Source: a virus. Taken from it: a DNA stretch of 64,000 nucleotides. Positions 1 through 64,000 of the stretch are shown piece after piece. Each line of letters begins with the position of its first letter. Within the stretch, counting starts at the first letter, position 1. The notes beneath the pieces are model-generated. The model searched no databases, was not told the origin of the DNA, and saw only the letters and a program-made list of their open reading frames with translations. Location of the stretch: positions 23,121 to 87,120 of IMG/VR virus record IMGVR_UViG_3300037840_000333. One strand, 5' to 3'. The position numbers and the translations under genes are program-made.

Positions 1-1144
1 TGTCATCGGCCACCTGGGGCGGTACGCCGTCGGGGATGGCCTCCTCGTCCCCTGGGGGCGGCAGGGCACCTTCCGTGGGGGGTTGGGGCTCGGGTGGGGC
101 TCCGTCCGCTCCTGGGGCCGCTGAGGACGGCTCCTGGGCGTCCGGCGTCGGTAGCGTCGGCTGCTCGGGCTGGCCCTGGGGGGCGTGCCGGTCGGCGGTC
201 TCCTGGGCCGCCTCCTGGCTGCTCGCGTCCCGGCACTCGACCAGCAGGGCTCGGTACTCGGCCACCTGGACCTTCTGCACCGGCAGCGGGAGCACCTTCG
301 TCGGGTCGGCCGGGTCGGTGTACTCGTGCTCGATGCACCACGCCCGCACCCTGGCTTTCTGCCGCTCGCTGGTGATGGCCTTCAGAATGTCCCGCAGGCT
401 GGCGCTCACGCTGCGTAACTCGTCCTCGTCGGTGTAGCCCAGGTCCCGCCAAACGGCCGGGGTCGGGGGCGCCTGGTCCTCGGGGCTCCCTCGCCGGGCT
501 GGCGGCGTGCGGTCGTCGCCCTCGCTCTCCAACAGGTTCTTGCTCCACAGGCTCAGGGCCACGCCGAAACGCATGGCGGCGTTGCGGAGGGCGTCGCCGA
601 TGAGCTGCTTCTCGGCGTCGAACTTTCTGCTCTCGACGCTGCCGAAGCCCTTCCGGGTGATGCCGCCGACGGTGAGCGTGATCCACAAGCCGATGGGCTG
701 GCCGTCCCGGTCCCGCTCAAAGTGGGGCGGGCTGTTCTCGATGAGCTGGTCCATCAGGAGCGGCTGTATGGCGTGCTCGGCGCTCGCCACCGCGGCCAGC
801 GCGGCGGGGTCGATGTCCCGGCTGAGGAAGTCCCAATCCCACCCGGGGTCTACGTTCAGCAGGCGGTCGGTGACCTCGGCGTGCCCCACGTAGTCAAGGT
901 GCATGTGGGCCGTGGTGATCCAGTTGCCGCACAGTTGGCACTCCCGCTTGGCGTGGTCGGTGCAGACCTTCCCCTGGGCGTCCCGGCACTTGAAGCACGT
1001 GATCCTCGGCAGCTTCCCGACCTGGGCCTCGGCGAACGGGGCCCGCAGGGCGGAGAGCATGGGCACTAGCTCGCCGTACTGCTCGGCCGCCCACGTGCTC
1101 GGGGCGGTGCCGTTCTGGCTCTCGGTGGTGGTGGTCTCGGTCAC
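1..1144 (-). CDS. single-strand annealing protein (Rad52/ERF-like), C-terminus cut by window edge
   Basis: Open frame from GTG 1144, which overlaps the Gam-like stop as GTGA, running off the left edge with no stop (about 381 codons visible). The N-terminal third holds two CxxC pairs (TCFKC, then CQLCG, residues about 49-72), suggesting a zinc site. After that come a HLDYVGHAEVTDRL segment and, further on, LIGDALRNAAMRFGVALSLW. This layout, a tyrosine-containing helix before a V..RL motif and a late 'DAL..AA..FGV' helix, recalls Rad52/ERF-type phage annealing proteins, which pair single strands during recombination. The C-terminus turns Pro/Glu-rich, as in flexible SSB-binding tails. The Gam-like gene directly upstream supports a recombination role. 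The family call is inference from pattern; other DNA-repair proteins are possible. Confidence 0.6.
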   Translation of the reverse strand, partial: MTETTTTESQNGTAPSTWAAEQYGELVPMLSALRAPFAEAQVGKLPRITCFKCRDAQGKVCTDHAKRECQLCGNWITTAHMHLDYVGHAEVTDRLLNVDPGWDWDFLSRDIDPAALAAVASAEHAIQPLLMDQLIENSPPHFERDRDGQPIGLWITLTVGGITRKGFGSVESRKFDAEKQLIGDALRNAAMRFGVALSLWSKNLLESEGDDRTPPARRGSPEDQAPPTPAVWRDLGYTDEDELRSVSASLRDILKAITSERQKARVRAWCIEHEYTDPADPTKVLPLPVQKVQVAEYRALLVECRDASSQEAAQETADRHAPQGQPEQPTLPTPDAQEPSSAAPGADGAPPEPQPPTEGALPPPGDEEAIPDGVPPQVADD

Positions 1145-1845
1145 TGGTCGTCCTCCTCGGTGGTGAGTGTGATGCTGAATCGTTCCTGCACGGGCTCGGC
1201 GTAGACGACGCCGGGGACGCTGACGGTCTCGGCCTTGAACTCGCCGGTCTCCAAGTTGGCTCGAGGTGCCGTCTTCGCCATCAGGCGCCACGTCTGGACT
1301 AGCTCGCCGCCGCGCTCGGGGTCGTTCACCTGCACGCCCTCGTGCCGGGTGATCTTCTCCTCGTCGGCCAGCTCGGCCTTGCGGATATGGGGCTCGTAGC
1401 GCAGCAGGTCCTCGCGGCCGTTGGCCTTGCACCAGGCGATGAACGCCTGCTCATCGGTCACGAGGATCTTGCCTCGGCCTGGCTTCCGTAGGGCCAGGGC
1501 GCCGTTCGGCAGCTTCAATGTCTTGGTCCTCGGGTTGGCCCGCAGCCACGCCCGGTGGAACGCTTCCAGTGAGGTGCCGATGCGCTCCTCCTCGCGCTCG
1601 ATGCCGCCGGTGCGGTCCCGCTCCCAGCGGGTGATGTCCTCCCGGCGCCGGGTCGCCAGCTCCATGATCTTGATGGCCTCGGCGCGCAACCGGCGCCGCT
1701 TGTAGAGCAGACGGTCGGCCATGTCGGCGTCCTCCGCCGGCAGCACGACCTCGTGGTCGGGATCCTCGGGGTCCGGGTGCTCGACGGGGACCTCGATGGC
1801 GAGGTACTCATCCAGGTCGGCCTCGATCAGCTCGTCGTCCGGCAT
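1141..1845 (-). CDS. gam: Gam-like host-nuclease inhibitor
   Basis: Product of about 234 residues. An acidic N-terminus is followed by a long helical, basic stretch (LLYKRRRLRAEAIKIMELA), then a KTLKLPNGALALRK strand pair and a helix (FIAWCKANG) leading to HIRKAEL. This helical hairpin, then kT.kl.nG.l..rk, then a K/R-E-L end, is the Mu Gam family signature. Mu Gam coats double-stranded DNA ends and shields them from RecBCD/AddAB-type nucleases. Its pairing with an annealing protein makes a recombination module. ATG 1845 was chosen because GGAG lies six bases upstream. A TTG at 1881 sits six bases after the -10 TAGCGT and would add 12 residues as a leaderless start; both may be used. Confidence 0.75.
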   Translation of the reverse strand: MPDDELIEADLDEYLAIEVPVEHPDPEDPDHEVVLPAEDADMADRLLYKRRRLRAEAIKIMELATRRREDITRWERDRTGGIEREEERIGTSLEAFHRAWLRANPRTKTLKLPNGALALRKPGRGKILVTDEQAFIAWCKANGREDLLRYEPHIRKAELADEEKITRHEGVQVNDPERGGELVQTWRLMAKTAPRANLETGEFKAETVSVPGVVYAEPVQERFSITLTTEEDDQ

Positions 1846-1887
1846 ATGCAACTCCTGTCCGTGGTTGGTCGGGTGCGCCAATCGCTA

Positions 1888-1893
1888 ACGCTA
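1888..1893 (-). promoter_or_regulatory. -10 box TAGCGT upstream of Gam-like gene
   Basis: Minus-strand TAGCGT (TANNNT type) within GCGCTAGCGTTAGCG. Six bases separate it from a TTG at 1881, and the ribosome-binding-site-led ATG lies 43 bases downstream. The core recurs before many genes here. Confidence 0.6.
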
Positions 1894-1938
1894 GCGCCTA
1901 CCCTATCCGCGGGGTGTGTTGCTCACCGGGCAAGCGAA

Positions 1939-1981
1939 TGGCCGCCGGTGATCGAGGGCATCACTCCTCGGCCGGCGGCCA
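1939..1981. repeat. intergenic inverted repeat, 10-bp arms with inner stem
   Basis: Perfect 10-bp inverted repeat TGGCCGCCGG / CCGGCGGCCA (1939-1948 and 1972-1981). Inside the loop GTGAT and ATCAC can form a second 5-bp stem. It sits in the 230-bp gene-free stretch between the gene ending at 2076 and the Gam-like start, between two -10 motifs. It could be a terminator for the upstream operon or an RNA element in the leader of the distal promoter. No U-tract is present. Confidence 0.45.
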
Positions 1982-2043
1982 CTCTGTCCCGACCAACCAC
2001 GACCGGGATCGTTGCTACTGCGTGAGCGGTGCGCTCGGCTCTA

Positions 2044-2049
2044 ACGCTA
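2044..2049 (-). promoter_or_regulatory. second TAGCGT -10 motif, distal to Gam-like gene
   Basis: Minus-strand ACGCGCTAGCGTTAG, almost the same 15 bases as upstream of the gene starting at 58504. No start codon lies within 10 bases, so transcription from here would give a leader of nearly 200 nt containing the 1939-1981 stem. Probably a second promoter for the recombination operon. Confidence 0.45.
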
Positions 2050-2075
2050 GCGCGTGGCCGGCGCCGTCGCGTCGG

Positions 2076-2402
2076 CTACTGCGCGGCGTGCGCTCCGGGT
2101 GCGTTGCCGAGTCCGACGCCGGGGGCGATCTTGGCGTTGACCGTGACCGCTGGCTTCCACCATCCGACGTAGCCGGCGACGGCCGTGATCCACGCCACGC
2201 CGATGCTGAGGGCGATCTGCTCCCACTCCCTCGTGCCGCTCGGCGGCGTGATGAGGTAGCCGCTCAGGCCGCCGGTGATGGCGGCCAACAGCCCGGTGAG
2301 GAGCGCCTTCAGCTTGGCGCTGGCGACCTCCTTCGTCACGAGGGCGATGGCGGCTGGGATCACGGTCCCGACCAACAGGCTGATGACGACGGCGAGGTTC
2401 AC
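2076..2402 (-). CDS. small membrane protein, holin-like topology
   Basis: 108 residues, GTG start overlapping the preceding stop as GTGA. Three hydrophobic segments are visible: the N-terminal VVISLLVGTVIPAAIALV, a central ALLTGLLAAITGGLSGYL and a C-terminal SIGVAWITAVAGYVGWW. A short charged loop (TKEVASAKLK) separates the first two. The topology fits phage holins or related small membrane proteins, but no family signature is recognised. It follows a cysteine-peptidase-like gene and ends a run of small tail-distal genes. Confidence 0.6.
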   Translation of the reverse strand: MNLAVVISLLVGTVIPAAIALVTKEVASAKLKALLTGLLAAITGGLSGYLITPPSGTREWEQIALSIGVAWITAVAGYVGWWKPAVTVNAKIAPGVGLGNAPGAHAAQ

Positions 2403-3436
2403 TGGTCCTCCTCCTCGGGCTGGGCGGTCACGTCTCCGCCGGCGTGCTTCACGAGGGCGATGATGGCGTCGATGGCCTCGTGTGCCAGCTTCTCCAACTC
2501 GGCGATCCAGTTGGGCGGGGTCGGTGGGGGCGCTGGGGGAGCCGGTGGCGGGCTCGGTGGTGCCGGTGGCACAGGTGGGTCCGGCGGTGGCTCCGGGGGC
2601 GCTGGGGGAGGCTGGGGAGGCGCTGGGGGTACCGGGACGGGTGGCACGGGGACGGGTTCGGGTGCCGGGGCGTCGCCTCCGCCGATGGCCTGCAGGTCGG
2701 CCAGCAGGGCCGGCTCAAACTGTGCAAGCTGCTCGTCCGTCGTGACGGCGAGGTAGGCCTCGCCGCCGGGGTTCTGATGCAGGCAGGCGTTCATCCACGG
2801 GATGGTGGCGCCCTGCCACACGGCCCACGTGCCCACTTGGTCGGTCCCGCTGTCGAGCGCCTGGGCCTCGCCCCACAGCACGCAGTGGCCCTCGTTCGGG
2901 TCCGGGCTCTGGCCCGGGGTCACGTCGAACGGCTGGCCCGCGTTGAACTGGTCCTCGTTGTTGTCGAACAGGTTGACGCCGATGAGGAGCCCGAAGCCGG
3001 CGCCCATCAGCCCGATGCACGTCGCCCGGTCGGTGTGATCCACCGGGCACCACGCCTTGATCTTGCCGTCGAGGTACAGGCTGTGCAGGTAGCTCGGCAT
3101 GTCGGTGCCGTTCCCGGGCGGGCTCGTGGCGCCGGTGTAGTGCTGGTAGTCCTCCACAGCCTGGGGACTGTCGGGGGACAACACGGGCGTCCCGGCGGCG
3201 ACCGCCGTGGTCATGTCGTAGTGGGCCTTGCCGGCCTCGACGCAATCGCCCCACTGGTCGTTCCCCATCATGCCGAGGTTCGTCAGCCCTTCGGTCCGGT
3301 TCACCGGGTAGGTCACGGCCACGGGCACGAGGAGGTACTGGTGGGCCCACCGCAGGTTGAATCGGTCCTCGGGGGCCCGGCGCGCCTGGCGCCCTCGCAG
3401 GCCGGACTGGCGCGGGGTGTCGAGGGTGTCCGTCAT
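2399..3436 (-). CDS. cysteine-peptidase-like protein with proline-rich linker
   Basis: 345 residues from ATG 3436; a GTG-type start ten codons earlier is possible. The N-terminal 240 residues resemble papain-fold proteins: MGNDQWGDC puts a cysteine at residue 65, and NEGHCVLWGEAQ supplies a histidine at about 184 in a 'GH.v...G' context, followed by a WAVWQGAT stretch. A run of roughly 60 residues of Pro/Glu/Asp/Ala repeats (VPVPPAPPQPPP type) then leads to an amphipathic helix (IAELEKLAHEAIDAIIALV) and an acidic tail. No signal peptide is seen. The protein could be a peptidase, an amidase or an inactive virion-associated relative; catalysis is inferred only from the Cys/His spacing. Confidence 0.5.
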   Translation of the reverse strand: MTDTLDTPRQSGLRGRQARRAPEDRFNLRWAHQYLLVPVAVTYPVNRTEGLTNLGMMGNDQWGDCVEAGKAHYDMTTAVAAGTPVLSPDSPQAVEDYQHYTGATSPPGNGTDMPSYLHSLYLDGKIKAWCPVDHTDRATCIGLMGAGFGLLIGVNLFDNNEDQFNAGQPFDVTPGQSPDPNEGHCVLWGEAQALDSGTDQVGTWAVWQGATIPWMNACLHQNPGGEAYLAVTTDEQLAQFEPALLADLQAIGGGDAPAPEPVPVPPVPVPPAPPQPPPAPPEPPPDPPVPPAPPSPPPAPPAPPPTPPNWIAELEKLAHEAIDAIIALVKHAGGDVTAQPEEEDQ

Positions 3437-3654
3437 GGCTGGCGCTGGTCCTGGCGCCGGCCCCATGCTCCGCTGGCGTAGCCCCAGCCGCCGACGAGGA
3501 GGTCAACGAGGAAGCTGAGGAAGCCGGCGATGAACCAACTGATGTAGCTCACGCCGAATAGCTGGCCGGCGTCGGCGCCGGTGGTCTGTGCCGTGGCGAT
3601 GATGGCGAACACGGTCAGGACGACCGCGGCGACGATGAAAATGGGGAATCTCAT
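3433..3654 (-). CDS. two-helix membrane protein, 73 aa
   Basis: Start ATG 3654 follows AAGGAAG with five-base spacing and overlaps the previous stop as ATGA; the end overlaps the next start the same way. The first transmembrane helix covers IFIVAAVVLTVFAIIATA and the second WFIAGFLSFLVDLLVGGW, followed by a basic, glutamine-rich tail. Size and topology fit a holin or antiholin, but the endolysin gene is 32 kb away, so the role is open. Confidence 0.6.
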   Translation of the reverse strand: MRFPIFIVAAVVLTVFAIIATAQTTGADAGQLFGVSYISWFIAGFLSFLVDLLVGGWGYASGAWGRRQDQRQP

Positions 3655-4112
3655 GGTGCTTCCTTTCGGGTGTCCGGCGGTTTGGTCAGGTCGATGCCGT
3701 CGTGGGTCTCGTTCGGGATGGCCTTCGTGTGCTCGATGATGTGGGCGTTCTGGCGGATGATGTGCTCCCGCTGTTTGGCCGCCTCCTCGTGGTGTTGACG
3801 GATCACAGCCAGGTGCTGGTGCACCGGGGCGAGCTTGGCGTCGGCGAAATGGTGGATGCGCCGGCGGGTCGGCGGCCAGATCAGCGCCGCCACCATCAGG
3901 ACGAGGGCCCACTGGATCAGGCTGGCGACGAGGTTGGGGGCCACCCGGGCCGCGTCCGGCGGGTAGAAGTCGGCGCTGAATCGGCCGTGCCAAAGGATGA
4001 CGATCACTAGGACGCCGGCAGCGACGATGACAGCGAGGATCTTCTGATACCTCGGGATCGGCTTGTCCTCGTACTGGTGAGGGGCCGTCGCGGCCGGGTC
4101 TAGCTCGGGCAT
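3651..4112 (-). CDS. membrane protein with cytoplasmic coiled-coil tail
   Basis: 153 residues. A short N-terminus is followed by the transmembrane segment KILAVIVAAGVLVIVILW, a roughly 20-residue loop, and a second segment (LIQWALVLMVAALIW). The remainder is a His- and Gln-rich helix (HQHLAVIRQHHEEAAKQREH) likely to form a coiled coil. It overlaps the following small membrane gene by ATGA, so the two are probably translated together. Function unknown; similar two-pass coiled-coil proteins often sit between tail and lysis genes of actinophages. Confidence 0.6.
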   Translation of the reverse strand: MPELDPAATAPHQYEDKPIPRYQKILAVIVAAGVLVIVILWHGRFSADFYPPDAARVAPNLVASLIQWALVLMVAALIWPPTRRRIHHFADAKLAPVHQHLAVIRQHHEEAAKQREHIIRQNAHIIEHTKAIPNETHDGIDLTKPPDTRKEAP

Positions 4113-4151
4113 GGGCGGGAGCCTATCGACGCAGGCCAGGTCGCTCGCGGA

Positions 4152-4511
4152 TCATGCGGAACACGGGGTCGGGGTGTTCTCCTCGGTGGCGATGCGGAGC
4201 AGCTCGGCGCGCTGGCTGGCCGTGAGCGAGGGCAACCCGTCGATGGTCGCCTGCCACAGGCGCAGCTCGTCGGCGCGGTATTTGTTGCCCACCACGCAGC
4301 GGGCGGCGATCCCGTGGCTGGCGCTCGTCGCACTGGCCTGGGCGTCTTGCACCCGGGCGAAGCCGAACCCGAGGATGGCCGTCAGGGCCACGTCGAGGGC
4401 CAGCGACAGCCAAAGCCACCGGCGGCTCGTCCGGGCCCGGGCAGCGTCCTGGCGGAGCCCGGCTATCTCGTCGGCCAGCCGGCCCATCGAAGCCTGCGCG
4501 CTCTCGGTCAC
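4152..4511 (-). CDS. coiled-coil membrane protein, paralogue of 4656-5087
   Basis: 119 residues from a GTG overlapping the preceding stop. An N-terminal coil (GRLADEIAGLRQDAARA) leads into one transmembrane helix (WLWLSLALDVALTAILGFGF). A conserved ectodomain motif follows: C...NKYRADELRLWQ. The gene at 4656-5087 has the same order, with TCVASNKARADQLRLW, so the two are diverged duplicates. The duplicated core (coil, helix, Cys, N-K-x-R-A-D-x-L-R-L-W) looks like a defined small family of unknown function. Confidence 0.6.
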   Translation of the reverse strand: MTESAQASMGRLADEIAGLRQDAARARTSRRWLWLSLALDVALTAILGFGFARVQDAQASATSASHGIAARCVVGNKYRADELRLWQATIDGLPSLTASQRAELLRIATEENTPTPCSA

Positions 4512-4654
4512 TTGTCCTCGTCCTCCTTGCCGTTGAGCATCAGCTCCAACCGGACCTCGGCCAGCAGGCGCTCGGCGCGGTCGGCAACGGTCTCCTGCTC
4601 CTCGGGTGAGACGAGGAGGCGAGGGCGTGCGTGTCTACTCCGCCAAACTGCCAC
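4508..4654 (-). CDS. short acidic helical protein, 48 aa
   Basis: Begins at GTG 4654 one base after the stop of the preceding gene and overlaps the next start as GTGA. After a basic N-terminus (VWRSRHARPRLL) the chain is an acidic helix (PEEQETVADRAERLLAEVRLELML) ending in GKEDEDK. It lies between the two paralogous coiled-coil membrane genes and is similar in character to the 69-residue protein at 5065-5274, so the pair (small helical plus membrane protein) may itself have been duplicated. Function unknown. Confidence 0.5.
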   Translation of the reverse strand: MAVWRSRHARPRLLVSPEEQETVADRAERLLAEVRLELMLNGKEDEDK

Positions 4655-4655
4655 G

Positions 4656-5087
4656 TCACTGAGGCGCCTTCCCGCAGTCTCGTGGGGCAAAGATCGTGTG
4701 GATCTGCTGACTGAGACCCGTGGCGATCTGCTCATCGTGCGGGGTCGTGGTCGGTATCAGCGTTAGGACGAACCCCCAAAGCCGAAGCTGATCGGCCCTG
4801 GCCTTGTTGCTCGCCACGCAGGTTTGGTAACTGGCGACCTCCGCCTGGTGGCTCGCCTTGTTCGCCTGGTCGCTGACGTGCGCCGTCTGCAGGGCGTTGA
4901 AGCTGAGCCCGAAGGTGAGCAGGATGTCGAGGACGAGGCTGATGGCCAGCACCCGGTTCCGGCTGCGGAGCTTGCGGATCTCGCTGTTCAGCCGCTCGAC
5001 GGCTCCGATGGCTGACTGGGCGATGGTGATGGCCCGGTCTCGGCGCTCCTCGAGAGTCAGGGCCTCATCGTCGGGGGTATGGGTCAT
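4656..5087 (-). CDS. coiled-coil membrane protein, paralogue of 4152-4511
   Basis: 143 residues. The N-terminal half is acidic and helical (EERRDRAITIAQSAIGAVERL), followed by a basic stop-transfer patch (RKLRSRNR), one transmembrane helix (VLAISLVLDILLTFGLSF) and an ectodomain with a single cysteine in the shared motif (SNKARADQLRLW). It matches the order and motif of 4152-4511. The start ATG 5087 has only a weak AGGA upstream and overlaps the previous gene by 23 bases. Function unknown. Confidence 0.6.
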   Translation of the reverse strand: MTHTPDDEALTLEERRDRAITIAQSAIGAVERLNSEIRKLRSRNRVLAISLVLDILLTFGLSFNALQTAHVSDQANKASHQAEVASYQTCVASNKARADQLRLWGFVLTLIPTTTPHDEQIATGLSQQIHTIFAPRDCGKAPQ

Positions 5088-5274
5088 CGCGTTGTCCTGC
5101 CTTCCGTCGGTCCGGCAGGGGTCTCCTCGGTGGCGGTTCCAGCCCGAAACCGTCGTCGTTGAGGGCCTCTGCCAGCAATGCCAGCTCTAACTCGACCTCG
5201 GCCTTGGCGGCCTCGACGTTCCTCACCATCTCATTGACCGATGTGCGCCGCTGGCGGCGCGTCCGTTGTCCCAC
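5065..5274 (-). CDS. small basic/helical protein, 69 aa
   Basis: GTG start directly after the stop of the preceding gene. A strongly basic N-terminus (GQRTRRQRRTS) is followed by an acidic amphipathic helix (NVEAAKAEVELELALLAEAL) and a basic Pro-rich tail. It ends inside the next gene. No family recognised. Its helix resembles that of the 48-residue protein at 4508-4654, which stands in the same position relative to the second membrane paralogue. Confidence 0.5.
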   Translation of the reverse strand: MGQRTRRQRRTSVNEMVRNVEAAKAEVELELALLAEALNDDGFGLEPPPRRPLPDRRKAGQRDDPYPRR

Positions 5275-5940
5275 TCACGGGTGCCCATGGACGAGGATGT
5301 TGACGACGACGGTGGCGGCCACGCTGAGGAGGGCGACGCCGATGGCGATCCAGCTATTGGCCTGGGCTCGCCGGCCGGACACCTGCAGGTCCTCCTGGCG
5401 CTCGATGTAGCGGTCGAACTGCTCGTTCGTGACTCGATTGGCAAGAGCGACGACCATGGGTTGAACCTCCCGGCTTCGGCTCTCCCTCTCAGCGTAGATC
5501 CGCGAACCCAGGTCCTCTCGCATCTGGCCCAGCCGCACGTCGAAGTCGGACAGGCGGGACTCCACGACCTCCCGGCTCGGGAAGGTGGACATCTGCTGGC
5601 CCAGGAGCTCCCGGTAGCGGGCCTGCTCGGCGTTCGTGGCGTCTTGCTGGTGTTCGGCCTTGTCAACCGCCTTGGTCGAGGCATCGAGGGCGGCCTGCAG
5701 CCGGGTGATGGCGGCCTCGGTGGCGTCGCGTAGCTGCTCGGCGAGGGCCTGGAAGCGAATGTCGGCCTCCGCCCGGGGCAAGAACAGGTTGTTGTTATCG
5801 CTGAGCGCCTGGCGGATCTCATTGAGGGCGTCGAGGCGCTTCTCGTTGGCGGCCAGGGCCGCCGCCACCCGCTCGTCATTGTCCGCAAACCGCTGGTGAA
5901 AGTGGTCGAAGAGTGTCTCAGGTGTCCATCCCTTGGCCAT
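5275..5940 (-). CDS. long coiled-coil protein with C-terminal membrane anchor
   Basis: About 220 residues from ATG 5940 (AAGGG eight bases upstream); a GTG seven codons earlier is possible. Most of the chain is charged helix with regular heptads (ANEKRLDALNEIRQALSDNN; AEQLRDATEAAITRLQAALD). It ends in a single transmembrane helix, SWIAIGVALLSVAATVVVNI, followed by LVHGHP. This tail-anchored coiled-coil design is common just downstream of minor tail genes in actinophages, where it is of unknown function. It opens a cassette of five membrane or helical genes. Confidence 0.65.
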   Translation of the reverse strand: MAKGWTPETLFDHFHQRFADNDERVAAALAANEKRLDALNEIRQALSDNNNLFLPRAEADIRFQALAEQLRDATEAAITRLQAALDASTKAVDKAEHQQDATNAEQARYRELLGQQMSTFPSREVVESRLSDFDVRLGQMREDLGSRIYAERESRSREVQPMVVALANRVTNEQFDRYIERQEDLQVSGRRAQANSWIAIGVALLSVAATVVVNILVHGHP

Positions 5941-5963
5941 GGTCGATACCCTTCTCGTCACGG

Positions 5964-5969
5964 AGCGTA
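5964..5969 (-). promoter_or_regulatory. -10 box TACGCT before coiled-coil gene
   Basis: Minus-strand GGCTACGCT. A start about 7 bases downstream would leave a short leader carrying the GAAGGG ribosome-binding site of ATG 5940. It lies in the 54-bp gap after the minor tail gene and could start a separate transcript for the membrane cassette. Confidence 0.45.
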
Positions 5970-5994
5970 GCCGTTCATTCCGAGGGGCCGGTGG

Positions 5995-6612
5995 TTAGGG
6001 GTCCGTGCTGAAGGTCAGGCCGTCGAGCGCCACGCCGCTCGGGCTGCCGGTGTAGGTCGGGGTCACGACGCCGGTCGAGGCGATCAGCAACAGGGCGCCG
6101 ACCGGCGAGGCGAAGGACGTGAACCCGGCCGTGTTCAGCACCGCCGTGGCCGGTGGCCGGGCGCCGACGGGGAGCGTGAAGGCGGTCGCGGCGTTCGTCC
6201 CGGCGGTCATCGCCCCTCGCATCCACACCCGGTTGGCCTGCCGTCGGTAGGCGGGGGTGATCGTGCCTCCGCCGAGGTCGGCCCAGCCGTTGCTGTAGCC
6301 GAGCCCGGCGATGGACTGCCAGCCGGTGTCGTCGCCGACCGCGCCGATGATCCACAGGTCGGTGCCGACGCCGGCCGCCACCACCACGTCACCCACCCGG
6401 GGCGTATACGAGGTCTCGCACTGGATCCCGTTCAAGATCGACGTGGCACTGCCCTCGGGCTGCAGGCTCACCGTGATCGGGTTGGTGGGCGCTATGCCCG
6501 TCACGACGCCCCAAATGGCTCGCAGCACGTGCTCCTGGCGGAGCTGCTGGCTGATCGTCTTGCGGACCACGGCCGCGCCGCCGGCCGCTTCCTTCCCGCT
6601 CGGGGCGCTCAC
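5995..6612 (-). CDS. minor tail/baseplate protein with OB-fold-like segment
   Basis: 205 residues from a GTG overlapping the preceding stop. Residues about 45-95 read as a small beta barrel: NPITVSLQPEGSAT, then YTPRVGDVVVAAGVGTDLWI. The 'p.vGD.V.v......WvIG' pattern is typical of the OB-like hub domains of phage tail and baseplate proteins. The C-terminal half is beta-rich (LPVGARPPATAVL, then YTGSPSGVALDGLTF) and probably carries a receptor-facing domain. It follows two larger tail genes, as expected for a baseplate component. Confidence 0.6.
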   Translation of the reverse strand: MSAPSGKEAAGGAAVVRKTISQQLRQEHVLRAIWGVVTGIAPTNPITVSLQPEGSATSILNGIQCETSYTPRVGDVVVAAGVGTDLWIIGAVGDDTGWQSIAGLGYSNGWADLGGGTITPAYRRQANRVWMRGAMTAGTNAATAFTLPVGARPPATAVLNTAGFTSFASPVGALLLIASTGVVTPTYTGSPSGVALDGLTFSTDP

Positions 6613-7976
6613 GACACCACCCGGAACGCCTCTAGCGTGCTGAGCGTCGAGACGCCGAGGTCGAGCGTCCCTTTCTGGATGATGTACGGCGCCGCCGCCA
6701 CCTTGGATGGCCCTCGGGTGACGGTCACCACGCAGCCGGCGTCCATGGCCGGGTCTCCGAGGTAGGTGATCTGCATCCCGTCGAAGGTCCCGAGGGCCGC
6801 CGTGCCGAGGGCCTGGGCCATGGCGTCCACCTGGGGCTGGGTGGTGGCGAGGGAGGTCTGCACCACGACCACGGTGGTCGGGTAGGGCCCGAAGATGTAG
6901 CTCGGGCTCGCCGGGTTCACGTCATACCAGTCGCCCCGCAGCGGCGTCGGGATGTTGCTCCCCTGGCTGATGACGATGATGTGGTTCGGCACGCCCTTGT
7001 TGCTGAGCGTCCGCTGCAGCTCGGTGAAGGTGCAGCTCGGTCCCTCGCTGTAGCTGGCGGTCGGGGCGATGCTGGCCGGGTCCGCTATCGGCTCGGCGAT
7101 GAACACGCCGGCCTGGTCGAAGAAGCACTCGTAGCTGGCGGCGAGGGCCGACGAGGCGATCAGGGCGGTCGGGTCGTCGCCCATGTTGAAGGCGGCCGGT
7201 GCCAGCAGGTAGCTGCTCGGGGTGATGCTCATGGGCACGCCGGGCAGCCGGTTCTGCACGATGCCGGCAATGGTCACGTCGGCCGTCGTCACGATGTAGG
7301 CGCCGATCGAGTGGGCCGCCTGGGTGGTCCCGTTGTAGCCCCGGTCGGCCGCGCTCACATAGAGGATCCCGGTGCTCGGGTCCACGAAGGTCACGAGCAT
7401 CTGCTCCAAGTCGATGTAGACCACGAACGGGGCGACGCCGGTGATGGGGAAGTACGGCGTCAGGTTCACCGCGCCGCTGCTCGGGACGCTGGTGCTGTTC
7501 TGCATGATCGGCACCGTGCTGTACCCGTCGGTCCATTCGTTCCGGGCGATGGTGGCCATGCGGTCGCTCCCGTCCACGGCCACCGTCAGGTTGTAAGTGC
7601 CTCCGCTGTTGCTGTCGAGGGTCACCGCGTTCTCGATCAGGAACCTCCCCTGGGGCGCCGTCTCCGTCGTGCCGTCCGGGTAGACGAACCCCTTGTGGAC
7701 CTCAATCTCCGCTCCGTCGGGGAACAGCAGGTCGGTGCCGGTGTTGGGCACAATGTCGAGCAGCTCGGGCGTCGGTACGAACGTGACCTGGCTGGCGGTC
7801 CTCCGCACGCTGGCCGTGCTGTCGAAGTTCACCGTCCCCGAGATCACCAGCATCGGGGTGGTGTTGAGCGGGGCGCTGCTCTTGTAGTTCTCGAACACGT
7901 CCACGTAGCTGTAGGGCGTGAAGATATCGGCCGTCAGCGCCGGGCCCCACTTGTCGCTCACCGGCCAGTAGCTCAT
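6609..7976 (-). CDS. minor tail protein, DUF5047-like
   Basis: 455 residues. ATG 7976 overlaps the previous stop as ATGA. The N-terminal region has the arrangement remembered for the DUF5047 tail family: a YWPVSDKWGPAL start, a VISGTVNFD strand and RRTASQVTFV, then PDGAEIEVHKGFVYPDGT and GRFLIEN. These are beta-rich hub-like domains following the tape measure gene. The middle contains a DLEQMLVTFVD segment and the C-terminal third a mixed alpha/beta region (HIIVISQGSN). Likely part of the tail tip assembled on the tape measure end. Function within the tip is inferred from position. Confidence 0.7.
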   Translation of the reverse strand: MSYWPVSDKWGPALTADIFTPYSYVDVFENYKSSAPLNTTPMLVISGTVNFDSTASVRRTASQVTFVPTPELLDIVPNTGTDLLFPDGAEIEVHKGFVYPDGTTETAPQGRFLIENAVTLDSNSGGTYNLTVAVDGSDRMATIARNEWTDGYSTVPIMQNSTSVPSSGAVNLTPYFPITGVAPFVVYIDLEQMLVTFVDPSTGILYVSAADRGYNGTTQAAHSIGAYIVTTADVTIAGIVQNRLPGVPMSITPSSYLLAPAAFNMGDDPTALIASSALAASYECFFDQAGVFIAEPIADPASIAPTASYSEGPSCTFTELQRTLSNKGVPNHIIVISQGSNIPTPLRGDWYDVNPASPSYIFGPYPTTVVVVQTSLATTQPQVDAMAQALGTAALGTFDGMQITYLGDPAMDAGCVVTVTRGPSKVAAAPYIIQKGTLDLGVSTLSTLEAFRVVS

Positions 7977-10516
7977 GTCGGCGGGGTGACCTCGATGTAG
8001 TTGAAGGTGATGACGGCGAACTGTGTCGGGGCCGTCATGGTGTTGTAGATCGGGCTCTCGATGGGGTCGGTCTGCGGGTCGTGGGCGATGTAGGTGGTCA
8101 CGCCGCTCGGGTCCTGCAGCAGCAGCGTGCCGTCGTACTCGATGAGGTTCCGCAGCATGGCGAGCCCGCCCTGGCCGGTCAGGCTGCTCACGCGCATGCT
8201 GAGGATGCCGGCCCGGCCCTTCACGCCGTCGGTCATCTTCACCGGCCGGTTCCTCCCCAGCGGGTAGTTGACGGTCGCAACCTCCTTCGGCTTGAACTGC
8301 GGGTCGGCGTTGCCGTGGAAGCCCACGGCGCTGTCGAGCTGGCCCGGGATCTGCAGCCACCACATATCGTGGGCGTCCGTCATCACCGGGCCCGGGTAGC
8401 CCCAGGCCGACAGGTAGGTCAGCCCGTCGTCGGCCAGGGCGCTGATCTGCGCCCGGTAGTAGACCCAGTTTCCGGGGGGCGGCGAGCGGTCGATCAGCGT
8501 GTAGGGCACGGGCGGGTTGGGGATGGGCAGGGCGGTGAGCCCGCTCACGTCGGTCCAGTTGATCCCGTCGGTGGACTGTTGGACCTCCAAGCTGGCCTCC
8601 GCCACGTAGCCGCCCGGGGTCCACGTCGGGCTCGTGGTGGCCTGGAACACGCCCGCCTCGTCTAAGAACGCCTGCACGCCGCCGAAGCCGGCCGTGGTCG
8701 TGAACTCGTAGCCGATGGTGTAGCTGACCGCGTTGGCGGGCACCAGCACGTTGTTCTGGCGGAACACCGTCCAGCTCCCGACGACGCCGGTGTGCGATGC
8801 GGTCACGAAGCTGGTCGGGCTCCCGGCGGCGTTGTAGAAGATGATGCTCGTGGTGATGGCGGTCGGTCCTCCGGTCGGGACGTACCAACCCATCTGCATG
8901 CTGATCGGCAGCCCGACGCTCGGGCAGGGGTACTTGTTGGTGATGTCGCTCCCGGTCAGCCCGCTGCTGCTGGCCGAGATGGCCATCGAGCTCCCGCCCT
9001 CCAAGCTCTGCGCCGTGCCCAGCGCCACGGTGAGGTTGCTGAGGTTGCCGCCCACGCCCCACGTGCCGGTGCTGTTGTTCAGCCCGGCGTCGTCCTGGTC
9101 GAGCAAGTTGTTCACGTTCTGCAGGGAGAGCTGCACCTGGGGGGCGCCCGTGTCGAGGTCGTTGTTGGCGACCACGCTGAAACTCGGGGGCAGCGGCTCC
9201 GCCACGAGGATCGTGAAGGTGCCGGTGCAGGTGCCGAATAGGTCGTTGCTGTCCTCGACGATGATGGTGGCGGTGTAGGTGCCGTTCGCCAGCGGTCGGA
9301 TCGTCTTGTACGAGGTCGCCGAGGAATAGATCTGGCCGCTGATGTAGACGTTGCCCTCGCCGGGCAGGCTGAGGACAATGTCGTGCACGACGGGGGTGGC
9401 TCCGCTCGGGCTCACGAAGGACCACCGCAGGGTGGGCTCGGGTATGTCCAGCGTGCCGGTGGGCCCGAGGTAAGTCAGCGTCATGGCCGGGGCGGTGTGG
9501 AACAGGGCGTCGCTGGCGAACGGTCCCTGCAGCCCGGCGCTCGCCTCCTGGGTGGCGAAGCTGTAGTCCCAATCGCCGCTGTTCACCGGGCCGTGGGTTG
9601 CCCCGATGGTCGGGAGCACGAAGAACTCGCCGCCGGGGTTGACCGTGGGCCCGGTCCACGTCACCCACGTCAGGGTGGTGCTCCACGCGCTCCCGGTCCA
9701 GTAGTAGTAGCTCCCGCCGGTCGCCTTCAGCCGCAAGCTGTACGCACTCATCGGCTGGCCGTTCGTCGGGTTGTAAACGGCGCCGAAGGCGATCTGCTGG
9801 GTGGCGTCCCGATACTCGCCGGCGGCCGGGTCGTTGAGGGTCGGGGCGAGCGGGGTGGCGCTGACCTCGTTCAGGGCGAACGCCACGTTGGCCCAATAGA
9901 CCTGCTCGTAGTCGCCGACCGGGGTGTTGAAGTAGTAGGGGCCGGTGGTCGCCAGGGTGGCGCCGACGTAGAGGGAAATCTGCTGCAGGTAGTCGCTGGC
10001 GTCGCCGTAGCCGCCCGAGTCCGTCCCGATCATGGCCATGGCGGTCATCGTGCCGAAGATGTTGGCGAACATATAGCCGGTGAAGGCCGCGCCGGTGAGG
10101 GCGTTGCAGATCAGCTCGGCGGCCGAGGCGCCCATGTTGGCGCCCCTGGTGGCGACGTTTGCCAGCGCGGCCGATACCTGCACGATGTGGCCGCCAATGT
10201 CGCTCTGCAGGGCCGTGACGGAGATAGTCACGTCGAACAGGGTGTTGAACTTGAACGTGAACGTGGCGCCCACGTCGGCCGGGGCCGCCACCTTGGTCGC
10301 CACGAGCACGTTGGCCGGCGAGCCGTCGCCGCCGGTCGGCTGCCACAGCGTCCAGCCCGCCGGGACGGACGTGACGTTGCTCGGGCCGATGGTCTCGGCG
10401 CTGAAGATGGCGGCCACCAGCAGGTCGCCGGCGCTGTAGCCGAGCGGGGTGGCGGTGATCGTGTTGGACGAGGACACCGAGCCGTTGAAGACGTAGGTAA
10501 TGGCGGAAATGGTCAT
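7973..10516 (-). CDS. distal tail/minor tail protein with lectin-like domains
   Basis: 847 residues. The N-terminal 200 residues form a beta-sandwich-like domain (SAGDLLVAAIFSAETIG, then PAGWTLWQ) of a type also seen at the start of the tail protein at 38543-39874. Ig or fibronectin-like stretches follow (YTATIIVEDSND; WVYYRAQISALADD). A region near residue 500 (STGTWGVGGNLSNL) resembles carbohydrate-binding jelly-roll modules. The C-terminal 150 residues (KGRAGILSMRVSSL, then NLIEYDGTLLLQDP) fit a distal-tail-type domain next to the DUF5047-like protein. ATGA overlaps on both sides show coupled translation. Confidence 0.65.
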   Translation of the reverse strand: MTISAITYVFNGSVSSSNTITATPLGYSAGDLLVAAIFSAETIGPSNVTSVPAGWTLWQPTGGDGSPANVLVATKVAAPADVGATFTFKFNTLFDVTISVTALQSDIGGHIVQVSAALANVATRGANMGASAAELICNALTGAAFTGYMFANIFGTMTAMAMIGTDSGGYGDASDYLQQISLYVGATLATTGPYYFNTPVGDYEQVYWANVAFALNEVSATPLAPTLNDPAAGEYRDATQQIAFGAVYNPTNGQPMSAYSLRLKATGGSYYYWTGSAWSTTLTWVTWTGPTVNPGGEFFVLPTIGATHGPVNSGDWDYSFATQEASAGLQGPFASDALFHTAPAMTLTYLGPTGTLDIPEPTLRWSFVSPSGATPVVHDIVLSLPGEGNVYISGQIYSSATSYKTIRPLANGTYTATIIVEDSNDLFGTCTGTFTILVAEPLPPSFSVVANNDLDTGAPQVQLSLQNVNNLLDQDDAGLNNSTGTWGVGGNLSNLTVALGTAQSLEGGSSMAISASSSGLTGSDITNKYPCPSVGLPISMQMGWYVPTGGPTAITTSIIFYNAAGSPTSFVTASHTGVVGSWTVFRQNNVLVPANAVSYTIGYEFTTTAGFGGVQAFLDEAGVFQATTSPTWTPGGYVAEASLEVQQSTDGINWTDVSGLTALPIPNPPVPYTLIDRSPPPGNWVYYRAQISALADDGLTYLSAWGYPGPVMTDAHDMWWLQIPGQLDSAVGFHGNADPQFKPKEVATVNYPLGRNRPVKMTDGVKGRAGILSMRVSSLTGQGGLAMLRNLIEYDGTLLLQDPSGVTTYIAHDPQTDPIESPIYNTMTAPTQFAVITFNYIEVTPPT

Positions 10517-13500
10517 GGCAGCGGCACCATCCTGTTCGGGTTGGCCCCTCGCAACAGCGCGCTCGACAGCTCCGTGATGCCGCTCCGCACCGCGGCCGTG
10601 CTGGCGTCGGCGACGGCCGGGGAGACCGCTCCGTGGTTATGCACCTGGAAGGCGCCCTGCTGTACGTAGATGGTCGTCGCTCCGCCGGCCGCCTGGGTGG
10701 GCGCTCCCGGTGCGGCGAGGGCGGTCGGCAGGGGCGCCTGGGGCTGTAGGGCCGGGGCCGTCACCTGCACGGCGCGCAGGTCGGCGGCGACGCCGGTGAG
10801 GGCGCTCACGGGGAGCTGGGCGCTGGCCTGGATGCCGTTCGCCAGTCCCTCCATCATGTTCTTGCCGATCTCGTGGAAGATGGTGCTCGGGCTATGGGTG
10901 CCGGCCGCGGCCTTGGCGCTCGTGACCGCGCTGTTCACGATGTTGGTCAGCGTCGTGCTCACCTGGCTCCCCTTGCTGTTGATCCCGTTGATGAGCCCCT
11001 GCACCATCGCCTCGCCGGTGTTGTAGAGGTAGCTGCCCGGGTCGTTCCCGAACACGCTCGTGATGGTCTGGCCCATGGCCTGCCAGTCCGAGTCCCAATC
11101 CGTTTTGAGCTGGCCGATGGCGGTGTCGAGCGGGGTCAGCCCCTGGTCCTTGATGTTCTGGAAGGTCCCGCTCATCGTGGTCCACACCGAGGACGTGGCC
11201 GTGGTGATGTCCTGCCAGTCGTTCCCCCAATCCGTCTTCAGGGTGTCGGTGCTCGTCCGTAACTGGTCCTCGGCGGTGCGGAGCTGGTTGAAGATCGGGG
11301 TCACCGTGCTGTTGAAGGTCTGGACGACGGTCTGCATCTGCAGCCACTCGGTCTGCCAGAAGGAGACAAACGCCTGCAGGTTCGTGCGGAGCATGTCGAG
11401 CCCGAGCGTCTTCGTCTGGTTGAACACGATAAGGAAGTTGGCGCCCGTCGCCAGCAGCACCTTGTTCATGTTGCTCAGGTTCGTTACCACGTCGCCGGTG
11501 TCCTTGACGCTGACGCTCAGCTCGTCGTTCAGCTTGGCGAGGACGGTCTGTGTGGCCGTGCTCTGGATGCCGAATGTCTTCATCCCGGCGCTGGCGCTGG
11601 TGGCGCTGGTCTGGAAATCGCTGAGCCCCTTGTCGCCCAGCTTCAGGCTGGCGTCGAGCAGGACCATCGGGGCATTGCCGAGGGTGAGGGCGTGGAATAG
11701 CTGGGTCATCCCGGTGGCCGCCGTGGTGCTCTCGTGCGATACCGCCAACAGGTCGTCGCCGAGCTGCCGGCCCTTCATGGCCGCCGTGGTCAAGCTGGTG
11801 GCGATCTGCTTCACGTCGGTGTCGAAGCGGGCGACGCTCGTGAGGGTGGTGTCGATCTGATGGCCGAACGCCGCCCAATCGGCCACGGTCGCCCGAACCT
11901 TGGCGCTCCCGGCCTGGACCTCGGTCGCCACCTTTTGGAACGCCGGGGCAATCCGGTTGGCCGCCTGCTCGTCGTCGGTCAGCGCCTTCACGAGCTGGGT
12001 GCCGAGGGCGTTCTCCGCCGCGGTCACCGCACTCCGCATGCTCGCCAGCGCCGTCTCGATGGTCTTCAGGATGCTGGTCAGCTTGCTCCCGGCGGTGTCG
12101 GCCTTGTCGAACGCCTGCACGATCTTCTCCGCCTCGGTGGCGCCCTTGGTGAAGCCGGTGGACGCCTCGGCGATGGCGGTGCCGAGCTGGCGGGCCACCG
12201 GGTCCACGAGCTTCAGCGTCGCCGTGAACGCCTTCAGGGCCGCGTCGTCCCGGGTGATCCCGGCCACCAGCCCGCCGCTCGACGCCAGGCTGTCGAAGCC
12301 GGCCCTGATGGCCGCTATGGCCGCCGTGATCGGTCCGGGCTGCAGGCTGGTCGCCAAGGTGGCTAGGGACTTCAGATCGGTCTGTAGGCCCGGGGGCAGG
12401 CGGACGTTGCCGGCCTTGGCGAGGGCCTGGGCGATTTGCTCGATGGCCTGCACGACTGGCACCACGCCTTGCTGCGCCGTCCTCCCGGCGCTCGCCAGCT
12501 CGATCAGCCCGGTCACGATGGCGTGCAGGGCGTTGCCGACCTTGGTCCCGGCCGCCTCGATCTTTTGCAGCTCGGGCACCAGTTGCTCCGCCAGCTTCAG
12601 CGCCTTCATCTCCTCCTGGGCGAGCTGGGCGTTCTCCTTGATCCCGTTCGCCAGCCCCTTCATGCTGTCGGCGCCGATCTGATGGAACACGGTGCTCGGG
12701 CTGAACACGCCGAGAATGTCCTTCGCCACGCCGACGATCCCGTGGGCGATCTTCTCGACCGCCTTGGCCGGCTCCGCCGCCATCGACTCGACGCCCTTTA
12801 CCAGCCCGTTGATGATGTCCTTCCCGACGTTCAGGAGCCACTGGCCTGCTCCCGCTAGGGCGCCGAGGATCTTCTCGGGCAGGCCGACGAACAGGAACTC
12901 GACCACGCCGATCCCGGTGCGGACGGCGTTCTCTAGCTCCTGCACGCCGTCCATAAAGATGTGGAACGCGCCGACGGCCACGCTCATCGCCGACTGGACC
13001 ATCGCCACGAATGCGCCGAATATCGCCTCCGCCGCCTGTATGTCGGCCGAGATGACGCCCTTGGCTATGTCGAGCACGCTGGTGATGGCGTGCCAGGTGG
13101 CTTGCCAGTGGGTGGCGACGAACACGATCCCGGCGAGCCACGGGGCGAAAATGGCGACGATATCGAGGTGGCCCTTGATCCAGTTCACGGCGTCGCTGAC
13201 GACGGTCTCCATGATCTGCCAGGTCTCTTTCCAGTGCAGGGCGAGGTAGACGAGGGGCGCAATCGGGCCGAGCAGCAGGATGGCGAACTGGCCGAACCCG
13301 TGGGTGAGGAAGCCAACGACGTCGTCGAATATGCGCTTGATTTCGCCCCACACGGTGCTCCAGTGGGCGACCAGCTCGTAGATGGCGATGCCGAGGGCCG
13401 CTACCGCCACGACGACGATGCCGATGGTGGCGGCGATGGGCAAGGTGGCGGCGTCGGCCACCGCGGCGCTGGCCGCCTCGGCGTCGAAGCTGGCCGCCAA

Positions 13501-15561
13501 CCCGTCGGCCCCGATGGCCGCGGCGGCGTCGCTGGCCGCCATGTCGCCGGCGAGCGCGGCTAGTTCGGCGCTGCTCCCGCTGGCCTCGGCCTCGGCGATG
13601 GCCATCTCTCGGGCTCCGTCGATCACGGCCTGTTGGGCTGCCGCCGTCGCCTCTAGGGCGGCGCTCAGCGCCTCCTGGGGCGCGACGGCCTCCGTCGTGG
13701 CCGCGCTGGTGGCCTCCGTCCCGCCCAGCAGCTTGCTCAGCGAGGCGATGGCCCTGCCGGTGGCGTCCACCATCTTCTGGCCGGTGTTGACGACGTAGAC
13801 GGCGATGGCCGCGGCGAGCACGGTGCCGATGGCGGCCGCCACCACGTACAGCACCGGCTTGTGATCCTCGAGGAATGCGAAAAACTTGCCGAAATCGCCC
13901 AGGGCGTCCCGCACGATGGGCAGCAGCTCGGTGCCGAAGCTCGTCGTCATGTTGGTCACCTGGACCTTGATGGCGTCGAACTCGTGGCCGAGGGTCTGCT
14001 GCTGCACCACCAGCGCGTGGTGGGCCGCGGCGGCGCTCTCGACCGCTTTCTGCGCCTTGTCGTAGGCGGCCGGGCCGGCGAGGATCGTGTTCAGCAGGGC
14101 CTTGTTGGCGGTGGTCCCGATCAGCGTCGAGAGGGTGGCGAGCTGCTGGGCCTGGCTCATCCCTTGCAGCTTCGGTTGGAGCTGGGCGATCACGCTCCCG
14201 AGCCCCACGAACTTGCCCTGGGCGTCCACGACGTGGATGCCGGTGTCGCTCATGGTTTGGTTGGCCTTGGTCATGGCCGCGTCCGCCGTGGTGAACGCCT
14301 TCCAACTGTCGGCCTGGCTCTGCGTCAGTCCCTTCGTGGCCGCCGTCACCTGGGTGGCTGTCAGGTTGCCGGCCTGGTACTGGGTCGCCAGTTTCTGCAG
14401 GCTCGGGGGCAGCGCGTCGATGGCCGTCTTCATGTCGAGCTGGGCCTGAGCGACGGCCGTGCTCGGCTTCAGCAGCGTGGTCATGGCCGTGTTGAGGGTC
14501 ATCAGCCCTCGGCTCCCGGTGACGCCGTGCTCGCCGGCGTCCACCATGAGCGTGCTGAGGTCCTGGATGCTCGGGGCGGTCACGCCGAGTCGGGCCTTCA
14601 GCCGGTCCACCGTTTGGGTCAGGCTGTCGAGCCCGACGTTCGTGATCCGACTGGCGTTGAACAGGGCGATGCTCGTGGTGCCGGCATCCTTCAGCGGGAC
14701 CGAGAAGGTCTGCATCACCTGGCTCAGGTCCTTCGTGGTGCTGCTGAGGCTGTTGCCGCTCTCCTCGGCCAGGTCCATGCTCGTCTTCATAAAGGCGACC
14801 GACTGCGTGGTGGTCAGCGCCTTGCCGTTCATCGCCCCGAGCTGGCCGGCCACGCCGCCGAACGCCGACACCATCTCCTGGGCGCTGTAGATCGTGTCGC
14901 TCCCGCTGTGGAGGAACGCCTGGCCGATGTCGTTCGCCGTCTTGATCGGGATGTTCCCCTGGGCCGCCATCTTGGTCACGGCCGTCTGGAAATCGACCCC
15001 CATCTTCAGGGCCGCCGCGCTGAAGGCCACGAACCCGGCCACGCCGGCGATCAGGCTCACCTTGCCGAGGGTGTTGAAGAATCCTCCGCTCTCGGCCGCC
15101 TTCCCTCCCACGTTGTCGAGGGCATTGCCGGCGCCGCCGGCCGCCTTGGAGAAGTCACCGAACCCGACGCCGGTGAGGGCGGTCGCCAGCCCGCTGAGCC
15201 CTTGCTTGATCTTCCCGGTGAAGCTGGCCCCGGCCGTCTCGCCGGCGCCCTCCATGTCCTTCTCGACGCCCTGTAGGCCCGGCTGCATCTCATCGCGGAC
15301 GCCCTTGCCGGCCTCGTCGCCGGCGCCCTTCGTCCCGCTGACGAACTGCTCGTGGCCTCGCTGGCCGCTGGCCCCGAGGTCCGCGGCGAGCCCGTCCAGC
15401 TCGGGGGCGGCTCCGTCCCGCAGGGCCACGCCGGCGTCGGCGCCGGCTAGCTCGGCGTCGGCCGCCAGCCCGTCGAGCCCTGGCTTCGTGCCGTCCTTCA
15501 GGCTGGTCTCAAAGCCACTCTCGTCCGCGAGGATGCGTACCTCGGCCTCACCGACGATCAT
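10513..15561 (-). CDS. tape measure protein
   Basis: 1682 residues, the longest gene of the window. At about 1.5 angstrom per residue it predicts a tail near 250 nm. The N-terminus is helical and Gly/Ala-rich. Residues roughly 140-480 match the TP901-type core (KMGVDFQTAVTKMAAQGNIP; LSQVMQTFSVPLKDAGT). The middle contains at least four hydrophobic segments (VVAAAIGTVLAAAIAVYVV; IGIVVVAVAALGIAIYELV). A motif of about 15 residues, SPSTVFHQIG then GLANGI, appears near residue 960 and again near residue 1590 as SPSTIFHEIG then GLANGI, marking an internal duplication. It sets tail length and helps DNA passage at infection. Start ATG 15561 follows the chaperone stop by a few bases. Confidence 0.92.
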   Translation of the reverse strand: MIVGEAEVRILADESGFETSLKDGTKPGLDGLAADAELAGADAGVALRDGAAPELDGLAADLGASGQRGHEQFVSGTKGAGDEAGKGVRDEMQPGLQGVEKDMEGAGETAGASFTGKIKQGLSGLATALTGVGFGDFSKAAGGAGNALDNVGGKAAESGGFFNTLGKVSLIAGVAGFVAFSAAALKMGVDFQTAVTKMAAQGNIPIKTANDIGQAFLHSGSDTIYSAQEMVSAFGGVAGQLGAMNGKALTTTQSVAFMKTSMDLAEESGNSLSSTTKDLSQVMQTFSVPLKDAGTTSIALFNASRITNVGLDSLTQTVDRLKARLGVTAPSIQDLSTLMVDAGEHGVTGSRGLMTLNTAMTTLLKPSTAVAQAQLDMKTAIDALPPSLQKLATQYQAGNLTATQVTAATKGLTQSQADSWKAFTTADAAMTKANQTMSDTGIHVVDAQGKFVGLGSVIAQLQPKLQGMSQAQQLATLSTLIGTTANKALLNTILAGPAAYDKAQKAVESAAAAHHALVVQQQTLGHEFDAIKVQVTNMTTSFGTELLPIVRDALGDFGKFFAFLEDHKPVLYVVAAAIGTVLAAAIAVYVVNTGQKMVDATGRAIASLSKLLGGTEATSAATTEAVAPQEALSAALEATAAAQQAVIDGAREMAIAEAEASGSSAELAALAGDMAASDAAAAIGADGLAASFDAEAASAAVADAATLPIAATIGIVVVAVAALGIAIYELVAHWSTVWGEIKRIFDDVVGFLTHGFGQFAILLLGPIAPLVYLALHWKETWQIMETVVSDAVNWIKGHLDIVAIFAPWLAGIVFVATHWQATWHAITSVLDIAKGVISADIQAAEAIFGAFVAMVQSAMSVAVGAFHIFMDGVQELENAVRTGIGVVEFLFVGLPEKILGALAGAGQWLLNVGKDIINGLVKGVESMAAEPAKAVEKIAHGIVGVAKDILGVFSPSTVFHQIGADSMKGLANGIKENAQLAQEEMKALKLAEQLVPELQKIEAAGTKVGNALHAIVTGLIELASAGRTAQQGVVPVVQAIEQIAQALAKAGNVRLPPGLQTDLKSLATLATSLQPGPITAAIAAIRAGFDSLASSGGLVAGITRDDAALKAFTATLKLVDPVARQLGTAIAEASTGFTKGATEAEKIVQAFDKADTAGSKLTSILKTIETALASMRSAVTAAENALGTQLVKALTDDEQAANRIAPAFQKVATEVQAGSAKVRATVADWAAFGHQIDTTLTSVARFDTDVKQIATSLTTAAMKGRQLGDDLLAVSHESTTAATGMTQLFHALTLGNAPMVLLDASLKLGDKGLSDFQTSATSASAGMKTFGIQSTATQTVLAKLNDELSVSVKDTGDVVTNLSNMNKVLLATGANFLIVFNQTKTLGLDMLRTNLQAFVSFWQTEWLQMQTVVQTFNSTVTPIFNQLRTAEDQLRTSTDTLKTDWGNDWQDITTATSSVWTTMSGTFQNIKDQGLTPLDTAIGQLKTDWDSDWQAMGQTITSVFGNDPGSYLYNTGEAMVQGLINGINSKGSQVSTTLTNIVNSAVTSAKAAAGTHSPSTIFHEIGKNMMEGLANGIQASAQLPVSALTGVAADLRAVQVTAPALQPQAPLPTALAAPGAPTQAAGGATTIYVQQGAFQVHNHGAVSPAVADASTAAVRSGITELSSALLRGANPNRMVPLP

Positions 15562-15565
15562 CGGT

Positions 15566-15915
15566 CTACCTGTTCACCGGCTGGGCGAGGAACGGGTCGT
15601 CCTCCTCGCCCATGCCCTGGGCGCTGGCGGCTGCGACGTTCTTCTCCGCCCACAGCTCCCGGTCGTAGGCCTCGGCCTCCTCCTCGCCGAGGGGACGGAA
15701 CAGGTGCTCATCGAGGTGCTGGCGGGCCTCGTAGCGGCTGGCTCCCATCGGGGTCGCGTCGTCCAGCATCAGCGAATAGATCAGGTCGAGACTGTCTGCG
15801 GTGTCCGCCGTCGTGAGGGTGTGGCCCGCCCGGAGGATTCTGCCGTTGACGTCGGCGAAGAACGCCGCGGCCCACCACGCCTCTCGGACCGCGGCGCAGA
15901 AGGGCGGAGCCCGTA
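15566..15915 (-). CDS. tail assembly chaperone, second frame (GpT-like part of a -1 fusion)
   Basis: In the frame -1 to the upstream chaperone a good coding stretch begins near 15912 (PPFCAAVREAWWAAAFF), continues through RILRAGHTLTTADTADSLDL and ends at 15566 with PFLAQPVNR. No convincing start codon or ribosome-binding site precedes it. In tailed phages the two genes between major tail and tape measure are expressed as a frame-0 protein plus a frameshift fusion, and both chaperone tape measure assembly. The exchange point is best placed at GGGCTCCGCCCTTC (about 15901-15915). The heptamer C CGC CCT is a possible, non-canonical slip site. The extent given is the portion expected to be translated after the shift. 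Confidence 0.7.
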
Positions 15916-16329
15916 CCGCTCGCTCAGGGCCTCGGCAATGGTCCCGAGCAGCGCCGCCTGGAACTCGACCTCGGGGTCGCGGATCGTCTTGAACCACTCC
16001 TCCCGGTCGTCGGCCACCAGCGCGTCGCCGATGAACTGCACGGCCGCCGTCATCGGGATCACGCCCTTCGCGTCCGCCTGCTGCAGGACGTTGAACGTCG
16101 GGCCGAAGCTCTGCGTGGGGCGGACGTGGAAGGTGTACTCCCGTTTGGCGTGTCCCTCCCGGTCGAACTCCTCGGCGTCCTGGTCGTCCAGCCGGAAGCC
16201 GTCGGTGTCGAGCTTGCTGCGCTTGACCTCGTAGCCGACGAGGGTGAACGGGATCGGTTCCAGATCGAGGTCGGCTAGCTCCTCGTCGGTCTCTACCTCG
16301 CCGAACGTGCCGAGTGATTCAGGGCTCAT
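15781..16329 (-). CDS. tail assembly chaperone, frame-0 product (GpG-like)
   Basis: 182 residues, ATG 16329 with ACAGGAGG six bases upstream, overlapping the stop of a 19-codon leader ORF as ATGA. The N-terminus is acidic; the centre (SKLDTDGFRLDD; TFHVRPTQSFG; VIPMTAAVQFIGDAL) has the size and character of phage chaperone domains. The last 40 residues are low-complexity Arg/Ser/Pro and look like read-through of a non-coding frame after the shift site, so the functional protein probably ends near SERYG in the short form or continues in the -1 frame in the long form. Lies directly upstream of the tape measure gene. Confidence 0.75.
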   Translation of the reverse strand: MSPESLGTFGEVETDEELADLDLEPIPFTLVGYEVKRSKLDTDGFRLDDQDAEEFDREGHAKREYTFHVRPTQSFGPTFNVLQQADAKGVIPMTAAVQFIGDALVADDREEWFKTIRDPEVEFQAALLGTIAEALSERYGLRPSAPRSERRGGPRRSSPTSTAESSGRATPSRRRTPQTVST

Positions 16330-16385
16330 GGTGCCTCCTGTAGTGGTGGTGGAGGCATCGAACCACGGCGAGGACCGCGAATCAT
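16326..16385 (-). CDS. leaderless 19-aa leader peptide coupled to chaperone gene
   Basis: ATG 16385 lies five bases after the -10 TAGCGT, with no room for a Shine-Dalgarno sequence. The frame reads MIRGPRRGSMPPPPLQEAP and stops at TGA 16326-16328, overlapping the chaperone ATG as ATGA. The chaperone ribosome-binding site (CAGGAGG) lies inside the last codons of the mini-ORF. Translation of the mini-ORF would therefore deliver ribosomes to, or expose, the chaperone start. A run of four prolines could slow ribosomes there. That the peptide is made is inference. Confidence 0.5.
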   Translation of the reverse strand: MIRGPRRGSMPPPPLQEAP

Positions 16386-16390
16386 GGTTG

Positions 16391-16400
16391 ACGCTAGTGT
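16391..16400. promoter_or_regulatory. overlapping divergent -10 boxes sharing CTAG
   Basis: The ten bases ACGCTAGTGT hold TAGCGT on the minus strand (16391-16396), five bases before ATG 16385, and TAGTGT on the plus strand (16395-16400), six bases before GTG 16407. The two hexamers share two bases. Both downstream starts fit the leaderless pattern, so one short element appears to serve two opposite genes, and polymerases could not occupy both at once. Confidence 0.6.
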
Positions 16401-16406
16401 GACGCC

Positions 16407-16955
16407 GTGGCCTGGCCTCCTACGTGTCACGTACCTGGGTGCGGGCGCCCGGTCCACGCCCGGGGCCTGTGCGGGCGCTGCACCATGCGCCTCCGCCGTA
16501 ACGGGACGACGGATGATCCTCCGGCCCCTGAGGAGCGTTTCTGGCGCCTCGTGGACCCCGATGGGCCGGTGGCCGCCCACCGACCCGACCTCGGCCCCTG
16601 CTGGCGCTGGGGCGGTCCTGTGGGACACGCCGGCTATGGGGAGATGTGGTGGCGCGGTCGGAAGGTCCACGCCCACCGGATTGCCTGGGAGCTGGCCTGG
16701 GGCGCTCCTCCGCCGGCTGGGATGCCCCTGGCTCACTTCGCCTGCGACCTGCGCTCGTGCCCCAACCCGGCCCACGTGCGGCCGGCTGGGGCAGTCGAGG
16801 ACGTGCTAGGGCGCCGCGGGGTGGCCGCCTGGAACGGTCGCCACTCCCACTGCCTCCGGGGTCATCCGCTCACGGCGCGCAACTCGATCTTCGTCCCTGG
16901 GGGCATCGCCTGCCGGGAGTGCCGGGCCGAGGTCGCTCGGGCTCGCCGCCGCTGA
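16407..16955 (+). CDS. HNH homing-type endonuclease
   Basis: 182 residues on the plus strand, GTG start six bases after TAGTGT. An N-terminal zinc knuckle (CHVPGCGRPVHARGLCGRC) is followed by a CWRWGG segment and the HNH core: VHAHRIAWELAWG, then LAHFACDLRSCPNPAHV, with the His-Asn-His residues in HAHR, NP and AHV. A C-terminal HSHCLRGH...CRECR motif probably binds a second zinc. Such HNH_3-type enzymes cut double-stranded DNA and often behave as free-standing homing endonucleases or morons in phages. It is one of only two plus-strand genes and is inserted next to the tail chaperone genes. Confidence 0.85.
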   Translation: MAWPPTCHVPGCGRPVHARGLCGRCTMRLRRNGTTDDPPAPEERFWRLVDPDGPVAAHRPDLGPCWRWGGPVGHAGYGEMWWRGRKVHAHRIAWELAWGAPPPAGMPLAHFACDLRSCPNPAHVRPAGAVEDVLGRRGVAAWNGRHSHCLRGHPLTARNSIFVPGGIACRECRAEVARARRR

Positions 16956-16961
16956 ACGCGA

Positions 16962-16997
16962 CCGAGGACCCCAGGCGGCGGATCCCGGGGCCCTCGG
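16962..16997. terminator. bidirectional stem-loop between convergent genes
   Basis: CCGAGGACCCC (16962-16972) pairs with GGGGCCCTCGG (16987-16997) with one G-U type mismatch and a 14-base loop. It lies just after the stop of the plus-strand HNH gene and 30 bases beyond the stop of the minus-strand 45-residue gene, where a two-way terminator is expected. There is no T-tract, as is common in GC-rich actinobacteria. Confidence 0.5.
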
Positions 16998-17027
16998 CGG
17001 AGGTTGCCTTCGCAGGCGCTTGTTACC

Positions 17028-17165
17028 CTACCCAGCCGCCCGGCGGTGAATCTGCCAGATCACGCCGAGGGCTCCGCCTACGACGAGCGGTGCCCACCAG
17101 GTGTGGGTGATGACCCCGACGGTAGCGCCGGCGACGGCCGCGGTGACCAGCAGGAGGGCGCGCAT
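17028..17165 (-). CDS. tiny two-helix membrane protein, 45 aa
   Basis: ATG 17165 overlaps the preceding stop as TGATG. The protein has an N-terminal hydrophobic helix (LLLVTAAVAGATVGVI), a short turn (THTWWA) and a second helix (PLVVGGALGVIWQI), ending HRRAAG. The size and hairpin topology resemble minimal holins or signal-arrest proteins. It lies right after a gene for an exported protein and may help its release. Function unproven. Confidence 0.6.
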   Translation of the reverse strand: MRALLLVTAAVAGATVGVITHTWWAPLVVGGALGVIWQIHRRAAG

Positions 17166-17878
17166 CAGAACGGTGGTCCTGCGTAGTCGTCCCGGTCCAT
17201 CGCTATCGGGATGCCGAGGAAGTCAGCCCAGGTTACGGTGACGCCGCTGATATACAGCGGCACCAGCCAGCAGCCGGCTCCCGCGTCGCAGAACTTGTCC
17301 CACTGCGCTCCCGGTGTGTTCAGGGCGTAGCAAAGCCACTGGCCCGGTCCGCACAGCGCGGCGATATAGGTCGGGTGGGTGACGACCGCTCCGATCCAGG
17401 CGTTGAACACCGCTGCACCGACGGCGATGGCGGGCTCGCAAGCTAGGGCGAACCAGCCGGTCATGGCGCACATCGTCACCAGCTCGGCGGCTGCTCCCGC
17501 AAAGAACGCGGTGTAGAGCAGGCCCCGAAGGTCCTGGCGGGTCAGTGTCAGCACGCTCAGCGGGAACCCGAAGTTGAACGTGGCATGCGGGATGCTCGCT
17601 CCGCTCGGGCAACCCTGTCCGGGGTGGGCCTGCATCCACATGGCGGCGAAGGTGTACTCCGCCACCGGCACGCTCATCCCGGACACCAGCGAGATGCCGT
17701 TCGTGTCCGGCATGGCGCCTGGGCAGAGCCCGGTCATGTAGCTGGCGCTGCTGTCCACCACGTACATATTCGGCTGGGGTGTCGCCGCTCCTGCCTGCCT
17801 GGGCACCGCCAGCGTCAGCGTGCCCAATGCCGTGAGCGCGATCAGCGCCACGGTTGCCCCTCGTCGGATCCGTCTCAT
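17165..17878 (-). CDS. exported protein, unknown function
   Basis: 237 residues from ATG 17878, preceded by AAAGGGGG at seven to eight bases. A classic signal peptide is visible: MRRIRRG, a hydrophobic core (ATVALIALTALGTLTLAV) and a likely cleavage after RQAGA. The mature part contains about eight cysteines, several aromatic residues and a more hydrophobic middle (AFFAGAAAELVTMCAMTGW; IAVGAAVFNAWIGAVV) that may be membrane-embedded. No catalytic motif is recognised. A 45-residue membrane protein follows with overlapping codons. Confidence 0.6.
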   Translation of the reverse strand: MRRIRRGATVALIALTALGTLTLAVPRQAGAATPQPNMYVVDSSASYMTGLCPGAMPDTNGISLVSGMSVPVAEYTFAAMWMQAHPGQGCPSGASIPHATFNFGFPLSVLTLTRQDLRGLLYTAFFAGAAAELVTMCAMTGWFALACEPAIAVGAAVFNAWIGAVVTHPTYIAALCGPGQWLCYALNTPGAQWDKFCDAGAGCWLVPLYISGVTVTWADFLGIPIAMDRDDYAGPPF

Positions 17879-17899
17879 GGGCGGACCCCCTTTCCTCAG

Positions 17900-17922
17900 C
17901 CGGCGCCCGATCTGAGCGCCGG
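17900..17922. repeat. 7-bp perfect hairpin between genes
   Basis: CCGGCGC (17900-17906) and GCGCCGG (17916-17922) flank a 9-base loop. It sits between the stop at 17927 and the ribosome-binding site of the exported protein, so it could attenuate transcription from the upstream small-gene operon or shape the leader of the exported protein gene. Confidence 0.4.
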
Positions 17923-17926
17923 ACAC

Positions 17927-18280
17927 CTAGAGCAGGCCTTCCAGGCCGGCGTCCCTCCGCCGGGTGACGCTCACGGTGTAGGCGGTGAGCGGTCGGTTCG
18001 GCTGGCCGTCCCAGCGGATGCCGTAGTCCTGGCGCCAGACCCGCATGGCCTCGCCGGCCGTGCGGAATCCCTTGGCCTTGTCCACGTCGTCGGTCGTCAC
18101 GATCTGATCCTCGTAGCGGTCGGCTCCTGGGTGGAAGCGCACGAGGAAGCGGTCGAGGTGGCTGGCGGCGAGGGCGCCGTCGGGTCCCTCGATGCTCCGG
18201 GGGTTGGCGAAGGCCAGGAGCCGGATCACGTACTCGTCCTCTAGGGCCAGGTCCACGTGGATGCGCCTCGGGCCGCTCAC
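17927..18280 (-). CDS. hypothetical protein, 117 aa
   Basis: GTG 18280 overlaps the preceding stop as GTGA. The chain begins with a beta-rich segment (RIHVDLALEDEYVIRLLAF) and continues through HLDRFLVRFHPGADRYED, a helix (EAMRVWRQDYGIRW) and a basic end (YTVSVTRRRDAGLEGLL). Mixed alpha/beta, soluble, no recognised domain. It is the last gene of a tightly coupled series of nine small genes running from 20496. Confidence 0.55.
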   Translation of the reverse strand: MSGPRRIHVDLALEDEYVIRLLAFANPRSIEGPDGALAASHLDRFLVRFHPGADRYEDQIVTTDDVDKAKGFRTAGEAMRVWRQDYGIRWDGQPNRPLTAYTVSVTRRRDAGLEGLL

Positions 18281-18534
18281 CGCGACACCAGCGTCCAGCC
18301 GCCTCGGGCCATGAACACCCAATAGTGCGCCTCCGTGAGTCGGAAGGTTCCGGGGTCGTCGCCGAAGCTGGGGCGCACGCCCACGGGCAGCGGGCCGCCG
18401 TCCGCTCGGGTAAGCACGACGGAGTAGATCGCGTCGTTGCCGTCCCGCCGCACGACCTCCCACTCGCCGGTGCCTCGGTTCTCGGTGTGGATCAGGCGGT
18501 CGCCCGCCTTCAGCTTGCCGCTCGGGGTCGGCAT
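18277..18534 (-). CDS. hypothetical protein, 85 aa
   Basis: Starts at ATG 18534 and overlaps both neighbours by a few bases. The sequence is beta-rich, with short strands (GDRLIHTENRG; GEWEVVRRDGNDAIYSVVLT) and a C-terminal HYWVFMARGGWTLV. This suggests a compact SH3-like or OB-like barrel, but no family is recognised. Confidence 0.5.
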   Translation of the reverse strand: MPTPSGKLKAGDRLIHTENRGTGEWEVVRRDGNDAIYSVVLTRADGGPLPVGVRPSFGDDPGTFRLTEAHYWVFMARGGWTLVSR

Positions 18535-18773
18535 CAGCCCGGCACTTGGATCGGGTCGCCGGGCTCGCCGGTCCAGTCCACCTTGCCGTTGCCGCCAATC
18601 TCGCGGGCCCGGATGCCCACCCGGCCGTTCGGCCAGGTGTTGGCCTGGGTCACCCGGTGGGGGCGCATGGCGCCGTTAGAGAACCACAGGATCGTGTCGC
18701 CGGTGCCCTCGGGGCCGCCGTCGCTCACCTGGCCGGCGGGTACCGTGCGGTTGTACTTGCGTCGGGCGGTCAT
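18534..18773 (-). CDS. hypothetical protein, 79 aa
   Basis: ATG 18773 overlaps the preceding stop as ATGA. The sequence is glycine-rich and mixed, with strands DTILWFSNGAMRPHRVTQ and GRVGIRAREIGGNGKVDW. Soluble, no cysteines, no recognised domain. Translation is probably coupled to the zinc-ribbon gene upstream. Confidence 0.5.
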   Translation of the reverse strand: MTARRKYNRTVPAGQVSDGGPEGTGDTILWFSNGAMRPHRVTQANTWPNGRVGIRAREIGGNGKVDWTGEPGDPIQVPG

Positions 18774-19192
18774 GGCTGGTCGATTTCTGTCGGCAGCCCG
18801 TAGTGCTCCCGCAGGACGCGGCAGCGGGGGTCGGCGAGCTGGCGGGCGAGCGACTGGCGGGCACTGGCGATGTGGTCCTGGGCGAAGGTCTCGGCCTCGT
18901 CTCGGGTGGCGAACGCACGCTTGCGGAGCTGGGTCGTGTACGACTTGCCCTCGGGTGGCGTGTACCGGATCACCGGGACGTAGGGCCACCGCGGGTTGCG
19001 TCCGCGCTTGGCGGCCGTGGGCTCGCCGAAGTTGGCGCCGGCCGCGGCCTCTGCGATCTGCTGCTCGATGCGGTCCGGGTGGACGTAGCTCGGGCACTGC
19101 TCGCCCGTCTCGCCCTCCCGCAGGCAGTCGCCGTCGTCGTCCACGACGTAGCCGCAGGTCTCGCAGGTGGTGGTTTCGGTGTGTGTGCTCAT
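18770..19192 (-). CDS. zinc-ribbon protein, 140 aa
   Basis: ATG 19192 is seven bases after the -10 TAGAGT of a two-part promoter, so the mRNA is probably leaderless. The N-terminus carries a ribbon CETCGYVVDDDGDC followed by EQCPSY, four cysteines in all. The rest has a strand pair (YVPVIRYTPPEGKSY) and helices rich in Arg/Ala (RKRAFATRDEAETFAQDHIA). The design suits a small DNA- or protein-binding regulator. It starts a set of four overlapping genes down to 17927. Confidence 0.6.
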   Translation of the reverse strand: MSTHTETTTCETCGYVVDDDGDCLREGETGEQCPSYVHPDRIEQQIAEAAAGANFGEPTAAKRGRNPRWPYVPVIRYTPPEGKSYTTQLRKRAFATRDEAETFAQDHIASARQSLARQLADPRCRVLREHYGLPTEIDQP

Positions 19193-19199
19193 GGGTGTA

Positions 19200-19236
19200 A
19201 CTCTACTCCCTCCGGTCGCCGATTGCTAGCGTTTGG
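19200..19236 (-). promoter_or_regulatory. two-part promoter: CAAACGCTAGCAATC element, 15 bp, TAGAGT
   Basis: Minus strand: conserved element at 19221-19236, then exactly 15 bases, then TAGAGT (19200-19205), then seven bases to ATG 19192. The stop codon TAG of the gene at 19226-19354 lies inside the element. The same layout with the same spacing occurs at 20534-20570, 20849-20885 and 52460-52496. Confidence 0.65.
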
Positions 19237-19354
19237 CGGGGGTTTCCTCGTCGTCGGGTTCCGGCTCGGGGTCGTCGGCGCGCTCGGCCTCGGCGTGCAG
19301 CGCCTCGATGTGCTTCTGATTGTGACGGTGCGCCGCCTCCTCCCACGCGCTCAT
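19226..19354 (-). CDS. small acidic helical protein, 42 aa
   Basis: ATG 19354 overlaps the preceding stop as ATGA. The protein is a single charged helix (WEEAAHRHNQKHIEALHAEA) followed by an acidic Pro/Glu/Asp tail ending in AKR. Its stop codon is part of the conserved promoter element upstream of 19192, so gene end and promoter share bases. Function unknown. Confidence 0.5.
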   Translation of the reverse strand: MSAWEEAAHRHNQKHIEALHAEAERADDPEPEPDDEETPAKR

Positions 19355-19527
19355 CGCAGAATGTCCTCCACCGTGAGCGGCGCCTCGGCCGCCAGCCCGC
19401 ACGAGATGTTGCCGGTGGCCGCGTGGACGATGCTGTCGTCCTCGGGGTCGGTGGCGAGCGGCAGGCCGCAGCCGGGGCACGGCTGGTGGATCTTCGCCCG
19501 CTGGCGCATGTACTCGGGCTCGCTCAT
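19351..19527 (-). CDS. small cysteine-containing protein, 58 aa
   Basis: ATG 19527 overlaps the preceding stop as ATGA. It contains HQPCPGCGLPLATD and later NISCGLAAE, three cysteines and a histidine that could bind one zinc ion. Both ends are coupled to neighbours by four-base overlaps. It is one of several tiny zinc-ribbon-like proteins in the phage (compare 18770, 28384, 42643 and 50768). Confidence 0.55.
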   Translation of the reverse strand: MSEPEYMRQRAKIHQPCPGCGLPLATDPEDDSIVHAATGNISCGLAAEAPLTVEDILR

Positions 19528-19715
19528 GGCCGTGTCCAGATGGTGACCTGCCAGCCCGAGGAGGTCGGGCGCGGCGGCCACCGCTTGTGGCTCCGCTTGG
19601 CGTAGGCCTTGGCCCTCTCCACGCACCGAGGGTCGATGTCGTCCAGGGTCAGCTCGCCGCCCAACTCCTCGGCAATGTCGGCGTAGTCCTCGGCTCCTCG
19701 GCTCGGGGCGCTCAT
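19524..19715 (-). CDS. hypothetical protein, 63 aa
   Basis: ATG 19715 overlaps the preceding stop. An acidic N-terminal half (AEDYADIAEELGGELTLDD) is followed by a basic half (VERAKAYAKRSHKRWPPRP) ending WQVTIWTRP. The charge split and aromatic end are the only visible features. No family recognised. Confidence 0.5.
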   Translation of the reverse strand: MSAPSRGAEDYADIAEELGGELTLDDIDPRCVERAKAYAKRSHKRWPPRPTSSGWQVTIWTRP

Positions 19716-20002
19716 GCCTGCACCGCCTTGCGGGCGTAGTGCTGGCCGAGGAACTCGCGGGAAACGTCGTGGTTGTAGAAGCTGGTCACCTGGCGCAGGG
19801 CGCCGTCCTTCTGGATGGCCCGGCCGTACACCTGCACGTCCTGGGTGGTCGCCGTCTCGCCGTCGGTCTCGGTGATGACGACCCTGGTGAGCACGTAGCG
19901 GTTGAATCGCTGCGCAATGGTGCACACAGCCTCGGGGCCGTGGCCCTCGGGAAAGTCATAGGTGGTGACTGTCTTGCGGCTGGCCTGCTCGGGGAGGTTC
20001 AC
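19712..20002 (-). CDS. hypothetical protein, 96 aa
   Basis: GTG 20002 overlaps the preceding stop as GTGA. The chain is beta-rich (TVTTYDFPEGHG; FNRYVLTRVVITETDGETAT; DVQVYGRAIQ) with a C-terminal helix region (YNHDVSREFLGQHYARKAVQA). Soluble and small, possibly a nucleic-acid-binding fold, but no motif supports a function. Confidence 0.5.
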   Translation of the reverse strand: MNLPEQASRKTVTTYDFPEGHGPEAVCTIAQRFNRYVLTRVVITETDGETATTQDVQVYGRAIQKDGALRQVTSFYNHDVSREFLGQHYARKAVQA

Positions 20003-20496
20003 GACGCCACCGCCGTCGCCTCGTGCATCCACCCGCCGGGGATGAACCAGGTCCCGCCGCCCCACTCGCTGGCGGGGTCGCGGGGGTACATCGGCTTGAT
20101 GCGCCCGCACGAAGCCATGCGGGTTGCGAAGCCGAACCAGCCCTGCTCGATCGGACGGTCATGGGCGTCGTACAGCCAGCCGCCTTGCTTGCCGGTGATG
20201 TGGAGGGTGGCGGCGAGGGCTCGGGCTGCCTTCTCCCGGCCATCGCGGCTCTTGGTCGTGCGGTACACGCCGGGCCGGGGCAGGTGCGCCCACCGGGGGT
20301 CGGTGTCGCTGCGGACCATGTAGTGGTGCTCGTGGAGCCGGCTGCCCAGGATGCGCCGCTGGTCGTCCAGCTTGTCCCACTGCGCCTGGGCGCTCCGCCA
20401 GTCGGTGGCGGGGGAGACGATCCGGTACAGCCAGTCGCCTTGCCCTCGCTGCCGCTTGGCCTCGATGACGATGTGAAGGTCGGGGGTTGTGCTCAC
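19999..20496 (-). CDS. hypothetical protein, 165 aa
   Basis: GTG 20496 is preceded by ACGGAGG at seven bases, and the two-part promoter at 20534-20570 lies about 40 bases upstream, so this gene has a conventional leader. The protein starts with strands (DLHIVIEAKRQ; DWLYRIVSPATDW), a helix (RSAQAQWDKLDDQRRILGSRL) and a C-terminal aromatic and glycine-rich half (GGWLYDAHDRPIEQGWFGF; GGGTWFIPGGW). Soluble; no known domain. First gene of the small-gene operon. Confidence 0.55.
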   Translation of the reverse strand: MSTTPDLHIVIEAKRQRGQGDWLYRIVSPATDWRSAQAQWDKLDDQRRILGSRLHEHHYMVRSDTDPRWAHLPRPGVYRTTKSRDGREKAARALAATLHITGKQGGWLYDAHDRPIEQGWFGFATRMASCGRIKPMYPRDPASEWGGGTWFIPGGWMHEATAVAS

Positions 20497-20533
20497 GGTG
20501 ATGCCTCCGTGTGTCTCGTGGTTGGTAGTCCCA

Positions 20534-20570
20534 ACTCTAGTCGCTCGGTGCGCCGATTGCTAGCGTTTGG
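20534..20570 (-). promoter_or_regulatory. two-part promoter for the 20496 operon
   Basis: Conserved element at 20555-20570, 15-bp spacer, TAGAGT at 20534-20539. Here the start codon is 38 bases further on and has its own Shine-Dalgarno sequence, so this copy gives a leadered mRNA. The same promoter type thus feeds both leaderless and leadered genes. Confidence 0.6.
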
Positions 20571-20573
20571 TCA

Positions 20574-20684
20574 CTATTTCTCGCCGGGTACTGAGGAGGG
20601 CGCCCCGGCTGAGGAGCTGGTCATGTCGCCGGCGCTCAGGTGCCCGATAGCGACACTGCCGCGTAGCCCACTGGCCCAGCACAT
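20574..20684 (-). CDS. possible 36-aa protein with sequestered ribosome-binding site
   Basis: ATG 20684 follows GGGGAGC at six to seven bases; the frame gives 36 codons (begins MCWASGLRGS, ends SSVPGEK). The ribosome-binding site lies in the 3' arm of a CCCC-GGAA-GGGG tetraloop hairpin (20694-20705), so initiation may be regulated. Downstream of promoter 20849-20885 and a 9-codon upstream ORF. No similarity recognised. This stretch (20497-20925) otherwise lacks a clear gene and could encode a structured RNA instead. Confidence 0.35.
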   Translation of the reverse strand: MCWASGLRGSVAIGHLSAGDMTSSSAGAPSSVPGEK

Positions 20685-20765
20685 CAACCTGCTCCCCTTC
20701 CGGGGCCCTGCCGGAGCGCCCAAGCGGGGTAGGTCGCTCCCTGTCTAGCCCTCGGATCTGACGCC

Positions 20766-20795
20766 TCACCGAAGCGGAATCGCTACTAGGTCCAC
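20766..20795 (-). CDS. possible 9-aa upstream ORF (leader peptide)
   Basis: GTG 20795 is preceded by GGAGGAG at five to seven bases, a strong site. The frame reads VDLVAIPLR then TGA. It is the first translatable start after the promoter at 20849-20885 and is followed by a GGAGCG/CGCTCC stem and the GGAA tetraloop hairpin that covers the next ribosome-binding site. This resembles a leader-peptide attenuator, though expression is unproven. Confidence 0.35.
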   Translation of the reverse strand: MDLVAIPLR

Positions 20796-20848
20796 GGCCA
20801 CTCCTCCGAAAGGTCAACCGATCTGCGCTGTTCGCTCTCCAACGCCCA

Positions 20849-20885
20849 ACTCTAATCGCTCCGCCCGCCGATTGCTAGCGTTTGG
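20849..20885 (-). promoter_or_regulatory. two-part promoter for the 20497-20850 leader region
   Basis: Element at 20870-20885, 15-bp spacer, TAGAGT at 20849-20854. Transcription would begin near 20842 and run into the structured region with the small ORFs at 20766-20795 and 20574-20684. Confidence 0.6.
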
Positions 20886-20925
20886 CGCAAACTTTCTCAC
20901 ATTTCTGCGGATGGCCCAGCTCGTG

Positions 20926-21408
20926 CTACACGAACATCAGGTAGAGGTTGTCGCTGAGGTAGCGGTTCGGCTTGCTCGTGGCGACGCTCGGGGTGATGAC
21001 GGCGCGCCCGCTGGCCCTCGCCGCCGCCCACCCGGCCGGGTCGGTCGGGCGCTCGCCGCTGGTGACGAAGGCGAGGAACCTGGCCCGCTTCGGGAAGATG
21101 CGGCTCCCGGGTGGCCCGTTGCCCTCGTGCACCCAATAGGCGTAACTCGGGTCGAGCCCGGCGCCGGCGACGATAGACATGACCGGCCCGACGTCGCTGG
21201 TGGAGAATCGCTTGACGATGCTCATGCCGAGGCGCCCGGATTTCTTGTTGACGGTCCACCGGCTGCGCTTGGTCTCGATCTGATCCCTGGCGCCGGCGAT
21301 GACGCGGTCGCCGCCCTGGATCAGGTAGCGCATCACCGGGCCGTCCGGGCCGCGTAGAACCTCCTCCATCACCGCGCCGTCGATGATGAGCGTGACCTCG
21401 CCGGCCAT
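20926..21408 (-). CDS. HK97 gp10-like neck/tail completion protein
   Basis: 160 residues, start ATG 21408 overlapping the preceding stop as TGATG. The pattern fits HK97 gp10-type head-tail connectors: an N-terminal helix region (MRYLIQGGDRVIAGARDQIE), a G-R-L-G-M-S-I strand (KSGRLGMSIVKRF), a YAYWVHEGNGPP turn (the 'Y..yvE.GTgp' motif of the family), then FPKRARFLAFVTSG. These proteins close the neck and join head to tail. It lies after the adaptor gene in the usual order. Confidence 0.75.
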   Translation of the reverse strand: MAGEVTLIIDGAVMEEVLRGPDGPVMRYLIQGGDRVIAGARDQIETKRSRWTVNKKSGRLGMSIVKRFSTSDVGPVMSIVAGAGLDPSYAYWVHEGNGPPGSRIFPKRARFLAFVTSGERPTDPAGWAAARASGRAVITPSVATSKPNRYLSDNLYLMFV

Positions 21409-21935
21409 CAGTACAGCTCCGTCACGCCGGCCTGGAAGCTGATCGGGAGCCGGACGCCGGCTAGCACTCCCTCGGGGCCGAGGGCGCTCAGTGGTCCGTA
21501 CTTGAAGGGGATGCGCCGTTCGACCACGGCGCTCTCTAGGTGGAGCGTGATGACCGTCGCCAGCAAGATCGGCCCGTCCGCCATCAGCGTCAGCGCGTCG
21601 TCGCTCAGCTCCACCGGCGTCGGGATGCCGCCCGTCCTCCCTCGGCCGGTCAGCGTCCGCACCTGGCGGAGCAGGTTGATCTCAAACTCGTAGAACAGGA
21701 GGATCTGATTCGGGTCCACCGACCGGGTGCTCTCCTGGCCGGGCACGCCCACGCTCATCCCGAGCCAGTTCACGGTGAGCTGGTCGCCGTCGAATGCCAC
21801 CTGGGCGCCGGGCACGAAGCCCACCCGGGAGGGGAACACGAAGCCCTCGACGGTGCCGAGGAGCGCCACGATGGCGTTGAACAGTGCCTCGCCGGCCGCG
21901 GTCGGGTTCTGCGGGGCGACCGCGAGCCCTGGCAC
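21408..21935 (-). CDS. putative neck/tail-terminator-type protein
   Basis: 175 residues from GTG 21935, three bases after the previous stop. The chain is alpha/beta: helix AGEALFNAIVALLGTVEGF, strands VAFDGDQLTVNWLGM and NQILLFYEFEINLLRQV, helix DALTLMADGPILLATVITLHLE. Its position between adaptor and gp10-like genes and its 'E.nllR.v' beta-hairpin fit tail-terminator or head-closure proteins. No specific signature. Confidence 0.5.
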   Translation of the reverse strand: MPGLAVAPQNPTAAGEALFNAIVALLGTVEGFVFPSRVGFVPGAQVAFDGDQLTVNWLGMSVGVPGQESTRSVDPNQILLFYEFEINLLRQVRTLTGRGRTGGIPTPVELSDDALTLMADGPILLATVITLHLESAVVERRIPFKYGPLSALGPEGVLAGVRLPISFQAGVTELY

Positions 21936-21938
21936 CGG

Positions 21939-22583
21939 CTAGCTCTTGGCGGCGCGAGCCTTCGCGTCCGCGGCGTTCTTGGCCGCCTGAACGGCCGCGA
22001 GGTCCGCCGGGGTGCCGGTTGGCGCCGGTGGGGGCGCTGCCGCCGGTGCGGGGCTCTCGGGGGCGCTGGGGGCGGCTGGTGCCGGTCCTCGTCGCTCCGC
22101 CAGCATCTGGCGTAGGGCGCCGTCGCTCAGGCTGTCGATACGCTGGCTCAGCGCCTCCTGGCCGGCCGCTCCGAGGAGACTGAACTCGGTCGCCAGCTCC
22201 GCCATCTCGTGATCGGTGGCGCCGGCTCGGGCCCATCGGCCGCTGCGGAAGTTGGCAGGTATCTCGACGGGCGCCGGTGGCAGAAGGTCGGCCGGGTCCT
22301 GCTCGACGGGCTGGGGCGCCGGCGCTTCGACGGGCTCGGCTGGCGCCGGCTCCGCCTCGGGTACGGACGCCGCTGGCTTGCTCACTCGCTGCTCGATGTC
22401 TTCCACTAGGGCCTCCCGGCTGGGCGCCACAAGGTGGAACCCGTCTTGCTCGTCTCCTACTCTGGCCCCTACCCACCCGCCATCAAGATCGAAGGCGGGG
22501 TACTCCACACCGCTCACCGTGAGCGGGTCGCTCGGGTGCCACGGGCCCCGGATGGCGGCCTGCTCGGCGGCGTCGTCTTGCAT
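21939..22583 (-). CDS. virion-associated hypothetical protein, Ala/Pro-rich
   Basis: 214 residues from ATG 22583, six bases after TAGCAT with no Shine-Dalgarno sequence. The first 65 residues form a compact domain (PLTVSGVEYPAFDLDGGWVG; GFHLVAPSREALVEDIEQRV). A Pro/Ala/Glu linker follows, then a helical part (GATDHEMAELATEFSLLGAA; LSQRIDSLSDGALRQML) and a second Ala/Pro tail ending with a Lys/Ala helix. Encoded between the adaptor and neck genes. Function unknown. Confidence 0.5.
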   Translation of the reverse strand: MQDDAAEQAAIRGPWHPSDPLTVSGVEYPAFDLDGGWVGARVGDEQDGFHLVAPSREALVEDIEQRVSKPAASVPEAEPAPAEPVEAPAPQPVEQDPADLLPPAPVEIPANFRSGRWARAGATDHEMAELATEFSLLGAAGQEALSQRIDSLSDGALRQMLAERRGPAPAAPSAPESPAPAAAPPPAPTGTPADLAAVQAAKNAADAKARAAKS

Positions 22584-22589
22584 GGCGCG

Positions 22590-22595
22590 ATGCTA
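22590..22595 (-). promoter_or_regulatory. leaderless-type -10 TAGCAT, six bases before ATG 22583
   Basis: Minus strand GGCTAGCATCGCGCCATG. No ribosome-binding site fits between the box and the start codon. The same hexamer and spacing precede the terminase gene. Confidence 0.6.
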
Positions 22596-23450
22596 GCCAG
22601 CCGGCATGCGCCGGGTGTCGGATATGTCCGGGCTCCACACCAGCGGTCGGTGCCGGCTCTTGGTCGGGTTCACCAGCTCGACGAACAGATCGACCTCGTA
22701 CAGCCCGAGGAGCCCCTTGCTGAGGAAGTCCATCACGTCGGGCACGTCCACCGTCACGCCTTGGCGGCTGATGTGGGCCAACCGCTGGGGGAGCGTGTTC
22801 GGCTCGTCCATGGCGTTGAGGGTGAGCTGAGCGGCGAGCACCTGGGCGGCGAGGACGCCGGCGCTCGGGGGCGGGCTCCCGTACATGTAGGTGATGCTGA
22901 AGGTCCCGGGCTGGGTGTCGGGCAGGTCCTTCAGTTGATTCACCGGCCACCCGTACCGGGCCGTTGCGGTGGCGCCCGCCGTCGGCCGGGCCCGGATGAG
23001 ATTGCGCCGGCTCTGCAGGTAGTACTCGTCGCTCGGGATCAGCAGCCCGTCGATCTTGACGCTGAGGATGCTGGTCACCGGGTAGGCGCCAAGGTCAACC
23101 TCGGGCGGCTTGCTCGTGCCGTAGGTGTTCACGATGGCGCCCGGCACGCCGTAGGCGCTGGCCGCCTGGCCGGCCGACTGGTAGCCCTGGGGCACGCCGC
23201 GGTGGCCGAACCTCGTGTCGATATCGGTCGGCCGACTGTCGGGGCGCACCGTCACCGGGCCGCAGTTGCCGGTGAACTGGCGGGCGCTGGCGATGTAGAG
23301 GACCTCGCTCGCCACCGTCGCCATCTGCGCCGCCATCGCCTCGGTCGGGGGCGTCGCCAGGTTCTCGACCGCCACCGCATCGAGCACGTCGCTCGCCGCG
23401 ATCCACGGGGCGCAGGGCCCGGTGCGGGGCAGGTCGAATGTCTGCGTCAT
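22593..23450 (-). CDS. head-to-tail adaptor
   Basis: 285 residues, ATG 23450 preceded by GAGGAG. The protein has helices in the N-terminal third (DVLDAVAVENLATPPTEAMA; ASEVLYIASARQFTG), the strand TSILSVKIDGLLIPSDEYYL followed by SRRNLIRAR, and a long helical part (AAQVLAAQLTLNAMDE). The 'v.v.vDG..l....y.l..r..l.R.' pattern is typical of phage gp6-type connectors that attach to the portal. It follows capsid-type genes and precedes the neck gene. Confidence 0.7.
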   Translation of the reverse strand: MTQTFDLPRTGPCAPWIAASDVLDAVAVENLATPPTEAMAAQMATVASEVLYIASARQFTGNCGPVTVRPDSRPTDIDTRFGHRGVPQGYQSAGQAASAYGVPGAIVNTYGTSKPPEVDLGAYPVTSILSVKIDGLLIPSDEYYLQSRRNLIRARPTAGATATARYGWPVNQLKDLPDTQPGTFSITYMYGSPPPSAGVLAAQVLAAQLTLNAMDEPNTLPQRLAHISRQGVTVDVPDVMDFLSKGLLGLYEVDLFVELVNPTKSRHRPLVWSPDISDTRRMPAG

Positions 23451-23471
23451 CGGGGGCTCCTCGCCCCGACC

Positions 23472-24695
23472 TTATGCCGTGGCCGGTATGGGTGCCAGGC
23501 CGCTGACCGGCAGGGTGGCCCGGCCGGCTCGTGCGTACTGGAAGACGCGGGAGCTGTCGAACTGCCAGTCACCGAAGGGTCCCGACCCAAAGCTCGGGTT
23601 CTCGAACGCCTCCCCCTGGTACATGTTCGGCAGCAGGGCGGCGTCGAAGGTCCGGGCGTCCTCCCGCAGGTTCCGCACGCCGGGGATCACCCAGCGCCAG
23701 TACGGCAGGTAGTTGACCTGGGTGCCTCCGTTGATGGCCTTCCCCCATACCTCGATGCCCACGCCGTCGGGGTTCCCGACGATGCCGAGGGGCGGGGACT
23801 GGTAGCCGGTGTCGTTCCCGGGGCCGGCCGTCGTGTCGCTGGCCTGGTAGTGGCCTCTCGGGGTGAGGACGCCGGTGTCCACGAACACCGGGTCGATCGC
23901 TCCGGGGGCGATGGTGGTCGTGATGGTCTGGCTCTCGCTCACTTCCAATGCCACCGCGCCGACGCCGGCGGGCGCGGTCGTCGTGAACACGATCTTCGGC
24001 GTGTTCGTGTCGCCCGCGATCTGGAACGTGGTGCCGGACGGGACCGAGGAGGTCAGCGCCGTCACGGTGAGGCTGGTCGGGGTGCCGGTGCCGCTGGCCG
24101 CGCTGGTGGCCTGGGTGCCGATGTTCGGGATCGTCCCGAGCAACTGCTCGCCGCCGGGGGAACGACCGTAGACCTTCAGCCCGAGGGCGCCGGCCGCCGG
24201 GGTAAGCCCGCCGACCACGGCCAATCCGGCGGTGCCGCTCGCCACCGTGGCGGTGACCTCGGTGCCGATGGCGCTCTCGCCGTACTGGTTGAACTGGCTC
24301 TGACGGTAGCCGTAGGTGCCGGCGGCGAGGGAGCCGAGCGTGATCTGCCCGGTGGCCGCGGCCGTCCCGGTCGGGGCCGTCAGGGCCACGGTGTTGTCGG
24401 TGAACACGGTGCCGCCGGCGAGGATGGCGTGGAGGACCGGGTCGGGGTTCGCGACCTCGATCTGCACCGTGTAGTACTTGGGCATATCGCCGTGCTTGTA
24501 GTGCTGGGCGATGTCGCCGTTGGCCTTGATCGTCACGAGGTCAACGCCGGTCTCCATCGCCGGCGTGAACGTGAGCTTCAGCATCTGGTCGGTGACGAAC
24601 ACGTTGCTTCCCACCGCGGGGAACCCGTCCGAGTCGAGGGTGGAGAACCTCGTCACGTCGGAAAATACCTGGGCAGCACCATCAGGAATAGGCAT
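23472..24695 (-). CDS. structural protein, possible major tail tube protein with Ig/fibronectin insert
   Basis: 407 residues; GAGGAG lies about eleven bases before ATG 24695. The N-terminus (QMLKLTFTPAMETGVDLVTI, then MPKYYTVQIEVANPDPVLHA) looks like a tube-forming beta fold with an alpha helix in the 'e..dpe..a.l.gg' position. A fibronectin-like insert follows (YGYRQSQFNQYGESAIGT; ALGLKVYGRSPGGEQLL). The C-terminal part (GIEVWGKAINGGTQ; YWRWVIPGVRN) completes the fold. A tail-tube assignment is suggested by fold pattern; position between capsid and adaptor genes would be unusual for it, so a second capsid-surface protein remains possible. Confidence 0.5.
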   Translation of the reverse strand: MPIPDGAAQVFSDVTRFSTLDSDGFPAVGSNVFVTDQMLKLTFTPAMETGVDLVTIKANGDIAQHYKHGDMPKYYTVQIEVANPDPVLHAILAGGTVFTDNTVALTAPTGTAAATGQITLGSLAAGTYGYRQSQFNQYGESAIGTEVTATVASGTAGLAVVGGLTPAAGALGLKVYGRSPGGEQLLGTIPNIGTQATSAASGTGTPTSLTVTALTSSVPSGTTFQIAGDTNTPKIVFTTTAPAGVGAVALEVSESQTITTTIAPGAIDPVFVDTGVLTPRGHYQASDTTAGPGNDTGYQSPPLGIVGNPDGVGIEVWGKAINGGTQVNYLPYWRWVIPGVRNLREDARTFDAALLPNMYQGEAFENPSFGSGPFGDWQFDSSRVFQYARAGRATLPVSGLAPIPATA

Positions 24696-24713
24696 CGGTT
24701 GTGATTCTCCTCG

Positions 24714-26231
24714 CTAGGTGGAAAGGGTGACTCGGACGGCCGCCAGTCGGTTCTGATCCCACGTGGCGGCCGCATACCGCTGGGCTCGGATGGTCACCTG
24801 ATTCGGTGCTCCCGCTTCGCTCCGGTCCAGGGCCTCGGCGAATACAGGCGGCGTGACGAATGGCTCGTCCAGCCGCACCGATACCAGGTCCGTCGCGAAC
24901 ATCCAGGCCGTGCCGGCCGTCGGGGTGGCGTTGGCATTGCCGATGGGCCCGGTGGCGCCGCTCGTCGGGTAGCCGCTCCCGGGCACGATGATGTTGTCCA
25001 TCACGCTGAGCAGCAGGCTTCCCACCCGTCGGGCGCCGAGCAGGTTGGGGCTCGTCTCGGGGGCGACGTGCAGCACGCCCTGGCCGCCGAACCCGGTGTT
25101 GGCGAGGTAGTCCTCGAGGATTTGGATGCCCCGGGTGATGGTCGGCGGTCCTCCGCCCGGGGTCAGGTCGCTGGCCGCCAGCGTGCCGCCTCCGCTGCTC
25201 GGGGTGCCGCTTTGGGTCAGGAAGGCGTTGAGCCCTCCCGCCGGCCCGGTGGCGTCGTACATGGGCCCGGTGAGGGTGTTCTGAGCGAAGGCGCCGCTCC
25301 AAAACTCCCGTTCGATGGCGTTCGGCGTGGCGTTGTCGAGCAGGCGCAGGGCCCGGCCCGTCCAGTCCCTTACCTGCCAGTTGAAGGCGGAGCAGGTGTC
25401 CTCGACCTGGATCAGGAATGGGACGAATCCGACCTGGGCCAGGTTCGTGTAGGTCCCGGGGCCGCCGGTCGTGTTGCTCACCGGCACGGTCACGCCGCTC
25501 GGGGTGGCGGTGCCGTCGTCCAGGTAGCTGTTCGTGGCGGTGCTGGCGAGGAAGTGGACCGTCGAGGAGTGGGTCCGGCCGTAGACGTTGTAGCTCGTGG
25601 CGCCGGCGATGGCCGGCCAGCTCAGCGCGGCACTCCCGGTGGTCACGGCCACGGTCACCGTCGAGCTGCCGACCGTCTCGCCGTTCGCGTTGACGGCCGT
25701 CACCTTGTAGTCGTAGCTGGCGGTCGTCAGGCTATGGCTTCCGCCGGCGCTGTTCACTCCCACCGGCACGGGGACGCCCAGGGCGGGCAGGTCGATGGTC
25801 TGGCCGCACGGGTCCGCCAGCACGCCCTGGGACTGATTCTCGGGGGCGTAGGCGAAGCCACCCGTCCACCGGCTGCCTCGGGTGGCCGGGTAGATGCTCG
25901 CCGGCAGGGTGTCCACGGTGACGCCGACGTTCTCCTCGGCCTGTTTCAGCTCCATGTCGTCCATGACGCCGACGGCCGCCACGAGGGCGTTGCGCTCCTC
26001 GACGGCCTTCCGCCAGGCCTCGTCGCCCGGCGGCTTGTCCCACACGTGGCCCTCTAGCTCCAAGTCGAAGCGGCGCAGCCAGCCGGCCGCGCTGAGGCTC
26101 GGGCCGCCGCCTGGGCCGAAGGTGTCCGTGTTGACGTCCGGCATCAACGCGCTCGCCACGATGTTGAGCTGCGGTGGTTTCGGCGGGGGCGGCGCCGCCA
26201 CCGGGGCGTACAGCCTGGGGGCCATCGCCAT
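24714..26231 (-). CDS. virion structural protein, capsid-associated
   Basis: 505 residues, ATG 26231 with GGAGGAG six to seven bases upstream. The first 130 residues are alpha/beta. An inserted fibronectin-like domain follows (YDYKVTAVNANGETVG, then GATSYNVYGRTHSSTVHFL), similar to the insert in the next gene. The C-terminal half has the features EREFWSGAFAQNTL, ILEDYLANTGFGGQGVLHVA, GSGYP and TAWMFATDLVSVRL. Related proteins follow major capsid genes in many actinophages and are thought to be virion parts. Exact role unknown. Confidence 0.55.
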   Translation of the reverse strand: MAMAPRLYAPVAAPPPPKPPQLNIVASALMPDVNTDTFGPGGGPSLSAAGWLRRFDLELEGHVWDKPPGDEAWRKAVEERNALVAAVGVMDDMELKQAEENVGVTVDTLPASIYPATRGSRWTGGFAYAPENQSQGVLADPCGQTIDLPALGVPVPVGVNSAGGSHSLTTASYDYKVTAVNANGETVGSSTVTVAVTTGSAALSWPAIAGATSYNVYGRTHSSTVHFLASTATNSYLDDGTATPSGVTVPVSNTTGGPGTYTNLAQVGFVPFLIQVEDTCSAFNWQVRDWTGRALRLLDNATPNAIEREFWSGAFAQNTLTGPMYDATGPAGGLNAFLTQSGTPSSGGGTLAASDLTPGGGPPTITRGIQILEDYLANTGFGGQGVLHVAPETSPNLLGARRVGSLLLSVMDNIIVPGSGYPTSGATGPIGNANATPTAGTAWMFATDLVSVRLDEPFVTPPVFAEALDRSEAGAPNQVTIRAQRYAAATWDQNRLAAVRVTLST

Positions 26232-26233
26232 CG

Positions 26234-26320
26234 CTAGCTCCTCCGCCTGGCACGGCCGCGCCTCAACGCACCACCACCAGGAGCGTCAAGGCGGGCCGAA
26301 GCCAGGAAGGTGTCTCGCAT
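26234..26320 (-). CDS. possible 28-aa basic protein between capsid genes
   Basis: ATG 26320 lies eleven bases after the capsid stop; the frame (MRDTFLASARLDAPGGG, then Arg-rich) ends at TAG 26234. Its last codons (GGAGGAGC) form the ribosome-binding site of the next gene, two bases before that gene's ATG. No ribosome-binding site of its own. It could be a coupling ORF or chance. Confidence 0.3.
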   Translation of the reverse strand: MRDTFLASARLDAPGGGALRRGRARRRS

Positions 26321-26330
26321 GCTTGTCCGG

Positions 26331-28244
26331 CTACTCGTGGTAGGTCGGGGATCCGGCCGCCGAGCTGATGCCCGTCGGGAGGACCGTCTGTTGGACCTGA
26401 TATGCCTCGATGCCTCGGAAGGCCAGACCCTCAAAGGTCTCGGTGAAGGTCTCGTAGTCGTTGGTGGCGTCGAGCAGCGAGTCCCGCACGACCCCGAGGT
26501 CGAGCCGGCCGCCGTCGAGGAACTGGAACGTGCCCTCCACGTAGAGGAACCACACGAGCTGGAACGCTCCGTCGCTGGTCTGGCCGGGCCATTGCGGCTG
26601 GGCACCGGCGGTCATCACCGGGAAGAACTGCGCCGTGATGGCGCCGCCGCCCGTCCCGTAGGTGCCGGCCTTCAGGCCGTCGAGCGTCCAGATGATGTTG
26701 CTGATGCCTCGGGCGCTGAACCAGTCCTCGATCTCGGCGTCGCTGATGGCGAGCACGTTGATGGAGCCGGCGTTGTCGTGCGCAGCCTCTCGGGCCATGT
26801 CGCTGCGGAACAGCCCCTTGGCCCAGGCCGGGAAGATGGCCGTCAGCCCGATGTTGTCGGGGAATCGGTGGCTGTACCGATACTGCTCGACGGTCAGGTC
26901 CACGGTCGGGAGCAGGTCCCGCACCGCACCGAGATAGTGCTGGGGGACAACCTGCTTCGTGTTGGCCGCCAGCAGGGTCAGCAGCTCCAACTCGGCCTCT
27001 CGGGCGGTGACCGCCACGGCCTGCTGGGTGTTGGCCGCCACCTGCTCGGGGGCGAAGCGGCTCTGCATGTTGCCGAACTGCACCCGGGTGGTCACGGCGT
27101 TCACGTAGACCAACTGCTCGGCGCCGCAGGCGACCGTCCACACCGGCTTGGTCGCTCCGCCCGGGCTGGCGTCGGTCGCCTCGGTCCAGATTCCGGTCGA
27201 GAGTCCGGCGCCGCTGGCGGTGCCCTGCAAGCTGGGCACGCCGATGTCGGGCGGGCTCACGAATCGGATACCGCCTCGGGTCGCCTGGAAGGCGGGCAGG
27301 CCGTCACGCAGTGGGCGGTCGGCCGTGCTCCACGTCGGGACGGCGTAGTCCACGTTGACCGGGAGGCAGATGCCGCCGGTCGCGACGAGGGCGCCGGTCT
27401 GGCGGTCGGCCCGGGGGGCGCCGAAGTCACACACGGCGTTGATGCGCTCCGTGTTCACGTCGGCGTCTCCGCCAAGCTGGCGCTCCTTCGGGTACTCCCA
27501 ATGGGCGCTCGCCACGAGCTGCTGGCTGAAGTCGTGGGCGCTCTGCAGCGTCCGCAGACGCTCGGCCATCGCCTCGGCCAGTGCCGTCGGGTCCTCCAAG
27601 GGCGTCCCGGGCGGAATGTGATGGTTGCCGGCGGTGGCGACGATGCTCGCTCCATACGGGGCCGGGGTGGGCTGGTCGGGGCTGGCCTGGGCCGGCCCGG
27701 TGGCCGCGGCCATGGCCGGGATCATGCCGCTGCTCCCGATGGAGCCTCGGGCCGGCTGGGCGCTGGCCGCTACGGGCACGAGCGGGTTGCCGGCGTCGTC
27801 GGTCGCCGGCTGGCCCTCGCCCTCGGGCGCCTGCTCCTTGGCCTTGGCCGCCTTGGCCCGCTTCTCCTCGTCGGTCTCCTCCTCGCCCTCGGCGGGCGCC
27901 TCGCCCTCGACAGGTGCCGGCGCTCCCTCGGGGGCAACCTCCTCGGGTGCCGTCTCGGGGGCCTCGTCCTTCGGCGGGTTGCGCAGGGCGTCGGCCCGCT
28001 CCCGCATGTCGGCCCGCTTCTGAGCGGTCTCAGCGGCCTCGGCCTCGCGCCGGGTGACCTCGCCGCGCACGGACTCCATGCCGTTGATGAGGTACTCCAT
28101 GTCGGACACGGAATCGGCGGTCGCCTCGGCGTCCGGCACCTTCGCCATGTCATCGAACGTGGTGTCGATGAGCCCCTGGAGCTCGGTCAGCTCCTCGGGG
28201 GTCAGATTCTGCAGGTTTTCGAGAAGCTGCCGGATACGGTCCAT
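26331..28244 (-). CDS. major capsid protein with fused scaffold-like N-terminus
   Basis: 637 residues from ATG 28244, AAAAGGAGC about eleven bases upstream. Residues 1-100 form helices (DRIRQLLENLQNLTPEELTE; GEVTRREAEAAETAQKRAD). An acidic Pro/Glu/Ala-rich stretch follows to about residue 200. This is the composition of a delta/scaffolding domain removed during maturation. From about 215 the sequence looks like an HK97-fold capsid: GLPAFQATRGGIRFVSPPDI, TKPVWTVACGAEQLVYVNAV, EQVAANTQQAVAVTAREAEL, and ISNIIWTLDGLKAG near the end. A protease gene upstream is consistent with processing. The length is about twice a usual HK97-type capsid because of the fused domain. Confidence 0.8.
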   Translation of the reverse strand: MDRIRQLLENLQNLTPEELTELQGLIDTTFDDMAKVPDAEATADSVSDMEYLINGMESVRGEVTRREAEAAETAQKRADMRERADALRNPPKDEAPETAPEEVAPEGAPAPVEGEAPAEGEEETDEEKRAKAAKAKEQAPEGEGQPATDDAGNPLVPVAASAQPARGSIGSSGMIPAMAAATGPAQASPDQPTPAPYGASIVATAGNHHIPPGTPLEDPTALAEAMAERLRTLQSAHDFSQQLVASAHWEYPKERQLGGDADVNTERINAVCDFGAPRADRQTGALVATGGICLPVNVDYAVPTWSTADRPLRDGLPAFQATRGGIRFVSPPDIGVPSLQGTASGAGLSTGIWTEATDASPGGATKPVWTVACGAEQLVYVNAVTTRVQFGNMQSRFAPEQVAANTQQAVAVTAREAELELLTLLAANTKQVVPQHYLGAVRDLLPTVDLTVEQYRYSHRFPDNIGLTAIFPAWAKGLFRSDMAREAAHDNAGSINVLAISDAEIEDWFSARGISNIIWTLDGLKAGTYGTGGGAITAQFFPVMTAGAQPQWPGQTSDGAFQLVWFLYVEGTFQFLDGGRLDLGVVRDSLLDATNDYETFTETFEGLAFRGIEAYQVQQTVLPTGISSAAGSPTYHE

Positions 28245-28299
28245 GAGGGTCTGTGCTCCTTTTGAGCTGGCGCGTGGTGCCTGTGATTGAGGGCGACCG

Positions 28300-28340
28300 G
28301 GCGCTAAGACCCTGCATCTCGATAGCTCGGCGCTAAGACC
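28300..28340 (-). repeat. direct repeat GGTCTTAGCGCC x2 in capsid leader
   Basis: Two perfect 12-bp copies on the minus strand (28329-28340 and 28300-28311), spaced 29 bp start to start, in the 139-bp gap between the zinc-ribbon gene and the capsid start. The gap is less GC-rich than its surroundings, as expected for a promoter or regulatory leader. Candidate operator or RNA element for high-level capsid expression. Confidence 0.45.
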
Positions 28341-28383
28341 GCAGCTACTTGGATCGAGAGTCTGACCTGTCCGAAACGTGAAA

Positions 28384-28599
28384 TCAAGCACCCTCGCTCG
28401 GGGGGGCCTGGTCGGCGGCGTCGCACTGGCTGCACCAACCGTCGATCAGCTTCGTGCCGCAGTCGGGGCAGTGGGTCAGCCCGGGGGGTCTCGGCCATCG
28501 CTCCTGGGGCTCGCCCGTCCACCACGGGCGCAGGTCGGGCGGCTCGCCTCGTGTGCTCCAACCGGATAGATCGGCGCCTGGGTGACGGCGCCGTGGCAC
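28384..28599 (-). CDS. zinc-ribbon protein, 71 aa
   Basis: GTG 28599 begins one base after the protease stop. The N-terminus is Arg/Pro/Trp-rich. The C-terminal 30 residues carry a ribbon HCPDCGTKLIDGWCSQC, two CxxC pairs spaced ten residues apart. Position between protease and capsid suggests a virion assembly accessory, but no homologue is recalled with certainty. Confidence 0.55.
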   Translation of the reverse strand: MPRRRHPGADLSGWSTRGEPPDLRPWWTGEPQERWPRPPGLTHCPDCGTKLIDGWCSQCDAADQAPPSEGA

Positions 28600-28600
28600 G

Positions 28601-31567
28601 TCAGGCCCGGATGGACTCCGCCCGTGCTCGCAGGCGCTCCATCGCCAACCCGAACACAGGGCGTAGCCCTCGCTCCATCCGCTCTAGCCGCTCCTCGATG
28701 GTCGGGGTGTGCAGCTCCTCGGGCAGGTGGAACATGGGTACGCCGGCTGCCACCAGTCGGGTGACCTCGCCGCTGTGCGGGTTCTTGGTCGCCATCACCA
28801 TCGGGAACCCGGCGTTGTTCACGAACAGCACGTTCGTCAGCTCCCGGCCGGCTCCCCACGGGCGCCAATCGCCGCTCGGCGGGTTGGCCCGCAGGGTGAA
28901 CACCTGCTCCTCGGTGGCGCTCGGGTGCAGGGCACCGTGGATCCAGATGCCGAACTTGTCCTCGCCGGCCCGCACGAGGGCGGTCGTCAGCCCGCTGTTG
29001 TCGTAGTGGGCCATGGCCCGGTGGTAGTCCATGCTCTCGCCGGCGTGGCCGGTGTCCGCCGTCATCCGTCCGACGCCGATGATCTGGCCCTCGGCCGTCA
29101 CCACCCGTCCGTCACCGTGGAATCGCTCGTAGTTGCTTCGGCTCCTCGGCGCCATGATGCACTGGCCGTTGTTGAGGAAGGCGGGCGACTGGTGGCACAC
29201 GCCCCACTGAGCGATGTGGCCGAAGACCTCGCCCTCCTCCGTCACGGTGATCGGACAGGCGAACTTTCCGCTCGGCTTGCCGGTCTTCGGGTTCACGGTC
29301 TCGCCCACCCGGGGGTCGCCGTCGATGAACGCCGGGTCGTCGAACCACACCGACGGGGGGTGGAGCAGGCTCGGGCCCTGGGCCGTGACGCTGGCGACCA
29401 GCGCCTCCTCCTCCGCCTCGCTGCACGGCACACAGGGCTCCTCGTCCACGTAGCGGATCGCCATCTGCGCCTCCGCCGGCGCCTTCGGCAGCGTGCCCTC
29501 GGGCACGTTCGTGCCGTCGCCGAGGACGATGAACGCGCCCTCAAAGGCAGCGAACGGGCAGACGGTGATGCCCATTACCTGGCCCTCGACCAGGTGGTCC
29601 ATCAGCGGCACGTCGAACACGTCCACGCCGGCCTCGACAGGTCCGGGGGTCGTCTGCACCGTGGCGTTGCCCACGTCGATGCTGACGCCCATGCGCCCCA
29701 TCTGCTCCAAGATGCCGGCCCACTCCACGCCGTCGTCGGTGGTGAGCAGGTGGCCCGTCGCCTTTCCGGTCGTCCCGTCCCGCTCGATAGCGTCCACCCG
29801 GCCGATGAGGACGGCCGGATCGTTCGGGCTGAATCCGCTCGGGTCGTGGGGGCTCGTCTTCAACCCCATCAGGGCCAGCGGGGGCGTGCGCCAGGTCAGC
29901 CCGCTCGTGTCGGGGGTCGGCGCGTCGATCATGCGCCCGTCGCCGGTCGGCGCTCCCTCGATCCAGGCCACCGGGATCGTGAACTGCGGGCCGAGGGTCA
30001 TGCTCGGGGTCGGGTCGAGCGGGGGCAGGCCCGTGGGCTCGGGCGGCATGGCCGGGGCCTTGGGCGGTCCGTCGGAAGGTGGCGGGGGTGGCGGGGCGAA
30101 CGCCTCCGCCTCGGCGCCGGCTTTCTCCTCACCCGCGGCGACGGGTGCCGGGGTCGGGGCCACGTCGGGCTGGCTCACCACGTCACCGGCCGGGATCATG
30201 CCGGGGCAGTTGCAGCTCGTGCAGGGTCCACTGTTGCCGCCTAGCTCGGGGTCGTCCTCGTGCTCGGCGCCGGTGTGGCCGCACTGCGGGTTCTGGCAGA
30301 TTTCGGCGTCCTCGATGTCGCCGGGCCCTGGCCCGTTGTCATCGGCGTCGTTCGGCACGCCGTCGGCGTTGCCGGGGGTCGTGTTGCCGCCGGGGGTGGG
30401 GGCGAATCCCGTCTGGCCGTTCGTGCTGGCCGCGGCCGGCGGTGGCGGTGGCGGGCCCTTGGCCGGCGGTGGGGGCGGCGTGGGTGCCTTCGGCGGTGGC
30501 GGTGGGCCCTTCGTGGCGTCGGGCTCGCTGGCGTCGGCCGCCTGGTCGGTCACCACGCCGTCCATTATCTTGCTGGCCTGCTCCAACCCGGCGAGGACCT
30601 TGGCGTCCTTCGGATCGCTCTTGGAATCCGGGTCGCCCTGCTGCAGCTCGACAGCGTGGTCCACGGCCGCCTTGGCCGCGGCCACGGCCTCGGTGATGGT
30701 GCTGTCCGCCTTGGCGTCCGCTGGGGAGCCCGGTGCCGCCTTGTCGGGCGGGGCTGGGGGTGTTGGCGCCTTGCCGCCCGGCGGGGGCGGAGGGGCAGCA
30801 GGAGGGGCGTGTGGCGGCGGAGGGGGCGGTGGAGCGAACTGCGCCAGGAGCTGGCCGCGCTCGTCGTCGTTGAGGTCCGCGAGCCGCTGGGCGAACTCCT
30901 CGACCTGGGCGCTGGCCTTCAGGCTGCCGTCGCTGTTCCAGTTGTCGGGGATCTTGCTGGCACACCCGAGGGAGCTGGCCCGGGACATGATGTGCTTGCG
31001 GATGGCGTTGTGGCCGGCGCTCCCCCGGCCCACGGCGCTGATGGCGGTGCTCACGCTGTTGTCGCCGTCGCAGGTAGTGATGGGATAGCTGCCATCGGGC
31101 ATGGCCGCGCCACTGCTCGCCGCCTTGTCCCGCTCGGCCTGGCTGATGAACGTCCAGTAGGGCTCGGTGCCCAGCCGCTCCCGGGCCTCGGCCGTTACGG
31201 CTTCGTAGCTGGCCTGCAGCTCGACGGCTAGGGCCTCGGCCTGCTCGGCGGTGAACGACGCAATCAGCGCGTCTCGGGTCATCGGCATGGCGGCATTCTC
31301 CCCCATCTTGGTTGCGGTGTCACGGACGGTATGGTCCTCGCTCCCGGCCGGCCCTCCGCACACGCTGATGTGCCGAAGCTGGCAGAAGCCCTCGGGGCTG
31401 TCGAGGTGCTCGGACATGACGCTCACGCAGTCATCGAAGTCACCCGGGCTGCACCAACTGATCTGGCCGTCGGCGCCGTCCTCGACCCACTTGATGAGCG
31501 GTGCCGCATCGCCGCCGGCGAAGGCGGCCATTACCTCGTCAGGTGGTCGGCGGGCTGGCGTCGTCAC
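28601..31567 (-). CDS. capsid maturation protease, multidomain
   Basis: 988 residues; GTG 31567 has GGAGG five bases upstream. The first 230 residues contain a module often seen in actinophage head proteases: ERDKAASSGAAMPDGSYPI, then HNAIRKHIMSRASSLG and IPDNW. A long Pro/Ala/Gly/Lys-rich region (about 245-540) includes a cysteine cluster (CQNPQCGHTGAEH; PCTSCNCPG). From about 545 the protease-like domain runs: ALMGLKTSPHD, LIGRVDAIERDGTTGKATGH, MGRMGVSIDVGNATV. The end (VFGHIAQWGVCHQSP, SMDYHRAMAHYDNSG, IWIHGALHP) matches the conserved C-terminal half of these proteins. It would process the fused scaffold region of the capsid protein. A catalytic Ser/His pair is not assigned with certainty. 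Confidence 0.7.
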   Translation of the reverse strand: MTTPARRPPDEVMAAFAGGDAAPLIKWVEDGADGQISWCSPGDFDDCVSVMSEHLDSPEGFCQLRHISVCGGPAGSEDHTVRDTATKMGENAAMPMTRDALIASFTAEQAEALAVELQASYEAVTAEARERLGTEPYWTFISQAERDKAASSGAAMPDGSYPITTCDGDNSVSTAISAVGRGSAGHNAIRKHIMSRASSLGCASKIPDNWNSDGSLKASAQVEEFAQRLADLNDDERGQLLAQFAPPPPPPPHAPPAAPPPPPGGKAPTPPAPPDKAAPGSPADAKADSTITEAVAAAKAAVDHAVELQQGDPDSKSDPKDAKVLAGLEQASKIMDGVVTDQAADASEPDATKGPPPPPKAPTPPPPPAKGPPPPPPAAASTNGQTGFAPTPGGNTTPGNADGVPNDADDNGPGPGDIEDAEICQNPQCGHTGAEHEDDPELGGNSGPCTSCNCPGMIPAGDVVSQPDVAPTPAPVAAGEEKAGAEAEAFAPPPPPPSDGPPKAPAMPPEPTGLPPLDPTPSMTLGPQFTIPVAWIEGAPTGDGRMIDAPTPDTSGLTWRTPPLALMGLKTSPHDPSGFSPNDPAVLIGRVDAIERDGTTGKATGHLLTTDDGVEWAGILEQMGRMGVSIDVGNATVQTTPGPVEAGVDVFDVPLMDHLVEGQVMGITVCPFAAFEGAFIVLGDGTNVPEGTLPKAPAEAQMAIRYVDEEPCVPCSEAEEEALVASVTAQGPSLLHPPSVWFDDPAFIDGDPRVGETVNPKTGKPSGKFACPITVTEEGEVFGHIAQWGVCHQSPAFLNNGQCIMAPRSRSNYERFHGDGRVVTAEGQIIGVGRMTADTGHAGESMDYHRAMAHYDNSGLTTALVRAGEDKFGIWIHGALHPSATEEQVFTLRANPPSGDWRPWGAGRELTNVLFVNNAGFPMVMATKNPHSGEVTRLVAAGVPMFHLPEELHTPTIEERLERMERGLRPVFGLAMERLRARAESIRA

Positions 31568-31700
31568 TCTTGCCTCCGAACAGAACCCGGAACACCTTTT
31601 GCCGCACGGCCTGGGCTGAGACCGGGCTCAGGGGAACGCCGGCGCGCATCTGGCGAATCCTCGCCCGGGTCTGTTGCAACTGCTCGGTGGTGAGTGCCAC
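31539..31700 (-). CDS. small basic protein, 53 aa, leaderless
   Basis: GTG 31700 is six bases after TAGGAT, a -10 box whose first three bases are the portal stop codon. The protein is a charged helix (LTTEQLQQTRARIRQMRAG) followed by SAQAVRQKVFRVLFGGK and SPPTT. Its last ten codons overlap the protease start, and its GGAGG (coding FGG) is the protease ribosome-binding site. Translation would therefore feed the protease gene. Function unknown. Confidence 0.55.
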   Translation of the reverse strand: MALTTEQLQQTRARIRQMRAGVPLSPVSAQAVRQKVFRVLFGGKSDDASPPTT

Positions 31701-31706
31701 GGGCGA

Positions 31707-31712
31707 ATCCTA
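31707..31712 (-). promoter_or_regulatory. -10 TAGGAT containing the portal stop codon
   Basis: The portal reading frame ends GGA TAG, and TAG is also the first half of TAGGAT, six bases before GTG 31700. A promoter here would allow protease and capsid genes to be transcribed separately from portal. Confidence 0.5.
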
Positions 31713-34700
31713 TCCCTGCAACCCGGCGATTTGAGCTATCTGCTGCGCTTGCAGCCACAAGTCGTAGTAGTTGGCCGTCTGGCCCTCGGACACCAGCGCC
31801 TCGGGCAACAGGCTGTTGTAGCGGGCCTCGGCCGCCTCGACGCTGGCGCTGTAGGTGTCGCCGAACTCGGGGTCGCTGGTGATCGGGACGGCGCTGTCGA
31901 TGATGTCGGCCAGGGAAGCCATCTCGCTCTCGTAGTCCTGATAGCTCATCTGCCAGATGCTCGGTCCGCCGGTGCCCTTCAGCTCCCGCTCCGCCAGGTC
32001 GAACGCTTCGGATTTCTGCGCCTCGCTGAGGTACGCCGTCGCCTCGGCCTTGTTGGTGAACAGGCTCTTGACGTCCACGTTGCTGTTGGCGAGCTGATTC
32101 CAGTTGAAGTTGCCGAACCGCTCCAAGTTGTTCGGCACCCGGCCCGTGTTCTCCAACAGGTTCCCGGCGTCCACGATCCGGGTCTGATCGAGCCAGTAGG
32201 ACATGGCCTCGTCCACGTTCGCATCGCTGCCGGCGCCGGTCGCCACCTGGAAGCCGGCCACCAGCTCGTCCGGCTTGGCGAGCGTGCCGGTCGTGTCGGG
32301 CAGCATCCACCCGTTAGTTCCCAACCGCTCCTGCTCGGACAGGGAGAGCTGGCGATACCAGTCGTAGGTGCCGCTCGTGTCGCCTCGTGCCGGCGTGGCG
32401 ATGACGTTCGCGCCCATGCTCTCGATCTGCCCGTAGGCGGTGTCCCGCGCCTCGGTGATCTCAGGCATCAACTCCGCCTTGGCCGCCGCGAGGTCGGAGG
32501 AGTCGGTGTCACCGTTCAGCAGGTCGCTCACGGCCTGGCTCAGGTAGCTGCTCCCGGTGTCGGCGCTGAAGTCGGTCGTGGGCTCGCCCTCCTCGCCCGT
32601 CTCCTCGCCCTCCTCGCCGGTGTCGCCGCCTTCCTCGCCGGTATCGTCGCCGGTGTCGGCCGGACCCCACACGGTGTTGAAGTCACACGAGCAGCCGTCG
32701 TGGTCGCCGGGGAAGAAGAAATCGTTCTCGGGCCAGTCGTCCGGGTTGGCGAGCACGTCGTCGGTAAAGCTGGCGAACGATTCGCCGTCGAGGTCCTCGT
32801 GGGGCTCAAACGGCCGCAGGGTCGGCCCGTGCACCCACTCGTAGCTCACGGCCTCGACGTCCGGGGCGGCGTTGAGCATGTCGGTCACGGCGTCGCCGGT
32901 GCCGATCTGCCCGGCCACGTCGGTCGCCTCAAACGTCGCGCTCACCTGAGCGCTCTCGGGGTCCTCGCCCACCTGTATCGGATTGTCCGCACTCACGTCG
33001 GTCACGTCCACCGGCTCGTCCATGGCGCCCACGTCGGCGGTGAGTCCCTTCCCCTGGCCGCTTCCGCCGCCGGCGATGGCGAGGGCGCGCCTTACCGCTC
33101 CCACGGGGACGATGGTGTTCGGATCGATGGTCGGGGCGTCGGGAGCGGTCGGGCTCGGGTTGTATAGCAGCCCCTCGGCGATGGTGTTCAGCTCGTCCAC
33201 GAAGCTCTGCCAAGCCGGCTGCAGTGCCGTCGCCATGCGCTGCTCCGCCTTCCGCACGGCCGGGCTGGTCATCTGGTAGCCGGCCAGCCTGGCCGCGCTG
33301 CGCAGGGCCGCATGCTGGGCAGCGTCGGTCCACCCGAGGAACTGGCCCTTCAGCTCGCTCCAATCCGGGTTGAGCAGGGCATGGGGGTCGGTGTAGCCGA
33401 GGCTCGCCACGACGGCCTGACCGAGGTTCTGCGCCACCTGCCGGTTCGGCACGCCTTGCACCTGGCTCCGCAGGCGGTCGTCCTTGTTGAACTTGCGGCT
33501 GGCGACCCGGGTGTGCAGCTTCGCTCCCGCCCTGTCGAGCAGCCGCACCATCGCGCTGCACGCCGCCACCTGGATCTTGGCCCGGAGCTGGGCGTCGAGC
33601 TGGGCCAGGTTCCGGCTCTCCCGGGCGTACATGGTCTGGCGCTTCGCCTTGGCCTCGGCGAACGCCGCATCGACCTGCCGGGCGAGCCCGGGGACGCTCG
33701 GGCTCGGGGGTGTCGCGGCCGGCGTCGCCGTGACGCTCGGTGGGGGCGGTGGCGCCGGGCTGGTCGTGTCCGCTGGCCCGGGGGGCAGCGCCGCGGCCGG
33801 CCCGGTCGGCAGGGGTTCCACGGCGCCCTTCGGTCCCATGCCCGGCACCTGGCCGCTCTGCTGGATCGGCGGGATCACGAGGTTCGGGTCGAGGGCGTGG
33901 ATCAGGGCCTCCAACACGTTCGGCGGGAAGCTCCGCAGCTTCTGGATCATGCGGATTTCCTTCTCCAACGCGTCCGGGGCGTCCTCCTCGGTGAATCCGC
34001 CGGCGTCCCGCAGGGCCATGTCGCTGATCGCCATGCGGTCGTGCAGCAGCACTGCGTTGCCCATCGGGTCCGGCTTGCTGATGAGGTCCACCGGGTTGTA
34101 CCAAATGCAGGCCCGGTCGATCCAGTACTTGTTGTGGCCCTTCGCCAGCAACCACGGCCGCATGAAGGCGATGGTCATGGCGTCGGCCTGGGTGATGACC
34201 TGGGGCTCGATGTGGTGGCGGAACGTATCGTCGCTGACGAGCCAGGCGCCCCAGTGGTTCGGGTCGCTCATGCCCTCTAGGACCTCTCGGGGCACGTCGA
34301 GCCCGGTGGCGAGCCGGCCGATGGCCTCCGCCCGCAGCTCCAAGGCCAAGCTGCTGTACGGCCGGTCGATCACCAGGTGCTCGAGCCCAGCGAGGCTCTC
34401 GGGCTCGCCGCTGATGGCGATGGGCACGACGGCGCTCGCCACTCCCTCGTCCGCCAAGGGGGTCATCATCGCCTCGGCGAACTTGCCGAACCACGAGTCG
34501 TTGAGCCCCGTATCGTCGTCCTCGGTCATGGCCTCCATGCGGAGCCCGTCGGGGATCTTCAGGATGCCGCCGCCGGCGAGCCGGCTCCTCGCCGTCGAGC
34601 GGACGTCCCGGCTCAGCAGCATCAGCTCCTCGCTCACGTCGAGGAGGCTGCGCATCGGGCTGGTGGCCATCTGGCTGAACCGCCACCACGGCACCCACAT

Positions 34701-35318
34701 GCGGGCGGCGTAGGCCGTCCTCGGGTCGATGTCTACCCAGCCGAGCGTGCCCTGGGGGTCGAGCGGGACCTCGCGCAGCTTGTACGTGTCATCGAAGATC
34801 ATGAACTCGTCGATGCTGCGGACCTTCCACGTGTCGCCGCCGTTCGGATCGTCCTGGCCCACGAGGTAGCACTCGCCCGGCACGCCGAACTGGTAGCTGA
34901 GGCTCTGCTGTATCGGGCTCAACGCCTGCCGGCCGACGCCGAGACTGGCGAGCGCCGCCTCCATGTCGTCGGCCAGTCCCGGTGGGGCGTCGGGGTGCTC
35001 GCGCACCGGGATCGGTGGGCCGTCGGGCTCCTCGGGGTTCACGATGGCGGCGAAGTAGCGCATCCGGCTCGACGCATGGGCGAGGAAGCGGTAGGCGAAG
35101 CTCAGCTCGGGCAAGTTGTCCACGTAGGCGCCGGCGTCCTGTTGCCACCCTTGGCGGAGTACCCGCATCTTCCGGGCCTCGACCTTGTTCGTCAGGTCGA
35201 TGGGCTGGGCCGAGGCTGTCATCGGCCGGTGCGGTACCGGCGCCTCCCGGCTGGCGGCGCGGCGGAGGAAGTTGCGCCCGCTCGGCGTCAGGCTCGTGCC
35301 GGTGCTGACTATGGCCAT
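31710..35318 (-). CDS. portal protein fused to MuF-like head morphogenesis domain
   Basis: 1202 residues. Residues 40-490 form the portal: PELSFAYRFLAHASSRMRYF, QQSLSYQFGVPGECYLVG, SPMRSLLDVSEELMLLSRDV, ATGLDVPREVLEGM and ALRDAGGFTEEDAP are typical of actinophage portals. A Pro/Ala linker (about 525-560) is followed by a long helical part (FAEAKAKRQTMYARESRNLA). Near residue 830-905 comes VSYEWVHGPTLRPFEPHEDL, later FFPGDHDGCSCDF, which is the H.g..C.C end of MuF-type minor head proteins. An acidic Gly/Glu/Thr repeat and about 260 further residues of unknown fold follow. In most phages portal and MuF are separate genes. The portal forms the dodecameric DNA channel; MuF-type proteins sit inside the head. 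ATG 35318 overlaps the previous stop. Confidence 0.85.
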   Translation of the reverse strand: MAIVSTGTSLTPSGRNFLRRAASREAPVPHRPMTASAQPIDLTNKVEARKMRVLRQGWQQDAGAYVDNLPELSFAYRFLAHASSRMRYFAAIVNPEEPDGPPIPVREHPDAPPGLADDMEAALASLGVGRQALSPIQQSLSYQFGVPGECYLVGQDDPNGGDTWKVRSIDEFMIFDDTYKLREVPLDPQGTLGWVDIDPRTAYAARMWVPWWRFSQMATSPMRSLLDVSEELMLLSRDVRSTARSRLAGGGILKIPDGLRMEAMTEDDDTGLNDSWFGKFAEAMMTPLADEGVASAVVPIAISGEPESLAGLEHLVIDRPYSSLALELRAEAIGRLATGLDVPREVLEGMSDPNHWGAWLVSDDTFRHHIEPQVITQADAMTIAFMRPWLLAKGHNKYWIDRACIWYNPVDLISKPDPMGNAVLLHDRMAISDMALRDAGGFTEEDAPDALEKEIRMIQKLRSFPPNVLEALIHALDPNLVIPPIQQSGQVPGMGPKGAVEPLPTGPAAALPPGPADTTSPAPPPPPSVTATPAATPPSPSVPGLARQVDAAFAEAKAKRQTMYARESRNLAQLDAQLRAKIQVAACSAMVRLLDRAGAKLHTRVASRKFNKDDRLRSQVQGVPNRQVAQNLGQAVVASLGYTDPHALLNPDWSELKGQFLGWTDAAQHAALRSAARLAGYQMTSPAVRKAEQRMATALQPAWQSFVDELNTIAEGLLYNPSPTAPDAPTIDPNTIVPVGAVRRALAIAGGGSGQGKGLTADVGAMDEPVDVTDVSADNPIQVGEDPESAQVSATFEATDVAGQIGTGDAVTDMLNAAPDVEAVSYEWVHGPTLRPFEPHEDLDGESFASFTDDVLANPDDWPENDFFFPGDHDGCSCDFNTVWGPADTGDDTGEEGGDTGEEGEETGEEGEPTTDFSADTGSSYLSQAVSDLLNGDTDSSDLAAAKAELMPEITEARDTAYGQIESMGANVIATPARGDTSGTYDWYRQLSLSEQERLGTNGWMLPDTTGTLAKPDELVAGFQVATGAGSDANVDEAMSYWLDQTRIVDAGNLLENTGRVPNNLERFGNFNWNQLANSNVDVKSLFTNKAEATAYLSEAQKSEAFDLAERELKGTGGPSIWQMSYQDYESEMASLADIIDSAVPITSDPEFGDTYSASVEAAEARYNSLLPEALVSEGQTANYYDLWLQAQQIAQIAGLQG

Positions 35319-35644
35319 CAGCTTCGCTCAGCCAGGAACCCGGCCACGCCGCTGCACACGAGGACGTAGGCGGCGTACTGCCACTGGTGGGGGTAGAACA
35401 CGGTGAGCAGGACGACTCCTATCGCCAGCCAGATCGAGACGCACCACGCACAGGTGATGAAGTCGTGAGCCCTGTTTCCCAGGTGCCGCTTGATCCATTT
35501 CCGGGGTGCCTCGGTGATCGTGTCCCGGGTGACCAGCATGGTCGCCCGATAGACCGCCAGCGTGTCGAGGGCCAGCCACAGCGGCGCCGTGAGCTGGAAC
35601 GCGACGACGGTGGCGGTCATGGTGGCCCTGATGCTACCCACCAC
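35318..35644 (-). CDS. DUF1360-like membrane protein
   Basis: 108 residues from GTG 35644, GGAGGAG six bases upstream. An ATG eight codons later lies ten bases after TAGCAT and is an alternative. The sequence LALDTLAVYRATMLVTRDTI, then RKWIKR, then FITCAWCVSIWLAIGVVLL matches the remembered DUF1360 pattern (aYR.trl...Dt...., C.wCvs.W). Two to three transmembrane helices. Phage members occur near lysis genes, and this one follows the GH25 endolysin, so a role in lysis or membrane remodelling is plausible. Confidence 0.65.
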   Translation of the reverse strand: MVGSIRATMTATVVAFQLTAPLWLALDTLAVYRATMLVTRDTITEAPRKWIKRHLGNRAHDFITCAWCVSIWLAIGVVLLTVFYPHQWQYAAYVLVCSGVAGFLAERS

Positions 35645-35683
35645 GCTCCTCCGTGGCGGGGAGTGTCGGGCTGCTCAGCGCCC

Positions 35684-36529
35684 TTAGACCGACCCCTGGC
35701 GCTCCGGTCGTAGGTGGCCCGCGGCGTTGATGGCGTCCACGATCCCGGCCAGCAGCAGGTCGGGGTTTCCGCCGTAGCCGTTCTTGCCCCAAAGCTGCTG
35801 GGCCTGCGGCAGGTTGTAGAACGCACGGAAGGTGTCCTGCACCGGGGTCGTCATGGGGTTGGTCGAGTACTCGTTGTAGGTCTCTCGGATGAACGCGTTG
35901 ATGGCGCCCGTGTCGGTGCAGCCGGTCGGCAGTCCCATGATGATCGTCTCCTGATTGGTCGGGTTGGGGTTCGGCGCGCCGAACAGGGAATAGAAGTGGG
36001 CCGGCGGTCCGATCCAGATCGAGGCATCGACCTGGCCGCCGATCCCGGCCACGGTGGCGGCGTCGGTGTTCTGCCACACGTCGCCGAACCCGAAATCCTT
36101 CCCGTAGCTGGCCGGCCACAGCATGGCCCGCAGGATGGTGGTGCCGGCTTGCAACGTGCTGGCGCTGCCGTAGTCCAGCTCCTCGGCCAGCGGGAGGTTC
36201 AGCTCGGCGAGGAACTGATTCTGCCAGGCGAAATCCTGGCTGGTCTCGCTGTCGAGCACTCGGGCTCGGGTGCCGGCGACCGCGAGGAAGTGAGCCGCCT
36301 CGGCCGCTACGTCACCGAACTCGGCGAAGTGGTAGGCGAGCGTCGGGATGCCCACGGCCGCGAAGCCGGCGGCGTCCTGGCCGTAGTAGGGGTTCGTGTA
36401 GCCGACGCCGTCCGTCGCCTTGATGAACACGGCAATCACGCCGGCGCTCGCTGCCGCCTGGTAGTCGATGGGGTGCGGATTGTTGCTGCTCAGGTCGATC
36501 AGGATGCCGGGGATCGTCTGGCTGCTCAC
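35684..36529 (-). CDS. GH25-type endolysin (muramidase)
   Basis: 281 residues, GTG 36529 overlapping the preceding stop as GTGA. The N-terminal 190 residues follow the GH25 lysozyme fold: GILIDLSSNN with Asp12, VFIKATDGVGYTNPYY, then VLDSETSQDF with the Asp93-x-Glu95 pair expected to carry catalysis, and IWIGPPAHFYSL near the end. The usual Glu of 'KaTEG' is Asp here. The C-terminal 80 residues (TGAINAFIRETYNEYSTN) form a helical domain probably binding the wall. The enzyme should cut peptidoglycan glycan strands at lysis. No signal peptide, so a holin is needed; the membrane gene just upstream is a candidate. Confidence 0.8.
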   Translation of the reverse strand: MSSQTIPGILIDLSSNNPHPIDYQAAASAGVIAVFIKATDGVGYTNPYYGQDAAGFAAVGIPTLAYHFAEFGDVAAEAAHFLAVAGTRARVLDSETSQDFAWQNQFLAELNLPLAEELDYGSASTLQAGTTILRAMLWPASYGKDFGFGDVWQNTDAATVAGIGGQVDASIWIGPPAHFYSLFGAPNPNPTNQETIIMGLPTGCTDTGAINAFIRETYNEYSTNPMTTPVQDTFRAFYNLPQAQQLWGKNGYGGNPDLLLAGIVDAINAAGHLRPERQGSV

Positions 36530-36738
36530 GGGCCCTCACCGTAGCCCCGGCCTCCGTGGCGGTGCACGATGCCGCCGAGGAGCCACGACACCACGCTCAG
36601 CCCGGCGACGGTGAGGACGTAGGCGATGCAGGCCCAGCCGAGGATGCCGGTCGGGGTGTCGGTTAGCTCCTCCACGGCGAGGTAGACGGCCGCAGCGAAG
36701 AAGACGGCGACGAGGAACGTCGGCCACCGCTCCCTCAT
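36526..36738 (-). CDS. small two-helix membrane protein, holin candidate
   Basis: 70 residues; ATG 36738 and the downstream GTG both overlap neighbours by four bases. Helix one is TFLVAVFFAAAVYLAVEEL and helix two LGWACIAYVLTVAGLSVVSW, with a His/Arg/Gly-rich tail. Placement directly before the GH25 endolysin makes it the best holin candidate of the window, although DUF1360-like and other small membrane proteins compete. Confidence 0.6.
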   Translation of the reverse strand: MRERWPTFLVAVFFAAAVYLAVEELTDTPTGILGWACIAYVLTVAGLSVVSWLLGGIVHRHGGRGYGEGP

Positions 36739-37016
36739 AGCTTGGTCGCCCGGCCCTTGAACGCCACGGCGCGCACCGCGGTGTGCTTCTTGCTGCTCGT
36801 GGCGCTCCGCTTCGGGCCGACGGTTTTGGCGTGGTGCACGGTCAGGTGCTTTGCCTTGGCCTTCACCGGCGCCTTCACCTTTTTCGGCTTCGGGGGTGCT
36901 TTCGGCTTCTTCGGTTTGGGCGGCGCCTTCGGCTTCGGGGGTTTCTTCGGCTTCGGCGCCTTCTTCGGCGCCTTCGGGGCCTTGGCCCTCGTGCTCCTCG
37001 TGCTGTGCTTGCTCAT
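36735..37016 (-). CDS. Lys/Pro/Ala-rich histone-H1-like protein
   Basis: 93 residues from ATG 37016. Residues 10-60 are an almost pure Lys/Pro/Ala repeat (KAPKAPKKAPKPKKPPKPK, then KAPPKPKKVKAP), followed by HLTVHHAKTVGPKRSATSSK. There are no acidic residues in the visible chain. This is the composition of histone H1 tails and of bacterial AlgP/HupN-like proteins, which bind DNA without a fold. Expressed next to lysis genes late in infection, it might condense DNA or neutralise polyanions in the wall. Function is inference; the repetitive DNA is visible at about 36870-37010. Confidence 0.65.
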   Translation of the reverse strand: MSKHSTRSTRAKAPKAPKKAPKPKKPPKPKAPPKPKKPKAPPKPKKVKAPVKAKAKHLTVHHAKTVGPKRSATSSKKHTAVRAVAFKGRATKL

Positions 37017-37318
37017 CGCTCCGCCGGCGGGTCGAGCGCCCTTAGCGGGCTCCCGCAGCCGCAGCCGTGGGCCCGCTCGACGTGGATCATCCCGGTCTCC
37101 GTCTCGATGGTGAACGGGCCGCCCTGGGTGCCGCGGTGGGCCTCGGGCCTCGGGCCGGTTATCGGCTCGTCCACTAACAGCTCGGGCGTGCCGGCGCCGT
37201 TCACGGTCCACACCCGCACCCGCTGGTCGGTCACGAACACCCGGCTCACGTGGGCGTGCGGACTGTGCTCGGGGGCGAAGACCTCGCTCGGGAACTCGTC
37301 GCGCAGCAGGCGCTCCAT
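37013..37318 (-). CDS. hypothetical protein with C-terminal CxC, 101 aa
   Basis: ATG 37318 overlaps the preceding stop as TGATG. The chain is beta-rich: HVSRVFVTDQRVRVWTVNG, PELLVDEPITG, GPFTIETETGMIHVERAH, then GCGCGSPLRAL. The late CGC pair is the only metal-binding hint. Probably a small virion or assembly protein transcribed with the tail fibre genes. Confidence 0.5.
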   Translation of the reverse strand: MERLLRDEFPSEVFAPEHSPHAHVSRVFVTDQRVRVWTVNGAGTPELLVDEPITGPRPEAHRGTQGGPFTIETETGMIHVERAHGCGCGSPLRALDPPAER

Positions 37319-37662
37319 CAGAACGGGGGCGCCTTCACGCCGAACTGACGGTTCATCGTGGCCTGGCAGGTCGGGGTCGGGGTGCCGTCCGGGTCGCCGA
37401 TGATCTTCACGGTGCAGACGTTGCCGCCTCCGCCGGGCCGGCCGCCCTTGCCGCTCGTGTCGTAGGTGCATCGGTACTGGCCCGTGCCGGTCCGGGTCAC
37501 CGCTGCATCGACGCCGTATGTCAGCGTCGTCGGCGTCACCTGGCCGAAGAACTGGCTCTCAAACTCGACCACGCTCGGGTCCACATTCGTGCCGGCCTCG
37601 TTCTGGAAGCCCTGGGGCGCCGTGTCCACGATCACGAGCTCGCCGTCGTCGTACCAGTTCAC
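37318..37662 (-). CDS. hypothetical beta-rich protein, 114 aa
   Basis: GTG 37662 overlaps the repeat protein stop as GTGA. The sequence begins NWYDDGELVIVDTAPQGF, continues EFESQFFGQVTPTTLTYG, TGQYRCTYDTSG and TCQATMNRQFG. 'Y.CtydTsG..G' reads like a small Ig-like sandwich with two or three cysteines. Many phages carry such a short Ig-like protein after tail fibres; related bacterial sequences are not recalled with certainty. Confidence 0.5.
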   Translation of the reverse strand: MNWYDDGELVIVDTAPQGFQNEAGTNVDPSVVEFESQFFGQVTPTTLTYGVDAAVTRTGTGQYRCTYDTSGKGGRPGGGGNVCTVKIIGDPDGTPTPTCQATMNRQFGVKAPPF

Positions 37663-38543
37663 GCGTGGTCTCCGATCAGGGTCGTGTCGGCCGGGTGGTC
37701 GCTGGCCGTCACGCTATCGGCCGCATGGTCGCTGAGGGTGACACGGAACGCTGGGTGGTCGCTCAGGGTCACGGTGCCGTTGATCGGCCGGGTGATGGTG
37801 AACGCCTCGACGCCGCTCCCGGTCTCGATCAGCACCACGGCGACGCCGGTGGCCGCGTTGTCGCTCCCCTGGCCGGTGTCGGTCATCAGGATCGTGATGC
37901 CGACAGTCAGCTCGTCGTCGCCGGCGCCGGTGTCGCTGACGATCACCGCCTCGCCGGTGGTGATGGCGTCGTTCCCGGTCCCGGTGTCGCTGTCGCTCAG
38001 GGATATGGCTGGGAGCCCGTCTGCGCCGGCTCCTGTCTCGCTGAGCCCTATCCCGACGCCCGGAAGGGTGTCTGTGCCGGAACCCGTGTCCGAGGCGCTG
38101 AGGGCAATCTGAGCGGCCGTGTCCGCGCCACTCCCGGTGTCGCTCGTGCTGAGGCTGATGCCGGGCAGGGTGTCGCTGCCGGTGCCGGTATCGGTGGCTG
38201 TCAGAGCCGCCGTGAGGGCCGCGCTTTCGCTGCCCGTCCCGGCCTCGGTGGCGGTCAGGGCAATCCCGGTCACGGTGTCGGCTCCGCTGCCCGTGTCGGC
38301 AAAGGTGATGGCGATGCCTTCCGTCAGCAGGTCCGCTCCCGATCCCGTGTCGCTCGTGCTGAGCGCCACGCCGGTCACGGTGTCCGCTCCGCTCCCGGTG
38401 TCGCTCGCCGTGAGGGCGATGGCCGTCAGGGAGTCCGTACCGCTGCCCGTGTCGCTGAGGCTCACCGGGACGTTCTGTGTCCCGAGCCCGCGGATCGTCA
38501 GCCCTCGCAGCTTGACGCCGCGGAGCCCGGAGTAGACCGCCAT
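37659..38543 (-). CDS. tail-associated repeat protein with 17-residue DTGSGxD repeats
   Basis: 294 residues, start ATG 38543 overlapping the preceding stop. An N-terminal tag (AVYSGLRGVKLRGLTIRGL) is followed by about thirteen repeats of 16-19 residues with consensus SDTGSGADTVTGVALS. Three shorter SDH units (SDHPAFRVTL, SDHAADSVTA, SDHPADTTL) close the protein. The alternation of a Gly/Asp turn and a hydrophobic strand predicts a beta solenoid, possibly Ca-binding at the Asp turns; it resembles but does not match RTX nonapeptides. The same tag and two repeats are found in the protein at 43477-43998, and one repeat ends the protein at 42643-42873. Probably a virion fibre or decoration; function unknown. 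Confidence 0.65.
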   Translation of the reverse strand: MAVYSGLRGVKLRGLTIRGLGTQNVPVSLSDTGSGTDSLTAIALTASDTGSGADTVTGVALSTSDTGSGADLLTEGIAITFADTGSGADTVTGIALTATEAGTGSESAALTAALTATDTGTGSDTLPGISLSTSDTGSGADTAAQIALSASDTGSGTDTLPGVGIGLSETGAGADGLPAISLSDSDTGTGNDAITTGEAVIVSDTGAGDDELTVGITILMTDTGQGSDNAATGVAVVLIETGSGVEAFTITRPINGTVTLSDHPAFRVTLSDHAADSVTASDHPADTTLIGDHA

Positions 38544-39874
38544 CAGTGCAGGCCGATCCCGGGGGCGCTCCGGGCCGCCGATACCGTCAGGTCGTCTCCG
38601 CCGCTGGCTCCGCCCACGCTCCCGGTCAACACGCCCGCCGGCGTCCCGAGGTAGAGCTGGTGGCAGCCGACGCCGACCATGTCGCTGTTCACCTGGGTCC
38701 ACCCGGCCCCGGGCACGTACAGCCGGGGGAACACGGCGCCGAAGCTGAAGAACCCGATATCGCCGGCCAGCACCGCCTTGGCCGTCGCCACGCTGCCGGT
38801 GTTGGCGAACACGACGGCGCCCTGGCTGTCGAGGGTCAGCGCCGGCGGGCAGCCGGCCAGCTCGAGGAGCAGGCACGCCGGCGTGCCGATGGGGACCTCC
38901 CACGTGGCGGTCAGCGTGGTCGTCCCGCCCTTGCAGCCGTTGACCACCCACACGGACCAGTCGAGCCCGCCATTGTTGTCGATGCCCTGGTCGGCAATCT
39001 TGCGCCAGACGTTCCCGGCGGTGTCGGTGACGGCGCTCACCTTGGCGCCGGTGATGATCGGGCTGTTCGACCCTTCGTAGTTCGCCCCGGTCACGAAGGC
39101 GACGAGGGTGTTGCCGGCCGTCGGGTTCACCGGGTAGCCGATGAGGGCGTTGCTGAGGGCCTGGCCCGTCTGGATCGGGGGCTCGTAGTAAGCGCTCTGC
39201 AGGACGTGGGGGCTCGTGGCGGCCACGCCGGTCTGGCGGAAGGCGGCGACGATGGCGGCGTTGTGGGTGGCGCCCGTGAGGGAGGTCCAGGCCGCCGTCT
39301 GCACGCCGGTCGAGGCGCCGCTGTCAACCTCCGCCACCCATAGGTGCTGGGTCGTGTCGGCTATGCGGGAGGTCCAGCCGCTCGGGACGGTGGCCGCCGA
39401 CTGGTCGCCCACCAGGGCCGAGAGCACGAGGTCGTGGGTCGCCGTCGTGGCGTAGTTCGTCGCCACGCTCAGGCTGGTGGTCGAGCCGTTCGTGGTGCCC
39501 ATGGCGTCGGTCAGCTCGTAGCCCGAGCCGCCGCTGTACTCCATGATCGCCATGTTCATGCCGCTGATGGCGTTGAGCGGGAACCCGTTGAGGCTGGCCG
39601 TCACCGTCGGCTGGTTACCTCCGCCGGCGCTCTCGCAGCACCACATATCCAGACCCCGGCTGGTGCCGTCGATGACCTCGGTCACCTGGCGCCACTTGTT
39701 GCCATGATTGTCGGTCACCTGGCCTACGGTCGGCGGGATGGATGCGCCGGTCCGGCTGATAATCGCCACCAGCAGGTTGCCGGCGCCGACGTTGCTGGCA
39801 TAGGTGGCGCTGATGGTCGTCCCGCTGGTCACTCGGGTGCCCTCGGCCGCGGCCTGGGCCTGGGCGTAGCTCAT
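38543..39874 (-). CDS. tail protein with two tandem sandwich domains
   Basis: About 443 residues; ATG overlaps the methyltransferase stop as ATGA. The first half (VGAGNLLVAIISRTG; MAIMEYSGGSGYELTD; THDLVLSALVGDQSA; NAAIVAAFRQTG) and the second half (TAGNTLVAFVTGANYEG; DWSVWVVNGCKGGTTTL; CLLLELAGCPPALTLD) share the same pattern, so the protein is an internal duplication of a jelly-roll-like domain often found in phage tails. A similar domain begins the minor tail protein at 7973-10516. Likely receptor-binding or decoration. Confidence 0.6.
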   Translation of the reverse strand: MSYAQAQAAAEGTRVTSGTTISATYASNVGAGNLLVAIISRTGASIPPTVGQVTDNHGNKWRQVTEVIDGTSRGLDMWCCESAGGGNQPTVTASLNGFPLNAISGMNMAIMEYSGGSGYELTDAMGTTNGSTTSLSVATNYATTATHDLVLSALVGDQSAATVPSGWTSRIADTTQHLWVAEVDSGASTGVQTAAWTSLTGATHNAAIVAAFRQTGVAATSPHVLQSAYYEPPIQTGQALSNALIGYPVNPTAGNTLVAFVTGANYEGSNSPIITGAKVSAVTDTAGNVWRKIADQGIDNNGGLDWSVWVVNGCKGGTTTLTATWEVPIGTPACLLLELAGCPPALTLDSQGAVVFANTGSVATAKAVLAGDIGFFSFGAVFPRLYVPGAGWTQVNSDMVGVGCHQLYLGTPAGVLTGSVGGASGGDDLTVSAARSAPGIGLH

Positions 39875-40356
39875 CGGCTGACCTGCAACAGGGCGAGCGT
39901 GTGCGGCGTCGCCAGGCGCACGCACTCCCAGCCGGGCGGGTCCTCCCCGAGCAGGCTGGCGGCGTCGTGCACCGCCACCACGGCGCCTGGCCCGAGGAAC
40001 GGCTTGATCCAGTCCAGCTCCCGCCGGCGCTGGCCCGAGATGTCGGAATCGAGGAAGGCCAGCCCCACCGGGTGGGTCGGCGTGAATCGGGTGGACGGAC
40101 AGTGGTGGACGTGCACGGGCAGCCCGATCACCGCCTCCTCGGTCAGCTCGCAGGCGCGCTCGTCGGTGTCGAAGGTGTCGAGGCGCCCGCCGTGCTCGGC
40201 CAGCGCCCGGCCAAGCGTCTTCGCCGTGCCGCCGTGGAAGCTGCCGGTCTCGATGACGAAGCTGGGCCGCAGCGCCCGCACGAGGGCATCGAGCAGCCGG
40301 TGGACCTCGGGCTCCGCCTCAAACGCCGCAGCGCAGGCGGGGTCGTGGCTGAACAC
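39871..40356 (-). CDS. class I SAM-dependent methyltransferase
   Basis: 161 residues from GTG 40356, six bases after the previous stop. Motif I is FVIETGSFHGGTAKTLG (residues 34-49), the end of strand two is RLDTFDTDERACE, and motif IV is LAFLDSDISGQRR followed by a helix and GAVVAVHDA. This is the short methyltransferase_24 or CmcI-like form, which usually methylates sugars, phenols or small molecules. Sitting among tail fibre genes it could modify a fibre, a surface glycan or a nucleotide. The target is unknown, and the chain lacks a visible extra binding domain. Confidence 0.75.
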   Translation of the reverse strand: MFSHDPACAAAFEAEPEVHRLLDALVRALRPSFVIETGSFHGGTAKTLGRALAEHGGRLDTFDTDERACELTEEAVIGLPVHVHHCPSTRFTPTHPVGLAFLDSDISGQRRRELDWIKPFLGPGAVVAVHDAASLLGEDPPGWECVRLATPHTLALLQVSR

Positions 40357-40361
40357 GGGGG

Positions 40362-42638
40362 TCAGACCAGCTCGACGCCCATAAGGCAGTTGACGTAGGC
40401 CGAGCCAATCGTCAGCGTGCCGGCCGCGCTCTGCTGGACCTCGACGGTGGCGACGTAGGTGCCGGGCGCCAGGGATGCCACGCCCTCGGGGTGCATCGGC
40501 TGGCCGTCGCCCGCCACCGCGGCGATCTTCTTGTAGACCGACACGCCGACGGGGGTGCCGTTCAGCACTACCTCCGCCGTCACCGAGGTTCCGGCCGTGG
40601 CGTTCGACGTGTCGATGTAGGAGATGTGTGCCCAGCACTTGACTCGCCGGGTCGGGCCCGGGGGGACGACGAACTGGCACGTCAGGGTGGGCATCGGGAC
40701 GGCGTTCGTGCCGGTCGTCGTCTGCGCCGAGCCGAGGACGCGGTAGCCGATGAGCCCTGGCCTCGGGGTCGTCGGGAAGATGATGTTGCCGAGCCCGTCG
40801 CTCACCGTGTTCAGCGTCACCTGGGCCACGGCGCCGCCGGTCGCCACGTTGCCGCTGCCGACGAGGACGGTGACGCCGGTCAGTGTGGTCGTCCCTCCTC
40901 CGCCGGTGTAGCTGATCAGCGCGCCGAAGTTGCCGCCCGTCCCGATGGTCGTGTCCACGGTCGCCAGGCCGGCCGGGGCAAGGCTGTTCGCCGCCACGGA
41001 GAGCTGGTTGCTGGTGAGCCCGGTAATCGACTGGCCGTTCGATCCGGCCGCAACCGTGGTGGTCGCCAAGCTGGCGCCGTTCGTCGGGGGGCTGGCGATG
41101 CCTTGGTTCACGCCGGCGATGGAGCTGGCGCCGACGGTCATGATGGCGAGCCGGATGGTGTTCAGGGCGTTGCCGCTGCTCGCCAGCGCCGGGCTCTGCG
41201 CGTTGTTCGCCACGCTAGAGAAACTGCTTTTGGCCGTGCCGTCGCCGTTGTCCTGCAGGTCATGGTAGGTGTCATCGTTGGCGGTGAACTTTTGCCCGAG
41301 CACGACGGCCGCGCCGCTGGCGACGGTGTCGGTGCCGGTCCGGCTGTAGGTGCAGCCGGTCAGGGTGCTGCCGCTCACGCCGGTCCACGTCACGGTCCCG
41401 GTGCCGCCGCTGCTCACGATGGTCCCGGTGCCGCTCGTCGGGACGTTCGCCACGCTCGCCACCGGCAGGGTCCCGAGGGCCGAGAGGGCGGTGCCGTTCG
41501 TCCCGTTGAAGGTGGTCGTGACTCCGACGGCCGCCACCGTCAGCAGGATGCCGTTGATCATCACCGTGCCGGCGGTGAGCTGGGCGCCGAGGCTCGATGC
41601 GATGGCCGTCCACACGCAGCCGGTCACCACGAACGGCATCGCTCCGCCGGCGGTCTGGCCGACGGTCGCCGCCTGGCCGGCCGTAATGGCCTGCAGCAGG
41701 TTCGTGAAGTTGAATCCGCCCATCGACACCGGGGCCGCCGCCGCGCCGAGCTGGTCGAGGGTGATGTCGGTCGCCGGGCTGTAGCCGGTCAGCACCCGCA
41801 CGTTCGACCCGTCGCCCTGGAACGCGTAGCTCTGCCACTGGCCGGTGATGCTGAAGGTGCTGGCGCCGTTGATGGTGCCGGCGCTCGGGGCCACCACGAC
41901 GGCGTTCGTGCTGCTGTCTGTCTTGATGACGTAGGTCAGGGCGCCGGCTGCGTTGCTCACGGTGATCGGCGTCCCGCCGGCGATGCCGCCGGCCGCGTTG
42001 TTGGCCTGCACGACCTCGCCGCTGTTGGCGGTGTAGGCGCCCGTCTTGGTGACGGAGCTGAACCCTCCCGCCGGGCTCGGGGGGTTCGTCTTGTCCACCA
42101 GGTTCCCGCTGGTCGGGGTGACGATGGTGGTCGTCGTCCCGGTGAGGGCCGTCGTGTTGAAGGCGACGTAGCACTCGCTCAGCACCACGTCGGTCGTGTA
42201 GTTGACGCTGGTGCTGCTGGTGCTCGTGCTCCAGTTCATCGGGCCCTTCATGGGCGCCAGGCACGTCGTGATCGGCGTGTTCCGGGTCCACGCTCCGGTG
42301 AGCCCGGTCGGGATGGTGCCGGCGATCACCGTGGCGGTCACCGAGCCGCCCGACAGGCGCAGGATGATGGTGTCCCGGCGGTCGCCGGCGCCGGCCGCGG
42401 TCACGGTCAGCGGCGTGCCGCCCGTGCCGGCGTAGAGGTAGTAGTTGCCGAGGATCTTGACCACGCCCGAGCTGATGGCGACCTTCATGTCGCTGCCGGT
42501 GTCCTGGGTCACCAGGCACCCGCTCACGACGCCGGTTCCGAGGTCCGGGGCGACGCCGACGTAGAGGTCCACTTCGTCCTCGACGGTCATCCCGTCGAAG
42601 GTCGGGGCGTCCTGCAGGGCAGGCATGACGGCAGCCAT
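40362..42638 (-). CDS. large tail fibre / minor tail protein
   Basis: 758 residues. The first 200 residues contain DEVDLYVGVAPDLGTGVVSG, SGVVKILGNYYLYAG and RRDTIILRLSGG, the start typical of upper-baseplate or fibre-attachment domains in actinophages. A Thr/Ser/Gly-rich beta region follows, with repeated strands (VTKTGAYTANSGEVVQANN; YVIKTDSSTNAVVVAP). Near the end GYRVLGSAQTTTG, VKCWAHISYIDTSNA and PGTYVATVEVQQS form a C-terminal sandwich. ATG 42638 has only a weak site; ATG 42626 is a close alternative. Adhesin role inferred from composition and position. Confidence 0.65.
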   Translation of the reverse strand: MAAVMPALQDAPTFDGMTVEDEVDLYVGVAPDLGTGVVSGCLVTQDTGSDMKVAISSGVVKILGNYYLYAGTGGTPLTVTAAGAGDRRDTIILRLSGGSVTATVIAGTIPTGLTGAWTRNTPITTCLAPMKGPMNWSTSTSSTSVNYTTDVVLSECYVAFNTTALTGTTTTIVTPTSGNLVDKTNPPSPAGGFSSVTKTGAYTANSGEVVQANNAAGGIAGGTPITVSNAAGALTYVIKTDSSTNAVVVAPSAGTINGASTFSITGQWQSYAFQGDGSNVRVLTGYSPATDITLDQLGAAAAPVSMGGFNFTNLLQAITAGQAATVGQTAGGAMPFVVTGCVWTAIASSLGAQLTAGTVMINGILLTVAAVGVTTTFNGTNGTALSALGTLPVASVANVPTSGTGTIVSSGGTGTVTWTGVSGSTLTGCTYSRTGTDTVASGAAVVLGQKFTANDDTYHDLQDNGDGTAKSSFSSVANNAQSPALASSGNALNTIRLAIMTVGASSIAGVNQGIASPPTNGASLATTTVAAGSNGQSITGLTSNQLSVAANSLAPAGLATVDTTIGTGGNFGALISYTGGGGTTTLTGVTVLVGSGNVATGGAVAQVTLNTVSDGLGNIIFPTTPRPGLIGYRVLGSAQTTTGTNAVPMPTLTCQFVVPPGPTRRVKCWAHISYIDTSNATAGTSVTAEVVLNGTPVGVSVYKKIAAVAGDGQPMHPEGVASLAPGTYVATVEVQQSAAGTLTIGSAYVNCLMGVELV

Positions 42639-42642
42639 GCCG

Positions 42643-42873
42643 CTAACTCACCGTGTCGGTGCCGCTCCCCGCGTCGTCCATCGCCACCTGCTCCTCGGTG
42701 GCCGGGGCGGCGTGGGGGTTGTCGGCGATGTTCTTGTGGCCGCAGGGGGGCTCAAACACGACGGACTCAAAGCTCGCCGGGACGCTGATCGTGCCCTCGG
42801 CGCCGCACTCGCCGCAGGTGACCGCGACGGTGACGTACTCCCCCTCGGGGCCGCTCACGCCGGTCAGGCTCAT
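42643..42873 (-). CDS. small zinc-ribbon-like protein ending in a DTGSG-type unit
   Basis: 76 residues, ATG 42873. Strands YVTVAVTCGECGAEGTISV and SVVFEPPCGHKN contain C-G-E-C and P-C-G-H, four ligands for one zinc. The C-terminus ends MDDAGSGTDTVS, one unit of the repeat found in full in the protein at 37659-38543. This shared unit suggests a common partner or assembly signal in the tail. Confidence 0.55.
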   Translation of the reverse strand: MSLTGVSGPEGEYVTVAVTCGECGAEGTISVPASFESVVFEPPCGHKNIADNPHAAPATEEQVAMDDAGSGTDTVS

Positions 42874-42874
42874 C

Positions 42875-43438
42875 TCAGCTCTCCGTGATCGTGGCCGTGG
42901 CCGTCCAGGCGCTGGCGCTCGTCTTGGTCCCGAGGGCCACGCCCTTGTGATTCAACAGGCCGCTGGCTGCGCCGCCGCTGCTGGCGCCGCCGTTGTCGAT
43001 GCCCCACTCGTTCCAGGCGAAGTTGGCGTTCCCGCTGGCGAACACGGAGATGAACGTGACCGTCTGCGCCGATACCGTCGGGCTCCCGCCCTGGGTGGCT
43101 TGGTTGTAGCGGTTGCTCGTCGCCACGAGGGTCGTGTCGGTGGCCGCCACCGTCGGTACCGTGCCGCCTCCGTCGCCCACGCAGATCCGGGCGTTGCCGT
43201 TCGCGTAGCTGGTCCCGCCGGCGGCGATGAGCAGGTTCAGCATCGTCGTGATGCCGCCGTTCAACATCAGGTTCCGCTCGGCCTCGACGGAGTCGTAGGG
43301 GTCGATGCCGGCCGCCCGTATGTCGGCCAGGGTGGCGATGCTCAGGCCGGCGTGCTCCGCCTCGGCTAGCTCCTCCGCCCGGAACTTGTCTACTCGCAGC
43401 ACCGTGAACAGTCCGAATCGGTCGAGCGCCGTGGTCAT
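42875..43438 (-). CDS. tail-associated protein, 187 aa, leaderless start
   Basis: ATG 43438 is six bases after TACACT. An ATG 14 codons earlier (43480) overlaps the preceding stop as ATGA, so a coupled longer form is also possible. The N-terminus is helical (DKFRAEELAEAEHAGLSIA; LADIRAAGIDPYD) and the rest beta-rich (NARICVGDGGGTVP; AQTVTFISVFASGNANFAW; EWGIDNGG). 'N.rI.VGdg....' followed by 'v.fiavF....aNfaW.EwGi' is the pattern of a family of phage tail proteins next to fibre genes. Likely structural. Confidence 0.6.
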   Translation of the reverse strand: MTTALDRFGLFTVLRVDKFRAEELAEAEHAGLSIATLADIRAAGIDPYDSVEAERNLMLNGGITTMLNLLIAAGGTSYANGNARICVGDGGGTVPTVAATDTTLVATSNRYNQATQGGSPTVSAQTVTFISVFASGNANFAWNEWGIDNGGASSGGAASGLLNHKGVALGTKTSASAWTATATITES

Positions 43439-43444
43439 GCTGGG

Positions 43445-43450
43445 AGTGTA
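43445..43450 (-). promoter_or_regulatory. leaderless-type -10 TACACT before ATG 43438
   Basis: Minus strand GCCTACACTCCCAGCATG. The hexamer lies inside the longer reading frame that begins at 43480, so transcription may start inside the gene. The same TACACT is used at 50753-50758 and 46954-46959. Confidence 0.5.
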
Positions 43451-43476
43451 GGCGATGGCCTGGGCCGGGTGGCGGT

Positions 43477-43998
43477 TCATGGCAGGGCGAGCTGCGGCGC
43501 GCTAGAGAGGTCCTGCCAGGGGATGCTCTTGCTGAGCCGCACGCCGTAGGTCACGGGCTCGATGGTGCCCAGGTGCTCCTCCACGATGTAGAAGGTGTTG
43601 ACCGGGATGGTGGCCAGGTCGTCGTTCGCCATCAGGTGGGTCACCAGCACGCCGGCGCCGCTCAGCTCGACCTGGACCGGGGTGGCGGCGACCTCCTGGC
43701 CGGGCTGGCGCATGGCGGCCGTGAGCGTGAAGATCACCGTTCCCTCGGCCGGCCGGCCGTTCGGCGTCTGATAGAGGGCCGTGACGAGGATCGAGGTGTA
43801 GCCAATGGCCGCCTCGCTCACCACGGTCATCGCATCGGCGCCGCTGCCCGTGTCGGTGTCGGCGAGGGCGATGGCCAAGAAGGTGTCAGTCCCGCTCCCG
43901 GCTTGGGTCAGGCTGACCGCTCCGGGGCCGCTCGTGCCGAGTCCGCGGACGGTCAGCCCTCGGGCCTTGACGCCTCGGATGCCGGACAGGACAGCCAT
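43477..43998 (-). CDS. tail protein with repeat tag and fibre-attachment domain
   Basis: 173 residues. The first 26 (AVLSGIRGVKARGLTVRGL) match the start of the repeat protein at 37659-38543. Two DTGSG-type repeats follow (QAGSGTDTFLAIALA; DTDTGSGADAMTVV). From about residue 66 the chain is a paralogue of the N-terminal domain of the fibre at 44005-46923 (TSILVTALYQTPNGRPAEG; FTLTAAMRQPGQEV; HLMANDDLATIPVNTFYIVE). It therefore joins two modules of neighbouring tail genes and may connect their products. Confidence 0.6.
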   Translation of the reverse strand: MAVLSGIRGVKARGLTVRGLGTSGPGAVSLTQAGSGTDTFLAIALADTDTGSGADAMTVVSEAAIGYTSILVTALYQTPNGRPAEGTVIFTLTAAMRQPGQEVAATPVQVELSGAGVLVTHLMANDDLATIPVNTFYIVEEHLGTIEPVTYGVRLSKSIPWQDLSSAPQLALP

Positions 43999-44004
43999 GG
44001 GGGC

Positions 44005-46923
44005 CTAGATCGGGTAGCGGACGGCTACCTGCACGCCCTTCTGGCCGCTGGCGGTCCAGGGCACCGTGCCGTAGGTGCTGCTCGGGCCGTAGGTGATCCC
44101 GGCCGCGGCGGCCACACTGTCGGTCGTCGGGGCCGAGTAGGTCACGCCGGTCAGCACGAGTCCGCCCGACACGCCGGTGTAGGTGAAGGTGTGGACCGTT
44201 CCGCCGGCGAGGATCGTGCCCTGGCCGGCGGTCGGGGCGTTGTTCGGGATGGCCGAGGCGAGGGACAAGAGCGACCCCAGCGAGGCCAGGGTGCCCGGTG
44301 ACCCGTTGAAGCTGGTCGTGGTCCACTCGCCGACCTTGTTGAACGTGATCGTGTTGTTGTTGCCGGTCACGTTCGCCTGCGCCCTGCAGCCGAGCCCGTT
44401 GTCCTCGGCGAGCCCCACGGCGAAGCCGACGTCGGCCGGCGTGATCGGGAGCGTGCCGGTCAGCGTCGTGGCGTTGGACACGCCGTTGCCGCCGGTGCTC
44501 ACCGTGTCGAGCGTGACCTCGCAGTAGCCGTTGTTGATCGACCACCGCGCCACGACCGCCACCGGCAAGGTGCTGTAGCCGGTCAGGGCGATGTTCGACC
44601 AGGTGAAGTAGCTCGGGAAATCGGGGGCCCGCTGGTAGCTGTAGACGTTCGTGTTCTGATCCGGGTCCGCGCCGACGGTGTAGTCGGTGGTCGGGACGAG
44701 GTTGAGGAGCATGTTCAGCGGTGTCGCCGTACCGCCGCCGTTGTAGGTGCCGGTGCTGGTGGTCGGCACCGTGAAGGTGTTGGCGCCGGTGACGGTGATC
44801 GTCCACCGGCCCGCGATGCCGGAGATGCCGGCGGCGAAGCCTTCCAGGTCCACTTGGTCGCCGGTCGTGAACCCGTGGGCCGTGGCGGTCACGGTGGGCG
44901 TGGCCCCGATGGTGACGTTCGTGATCGTCTGCGTCAGCCTCGGGCTGTAGGTGGAGCTCGCCACCACGCCGTACTTGACGATGCCGCCCTCCGCCCACCG
45001 CAGCTTGGTTCCCTTGGCGTATTTCTGGCTGAGGTCAACGAGGGTCGTCATCGCCAGCTCCGTCGCCGACCACCGCAGCCACGGCAGCGGCTCGCTCGTC
45101 CAGCCCGGGGCGATGGGTTGCGCCTGGGGGCCCTTGTCGAAGCGCAGGCGCTCCCGCATCCACAGGGCGAAGGCTCGGTGGGTGTCGCCGCCGGCCGGGT
45201 TGTTGAGATGGTCGGCGGGGTGCAGGTGGTCGCCGGTGAACCCATACGGGTCGGCCGGGCCGCTGGCCGGGTTGGTCGAGACGTCACCAAACCGCTCGTA
45301 CAGGTCGAGCAGGGTGCACGGGGCCGCCACCGCCACCGCGGCGTAGGCGGCCTGCAGCGTGGGCCAACTGGCCGCCGCAAGCTGGCACGGACTCCCGGCC
45401 CGCCACGGGGAGATCAGCACTATCTCGGTCAGGGGGCTCGCCGCTCGGGCCAGGTTCACGATGGTCGTTATGTCGCCTTGAATCTGGCTGACGGTGCGCC
45501 CGATGTTGTTGACGTCGTTGATCCCGACCAGCACGTAGAGACGCCTGGGGAGGATCATGCCCATCAGGGTGTCCCAGCCGACATACGGCGTCCCGCTGCC
45601 GCCGGCCCACTCCTGGGCGGTCGAGCCGCCCTCGGCGATGTTCAGCAGGGCGTGGCCCTGCTCGCCGCTCCCCTGGCTGTAGATGGCCCCGACCACGACG
45701 ACGCCGCCCGCTGCTCCGCTCACCTGGGACACGAACAGGCTCCGGGTGGCCGCCGTGCCGAAATCGCCGGTGTCCACGATGACGTAGCCGCTGCTCCCGG
45801 CCGAGACGGTGGTCGGGCTGCTGTAGTTGAACTGGTAGCTGTCGCCCGTCACCGGGCCGGTGCCTCCGCCGGCCAGGTTGACCGTCACGACGTTGTCGGT
45901 CACGTCGGTGATCGGGGCGCCGCCGGTGATCCCGGTGCCCTGGCACACCTGTCCGATCTGCAGGCCGGTCACGTCGGCCAGGGCAATCGTCCACAGCGTC
46001 CCGCTCGGGTTCGCCACCGCGCCGGCCTGGTAGTTCGCCACGCCGGCGGACACCGTGAAGGTGGCGCCGGTCGTCTGCCGGGCGACGATGACCCAGGCTC
46101 GCCGGAACTGACGGGTATCCCACACGCTGCCACCGCTCGTGTTCACGCTCACGTAGGGCTGGGGCCCGATGGTCGTCGTCGCGGAGCCCGGGTTGCTCCA
46201 CGGCGTTCCCGGCCACAGCCAGAACGGGCTCTGGCAGGGGTGGAAGCCGCGGCCGTTGTCGATCAGCCCGGCGTCCCGGTTCTCCCAGTTGGACAGCGTG
46301 CTCGACCAGTCGGTCAGCCCGATGCCCGAGGTCGCTCGGTTCGGGTCGGACACGCCCTGGCCGAAGGCAATCGAGTCGCCGATCACCATGTCCACGACCA
46401 TGCTGCCGATGGTGCTCGGCGGGTAGCCCTCCATCACCACCGGCCTCGCCGTGGCGCCCTGGGAGGTGCCGTCCTGGAACGTCGCCGCCGTCACGAAGGC
46501 ATTGCTGACGATGCTCCCTGGTGGACCTGGGGCTCCCGGTGCGCCCGGTGCTCCCGGCGCTCCTGGTGGGCCGGGGGCATAGGTGGTCGGCGTGCTCGGG
46601 TTGAGCCGCTGGGCGCTCGCCAGGTCGAGGGTGCCGCCCGGGGCGGCGTGGGGCACGGCGATGTAGTAGATGTTCGGCGGGCCCGTGCCGAAGTACTCGC
46701 TCACCATGTAGGCCGCGCCGTCCGGCAAGGTGGTCGGGTCGTCGGTGGCGAACAGCTCGACCGACAGCGCACCGTCCACCAGCTCGACGGCTACTGGGAG
46801 GTCAGCGATGAACTGGCCGGGCTCCCGCAGGGGCTCGGTGAGCTGGAAACTGACGATGCCCTCGGCCGGGTCGCCGTCCGACGTCTCGTAGTTGGCCGTG
46901 ACCGTGATCGGGGTGAACGGCAT
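44005..46923 (-). CDS. tail fibre with collagen-like stalk and SGNH esterase domain
   Basis: 972 residues. Residues 1-105 are an attachment domain (ITVTANYETSDGDPAEGIV; LFATDDPTTLPDGAAYMVSE) shared with 43477-43998 and the plus-strand gene at 57457. Residues 118-136 form a short collagen-like stalk of G-P-P/G-A-P triplets. From about 175 an SGNH/GDSL hydrolase is visible: VIGDSIAFGQG (Ser184), VLVGINDVNN (Asn469) and GDHLHPAD (Asp565, His568), interrupted by a beta insertion at about 280-380. Beta-rich domains fill the C-terminus. Such enzymes remove acetyl or acyl groups from surface polysaccharides, so the fibre may trim the host capsule or wall. ATG 46923 directly follows a mini-ORF stop and has GAGGAG as ribosome-binding site. 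Confidence 0.75.
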   Translation of the reverse strand: MPFTPITVTANYETSDGDPAEGIVSFQLTEPLREPGQFIADLPVAVELVDGALSVELFATDDPTTLPDGAAYMVSEYFGTGPPNIYYIAVPHAAPGGTLDLASAQRLNPSTPTTYAPGPPGAPGAPGAPGAPGPPGSIVSNAFVTAATFQDGTSQGATARPVVMEGYPPSTIGSMVVDMVIGDSIAFGQGVSDPNRATSGIGLTDWSSTLSNWENRDAGLIDNGRGFHPCQSPFWLWPGTPWSNPGSATTTIGPQPYVSVNTSGGSVWDTRQFRRAWVIVARQTTGATFTVSAGVANYQAGAVANPSGTLWTIALADVTGLQIGQVCQGTGITGGAPITDVTDNVVTVNLAGGGTGPVTGDSYQFNYSSPTTVSAGSSGYVIVDTGDFGTAATRSLFVSQVSGAAGGVVVVGAIYSQGSGEQGHALLNIAEGGSTAQEWAGGSGTPYVGWDTLMGMILPRRLYVLVGINDVNNIGRTVSQIQGDITTIVNLARAASPLTEIVLISPWRAGSPCQLAAASWPTLQAAYAAVAVAAPCTLLDLYERFGDVSTNPASGPADPYGFTGDHLHPADHLNNPAGGDTHRAFALWMRERLRFDKGPQAQPIAPGWTSEPLPWLRWSATELAMTTLVDLSQKYAKGTKLRWAEGGIVKYGVVASSTYSPRLTQTITNVTIGATPTVTATAHGFTTGDQVDLEGFAAGISGIAGRWTITVTGANTFTVPTTSTGTYNGGGTATPLNMLLNLVPTTDYTVGADPDQNTNVYSYQRAPDFPSYFTWSNIALTGYSTLPVAVVARWSINNGYCEVTLDTVSTGGNGVSNATTLTGTLPITPADVGFAVGLAEDNGLGCRAQANVTGNNNTITFNKVGEWTTTSFNGSPGTLASLGSLLSLASAIPNNAPTAGQGTILAGGTVHTFTYTGVSGGLVLTGVTYSAPTTDSVAAAAGITYGPSSTYGTVPWTASGQKGVQVAVRYPI

Positions 46924-46947
46924 CTAGCTCCTCGCTGGCCCGGTCAT
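46924..46947 (-). CDS. leaderless 7-aa mini-ORF abutting the fibre start
   Basis: ATG 46947 is six bases after TACACT. The frame reads MTGPARS and its TAG (46924-46926) is immediately followed by the ATG of the fibre gene. The fibre ribosome-binding site GAGGAG is codons 6-7 of the mini-ORF. Ribosomes ending the mini-ORF could restart at once on the adjoining ATG. Same arrangement as the 19-codon leader at 16326-16385. Confidence 0.45.
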   Translation of the reverse strand: MTGPARS

Positions 46948-46953
46948 GGGCTG

Positions 46954-46959
46954 AGTGTA
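46954..46959 (-). promoter_or_regulatory. -10 TACACT for the esterase fibre gene
   Basis: Minus strand CCTACACTCAGCCCATG, six bases to the mini-ORF ATG. It lies in the 62-bp gap between two fibre genes and would give the esterase fibre its own transcript. Confidence 0.55.
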
Positions 46960-46985
46960 GGGCCTGCCGGTTCGGCGGTTGAGGA

Positions 46986-49697
46986 CTAGCTGATGGTCAC
47001 GACGCTGGTGTCGAGGCTGCCCAGCGGGTACGGCGTCGGCCCGTAGTAGTTCCAGTCGGCGTTCTTGCCCGAGTCGCTGGTGGACGGGATGCTCGTGACC
47101 GGCTTGCTGAACGGGGTCGGGCTGCACTTGTAGGTCACGCCGGCATAGCCGACGTAGTCGTTGCCGTGGTAGGTGACCGAGCTGCTCCACGCAATCGAGC
47201 CGGGCAGCGGTGTCCCGTTGTCGTTCTGCCCGTCGCCCTGGACGCAGGCCACGCCGTCGAGGGTGCAGGTGTGCAGCGTCAGGTGGGCGCCGGCGACGCC
47301 GAAGGCCACCTGCAGCTCGCCCTCCACCGTCGCCTCCTGCACCACCCACGCCGGTCCCGGGCTGCCGGCTCCCGCCTGGGTGTGGAACGCCACGTTGTTG
47401 AAGGTCACCTGAGCGCCTCCGTCGAGCCAGATCCCGGCCGGCGGGAAGGTCGGCGCTCGCACGATGTAGATGGTCCCGCCGTTGACCGTCACCAGTTTCT
47501 GGCTCACGCCGGCGCTGGCGTGGACCGTGAAGTACCGGCCCTGGCCCGCCTGGCCCAGCACGAGGTTCGTGAAGTTGATCGGGCCGGCCAGCGGGCTCGT
47601 GAAATCGATCCCGGCGTCCAGGCAGGTGAAGTTGTCCACGTCCACCCAGCCGCAGCCGCCCGAGGTGTCCGACTGCCAGTTCATGGCCTGCTCGGTCGGG
47701 TTGATGATGGTGATGTTCTGCAGTACGCAGTGGGTGCCGGTGACGCCTTGCAGCACGCCCGGTGTGATGCCCTGGCGGCCGGCCGTGTCGCCGGTGAAGC
47801 CGTTGAGGTTGACGAACGACGGCGTTCCCAGCACTTGGTCGTTCCCGAAGGTGATGCTGTCGCCGCAGGTGTCGAGCGCCGAGCAGTTGAGCATGGTCAC
47901 CGGGGACGTCGGGGTGCCCGAGGAGTCGATCTGGAATCCGGCCTGGGCCACCACCGGGGCCTGGTAGCCGGTCTGGCCTCGGTTGCCGCCGATGCTGTTG
48001 ATGTTGCTCAGGGTGACGCCATTGGCGTCCTGCACCCGGACCAGCGGCTTCGGCCCTAGCTCGCCGGCTCGGCCGTGGGGTGATCCCGGCTGGGCGGCGA
48101 ACTTGGTATGCGTGATGACGTTGAACTTGACCGGGCCGGCCACGAGCCCGGTGATGCTCGCTCCTCCGGTCGGCGTCAGGGTGATCGTGTTCGTGGCCGT
48201 GTCCACCGCCGTGATGACGACCTCGCCGGCTCCGGAGTGGATCCCGGGTCCACCGATGTACTGGATGGCCTCGACCAGCCCGCTCGAGGACGGGATGGAG
48301 AAGGGGATCGGGAGGATGCTCACCAGGTCGGCAAGCTGCAGTTGATTCGGGGCCGGGACGGCGACCGCCGTGACCTGGCCGAGATAGGGGTTGGTGAACG
48401 TGGCGTTCTGGATGGTGACGTTGGGATTGGTGATCCAGATGCCGCCCGGCGTCAGGTAGGTCTGGCCTCCTCCGTCCCATACCGTGCCGGCGCTGTTCCA
48501 GCCGTGGGCGCTCGGGGTGATGTTGGCGATATAGCCGCTCGGGTCCGGCTGCACCGCGCCGCTGGGCACGGTCAGCGTGAAGTCCTGGATCACGTCGGCG
48601 TCGATGCCGTTGTGGGCGGTGAGCACGAGGTTGTAGGTGCCGCCGGCCGTGGTCGTCCCGATGATGAGCAGGTTCCCGTTGCCGTAGGGCGTGTACGTCA
48701 GCCCGGCGGGCAGGGCGCTCCCGCCCTCGGTGAAGCTGATCGTCCCGTTGCCGGCCGCCGACACCAGGAACGCTCCGTGGACGCCGTTGCCGAACGTGGT
48801 GCTGGCCGCGGTGGTGAAGGCCAGCGTCGAGGCCACGTTGAACTGCACGGCCTGGTTGGCGGTGCCGCCGCTGTTCGTGGCCGTGATGGCGACGCTGTAG
48901 CTGCCCGGGGTCGTGGGCGTCCCGGTCAGCGCGCCGGTGGTGCCGTTCAGGGAAACGCCGGGCGGCAGGGTGCCGATGGTGAAGGCGTAGGTCGGGGCCG
49001 GGTTGCCGGCGGCGCTCAGCGCCACGTTGCTCAACGCCGTGCCCTCAGTGAAGTTGAACGTACTCGGGCTCGTCATCGTCGGCGGCGTCGTGTTGCTGTT
49101 CACGATCACGATGAACGGCTGGGTCACGGTGCCGAACCCATTGTTGGCCTGCAGGGTGAAGCTGTACGTTCCGCTGGCACTCGGTGTCCCGGTCAGCACC
49201 CAGGCGAATCGCTGCACCAGCGTGATCCCGGGCGGCAGGCTCCCGCTGATGACGCTGACGGTCGGGTAGGGCGAGCCGGTGTTACCGATCACGAACTGCT
49301 GGGGGATGCCCTGGGTGCACGCCCACGCCGGCGCCGTGGTGAACGTGGGCGGGGTCGTCGCCGGCAGCACCGCGAGGGCGATGGGCTGCGTAACGGAGCT
49401 GACGACGTTCGTGGCGGTGACCGACGTGGCGACGTTGCCGGCCTGGGTCGGCGTGCCGGCGATGCTCCCGGTGCCGTCGCCGTTGTCGGTGAAGGTGAGC
49501 CCCGGGGCCAGGGCGCTCGCCGTTAGCGTCGCGGTCGGCTTCCCGGTGGTCTGCACCGTGGCGTCCGCCGGCGTCCCGACCGTGAACACGAACACATTGG
49601 CCGACTGGAAGCCTGGGGCGAACTGCTGGGCGGGGGGCGGCGCTCCGCTCGGGCTCAGCGTCGCGCGCCGGGCGACGGGCAGGCCGGCCGGGCTCAT
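46986..49697 (-). CDS. tail spike: Ig-like repeats, beta-helix, C-terminal carbohydrate-binding motif
   Basis: 903 residues from ATG 49697, overlapping the preceding stop. Four putative-Ig (He_PIG-type) repeats occupy about residues 25-300, each ending in a GTPTQAGNVATSVTATN-like or GTPTTPGSYSVAITATN segment. From about 400 to 800 the sequence is a right-handed beta-helix: NVTIQNATFTNPY, VTLSNINSIGGN, VTMLNCSALDTCGDSITF, CVLQNITIINPTEQAM, VTFNNVAFHTQ. The last 80 residues (WSSSVTYHGNDYVGYAGVTY, then NADWNYYG) look like a small chitin-binding-type (CBM5/12-like) module. Overall a host-surface adhesin, possibly a polysaccharide depolymerase; no catalytic residues are assigned. Confidence 0.7.
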   Translation of the reverse strand: MSPAGLPVARRATLSPSGAPPPAQQFAPGFQSANVFVFTVGTPADATVQTTGKPTATLTASALAPGLTFTDNGDGTGSIAGTPTQAGNVATSVTATNVVSSVTQPIALAVLPATTPPTFTTAPAWACTQGIPQQFVIGNTGSPYPTVSVISGSLPPGITLVQRFAWVLTGTPSASGTYSFTLQANNGFGTVTQPFIVIVNSNTTPPTMTSPSTFNFTEGTALSNVALSAAGNPAPTYAFTIGTLPPGVSLNGTTGALTGTPTTPGSYSVAITATNSGGTANQAVQFNVASTLAFTTAASTTFGNGVHGAFLVSAAGNGTISFTEGGSALPAGLTYTPYGNGNLLIIGTTTAGGTYNLVLTAHNGIDADVIQDFTLTVPSGAVQPDPSGYIANITPSAHGWNSAGTVWDGGGQTYLTPGGIWITNPNVTIQNATFTNPYLGQVTAVAVPAPNQLQLADLVSILPIPFSIPSSSGLVEAIQYIGGPGIHSGAGEVVITAVDTATNTITLTPTGGASITGLVAGPVKFNVITHTKFAAQPGSPHGRAGELGPKPLVRVQDANGVTLSNINSIGGNRGQTGYQAPVVAQAGFQIDSSGTPTSPVTMLNCSALDTCGDSITFGNDQVLGTPSFVNLNGFTGDTAGRQGITPGVLQGVTGTHCVLQNITIINPTEQAMNWQSDTSGGCGWVDVDNFTCLDAGIDFTSPLAGPINFTNLVLGQAGQGRYFTVHASAGVSQKLVTVNGGTIYIVRAPTFPPAGIWLDGGAQVTFNNVAFHTQAGAGSPGPAWVVQEATVEGELQVAFGVAGAHLTLHTCTLDGVACVQGDGQNDNGTPLPGSIAWSSSVTYHGNDYVGYAGVTYKCSPTPFSKPVTSIPSTSDSGKNADWNYYGPTPYPLGSLDTSVVTIS

Positions 49698-50050
49698 GGC
49701 GTCAGGTCTCCGCTCGCCACCCACACGTCCTGGGCGCTCGGGCTCACGACGATGCCGATGGTCGAGTACTGCGCTCGGGTGCTCAGGCCATTCGGGCTCA
49801 CGACGGTCACGCCGGTGTCGCCTTGGATCGTGACCTCGCCGGTGCCCATCTGCCGCAGGATAACGGTGCTCGCCGTCGGGAACGGGACATTGGCGAAGGT
49901 GGGCACCGTCACGGTGACGTCGGTGGACGCGTTGAACTCGATTTCGGTGCCGGCGTCGGTCAGGGCGAGGGTGTAGGCCGTCCCGCTCTGCTGGGTGATG
50001 GTGCCCGCGAGCAGGGCGATGATCTTGCCGGCAATGTCGGTCGGGTTCAC
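49694..50050 (-). CDS. small tail fibre-tip protein, copy of the 50047-50745 C-terminus
   Basis: 118 residues from a GTG overlapping the preceding stop as GTGA. After a short helix (TDIAGKIIALLAGTITQQSG) it carries AYTLALTDAGTEIEFNASTD, VTVTVPTFANVPFPTASTVI and ends QDVWVASGDLTP. The C-terminal 90 residues match the upstream protein almost motif by motif (LRQMGTGEVTIQGDTGVTV versus LRAMGAGQVNVIGDTGVTV). This domain is common at phage tail-fibre ends. Recent tandem duplication. Confidence 0.6.
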   Translation of the reverse strand: MNPTDIAGKIIALLAGTITQQSGTAYTLALTDAGTEIEFNASTDVTVTVPTFANVPFPTASTVILRQMGTGEVTIQGDTGVTVVSPNGLSTRAQYSTIGIVVSPSAQDVWVASGDLTP

Positions 50051-50745
50051 GGGGTCAGGTCTCCACTGGCGACCCAAACGTCCTGGGCGACGGAGCTGGC
50101 GATGACGGCGATGGTCGAGTACTGCGCTCGGGTCGCCAACCCGTTCGGGCTGTTCACGGTCACGCCGGTGTCGCCGATCACGTTGACCTGGCCGGCGCCC
50201 ATCGCCCGCAGGATGATGGTGCTCCCGGGTGGGAACGGCGCGTTGACGAACTTGGGCACGGTCACGGTGATGTTGCCGCTCCCGTCGCCGGCGCTGGTGA
50301 ACTCGATCTCGGTCCCGGCGTCGCTGAGCAGGAGCGTGTAGCTGGTCCCGCTCTGCTGGGTGATGGTGATCGGCTGGGTGTAGCTCGGCGGTCCGCCCGC
50401 TCCGGGCGAGCCTCCGATGCCCTTGGCGAAGATGGTGTAGATCCCGTTCGCCCGCATGACGGCCAGCGCGCCGCCGAGGTCGCCGTCCGATACCGCATCG
50501 ACCACGGCCGCCTCGGCGTACTGCGCCTGCCAGTAGGGCCAGCTCGGGGCCGCGGCCCAAAACGCAGCCGCCAGCGCGGCCAGCTCAAACGCGTCCGCTC
50601 CTACCCGGGCCCAGCGGTCGCCCGGGAACAGGTTGGCGGGCTCGGATGCGACGGTCAACGGATCGCCCATCCGCTCGCCGTACACCTGGCCACGGGGTCC
50701 TCTCGTCGCCGGCCTTGTCGCAAGCTGGCCTCCTCGGCTCCGCAC
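50047..50745 (-). CDS. tail fibre-tip protein with N-terminal helical part
   Basis: 232 residues. GTG 50745 is seven bases after TACACT and is the likely leaderless start; an internal ATG about 26 codons later is possible. The first 120 residues are helical and Ala/Trp-rich (AFELAALAAAFWAAAPSWPY; VVDAVSDGDLGGALAVMRAN). The rest is the beta domain shared with the next gene (TSYTLLLSDAGTEIEFTSAG, ending QDVWVASGDLTP). It heads the fibre operon. Confidence 0.6.
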   Translation of the reverse strand: MRSRGGQLATRPATRGPRGQVYGERMGDPLTVASEPANLFPGDRWARVGADAFELAALAAAFWAAAPSWPYWQAQYAEAAVVDAVSDGDLGGALAVMRANGIYTIFAKGIGGSPGAGGPPSYTQPITITQQSGTSYTLLLSDAGTEIEFTSAGDGSGNITVTVPKFVNAPFPPGSTIILRAMGAGQVNVIGDTGVTVNSPNGLATRAQYSTIAVIASSVAQDVWVASGDLTP

Positions 50746-50752
50746 CGGCCCG

Positions 50753-50758
50753 AGTGTA
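50753..50758 (-). promoter_or_regulatory. leaderless-type -10 TACACT before GTG 50745
   Basis: Minus strand CGCTACACTCGGGCCGGTG, seven-base gap. Likely promoter of the fibre cassette 50745-46986. It lies in the 22-bp gap after the gene ending at 50768. Confidence 0.55.
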
Positions 50759-50767
50759 GCGAGCGCG

Positions 50768-51247
50768 CTAGAAGCGGCCTGTGATGGCCCCTGTGCCGGC
50801 CCGGCGCACTTGGCTCACGGTCGCGCCGCAAAGCGTACAGCGGGGCCCTGAGCGTTGCCTGGGCGGGTGTACGCAGTCCCTGGGGTTGGGCCGGGGCCGG
50901 GTTGGCGGTCTCGGGCCGCCGACGACCATCGGGTCCGCTTTCCGGCGCTCGTCGCGGATGGCTCGGGCGTCGGCTCGCACCCGGGCCTCGTACTCCTCGA
51001 CGGTCTCGCCTTCGGGCTCCTGGGCGACCTCATCGAACTCGACGCCGGCCAGCGCCAGGCGCTCCCGCTCCTCGTGCAGCTCGACGGCGCTGTCGAGCAC
51101 GGCGCGCTCCCAATCGGACTCGGCCAGCCCGCAGTCGTCCGCCGCCCGCTGGATGCGCGTCTTCAGCGTCTTGCTGCACCGGAGCTGTATGCGCTCGGTG
51201 AACGGCTGATGGTCCGCCAGGACCTCGCGGGCGCTGCGCTCAGCCAT
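50768..51247 (-). CDS. possible small terminase/ribbon-helix regulator with zinc ribbon
   Basis: 159 residues; ATG 51247 overlaps the preceding gene by eight bases. The N-terminal half is helical (ERIQLRCSKTLKTRIQRAAD; WERAVLDSAVELHEERERLA), resembling a ribbon-helix-helix protein in its 'iqlRcsk.lk.ri...a' start. A middle linker rich in Arg/Pro leads to a zinc ribbon (DCVHPPRQRSGPRCTLCG). Two DNA-binding hints and a position a few genes from the large terminase leave open a small-terminase-like or regulatory role; unproven. Confidence 0.45.
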   Translation of the reverse strand: MAERSAREVLADHQPFTERIQLRCSKTLKTRIQRAADDCGLAESDWERAVLDSAVELHEERERLALAGVEFDEVAQEPEGETVEEYEARVRADARAIRDERRKADPMVVGGPRPPTRPRPNPRDCVHPPRQRSGPRCTLCGATVSQVRRAGTGAITGRF

Positions 51248-51536
51248 GCCGGTTCTGCGCTCGGGCTCGGGCGACCCGGGCTCGCTGCTCGGCTTTCACC
51301 GCTCGATTCCATGGCGCCTTGGTCGCCGGACCGGCCGGCTTCCCTCGGAGTCCTGGCTGGCGGTGCCGCCGGCGGTAAATGGCTCGCTCGGTGCTCGGCT
51401 GTAGGCGCCCGATGTGGCTCGGCGGCGTGGCGACGTTCCGGGGCCGGCTGAGGATGGCGAGCGCCCGCCGGTCGGCTTCGGCCTGCTTCGCCTCTCGGAT
51501 GCGGGCGTTGCGCCCTCGGATGGTGGTGGTGGTCAT
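51240..51536 (-). CDS. basic Arg-rich protein, 98 aa, leaderless
   Basis: ATG 51536 is six bases after TAGCGT with no ribosome-binding site. The chain is very basic: NARIREAKQAEADRRALAIL, ERAIYRRRHRQPGLRGKP, then KAEQRARVARARAQNRHG. It probably binds nucleic acid. No known domain. It overlaps the following gene. Confidence 0.5.
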   Translation of the reverse strand: MTTTTIRGRNARIREAKQAEADRRALAILSRPRNVATPPSHIGRLQPSTERAIYRRRHRQPGLRGKPAGPATKAPWNRAVKAEQRARVARARAQNRHG

Positions 51537-51542
51537 GCCGCC

Positions 51543-51548
51543 ACGCTA
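51543..51548 (-). promoter_or_regulatory. leaderless-type -10 TAGCGT before ATG 51536
   Basis: Minus strand CCGCTAGCGTGGCGGCATG, six-base gap. A CTTGAA about 17 bases upstream of the hexamer is a fair -35. Confidence 0.6.
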
Positions 51549-51634
51549 GCGGACGGCCCGGAAACTTCAAGATCCCCGGCCGGTGGGCTCGGGGCTCTTG
51601 TGAGGCTTGCGGCCTCGGGTGTTCTGGCGATGGT

Positions 51635-51700
51635 CCCGGTGGGGTTGCAATGACCCTGCACACATCGGGTAGGGGTGCGCCGTTCTCTGGCCCCACCGGG
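51635..51700. repeat. 10-bp inverted repeat in the 51537-51724 gap
   Basis: CCCGGTGGGG (51635-51644) and CCCCACCGGG (51691-51700), perfect, 46 bases apart. The gap also holds a weak basic ORF of 32 codons on the minus strand (about 51567-51665). The stem may end the upstream operon or form an RNA structure. Confidence 0.35.
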
Positions 51701-51724
51701 TGGTGTTGGCGCTCTCGGGGGAGG

Positions 51725-52195
51725 CTAGCTGGCCTCCCTGTGGCGCTCCACCAGCAGGTCGATGACCTCTCGCCGGGTGTGCCGCCAGTTGATGAACGGG
51801 CCGTTCGGTCCCTCGCCGCGCCACTGGCCGCTGAAGTAGATGTGGACCACGAGCCCTGGGCCGGCAACCTCATCCAGCCGGGCCGCCTCCTCCAACGCCA
51901 GCCAGTCCACGAGGTCGTCGCCGGGGGCGAAGGCTTCGCGGCTGGTGGCCGGGCGGCTGGCGGTCCGCACGGTGACGGTCCGGGTGCCGATTTCCGCCTT
52001 GGCGTTCCGGGGCACGTCGCCGTCGGTCCGCTTCACCAGCTTGCTCAGCAGGCGCAGGCGCCGCAGCGCCTCGGTCTTGGTGAAGGTCCCGAACTCGGGC
52101 ACCGCGACCGCCGGCCAGTGCGGCTCGGGGGTCGGCGCCGTCTCCTCGGGGTCGGGGGCGTCGAGGGCTGCGAATGTTAGCTGGCGGGCGCTCAT
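51725..52195 (-). CDS. hypothetical protein, 156 aa
   Basis: ATG 52195 overlaps the preceding stop as ATGA. The chain has an acidic Pro-rich N-terminus, a helix-turn-helix-like middle (FTKTEALRRLRLLSKLVKRT) and beta-rich remainder (IGTRTVTVRTASRPAT; GLVVHIYFSGQWRGEGPNG), ending in helix EVIDLLVERHREAS. Possibly a small regulator; no family identified. Confidence 0.5.
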   Translation of the reverse strand: MSARQLTFAALDAPDPEETAPTPEPHWPAVAVPEFGTFTKTEALRRLRLLSKLVKRTDGDVPRNAKAEIGTRTVTVRTASRPATSREAFAPGDDLVDWLALEEAARLDEVAGPGLVVHIYFSGQWRGEGPNGPFINWRHTRREVIDLLVERHREAS

Positions 52196-52452
52196 CGCAC
52201 GACCTCGTCCTCGACCATGTCGAAGATGAACTGATCGAAGTGGCCGCGGTTGCGGAGCCGGCGGTCCTCGGCGCGGACGGTGGCCTCCGAGTCGGAGCCA
52301 CGGATGATGACGATGCGCCGGGGGAGACCGGGGATGCCTTCCATCGGCAAGCCACGGGTGGGCTCGGCGACGCGGGCCAAGATGAACCTGCTGGTCCGGG
52401 TGGTCCGCTTCACGGTGCCGTCGGGGGCGGTGATTTCGCGTGTGCTGTTCAT
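52192..52452 (-). CDS. hypothetical protein, 86 aa, leaderless
   Basis: ATG 52452 is seven bases after TAGACT of the two-part promoter at 52460-52496. The protein is basic and beta-rich at first (TVKRTTRTSRFILARVAEP; RRIVIIRGSDSEATV) with an acidic end (HFDQFIFDMVEDEVVR). First gene of a two-gene unit. Function unknown. Confidence 0.5.
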   Translation of the reverse strand: MNSTREITAPDGTVKRTTRTSRFILARVAEPTRGLPMEGIPGLPRRIVIIRGSDSEATVRAEDRRLRNRGHFDQFIFDMVEDEVVR

Positions 52453-52459
52453 GTGTCGA

Positions 52460-52496
52460 AGTCTACGCTCTCCGCCGGCGGATTGCTAGCGTTTGG
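52460..52496 (-). promoter_or_regulatory. two-part promoter before ATG 52452
   Basis: Element at 52481-52496, 15-bp spacer, TAGACT at 52460-52465, seven bases to ATG. This copy is 31 kb from the other three, yet element and spacing are the same, which argues for a shared regulator or sigma factor. Confidence 0.65.
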
Positions 52497-52520
52497 CGCA
52501 CATTTCCTCGGCCGGGCGCG

Positions 52521-52573
52521 CAGCAGCCCTGGGGCCAACGAGGGGCAACAGGTTGGGGCTCCCAGGGCTGCTG
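52521..52573. repeat. 13-bp perfect inverted repeat with 27-base loop
   Basis: CAGCAGCCCTGGG (52521-52533) and CCCAGGGCTGCTG (52561-52573). It follows the gene ending at 52614 and precedes the two-part promoter. Long perfect arms and a structured-looking loop suggest a strong terminator or a small structured RNA. Confidence 0.5.
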
Positions 52574-52577
52574 AACA

Positions 52578-52593
52578 CTCGCCGTGCGGCGAG
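52578..52593. terminator. compact hairpin after the 52614 gene
   Basis: CTCGCCGTGCGGCGAG, a 6 to 7-bp stem with a 2 to 4-base loop, 20 bases beyond the stop of the gene at 52614-52940. Together with the 13-bp repeat it likely insulates the two operons. Confidence 0.5.
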
Positions 52594-52613
52594 CTGGTGG
52601 TGCCTCGTCCGGG

Positions 52614-52940
52614 TTACTTGTGGACGGGTGTCCCTGGCACGAGTCCGATGCCGGTGGCGGGGCTGGTGGTCACGTCAACGGCCAAGGTGGCCGTCACTGG
52701 CGCGGCGTTCAGCGTTCCGGTCACCGTCACCACGGTTCCGACAGCCTCGGGTCCCTCGGCGGTCACCTGGACCGCGGACTGGTCGGCGCTGACCACTGCG
52801 GTCAGGATCGTGGCGTCCGAGACGGAAGCTGCGGCGCTACCCGCGTCGAGGCTGACACCGGGGACGCTGTTGCCGGCGTCGTCGGTGGCCTGGATCGCCA
52901 CGGGTACGGTCTGATCGTCCTGCAATACGAAGTCAGGCAC
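52614..52940 (-). CDS. Ig-like protein with C-terminal LVPGTPVHK tail
   Basis: 108 residues from GTG 52940 (AAAGGAC eleven bases upstream). The sequence is a bacterial Ig-like (Big-type) sandwich: VPVAIQATDDAGNSVPGVSL, TILTAVVSADQSAVQVTAEG, VGTVVTVTGTLNAAPVTATL. It ends ATGIGLVPGTPVHK, nearly the same as the end of the next protein upstream, ATRIKLVPGTPRHK. It may be a head decoration or virion-surface protein. The common tail could be an attachment signal. Confidence 0.6.
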   Translation of the reverse strand: MPDFVLQDDQTVPVAIQATDDAGNSVPGVSLDAGSAAASVSDATILTAVVSADQSAVQVTAEGPEAVGTVVTVTGTLNAAPVTATLAVDVTTSPATGIGLVPGTPVHK

Positions 52941-52958
52941 GGCGGGTTTGTCCTTTCG

Positions 52959-53159
52959 CTACTTGTGCCGGGGCGTTCCTGGCACGAGCTTGATGCGTGT
53001 GGCCGGCGGCGTGGTCATTTCCAGTCGGATCGCCCCGGTCGCGTCAACGATGAGCCCACCGCTGACGGTGACCGGGATGCCTTCAGGGAAGTGGTGGTAC
53101 ACGTCCACCCGGATGCGTTGTGCCGCCCCGGGGTCCGTGACCTCCTCGTCGCCGTCCAC
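52959..53159 (-). CDS. small beta protein with LVPGTPRHK tail, leaderless
   Basis: 66 residues from GTG 53159, seven bases after TAGGGT. Acidic N-terminus, then strands RIRVDVYHHFPEGIPVTVSG and GLIVDATGAIRLEMTTPPAT, and the tail RIKLVPGTPRHK shared with the Ig-like protein encoded 18 bases downstream. Function unknown; likely acts with that protein. Confidence 0.5.
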   Translation of the reverse strand: MDGDEEVTDPGAAQRIRVDVYHHFPEGIPVTVSGGLIVDATGAIRLEMTTPPATRIKLVPGTPRHK

Positions 53160-53166
53160 GCGCCGG

Positions 53167-53172
53167 ACCCTA
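53167..53172 (-). promoter_or_regulatory. leaderless-type -10 TAGGGT before GTG 53159
   Basis: Minus strand TGCTAGGGTCCGGCGCGTG, seven-base gap and no ribosome-binding site. It lies in the 46-bp gap after the neprosin-like gene. Confidence 0.5.
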
Positions 53173-53205
53173 GCAGGTGGGGGCCCGGCGCGTGGGGCGT
53201 TGTGC

Positions 53206-53752
53206 CTAGAAGCCGGGACCGCCCACAGACGCCGAGCCGGTGCTCGGGCTGCAGTCCTCGTAGTAGTAGACGAACGGGTTGCCGCCTGAATCGAAGCAGG
53301 GCATGTTCTCCGTGCCGAACAGATTGACGTACTGCGTGCCGTAGATGAACGCCGCCCCGGTGGTGCCAGGGAACACGCCCGATCCCATCTGCGTCGTGCT
53401 GTTCCCGGCTGAGCTGCCTGCTACCTCAGCGTAGATCTGGACTGAGGGGGTGTAGGTGAACGACGACGTGAAGGTCGATTGCGGCCAATAGCCGATGGCG
53501 GTCCCGTTGTAGGTGAGCATCCACAGGGAGCCATATTCGACAATGCCGTACTGTGCGGTTGTCCCTGGCGTCACCACACTGCCCACTTGCATCCCGGTGC
53601 CGAGCGGGACGTAGTTTGAGCAGTTGCCACCGGGTGGACCGTTCGCATCGCAGCCGCCGCCGTTGCCGAAGTCTTGCGCCGAGAACAGGTGGGCGTTCGT
53701 GTCTCCGTAGTAGCTCGGCGCCGCCGGTCAGGGGCAACTCCTGCTGCTCCAT
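53206..53752 (-). pseudogene. truncated, frameshifted neprosin-like (DUF239) protein
   Basis: From ATG 53752 the frame reads MEQQELPLTGG. A +1 shift near 53722 then gives PSYYGDTNAHLFSAQDFGNG, continuing CSNYVPLGTGM, TAQYGIVEYGSLWMLTYNG, IGYWPQSTF, IYAEVAGSSAGNSTTQMGSG and ending ASVGGPGF. This is the C-terminal half of the neprosin domain (YGD.n.HLf, W.l.yng..iGYWP, gEv....stTQMGsG). The retained Glu in YAEVAG matches one of the two glutamates of this glutamic peptidase family; the other should lie in the missing N-terminal half. Without a shift, translation could only begin at ATG 53592 and lose more. Either a decayed gene, a sequencing error, or recoding. Neprosins are known from plants and actinobacteria; a phage copy is unusual. 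Confidence 0.65.
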
Positions 53753-53760
53753 GCTTGCTG

Positions 53761-53766
53761 ATGCTA
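53761..53766 (-). promoter_or_regulatory. -10 TAGCAT before ATG 53752
   Basis: Minus strand CTGCTAGCATCAGCAAGCATG, eight-base gap, the longest in the set. It begins eight bases after the terminase stop. Its presence suggests the neprosin-like frame was or is expressed. Confidence 0.5.
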
Positions 53767-53774
53767 GCAGCCAG

Positions 53775-55433
53775 CTAACGCATGTCCTCGGGGCGCACCC
53801 GCCGGCCGCCAAGCTGCTCGCTGATGATCCGGCCCTGCCTCGTGCTCGGGGGGATGCTGCCCACCCGGGGGCGGCTGGTCTGGCTGCTCCGCTCGACCTT
53901 TTGCTTCGGGATCCGGCCGTCGGCGACCTCGACCTTGCCGGTGCCGGCGTTCGCTCCCAGCAGCAGGTCGGTGGCGGCGAACACCACGGCATCGAGTCGG
54001 TCCGGGCTCCACGTGCTCGGCTCCTCGCCCTCGGCGCCGGCGGTGTACTCGGGGTCGCCCGGGTCGCCGGCGTCGTCGTGCTCGGGTGGCACCCAGTTCG
54101 TGAGCTGGAACTCCAACTGCGCCAGGTGGCCGACGTGGTGGACCTTGCCCTGCTCGTAGAGCTGGTGGACGGGCTCGGCCCGAAGGCGCTTGCCCTTGCT
54201 GGCGAACACCAGCCCGAACGGGATGCGGATGCCGAGCTCTCGGCTGGTCGAGCGCATCACCAGGCGCACCTGCTCGGCCTGGAAGTTGCCCTCCCCCACC
54301 ACCCGCTCGCTCCGCCGGCCGTAGTACTCCCGGGGCTCGGGGGGCACGTAGTTGCCATCCTCGTCCCGCTGGTGCAGGTCGTCGTGGGTCGGCATGTAGC
54401 CGAGGGCAGCGAGCTGGCCCCACTCCATCGGCGTCACCCGCCGGCTGAGGTCCGCCAGCACGTACACGTGGCGGTGCCGGCTGATGCCGGCGACGATGAT
54501 GCCGCACTCGTCGTGGGTCGTGCCCCAACTCGGGTCCACGTAGGTCCGCACCCGCAGCAGCGCGGGTACCTCCTCGGCGCTCACCCGGTGCTGCTCGATC
54601 AGCTCCTGAGCCCACAGGGCGCCGGTGACCTCCTCGAGGATCAGCCCTTTCAGCTCTTGCAGCCCGAGTCGGGTGTTGCCGTACTGCTCGTAGAGCTGGT
54701 GGCGGATCTCCTCGGGCAGGTACGGATTGTCGTCGGTCTCGGCCGTGCTCAGGCAGACGATGCTGCTCGTGCTGAGCTTCCTGATCGTTGGCCGGGGCCT
54801 CGGCGTCGTGGCGCCTACCCAGCGCGGGTGGGGGCCGCTGCGGAGCCCGAGGTCGGCCTGGGCCACGCCCTCACGCAGGTAGCGCCAGGCGGCCAGCTCC
54901 TCCCGCACGTCGAAGCAGCGGTTCCCCTTGGCTCGCAGGCGGTCCACGTCGGACAGGGTGTGGACGCCGAACAGGAAGGCGAAGGCGCCGTTCGGCCATT
55001 TGGCGACGGTGCCGCCTTTCTGCGTGACCTCCTTCACGTCCGGGTTGATCGTCACCAGCCCGTCCACGCCGTGCACGATGGAGGCGCTGGCGTCGCCGAA
55101 GGTCGGGGCGATGATGCCCATGCGGTGGGGCACTCGGCCGGGGAAGCACGCCGGGCCGTTCGCGTGCTCGTCCATGGCGTGACACACGGCCGCTGTCTTG
55201 CCGACGCCTCGCCCGCCCATCAGGAGCCACCCGTGCCACCGCTCCTCGATGTTCGGATGCCGCTGGTGGGGTAGTGGCTCCCACGGCGGCCTGGGCGGTT
55301 CTAGGGCCTCGATGCGCTCCCACAGCGCCTCGCGCTCCGCCGGCGGGTAGCTCTCGACCAGCGCCACGATCTGCTCGGGCGTGACGTCATCGCCGAGCAT
55401 CCATTCCAGGTCGTCCTCGGCCGCGAGCGCCAC
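53775..55433 (-). CDS. terL: terminase large subunit
   Basis: 552 residues from GTG 55433, six bases after TAGCAT. Walker A is GGRGVGKT (residues 73-80). MGIIAPTFGDASASIVHG follows, then FDVREELAAWRYL as the Walker B and acidic-residue region (Asp, then Glu-Glu), then WVGATTPRPRP as the coupling segment. The nuclease half begins VRTYVDPSWGTTHDECGIIV, with the first Asp of the RNase H fold, continues YVLADLS and ends with a DRLDAVVFAATDLLLG helix carrying a late Asp. The enzyme powers packaging and cuts concatemers at the portal. No adjacent small terminase is obvious. The tail fibre cassette separates it from the portal by 18 kb. Confidence 0.88.
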   Translation of the reverse strand: MALAAEDDLEWMLGDDVTPEQIVALVESYPPAEREALWERIEALEPPRPPWEPLPHQRHPNIEERWHGWLLMGGRGVGKTAAVCHAMDEHANGPACFPGRVPHRMGIIAPTFGDASASIVHGVDGLVTINPDVKEVTQKGGTVAKWPNGAFAFLFGVHTLSDVDRLRAKGNRCFDVREELAAWRYLREGVAQADLGLRSGPHPRWVGATTPRPRPTIRKLSTSSIVCLSTAETDDNPYLPEEIRHQLYEQYGNTRLGLQELKGLILEEVTGALWAQELIEQHRVSAEEVPALLRVRTYVDPSWGTTHDECGIIVAGISRHRHVYVLADLSRRVTPMEWGQLAALGYMPTHDDLHQRDEDGNYVPPEPREYYGRRSERVVGEGNFQAEQVRLVMRSTSRELGIRIPFGLVFASKGKRLRAEPVHQLYEQGKVHHVGHLAQLEFQLTNWVPPEHDDAGDPGDPEYTAGAEGEEPSTWSPDRLDAVVFAATDLLLGANAGTGKVEVADGRIPKQKVERSSQTSRPRVGSIPPSTRQGRIISEQLGGRRVRPEDMR

Positions 55434-55439
55434 GGCCGG

Positions 55440-55445
55440 ATGCTA
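55440..55445 (-). promoter_or_regulatory. leaderless-type -10 TAGCAT before terminase GTG 55433
   Basis: Minus strand CGCCTAGCATCCGGCCGTG, six-base gap, no ribosome-binding site. Another TAGCGT motif lies 150 bases upstream (55595-55600) and could make a leadered form. Confidence 0.6.
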
Positions 55446-55594
55446 GGCGCGCCCGGACCTCGTTGAGGCTACCCGGGGGCGAGACGCCTGGGCCGTGGTG
55501 TTGTGCGCTCTCAGAGCACCCCGTTCGCCGCTCACGCCTTCACCGTTCCGTATCCGCGGCCGTCGGGTCAACTGCGTGGACGTCTCGGGTGCGA

Positions 55595-55600
55595 ACGCTA
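55595..55600 (-). promoter_or_regulatory. distal TAGCGT motif in the 55434-55611 gap
   Basis: Minus strand AGGCGCTAGCGTTCGC, five bases after the TAG-containing end of the gene at 55612. No start codon follows closely. The gap also contains GCTCTCAGAGC (about 55509), a 5-bp hairpin. A possible second terminase promoter or operator. Confidence 0.4.
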
Positions 55601-55611
55601 GCGCCTATCGG

Positions 55612-56085
55612 CTAGCCGCGCTCGTCGTAGTGCAACAGCACCGCCTCGCTCACCGGCTTGCGCTTCCGGCGGATGACGACGCGCCGGCTCAGCTCCGCCG
55701 CGAGGGCGGATCGAGCAGCGAAGGCGCGCCGGCGATACAGGGATACCTGGCGCTGCAGGTCACGTGTCCGGGCGGCCAAGCCCTCTAACTCCTCCGCCCG
55801 CCGGCGGTAGCGGTCCGTCTCCCAACTGTGGCCGCCGCGGTGGTTCGGCGGTCGGTCGCACTGCTCCCGGCGAGGGCTCGTGGTCGGGCACGCCTCGCGC
55901 CGGGCGAACGTGGTGATGGTGGCTCTCTGCTCCAACTCCTTGGCCAGATCGGTGAGCACGTCGGCCCACGCCAGCATGGCGACGTCCTCGTCCTCGCCGG
56001 CTCGCTGGGCGATGGAGTCTGCGATCCACGTCAGGCGCTCGCTCGGGGGCCAGTGCTCAAACGGGTCGCCGCGCTCAGCCGGCAT
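55612..56085 (-). CDS. hypothetical helical protein, 157 aa
   Basis: ATG 56085 overlaps the preceding gene by eleven bases. Mostly alpha-helical: ERLTWIADSIAQRAGEDED, DVLTDLAKELEQRATITTF, then a CPTTSPRREQCDRPPNH patch with two cysteines and histidines that might bind zinc, and a long coil (RYRRRAEELEGLAARTRDLQ). Ends basic (RRVVIRRKRKPVS). Last gene of a coupled five-gene run from 57424. Unknown function. Confidence 0.55.
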   Translation of the reverse strand: MPAERGDPFEHWPPSERLTWIADSIAQRAGEDEDVAMLAWADVLTDLAKELEQRATITTFARREACPTTSPRREQCDRPPNHRGGHSWETDRYRRRAEELEGLAARTRDLQRQVSLYRRRAFAARSALAAELSRRVVIRRKRKPVSEAVLLHYDERG

Positions 56086-56443
56086 CGGCGTCTTCGCCCT
56101 GGGCCAGGTCTAGCTCGGTGAACTCGTAGGTGTTGAAGCGTCGGGCGTGCAGGTCCTCGGCGCTCAGCTCGTCCATGCCCGGTGGGATCGGGATCGGGCC
56201 CTCGTACAGGATCTTGCCGTCGTGCCTCGTGCAGGTCACCCAAATGTCGCCGGCCGGCGGCTGGTCGAGCGTCCGCAGCACCCGCTCGATGGTCGGGCTC
56301 AGCAACGGGTGCGGGCGTATCTCCCAACACGCCGGGCGCTGGCACCGCCTCGTCCCTTGGTGGTCGGTGTGCCAGCGGTGCAGCCCGAGCCGGCAGCGCA
56401 GCGGTCTCGGTGGCATGGCCCACGCCTTGTGCCGTCGCCTCAT
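56075..56443 (-). CDS. hypothetical protein with possible zinc site, 122 aa
   Basis: ATG 56443 overlaps the preceding stop as ATGA. Contains CRLGLHRWHTDHQGTRRCQR, then ACW, a Cys/His pattern able to hold one metal. The second half has a strand DIWVTCTRHDGKILYEGPIP and an acidic end. Small cytoplasmic protein, no family recognised. Confidence 0.5.
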   Translation of the reverse strand: MRRRHKAWAMPPRPLRCRLGLHRWHTDHQGTRRCQRPACWEIRPHPLLSPTIERVLRTLDQPPAGDIWVTCTRHDGKILYEGPIPIPPGMDELSAEDLHARRFNTYEFTELDLAQGEDADAG

Positions 56444-56649
56444 GCCGACTCCCTGGTCCTCCTGGCCGGGCGGAGGTTGCCCGTGAGGGCGCTCTGCTCC
56501 CATCCGGCGCTCTCCGCCAAGTGAAGCAGGTTCGGCGGCTCCTGGGCATCTATGGGGCTCGTGAGGACCAATGCCTCGTCGCCGGTCTCTAGGTTCCGGG
56601 CGTGTAGCACGGTCGTCGGGCGCGCCGTGGCCTGGCTGACGCGTGTCAT
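56440..56649 (-). CDS. hypothetical protein, 69 aa
   Basis: ATG 56649 overlaps the preceding stop as ATGA, and its own stop overlaps the next ATG. The sequence TTVLHARNLETGDEALVLTS suggests a strand pair, with a helix LLHLAESAGWEQSALTG and a basic tail RPARRTRESA. No recognised domain. Confidence 0.5.
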   Translation of the reverse strand: MTRVSQATARPTTVLHARNLETGDEALVLTSPIDAQEPPNLLHLAESAGWEQSALTGNLRPARRTRESA

Positions 56650-56945
56650 TCTCGCTCGGCCCAGCGCGGACGTCGGGGCGGATGCGGGTCGCCGGCGTGG
56701 ATGGCCTCCCAAAGATCCGGCGCCACCGTTGCGGCCCAGCCGATGGCTTGGCCTGGCTTGACGACCCTCACGGTGTCGGCCGTGATCCGGTCGGCCGTAA
56801 TGGCCAGCTCGGCTATGACGAAACGGTTGCCCTCGTATTGAAACCGAGTCCTGGCGCGCACGGGCTCGCCGTGCTTGTCCCACCACGTGAACGTCGCCCA
56901 GCCGCCGGTCTCCATCTCCGCCAGACACGCACGGGCGACGGTCAT
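56646..56945 (-). CDS. hypothetical protein, 99 aa
   Basis: ATG 56945 overlaps the preceding stop as ATGA. The chain begins RACLAEMETGGWATFTWWDK, continues RARTRFQYEGNRFVIAELAI and ends with a basic Pro-rich segment. Short beta-rich fold. Coupled to the PGDYG-like gene upstream. Confidence 0.5.
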   Translation of the reverse strand: MTVARACLAEMETGGWATFTWWDKHGEPVRARTRFQYEGNRFVIAELAITADRITADTVRVVKPGQAIGWAATVAPDLWEAIHAGDPHPPRRPRWAERE

Positions 56946-57424
56946 GCCGTCGCCTCCTCGGGCACACTTAGCTCGTACAGCGCGGTCCACCCGCCCTCGC
57001 GCAGCTCGGCCCGGGTCAGGCCGTCGTGGCGCCACTCGTGGCCCGTGGTCATGCCGGCGGTCACATGGGGGCGATAGAAGGCGACGCGCTTCAGCGTCAC
57101 GTTCTGCATGCCTGGGAACGGGTCCTCGTAGGTCTCGTCCTGCTCGGGGTCCTCTTGGAAATGCTGGCGGAACTCCTCGTCGCCGAACACCTGCCACACC
57201 CACAATCTGCCGCTCCCACCGTCGCTCGGCTCCCGCCGCACGATCCACGCTCCCTTCGGCACGGCCAGGCTGGCGCCGGCCGTCATCAGCATCACGCCGA
57301 GGTCGTCGCTCTCGTCTCGGACCACGGGCGCGCCCCAGGCTTGCAGCTCCTCGTACTTGACCTCGCCGTAGGGGCCTTCCCAATGCCTGGCTTCGACGGG
57401 TATGGCCTTCGTGCTGTATCTCAC
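56942..57424 (-). CDS. PGDYG-like phage protein
   Basis: 160 residues from GTG 57424, GAGGAG eight bases upstream. The sequence fits a widespread small phage family: YSTKAIPVEARHWEG at the start, LQAWGAPVV, LGVMLMTAGASLAVPKGAWI (the 'i.T..g...a..GdwIv' core), then WQVFGDEEFRQHFQ at the position of the usual 'v....F...y'. Function of the family is unknown. It is transcribed divergently from the plus-strand gene at 57457 with only 32 bases between starts. Confidence 0.6.
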   Translation of the reverse strand: MRYSTKAIPVEARHWEGPYGEVKYEELQAWGAPVVRDESDDLGVMLMTAGASLAVPKGAWIVRREPSDGGSGRLWVWQVFGDEEFRQHFQEDPEQDETYEDPFPGMQNVTLKRVAFYRPHVTAGMTTGHEWRHDGLTRAELREGGWTALYELSVPEEATA

Positions 57425-57444
57425 GCTGCGGTCTCCTCGCTCTG

Positions 57445-57450
57445 TACGCT
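57445..57450 (+). promoter_or_regulatory. plus-strand leaderless-type -10 TACGCT before GTG 57457
   Basis: Plus strand CTGTACGCTTCCCCTGTG, six-base gap. The promoter of the opposing gene must overlap it, because the two starts are 32 bases apart. Confidence 0.55.
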
Positions 57451-57456
57451 TCCCCT

Positions 57457-57852
57457 GTGGCGCTCACTCCAATCACGATCACCTTCGGCACCGGCCTGGC
57501 GCCGGTGGTCAATCCCGACAGCTCGCTCGCCTCGGGGGCACTCACCTTCACGCTCATGCTGGCCGGCGTGCCGGTGACAATGCAGGACTCGGTCTCGGGC
57601 GAGCTGGTCCTGCCGTCGCCCATCGTGGCCGCCATCGACCAGGGCCAGCTCCTCTCCAACCCGGCCGGCGGTGCAGGGTACGAGCCGTTCACGCTGCTGG
57701 CGAACGACGATTCCACGACCCTGCCGGTCGGGACGTACTACAACGTCCACGAGGAGCTGGTCGCCGGCTCGCTGCCCGACTGGCCGTTCACCGTGCATCA
57801 CGCCTCCGCCGGCGGCGTCCAGTCCATCGCCTCGCAGCGTCCCGTGCCGTAA
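57457..57852 (+). CDS. tail fibre attachment-domain paralogue on the opposite strand
   Basis: 131 residues, GTG start. The whole protein matches the N-terminal domain of the esterase fibre (44005-46923): ALTPITITFGTGLAPVV against PFTPITVTANYETSDGD, GALTFTLMLAG, then TLLANDDSTTLPVGTYYNVHEE against LFATDDPTTLPDGAAYMVSE. No fibre part follows. It stands alone among non-structural genes and on the other strand, so it looks like a captured or translocated domain. It might compete with or cap fibres, or be a small virion protein. Its end overlaps the convergent minus-strand gene by 55 bases. Confidence 0.65.
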   Translation: MALTPITITFGTGLAPVVNPDSSLASGALTFTLMLAGVPVTMQDSVSGELVLPSPIVAAIDQGQLLSNPAGGAGYEPFTLLANDDSTTLPVGTYYNVHEELVAGSLPDWPFTVHHASAGGVQSIASQRPVP

Positions 57853-58256
57853 GCCGGGCACCGGGTCTGTAGCGCCGCCGTCAGCCTGCCAACCTCGCCC
57901 TCTAGCTCGGTCACCAGCTCGCGCAGCTCGGCGTTGCGGACGGTGATCTGCTGCGGGTCGCCGGCGCCGGCTTCGCCCACGCGCCACTCCCACACCGCTC
58001 CGCTCCCGCCTCGGCGTCGGCTCGCCACGTCATAGGCGCCGAACCTGGCCTTGCGGAGGTCTCGCAGCCGCGCCTGCACGCTCGGGGCCGGTGCGCCGGT
58101 CAGGATGGCGACCTCGCTGGCCGTGCGCCACCGACCGTCCTTCATGGCCTCGTAGACCTTGGCGAGCTGGCGGTTCATGCGCGGCTTGTCCTGGCCGGGG
58201 TCGTAGGTCTCGCCATCGAACTCGGGCTCGCCGTCGAACGGGAATGGCAGCGTCAT
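57798..58256 (-). CDS. winged-helix-like DNA-binding protein with coiled-coil tail
   Basis: 152 residues from ATG 58256, overlapping the preceding stop as ATGA. After an acidic start comes NRQLAKVYEAMKDGRWRTAS, then EVAILTGAPAPSVQARLRDL and RKARFGAYDVASRR, and a strand AVWEWRV. This is the 'v.......g.W.t..ei...tg.p..svs..lRdLRk..fg...V.rr' pattern of a helix-turn-helix/winged-helix domain used in phage regulators. A leucine-zipper-like helix follows (NAELRELVTELEGEVGRLTA), suggesting dimers. It may regulate this phage's promoters. The last 18 codons overlap the convergent plus-strand gene. Confidence 0.65.
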   Translation of the reverse strand: MTLPFPFDGEPEFDGETYDPGQDKPRMNRQLAKVYEAMKDGRWRTASEVAILTGAPAPSVQARLRDLRKARFGAYDVASRRRGGSGAVWEWRVGEAGAGDPQQITVRNAELRELVTELEGEVGRLTAALQTRCPAYGTGRCEAMDWTPPAEA

Positions 58257-58504
58257 GGCCGGCCGTTCGCCGCAGCGGCGAGGCGCGCCTGGCGGGCCTG
58301 CTCCCTTACCTCGGCCCGGCTGGGCGGCTTCCTGAACGCCTTGGCCTTCCGCTTGCCGACCTTCGCCTCCAAGGTCAGCTCGACGGCCATTGCCATCCAC
58401 TCCGTCTTGTCCAGGTCGAGGCGCTCCATGTCCTTCTCGACGCGCCTCACGCGGTCGGGTGGGTGTCGGGTGCCAATGGTCTCGGCTGGCTCGCGGTCTC
58501 GCAT
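58253..58504 (-). CDS. basic helical protein, 83 aa, leaderless
   Basis: ATG 58504 is seven bases after TAGCGT. The protein is charged and helical: DRVRRVEKDMERLDLDKTEW, MAMAVELTLEAKVGKRKAKA, ending RAEVREQARQARLAAAANG. Probably nucleic-acid binding. It is translated together with the winged-helix protein through ATGA. Confidence 0.5.
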   Translation of the reverse strand: MRDREPAETIGTRHPPDRVRRVEKDMERLDLDKTEWMAMAVELTLEAKVGKRKAKAFRKPPSRAEVREQARQARLAAAANGRP

Positions 58505-58511
58505 ACCGCTA

Positions 58512-58517
58512 ACGCTA
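58512..58517 (-). promoter_or_regulatory. leaderless-type -10 TAGCGT before ATG 58504
   Basis: Minus strand GCGCTAGCGTTAGCGGTATG; 15 bases around the box match the motif at 2044-2049. Seven-base gap, no ribosome-binding site. Confidence 0.65.
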
Positions 58518-58543
58518 GCGCGTGGCGCCGGCGCGCTGCACGC

Positions 58544-59221
58544 TCACCCACCCTTCCCGCAGCCGGCGCCGTTGTTCCACGCACCCGGGCCGAACCCACC
58601 GTTCGCTGCGTAGATCTGCAGGGCCACCTGGGCCTGGGTGTCGGCGCTGTAGTCGCCGGGGACTCCGCTCATGCCGTAGCTCTGCCACGTACTCACCAGG
58701 ATGCCGTAGCCGCCGCTCGTGTCGCCGAAGTTGCCGCTGCTCTCGGGCTCGATCACGCAGCGGTACCAGTCGGCCGTGAACGCGTCGGTGGCGTCACTCC
58801 CGGTTGAAGTGGGGGTCGGCGGCGATGGTGGGGCCGTCGTCGGGGTGGGCGCCGGTGGCGGTGGCTCCGTCGTGGGCGTAGGCGTTACGGGCGCAGGTGC
58901 CGTAGTGGCCGGGGGTGCGGTGGCCGCACTCGGGGCAGTAGGCGGAGGCGCGGCCGAAGTGGGCGGTGAGGTCGCTGCCGTCGGTGTCGGTGGTGTCGGG
59001 AGGATCGGTGTACGGGTCAGCGGTTCCAGCGGCATCAAGAAGGCCGACGAGTCGGCGGAGTGCAATCGCCGAGCTAATCGCGCCGGCGTGACGCTCCGCG
59101 TAGCGGATGTGTCCTTCAAGCTCCTGGTCGATGTGGATGGTGGTGCTTTCCATTTTGCGGCTCCGAGGGTTGCGAATGCCAATAGGACGATCAGCCCTAT
59201 GCGGGCTGTTGTGCGGTACAT
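58544..59221 (-). CDS. secreted Rpf/transglycosylase-like protein with Pro/Thr linker
   Basis: 225 residues. Signal peptide: MYRTTARIG, core LIVLLAFATLGAAKW. A linker of about 75 Pro/Thr/Ala/Ser residues follows (from about residue 72 to 145). The C-terminal 75 residues are the enzyme: WYRCVIEPESSGNFGDTSGG with Glu in the catalytic 'C.i..ESsGn' position, YGILVSTWQSYGM, then AQVALQIYAANGGFGPGAWN. This is the lysozyme-like fold of resuscitation-promoting factors and phage transglycosylases that cut peptidoglycan. Secretion by signal peptide means action from outside or in the wall of the living host, unlike the GH25 endolysin. The linker DNA carries another ORF in a different frame. Confidence 0.7.
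   Translation of the reverse strand: MYRTTARIGLIVLLAFATLGAAKWKAPPSTSTRSLKDTSATRSVTPARLARRLHSADSSAFLMPLEPLTRTPILPTPPTPTAATSPPTSAAPPPTAPSAATAPPATTAPAPVTPTPTTEPPPPAPTPTTAPPSPPTPTSTGSDATDAFTADWYRCVIEPESSGNFGDTSGGYGILVSTWQSYGMSGVPGDYSADTQAQVALQIYAANGGFGPGAWNNGAGCGKGG
58794..59153 (-). CDS. overprinted ORF inside the transglycosylase linker, zinc-finger-like
   Basis: 119 codons in a frame different from the host gene, wholly inside it. ATG 59153 is preceded by TCGGAG at a usable distance. The product has a helical start (IHIDQELEGHIRYAERHAGA; ISSAIALRRLVGLLDAAG) and a C-x2-C...C motif (YCPECGHRTPGHYGTC). Third codon positions in this frame are nearly all G or C, typical of real genes here, while the Pro/Thr linker frame uses mixed third bases. 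So codon bias favours this ORF within the overlap, but the linker frame is also open and joins a signal peptide to a convincing enzyme. Both may be translated. Confidence 0.5.
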   Translation of the reverse strand: MESTTIHIDQELEGHIRYAERHAGAISSAIALRRLVGLLDAAGTADPYTDPPDTTDTDGSDLTAHFGRASAYCPECGHRTPGHYGTCARNAYAHDGATATGAHPDDGPTIAADPHFNRE

Positions 59222-59392
59222 GAGATGGGGGCGTTTCCTTCGTTCGGTCGGCCGGGTGGTTCCGGCTCTCTGTCAGTTGGGGTGGACGCCCCGAATCGCA
59301 TGTAGGGCTGAGTCCGACTGGTGTATGCCTGGTCGGCCTTCGCGTGAACGCGGTCAGCTATGCACGGGGGGTGGGTGTCCGGGTGGCGGTGA
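59222..59392 (-). other. gene-free stretch before the transglycosylase-like gene
   Basis: 171 bases between the stop at 59393 and ATG 59221. It contains a likely but distant ribosome-binding site (GAAGGAAA) and no CTAG-type promoter motif. GC content is lower than in flanking genes. Probably promoter and leader of an unrecognised type. Confidence 0.4.
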
Positions 59393-59773
59393 TTAGCTCG
59401 TGGTCGGTCCTCCTCGGGTCGCCGTCAAGGTTAGGCGCTCTCGGCCGGGCTGGGGGCGCAACAAGTGGCGCGGCGGTGTCCTGGGGCCGATCCCTGGGCA
59501 GCGGCCGTCGAGGCAAGCCCTGCACGCCTCTGAGGTGCTTGCAGGGCTCATCTGGCAACCCCAACACGGGTGCTCGGCGCCGCTCAGCTCCATCGCCTGC
59601 CAGATCACCGCCAGCTCGTGCTGGTCGGGCAGGCCCCAGCGGAAGGTGACCCGTATCTGCAGTTCGGGGTCGTCTCGGTGCGGGCTCAGGCTGACGGTGG
59701 TCCGCTCGCCCAGCCCGACCTCGGCGAGAGCCTGGCGCACGCGCTCCGCCTGCTCCGCACTGGCTTGCTCCAT
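59393..59773 (-). CDS. hypothetical protein with cysteine cluster, 126 aa
   Basis: ATG 59773 lies four bases after the preceding stop. The N-terminal 70 residues are helix then strands (AEQAERVRQALAEVGLGERT; TVSLSPHRDDPELQIRVTF), and the middle holds five cysteines (PCWGCQMSPASTSEACRACL, then GRC), probably binding zinc. The last 30 residues are basic Pro/Arg-rich. Not exported by sequence, although flanked by exported proteins. Confidence 0.5.
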   Translation of the reverse strand: MEQASAEQAERVRQALAEVGLGERTTVSLSPHRDDPELQIRVTFRWGLPDQHELAVIWQAMELSGAEHPCWGCQMSPASTSEACRACLDGRCPGIGPRTPPRHLLRPQPGRERLTLTATRGGPTTS

Positions 59774-59777
59774 GCCG

Positions 59778-60137
59778 CTAGCCGCCGGTGCTCGCGCTCA
59801 GCGCCGCGGCGAGCTGGGCGTGGTCCTGGGCAATCTGCTGACGCACCCGGGCCGTAAAGGCCGCGGCCTGGGGCGTGCCGGCCTCCGGGCAATCGAGCTG
59901 GTGTACGAAGGACGGGTCAGGGTGGCACGGGCCCCAATAGGCGTTCCCGACGACCTGGCCGCCCGGCTGCACCTGCAGGTAGCCCTCCTGGGGGATGGCC
60001 GAGTCCTGGGCGAGCTGGGCCCGCCAGTGGGCAACCGCCGCCGTCTCGCCGGTGCTCGGCGGCGCTCCCTGGGTCGTCGCCAGCAGGAAGCCGGCGGTGA
60101 CCGGCAAGGTCACGAGGATCTTCCGCAGGTGTCTCAT
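59778..60137 (-). CDS. small exported protein, 119 aa, leaderless
   Basis: ATG 60137 is seven bases after TAGCGT. Signal peptide MRHLRKILVTLPVTAGFLLA with cleavage expected near TTQGA. The mature chain has a helix (AVAHWRAQLAQDSAIPQEG), NAYWGPCHPDPSFVHQLDCP with two cysteines that may form a disulfide, and a C-terminal helix (FTARVRQQIAQDHAQLAAAL). No known domain. Confidence 0.6.
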   Translation of the reverse strand: MRHLRKILVTLPVTAGFLLATTQGAPPSTGETAAVAHWRAQLAQDSAIPQEGYLQVQPGGQVVGNAYWGPCHPDPSFVHQLDCPEAGTPQAAAFTARVRQQIAQDHAQLAAALSASTGG

Positions 60138-60144
60138 TCCGCTA

Positions 60145-60150
60145 ACGCTA
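60145..60150 (-). promoter_or_regulatory. leaderless-type -10 TAGCGT before ATG 60137
   Basis: Minus strand CCGCTAGCGTTAGCGGAATG, seven-base gap. CTAGAC, next to the stop of the preceding gene, lies 18 bases upstream as a possible -35. Confidence 0.65.
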
Positions 60151-60174
60151 GCGGATGGCGCTCCGCCCGTCTAG

Positions 60175-60663
60175 CTATCCCGTGGGCAGCAGGAAGGCGA
60201 TGGCGGTGTAGCCGTCTCTCGGGTCGGGCCCGCTCGTCGGCCGGTTGTTGATGACGACGGCGCTCGGGTCCTCGGGGCTGTTGCCCTCGATGCTCTCAAA
60301 GCTGCCGGGGCTGGCGGCCAGCACGATCCCATCGTGGCCGGCCTCGCCGGGCGCCATGCCCGGAATGTTGAACTCGACCACGTCGCCGGGCTGGGGTACC
60401 GGGCTCGGGTCGGGGCGCAGGTAGTACGTGAAGGTCCCTGGGCCCGTCGCGTCCTGCCAGCCGGGGATCGTCGCCTCCCCGATGGCGTTGACGAACTTGT
60501 AGCACCAAAATCCGCCGGCGGCATAGGGCGGGTTCTGCCAGCCGACCTCGGCGTTGGCATAGCCGACGAAGTTGCCGGTGGGCGTGTCGGGCCACGGGTA
60601 GCAGGCGGTGGCGGCCAGTGCGAGACCGACCGCCACCACTCCTGCCGCTAGTCGTCGCCTCAC
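60175..60663 (-). CDS. CHAP-type peptidase lipoprotein
   Basis: 162 residues; GTG 60663 directly follows the preceding stop. Lipoprotein signal: MRRRL, core AAGVVAVGLALAATA, Cys21. The mature part follows CHAP amidase/endopeptidase order: FVGYANAEVGWQNPPYAAGG, GFWCYKFVNA with Cys54, QPGDVVEFNI, then GHDGIVLAA with His110 and FESIEGNSP with Glu126/Asn128. CHAP enzymes cut peptidoglycan peptides. A lipid-anchored CHAP enzyme would act on the wall from outside the membrane, perhaps as host remodelling or superinfection defence rather than lysis. Confidence 0.7.
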   Translation of the reverse strand: MRRRLAAGVVAVGLALAATACYPWPDTPTGNFVGYANAEVGWQNPPYAAGGFWCYKFVNAIGEATIPGWQDATGPGTFTYYLRPDPSPVPQPGDVVEFNIPGMAPGEAGHDGIVLAASPGSFESIEGNSPEDPSAVVINNRPTSGPDPRDGYTAIAFLLPTG

Positions 60664-61101
60664 CTAGCAGGTGATGTACTTCGTGTTGCTGGCGATGAAG
60701 GCGCCGTTCCCGAACAACGACGCAGCCGCCAGCGTCCGGTAGTCCAGCGTGCCGCTCTGACAGTCGCCGTACCCGTACAGGTGGCCGCCGTCCTCGCTGT
60801 TGTTGCACGCCGCTCCGTCCACGCCCTGGTACGAGTCGTTGTACCAGCCGCCGAACACGTAGACCTGCACGCAGGAGTCATACAGAATCCAGCCCTGGTG
60901 CGGTGCCGGGCATTCGGTCGTGCCGAGCACGATGTAGTACCAGACGGGCGTGTCGGGGAAGACGTTGGAGCAGGTCAGGTCTGCGCCCGCCGGGCTCGCC
61001 GGGGCCGAGGCGACCGAGCCGGCGATAGCCAGCCCTCCCGCTCCGATCAGCCCGGCCACGCTGATAACGGCGACGGCCAGCCATCGCTTGATCTTTCTCA
61101 C
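60664..61101 (-). CDS. secreted cysteine-rich protein, 145 aa
   Basis: GTG 61101 with GGGAGG seven bases upstream. Signal peptide MRKIKRWLAVAVISVAGLIG, core to about residue 28, with cleavage expected after an Ala-rich stretch. The mature part has six cysteines (LTCSNVFPD; TTECPAPHQG; YDSCVQVYVFGGW; AACNNSEDGG; GDCQSGTLD; final TC) that could form three disulfides, and is rich in Tyr and Gly. No family recognised. Transcribed just upstream of the CHAP lipoprotein with no gap. Confidence 0.6.
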   Translation of the reverse strand: MRKIKRWLAVAVISVAGLIGAGGLAIAGSVASAPASPAGADLTCSNVFPDTPVWYYIVLGTTECPAPHQGWILYDSCVQVYVFGGWYNDSYQGVDGAACNNSEDGGHLYGYGDCQSGTLDYRTLAAASLFGNGAFIASNTKYITC

Positions 61102-61146
61102 GGTGCTACCTCCCTTTTGGTGGTGGTGACCGTCAGCCTGTCACAT

Positions 61147-62994
61147 CTACAGGCCGAACGCCGCTTTCAGGTCGCTGGCCGTGCTGGCCGCGTTCAGGTG
61201 GGCCACGCCGGCGTTGTCATCGAGCCACCGGCACAGGGAGTAGTGGTTCGCCGTCAGCGTCACGACCTTGTGGCTCAGCCTCGGGTCGATCGCCACGAAC
61301 TGCACGAGGTTGCCCTGGCTGCTGTCATCCTCGTCGAACGTGATGATGATGGTCAGATGCCCGCTGGTGTAGTCCGGGCCCGCCATGATGACCGGGATCC
61401 ACTGCTGCAGCCAGGTGTTGGCCTGGGCCAGGGTGCCGTCGTGGGCATCGTCCTGCAGGTTGGGCGTCAGGTCGCCGGTCACCGGCAGGTTGCCGCTCGC
61501 CACGTCGGCGGCGAAGGCGCCGCTCGTGCTCGTGCCGGCCGGGACGTCATAGGTGTTGCACTCGCTGCGCTCCGTCGCGTCCAGCCAGAACGGCCACGGG
61601 GCGTGCCGGGGCACGTAGTTGCCGCTCCCGGTCGTGAAGCAGTTGCTCGGCATGCTCTCGGCGTATTCCTTCGCCGTCTTGCCGGCCGCAATGGTCTGGC
61701 CAAACACGCTCGGCGGGGTCGGCACGCAGCCGCTCGATGCCACCGGGCAGTCGCCTCCGGGCACCGTCTGGCCGCCATAGATGGCGAGGTAGTTGGGCAG
61801 GCTCGGGTGGCCGATCCCGAAATAGCTCGTAGCCGTGCCGTAGGTGTTGCCCAGCCCGGTCAGGTAGGGCATGCCGGCGGTGGACTCGGCCTGGCTGTGA
61901 TTCTCCTCGGGGATCACGAGCACCTTGTGCTGGCCGCCGGTCGGCTTGGTCGTGCTCGTGGTGCTGGTGCTCGTGCTGGTCGATGTGGATGTGGACGTGC
62001 TCGTGCTCGTGGAGCTGCTGGTCGTCGTGGTCGTCGTCGTGGTCCGGGCCGGGATGATGTTGTGCATGGCGTCGATGTAGTCGCCGTAGCCGCTGGCGCT
62101 CTCCCAGCCGTGGCAGTCCGCTCCGCCGGCCGCATCGGCGTCGCCGGTCGAGCTGCACCCGGCCGTGCTCTCCACCTGGGTCCCCTCGCCGTACTCGTTC
62201 CACGTGGTCACGAGCTCTAGGGGGGCCTGGCTCGCCACCATCGCCGTCAGGTTGCTCTGCCACGCCGTGAGGCTCCGGGGCAGTCGGGCGCTGGCTTCGT
62301 TCGCCTTGTTGTACCCGGGGCTCACGGTGTAGCTCTGGCCGGCCTGACTATCGGTGGCGACGGCCGGGCCGTACTGGTGCCACCCGTTCGGCTGGTGGGC
62401 GCAGCTCGTGTACCCGGGGAACACCCGCAGCGTCACGTAGAACGGCTGGGCCTGGGCCGCGTTGGCCTGGGACCAGTTGGCGGCGTCGGTGCAGTTGTTG
62501 TCGCTGTAGACGTAGATGGTCGGTTTGTTGTCGATCCACAGCCACCGGCTGCTCCCGGTGTATTGCTTGCCGATGTAGGCGAGGTCGCTCTGGATCTGCG
62601 CCTCGGTGGCGTTGCGGACCTCGTAGTACACGCTCCACTTGAACCCGGTGTCGGCCGCGGCGGCGAGGTCCGTCGGCACCACCTTGTCCTCCTGGCTGCC
62701 CTGGCCCCACCAGCTCGTGAACGCCGCATCGAGGTGGGCGTACTGCATCGCCTTGATCTGGCCCTTGATGACCGGCTCGCTCGTGCTGTCATAGAAGCCC
62801 TGGCTCGGGGCGTACTTGGTGAACGGGCTCAGCGATTGCTGGGTCCACCCGGGCCCGCTGGCTCCGCCGGCGCCGTACCACTGGTAGATCACGGCCGCCC
62901 TGATCGGCGGCGTCTCGTTGGGGCTGGTCTGGCAGGCGGTGAAGATCCCGGCCAGCACGAGTAAGGACGCGAGGACTGCCCATCTCCGTCTCAT
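61147..62994 (-). CDS. secreted fusion: GH99-like domain, Ser/Thr linker, phosphoesterase domain
   Basis: 615 residues from ATG 62994 (seven bases after TACGGT; a GTG three codons earlier is possible). Lipoprotein-type signal MRRRWAVLASLLVLAGIFTA with Cys21. Residues 30-320 fit the GH99/GH71-like barrel: AVIYQWYGAGG, KGQIKAMQYAHLDAAFTSWW, KWSVYYEV, IYVYSDN, YTVSPGYNK, LVTTWNEYGEGTQVEST. A roughly 33-residue Ser/Thr tract follows. The rest matches the phosphoesterase family of acid phosphatases and phospholipases C (VLVIPEENHSQ, GIGHPSLPNYLAIYGG, IIITFDEDDSSQGNLVQFVA). It might attack host surface glycans and release phosphate or a phospho-linked group. Joining these two activities in a phage protein is unusual. 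Confidence 0.7.
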   Translation of the reverse strand: MRRRWAVLASLLVLAGIFTACQTSPNETPPIRAAVIYQWYGAGGASGPGWTQQSLSPFTKYAPSQGFYDSTSEPVIKGQIKAMQYAHLDAAFTSWWGQGSQEDKVVPTDLAAAADTGFKWSVYYEVRNATEAQIQSDLAYIGKQYTGSSRWLWIDNKPTIYVYSDNNCTDAANWSQANAAQAQPFYVTLRVFPGYTSCAHQPNGWHQYGPAVATDSQAGQSYTVSPGYNKANEASARLPRSLTAWQSNLTAMVASQAPLELVTTWNEYGEGTQVESTAGCSSTGDADAAGGADCHGWESASGYGDYIDAMHNIIPARTTTTTTTTSSSTSTSTSTSTSTSTSTSTTSTTKPTGGQHKVLVIPEENHSQAESTAGMPYLTGLGNTYGTATSYFGIGHPSLPNYLAIYGGQTVPGGDCPVASSGCVPTPPSVFGQTIAAGKTAKEYAESMPSNCFTTGSGNYVPRHAPWPFWLDATERSECNTYDVPAGTSTSGAFAADVASGNLPVTGDLTPNLQDDAHDGTLAQANTWLQQWIPVIMAGPDYTSGHLTIIITFDEDDSSQGNLVQFVAIDPRLSHKVVTLTANHYSLCRWLDDNAGVAHLNAASTASDLKAAFGL

Positions 62995-63001
62995 GCGGGC
63001 C

Positions 63002-63007
63002 ACCGTA
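63002..63007 (-). promoter_or_regulatory. leaderless-type -10 TACGGT before ATG 62994
   Basis: Minus strand CGCTACGGTGGCCCGCATG, seven-base gap. It lies in the 25-bp space after the stop at 63020 and would start the secreted-protein transcript. Confidence 0.5.
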
Positions 63008-63019
63008 GCGGCCGGAGGC

Positions 63020-63409
63020 TCAGGCTCGGGTGATCCAGTTCCGGAACGCCTGCCAGCGCCACCACAGGCGCAGGCGGTCGCTCGGACGCCTGGGCCTCAC
63101 GTCGGCCGTCCGGCCGTCCTCGTGGATGCGGGTCACGACCTGCTCGTGCTCGCCGATGGTGACGAGGAACGGCACCGTGGGCGGTTCTCCGGTGAAGCTG
63201 ACGCTCATCGTGGCCGGGGCTCGCTCGGGCTGGCTCGGGTGCTCCCGCCGGCCGAACGCTGCGCCGGTGATGACCCCGAGGTCGAGCAGTGCTGCCGATG
63301 CGGTAATCCAGTGCGGGCCCGTGGCGGCCGTGATCCCGGCCAGCACAGCTAGAGCGGCCTGCAATACGGTTCGCAGCCCCTTCGCCGCGTTCGGCTCCTC
63401 CTCGCTCAT
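63020..63409 (-). CDS. membrane protein, 129 aa
   Basis: ATG 63409 overlaps the preceding stop as ATGA. A short acidic start is followed by a hydrophobic region (TVLQAALAVLAGITAATGPHW; ASAALLDLGVITGAAFG), two likely membrane passes. The C-terminal half is soluble, with a beta hairpin (MSVSFTGEPPTVPFLVTIGE) and a basic end (DRLRLWWRWQAF). The layout recalls small phage holins with extended cytoplasmic tails but no signature is clear. Confidence 0.55.
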   Translation of the reverse strand: MSEEEPNAAKGLRTVLQAALAVLAGITAATGPHWITASAALLDLGVITGAAFGRREHPSQPERAPATMSVSFTGEPPTVPFLVTIGEHEQVVTRIHEDGRTADVRPRRPSDRLRLWWRWQAFRNWITRA

Positions 63410-63603
63410 TCCGGCTCTCCGACTGGGCCGATGAACACTTCATGCTGGCCGCACCACGATCCGACGTACAGGTGGGTGGCGATGCCCGCCCATCGACTGC
63501 CATCTAGGCCGGTCATGTGGTGGGTCACCATCACCCGCTGGCGACAGACTGGGCAGACTGCCATCTCGGGCTGGTATTCCACGTCGGGCAGGATTCTGGT
63601 CAT
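63406..63603 (-). CDS. small Cys/His protein, 65 aa
   Basis: ATG 63603 overlaps the preceding stop as ATGA. The chain contains MAVCPVCRQRVMVTHHMTG, then HLYVGSWCGQHEVFIG, three cysteines and several histidines forming a probable zinc-ribbon. It ends GPVGEPE. The junction to the next gene is a copy of the junction before it (20 bases around CAGTCGGAGAGCCGGAATGA), so a short segment was duplicated here. Confidence 0.55.
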   Translation of the reverse strand: MTRILPDVEYQPEMAVCPVCRQRVMVTHHMTGLDGSRWAGIATHLYVGSWCGQHEVFIGPVGEPE

Positions 63604-63998
63604 TCCGGCTCTCCGACTGGGGGGTGAAGGGCGGCAACCAACGAATCCCACCACTGACGCACAACCTCTCGCTTCCCTACTTCGGGATGCGCCGTGCGGA
63701 CTAGTCCTGCCGCCTTCGTTTCGATGAGCGTCAACCGCTCTACCTCGCCCCGGAGCCGTTGGACCTCGGTTTGCAGTTGATCCCGTTCCACGTCACAGTC
63801 ATGCGCGTTGCTGGCACGGATGAAAACATCGCTGCCGACATAACCGCCGATGTCAAGCAGTAGCCGTTCCAGCTCCTCCACTCGCTGGCGTAGGGAGTCG
63901 ATGGTGAACGCGCACCGACGTTCCAGTGGCGTATAGCGATACCAGTTGCGCGGCTTACGGATCGTCGCCACTTCCGCGTCGCTCAGCGGCGCGGACAA
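63600..63998 (-). CDS. coiled-coil protein, start near or beyond window edge
   Basis: 132 codons from a TTG at 63998; the frame stays open to the edge, so the true start may lie outside. The chain begins PLSDAEVATIRKPRNWYRYT, continues with long heptad helices (TIDSLRQRVEELERLLLD; ERDQLQTEVQRLRGEVERLT) and ends with helix VVRQWWDSLVAALHPPVGEPE. A dimerising coiled coil of unknown role. Its last residues VGEPE repeat in the next protein because of the duplicated gene junction. Confidence 0.55.
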   Translation of the reverse strand: MSAPLSDAEVATIRKPRNWYRYTPLERRCAFTIDSLRQRVEELERLLLDIGGYVGSDVFIRASNAHDCDVERDQLQTEVQRLRGEVERLTLIETKAAGLVRTAHPEVGKREVVRQWWDSLVAALHPPVGEPE

Positions 63999-64000
63999 TG

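Follow-up and report, generated by a model that had tools for sequence, protein, structure and literature searches.

A soil-type bacteriophage encodes, in a single open reading frame, a predicted exported protein that joins a GH99-like glycosidase domain to a phosphoesterase domain, and the same glycosidase clade lies fused to or beside phosphoesterases in other viruses and in bacteria. As this pairing recurs with two unrelated kinds of phosphatase, it suggests an attack on a phosphorylated sugar coat outside the cell. Phage-borne exported carbohydrate-active enzymes are known; new here is the glycosidase–phosphatase pairing in phages, which as an observation is well supported. We found no report of a GH99–phosphatase fusion or pairing in phages in the open-access literature; GH99 is mentioned once for mangrove viruses, there under the label glucose-6-phosphate isomerase. 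The window, i.e., the whole stretch analyzed here, comprises 64,000 nt (positions 23,121–87,120) of the 87,120-base virus record IMGVR_UViG_3300037840_000333, and coordinates given without a locus name are window positions.

One phage gene combines a GH99-like and a phosphoesterase domain

The fusion gene is a single stop-free frame of the following layout:

61147–63003, minus strand: complete open reading frame, 618 amino acids, GTG start
62932–63003, minus strand: signal peptide, residues 1–24, with a basic start, a hydrophobic core and then FTAC, from the sequence
62038–62916, minus strand: GH99-like domain, residues 30–322, (β/α)8 type, from Pfam, profile, predicted fold and conservation
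62185–62199, minus strand: N269-E270-Y271-G272-E273, the GH99 catalytic E-x-x-E motif (EYGE here, EW[H/G]E in the family)
61942–62037, minus strand: Ser/Thr-rich linker, about residues 323–354, read directly from the sequence
61150–61941, minus strand: PF04185 phosphoesterase domain, residues 355–618, predicted SapM/AcpA type, from Pfam, fold and residues

At position 62994, where the preliminary description had begun the gene, an internal ATG follows the GTG by three codons and could equally well be the start. All six motifs that this description had named were found in the one minus-strand frame, i.e., YQWYG (residues 40–44), TSWW (96–99) and WNEYGEGTQVEST (268–280) in the glycosidase half and EENH (366–369), HPSLPNY (399–405) and TFDEDD (555–560) in the phosphoesterase half. 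Its central claim, a GH99-like and phosphoesterase fusion in one exported phage protein, was borne out by Pfam, profile and predicted-fold matches and by the record being that of a real phage. It had also called the protein lipoprotein-type. The signal peptide is clear and predicts export, but the lipobox is doubtful, with FTAC here and AAMC, i.e., no lipobox, behind the signal peptide of the closest viral homologue (L098), and we regard the lipoprotein assignment as weak. Ser/Thr-rich linkers of this sort are mannosylation targets in actinobacteria (PMC12757957).

The glycosidase domain belongs to a GH99-like subfamily

The two domains were aligned and modelled separately. Pfam Glyco_hydro_99 (PF16317) matched the first domain with E 8.4e-10 and 38.7 bits, above the curated cut-off of 33, and single-sequence PDB matches of the reading frame were to GH99 endo-α-mannosidase. 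A family profile of the domain matched solved GH99 enzymes with E 5e-47, covering positions 7–263 of 269. The AlphaFold2 model (pLDDT 87.8) had the (β/α)8 fold, and its best 36 PDB matches were all GH99, with TM scores up to 0.73. Nearly all of 59 relatives retain Y40, W42, W98-W99-G100, E128, Y211, N269, E270, E273 and E278. The catalytic glutamates E270 and E273, which align with E404 and E407 of human MANEA, keep their spacing, and tyrosine replaces tryptophan between them.

The assignment to GH99, correct for the domain as a whole, has to be narrowed in one respect, as the canonical H[I/L]EPY motif is absent and reads YYEV in the window protein. Tyrosine replaces the histidine of H[I/L]EP in 46 of 46 members of the close clade, and histidine is found in 13 of 13 distant relatives, a clean split. 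Because the clade lacks the motif of the characterized endo-α-mannosidases, we file the domain on its sequence as GH99-like rather than canonical GH99, and for the same tyrosine substitution mannose specificity may not carry over. Compared with the endo-α-1,2-mannosidases and mannanases BtGH99 (4ACY), BxGH99 (5M03) and human MANEA (6ZFA), the domain has in common the fold, the E-x-x-E pair, WWG and the equivalent tyrosine. It differs by shorter loops, by YYE instead of H[I/L]EP, by EYGE/EWGE in place of EWHE, by the lack of an N-glycan context and by being joined to a phosphatase, and its substrate is putative only.

The second domain resembles SapM/AcpA-type phosphomonoesterases

Pfam PF04185 matched the second domain with E 1e-13 and 51.6 bits (cut-off 23). 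The family profile retrieved phospholipases C and AcpA from the PDB (E 5e-9 to 1.6e-6), and the AlphaFold2 model (pLDDT 85.9) retrieved the AcpA/phospholipase C/alkaline phosphatase superfamily at a TM score, relative to the query, of about 0.7. Structure prediction of both halves, which the preliminary description had proposed as a check, hence returned GH99 and AcpA/phospholipase C structures, with both catalytic clusters intact. Predicted active-site residues are E367 and N368 (metal), S401 (nucleophile), H467, H521, D557, E558 and H587. In SapM, mutation of E59, N60, S95, H160, H204, D238 and E239 abolished activity (PMC6635428); by motif and spacing E367, N368, S401, H467, H521, D557 and E558 are the counterparts of these seven essential residues, and they are conserved in 19–20 of 20 relatives.

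The description had left open a phosphatase or phospholipase C type. Its phosphatase part stands; phospholipase C is compatible with the fold but is disfavoured by the SapM-type residues, the domain size and the calcineurin-like alternative partner described below, and a SapM/AcpA-type phosphomonoesterase would be the better fit. AcpA is among the fold matches, and the serine nucleophile and the metal and substrate residues E, N, S, H, H, D and E are shared with SapM/AcpA-type phosphatases (PMC6635428). Unlike these, the window domain is phage-encoded and fused to a GH99-like domain, with a substrate that is putative only.

The pairing recurs in other viruses

Scanning viral contigs with the whole protein or with two GH99 sequences gave no matches, a limit of sensitivity that wider profiles revealed. 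With these, the same fusion was found elsewhere, and we rejected the idea that it is unique to the window phage. The phosphoesterase profile retrieved a full-length fusion of 58% identity (L098) on a 25.6-kb viral record (G301), which has in common with the window phage two tail-type genes, a methyltransferase and one further gene. The GH99 profile retrieved 13 viral loci. At least three viral contigs besides the window carry the GH99–PF04185 fusion (L098, L131, L138/L139), and in two more (L134, identical to L101, and L142, identical to L102) a PF04185 gene precedes and overlaps the GH99 gene. In these overlaps (L134:4989, L142:4995) stop and start share bases over 1–4 positions, and the phosphoesterase has a signal peptide and the GH99 protein has none. 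In four others (L132, L135, L137, L141) the same GH99 clade is fused to an unrelated calcineurin-like domain, PF00149, whose PDB match in L135 is purple acid phosphatase. One locus (L136) encodes GH99 alone with no phosphoesterase; in three (L133, L140, L143) a contig end interrupts the GH99 gene, and they were left out of the complete-gene counts. As the nucleophile motif of the L131 phosphoesterase is degenerate, these proteins may be able to do without one of their two activities.

Signal peptides are present in the window protein and in all other viral fusions. The unfused viral GH99 proteins (L134, L142, L136, L143) have none, so export is not universal in viral GH99 proteins; in L143, whose neighbours are similar to window-phage genes, the domain follows a non-signal N-terminal segment. 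Head and packaging genes are frequent neighbours. In L138/L139 a minor head gene flanks the fusion on one side, and scaffold and major head genes flank it on the other; in L140 the gene follows terminase and portal; a portal adjoins it in L137, a terminase is nearby in L141, and the major head protein is nearby in L132 and L135. In another record (G304) the GH99–phosphoesterase pair lies beside tail-fibre-like genes. For two of the viruses a tyrosine integrase gene was found.

Counts and p-values for the pairing are approximate, as contig ends truncate some neighbourhoods, loci are not independent and the PF00149 HMM was built from linked cases; with this reading, 10 of 11 viruses with a complete close-clade GH99 gene pair it with a phosphoesterase, fused or overlapping (PF04185 in six, PF00149 in four), or 8 of 9 when limited to viruses found by the GH99 scan itself, compared with none of 14 distant GH99 genes (Fisher p 3e-6, viral vs distant). 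On the same approximate footing, with the sigma-factor forms set aside, 10 of 19 bacterial close-clade loci have a phosphoesterase linked at 1.3 kb or less (Fisher p 0.001 vs the distant genes), and none of eight sigma-factor fusions has one. The fusion is neither unique nor phage-specific. The earlier statement that it is not known from characterized phages agrees with our literature search, but the fusion does recur in other viral contigs and in bacterial metagenome-assembled genomes (MAGs).

Bacterial relatives and gene transfer

An Acidimicrobiales MAG (L009; GH99, CBM96-like and phosphoesterase domains) and a Chloroflexota genome (L056/L110) encode the same fusion, and another Chloroflexota locus (L011/L118) has it in reversed domain order. 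The chromosomal Acidimicrobiales protein is the closest bacterial homologue, with 52% identity in the glycosidase domain. These proteins share with the window protein the same two domains in one exported polypeptide, with glycosidase identities up to 52%; they differ in lying on bacterial contigs, in having extra CBM96 or linker domains and, in one case, in the reversed order. A Chloroflexota protein of 1013 residues (L060/L115) joins GH99 to PF00149, and separate but neighbouring GH99 and phosphoesterase genes were found at six loci (L010/L106, L012/L109, L112, L113, L114, L116). Bacterial homologues are secreted, often with CBM96.

A conserved Chloroflexota cluster (L112–L114) contains a family-2 glycosyltransferase that is DPMS-like by sequence, a GtrA/DPMS-PMT membrane protein, phosphatases and the GH99 clade. 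We read it as putative polyprenyl-phosphate-sugar machinery beside the GH99 clade. The phosphatases of the cluster belong to PF04185 and PF00149; CBM96 is present too, and the GH99-type genes number at most three.

Streptomyces, Streptacidiphilus, Actinoplanes and Catenulispora have sigma-70/ECF-type proteins (L005:3780–5792, L014, L016–L021) whose C-terminal, presumably extracellular domain belongs to the same GH99 clade; these might switch transcription in response to glycans. The layout of these Streptomyces-type relatives, a cytoplasmic sigma part followed by an outer sugar-related domain, is like that of ECF52 sigma factors (SCO4117, PMC5826349). The outer domain of ECF52, in contrast, is a carbohydrate-binding module and not GH99, and the window protein lacks a sigma part.

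In a tree of the glycosidase domain the window protein and L098 paired (100/99), beside the Acidimicrobiales protein and the viral L143. Viral rows were scattered, with 8 parsimony changes of which at least 3 are forced by well-supported branches. Because the tree mixes viral and bacterial rows, the genes must have moved several times between viruses and bacteria. By origin the gene qualifies as an auxiliary metabolic gene: the tree indicates that it came from cells, and phage genes throughout the record confirm the phage genome.

Genomic setting in the window phage

PHROGs matched portal, head protease, major head protein, tape measure, terminase, helicase and annealing protein genes, and we conclude that the record is a real phage. 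Genes referred to here are:

31710–35318, minus strand: portal protein (phrog_776, E 3.7e-91)
26331–28244, minus strand: major head protein (phrog_777, E 5.8e-62)
53775–55400, minus strand: terminase large subunit (phrog_38, E 2.6e-12), on the strand of the fusion gene
60664–61101, minus strand: small secreted protein, next downstream gene, preceded by GGGAGG, no Pfam or PHROG match
58544–59221, minus strand: exported protein with Thr/Pro linker and a weak transglycosylase-like C-terminal domain (PF06737, E 0.0066, below cut-off)

Nearly all genes of the window phage are on one strand, including the fusion gene, whose surroundings have the base composition of the rest of the window; the contig ends 1 kb beyond the gene. 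A GH25 lysozyme gene is located within the structural region. No tyrosine integrase was found in the window phage. Around the fusion gene there was no match to an RNA family, no tRNA and, by a crude scan, no standard promoter, and the two genes directly downstream matched no Pfam family. Since G+C content is high and the nearest bacterial homologue is from an Acidimicrobiales MAG, the host is probably a high-G+C actinobacterium.

Proposed role and alternatives

Our best explanation, which we hold tentatively and with a little less than even confidence, is an exported enzyme with two active sites that strips a phosphorylated host surface glycan, with a benefit around lysis. It builds on the single reading frame with its signal peptide, both folds and both catalytic sets, on its location in a phage, on recurrence in unrelated phages and on the coupling to two unrelated phosphatase superfamilies. 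To these it adds late expression, taken from gene position only, mannose specificity, a surface substrate and the benefit at lysis. The infected cell would export the protein by the Sec route during late gene expression. Outside the membrane the GH99-like barrel would cut an α-linked, probably mannose-type glycan with E270/E273, and the SapM/AcpA-type domain would take phosphate off the same glycoconjugate via Ser401. Together the domains would strip or loosen the phosphorylated surface glycan of the host, perhaps a receptor or an envelope glycan. Around lysis, cells and debris would then present fewer receptors on which progeny could be caught or through which rivals could enter, and exit would be easier.

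The constant element is a GH99-like glycosidase accompanied by a phosphatase, for which two unrelated kinds have been used, and the simplest reading is a single substrate carrying both a glycosidic and a phosphate ester bond. Kinship to GH99 and the DPMS/PMT neighbours point to a mannose-type glycan, and export together with placement among head genes points to action outside the cell late in infection. The phosphorylated mannan or polymer named as target in the preliminary description is plausible in this light, given the recurrent link to two phosphatase folds. In Streptomyces, ppm1 and pmt, i.e., mannosylation, are needed for φC31 infection (PMC5882110), hence mannosylated surface molecules can be phage receptors (PMC5882110; PMC12757957), and stripping them could free progeny or exclude rivals. 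The broader proposal of a new class of phage proteins is on balance doubtful. These two-step phosphoglycan strippers would be exported and made late, their GH99-like clade joined repeatedly and independently to either of two unrelated phosphatase superfamilies, and they would destroy an envelope glycan, mannosyl and phosphorylated, that is either a phage receptor or a barrier to exit.

The main rival is scavenging of phosphate and carbon. An infected or lysogenic host would export the enzyme to free phosphate and sugars from phosphorylated mannans in soil (fungal wall phosphomannan, necromass), aiding phage replication or host fitness, and we consider this possible, if well short of an even chance. 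Both phosphatase types fused to GH99 are often secreted acid phosphatases (SapM/AcpA, purple acid phosphatase), the bacterial homologues are secreted and often carry CBM96, and soil viruses do encode polysaccharide hydrolases that are functional, among them an active GH5 endomannanase (PMC6786970). Bacteria, moreover, keep the same pair for their own use, so that nutrition or envelope turnover fits as well as a surface role. The integrases of two of the viruses would suit a lysogenic benefit, but the window phage has none, location within capsid and packaging blocks indicates late expression, the crude scan gave no independent promoter, and near-obligate pairing exceeds the needs of a scavenger. 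Soil viral GH5 endomannanase (PMC6786970) and chitosanase (PMC9485262) are likewise polysaccharide hydrolases on soil phages, but those described are glycosidases only, whereas here the glycosidase is paired with a phosphoesterase.

It is unlikely that the barrel is a non-enzymatic, glycan-binding anchor tethering the phosphatase to the cell surface. Such a role would agree with the altered motif, H to Y, and with the outer domain that this clade supplies to membrane-bound sigma factors of ECF type from relatives of Streptomyces, at a position known for sensors (PMC5826349), but both catalytic glutamates, E128, Y211 and WWG are kept in essentially all members, including all viral ones. We are equally sceptical, if not slightly more so, of a virion-borne or lysis-released depolymerase whose GH99 part attacks the surface glycan of the next host from outside. 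The viral GH99 proteins without signal peptide and the pair beside tail-fibre-like genes are in its favour; the signal peptide of the window protein and all other fused forms speaks against it, and in none of these was a virion-anchoring domain recognized. That a host gene was captured by chance, or that the assembly is chimeric, with no role for the gene in the phage, is very improbable. The gene does lie near the contig end, and its closest bacterial homologue is chromosomal, but the full-length homologue in G301, a phage with tail and methyltransferase genes in common with the window phage, and the agreement of composition and strand with the neighbours led us to reject chimera or contamination, and active sites have stayed intact across the divergence of the two phages.

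Should the pairing prove functional, soil-bacterial phages would have in common an exported means of attacking a phosphorylated glycan not yet named by anyone as their target. One glycosidase clade repeatedly joined to two unrelated phosphatases is a strong hint at the chemistry of this glycan, and the bacterial DPMS/PMT-type cluster suggests where to seek it. If true, our reading would provide a way, open to testing, of reaching mannose-type phage receptors and envelope glycans of Actinomycetota and Chloroflexota that are hard to culture.

Further features of the phage contigs

Downstream of the fusion gene (58544–61101) lies a series of small exported proteins. The product of 58544–59221 has relatives in viral loci L094 and L096, and that of 60175–60663 (WCYKFVN...GDVVEF...GHDGIV) resembles a CHAP/NlpC-type amidase by eye, with no Pfam match. 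Small overlapping upstream genes share PVGEP(E) at or near the C-terminus (63406–63603 and 63600–63998; L098:835–1226), perhaps a 3' end holding the ribosome-binding site of the next gene. In the tail region, 37659–38543 encodes a protein of repeated (A/S)DTGSGADT-like units, and a methyltransferase (PF13578) lies between two tail-type genes both in the window (39871–40356) and in G301 (L125:2267–2740).

In other viral contigs PF04185 is joined to GH16 (L103, by Pfam), to a weak 3-keto-disaccharide-hydrolase match (L099) and to unassigned domains (L100, L104); the L104 gene stands directly before terminase and portal. In a scan of the phage collection the sole GH99-like gene was that of Aeropyrum pernix ovoid virus 1, orf10-284 (L006:6127–6981), annotated as hypothetical, a GH99-family protein with a C-terminal hydrophobic segment.
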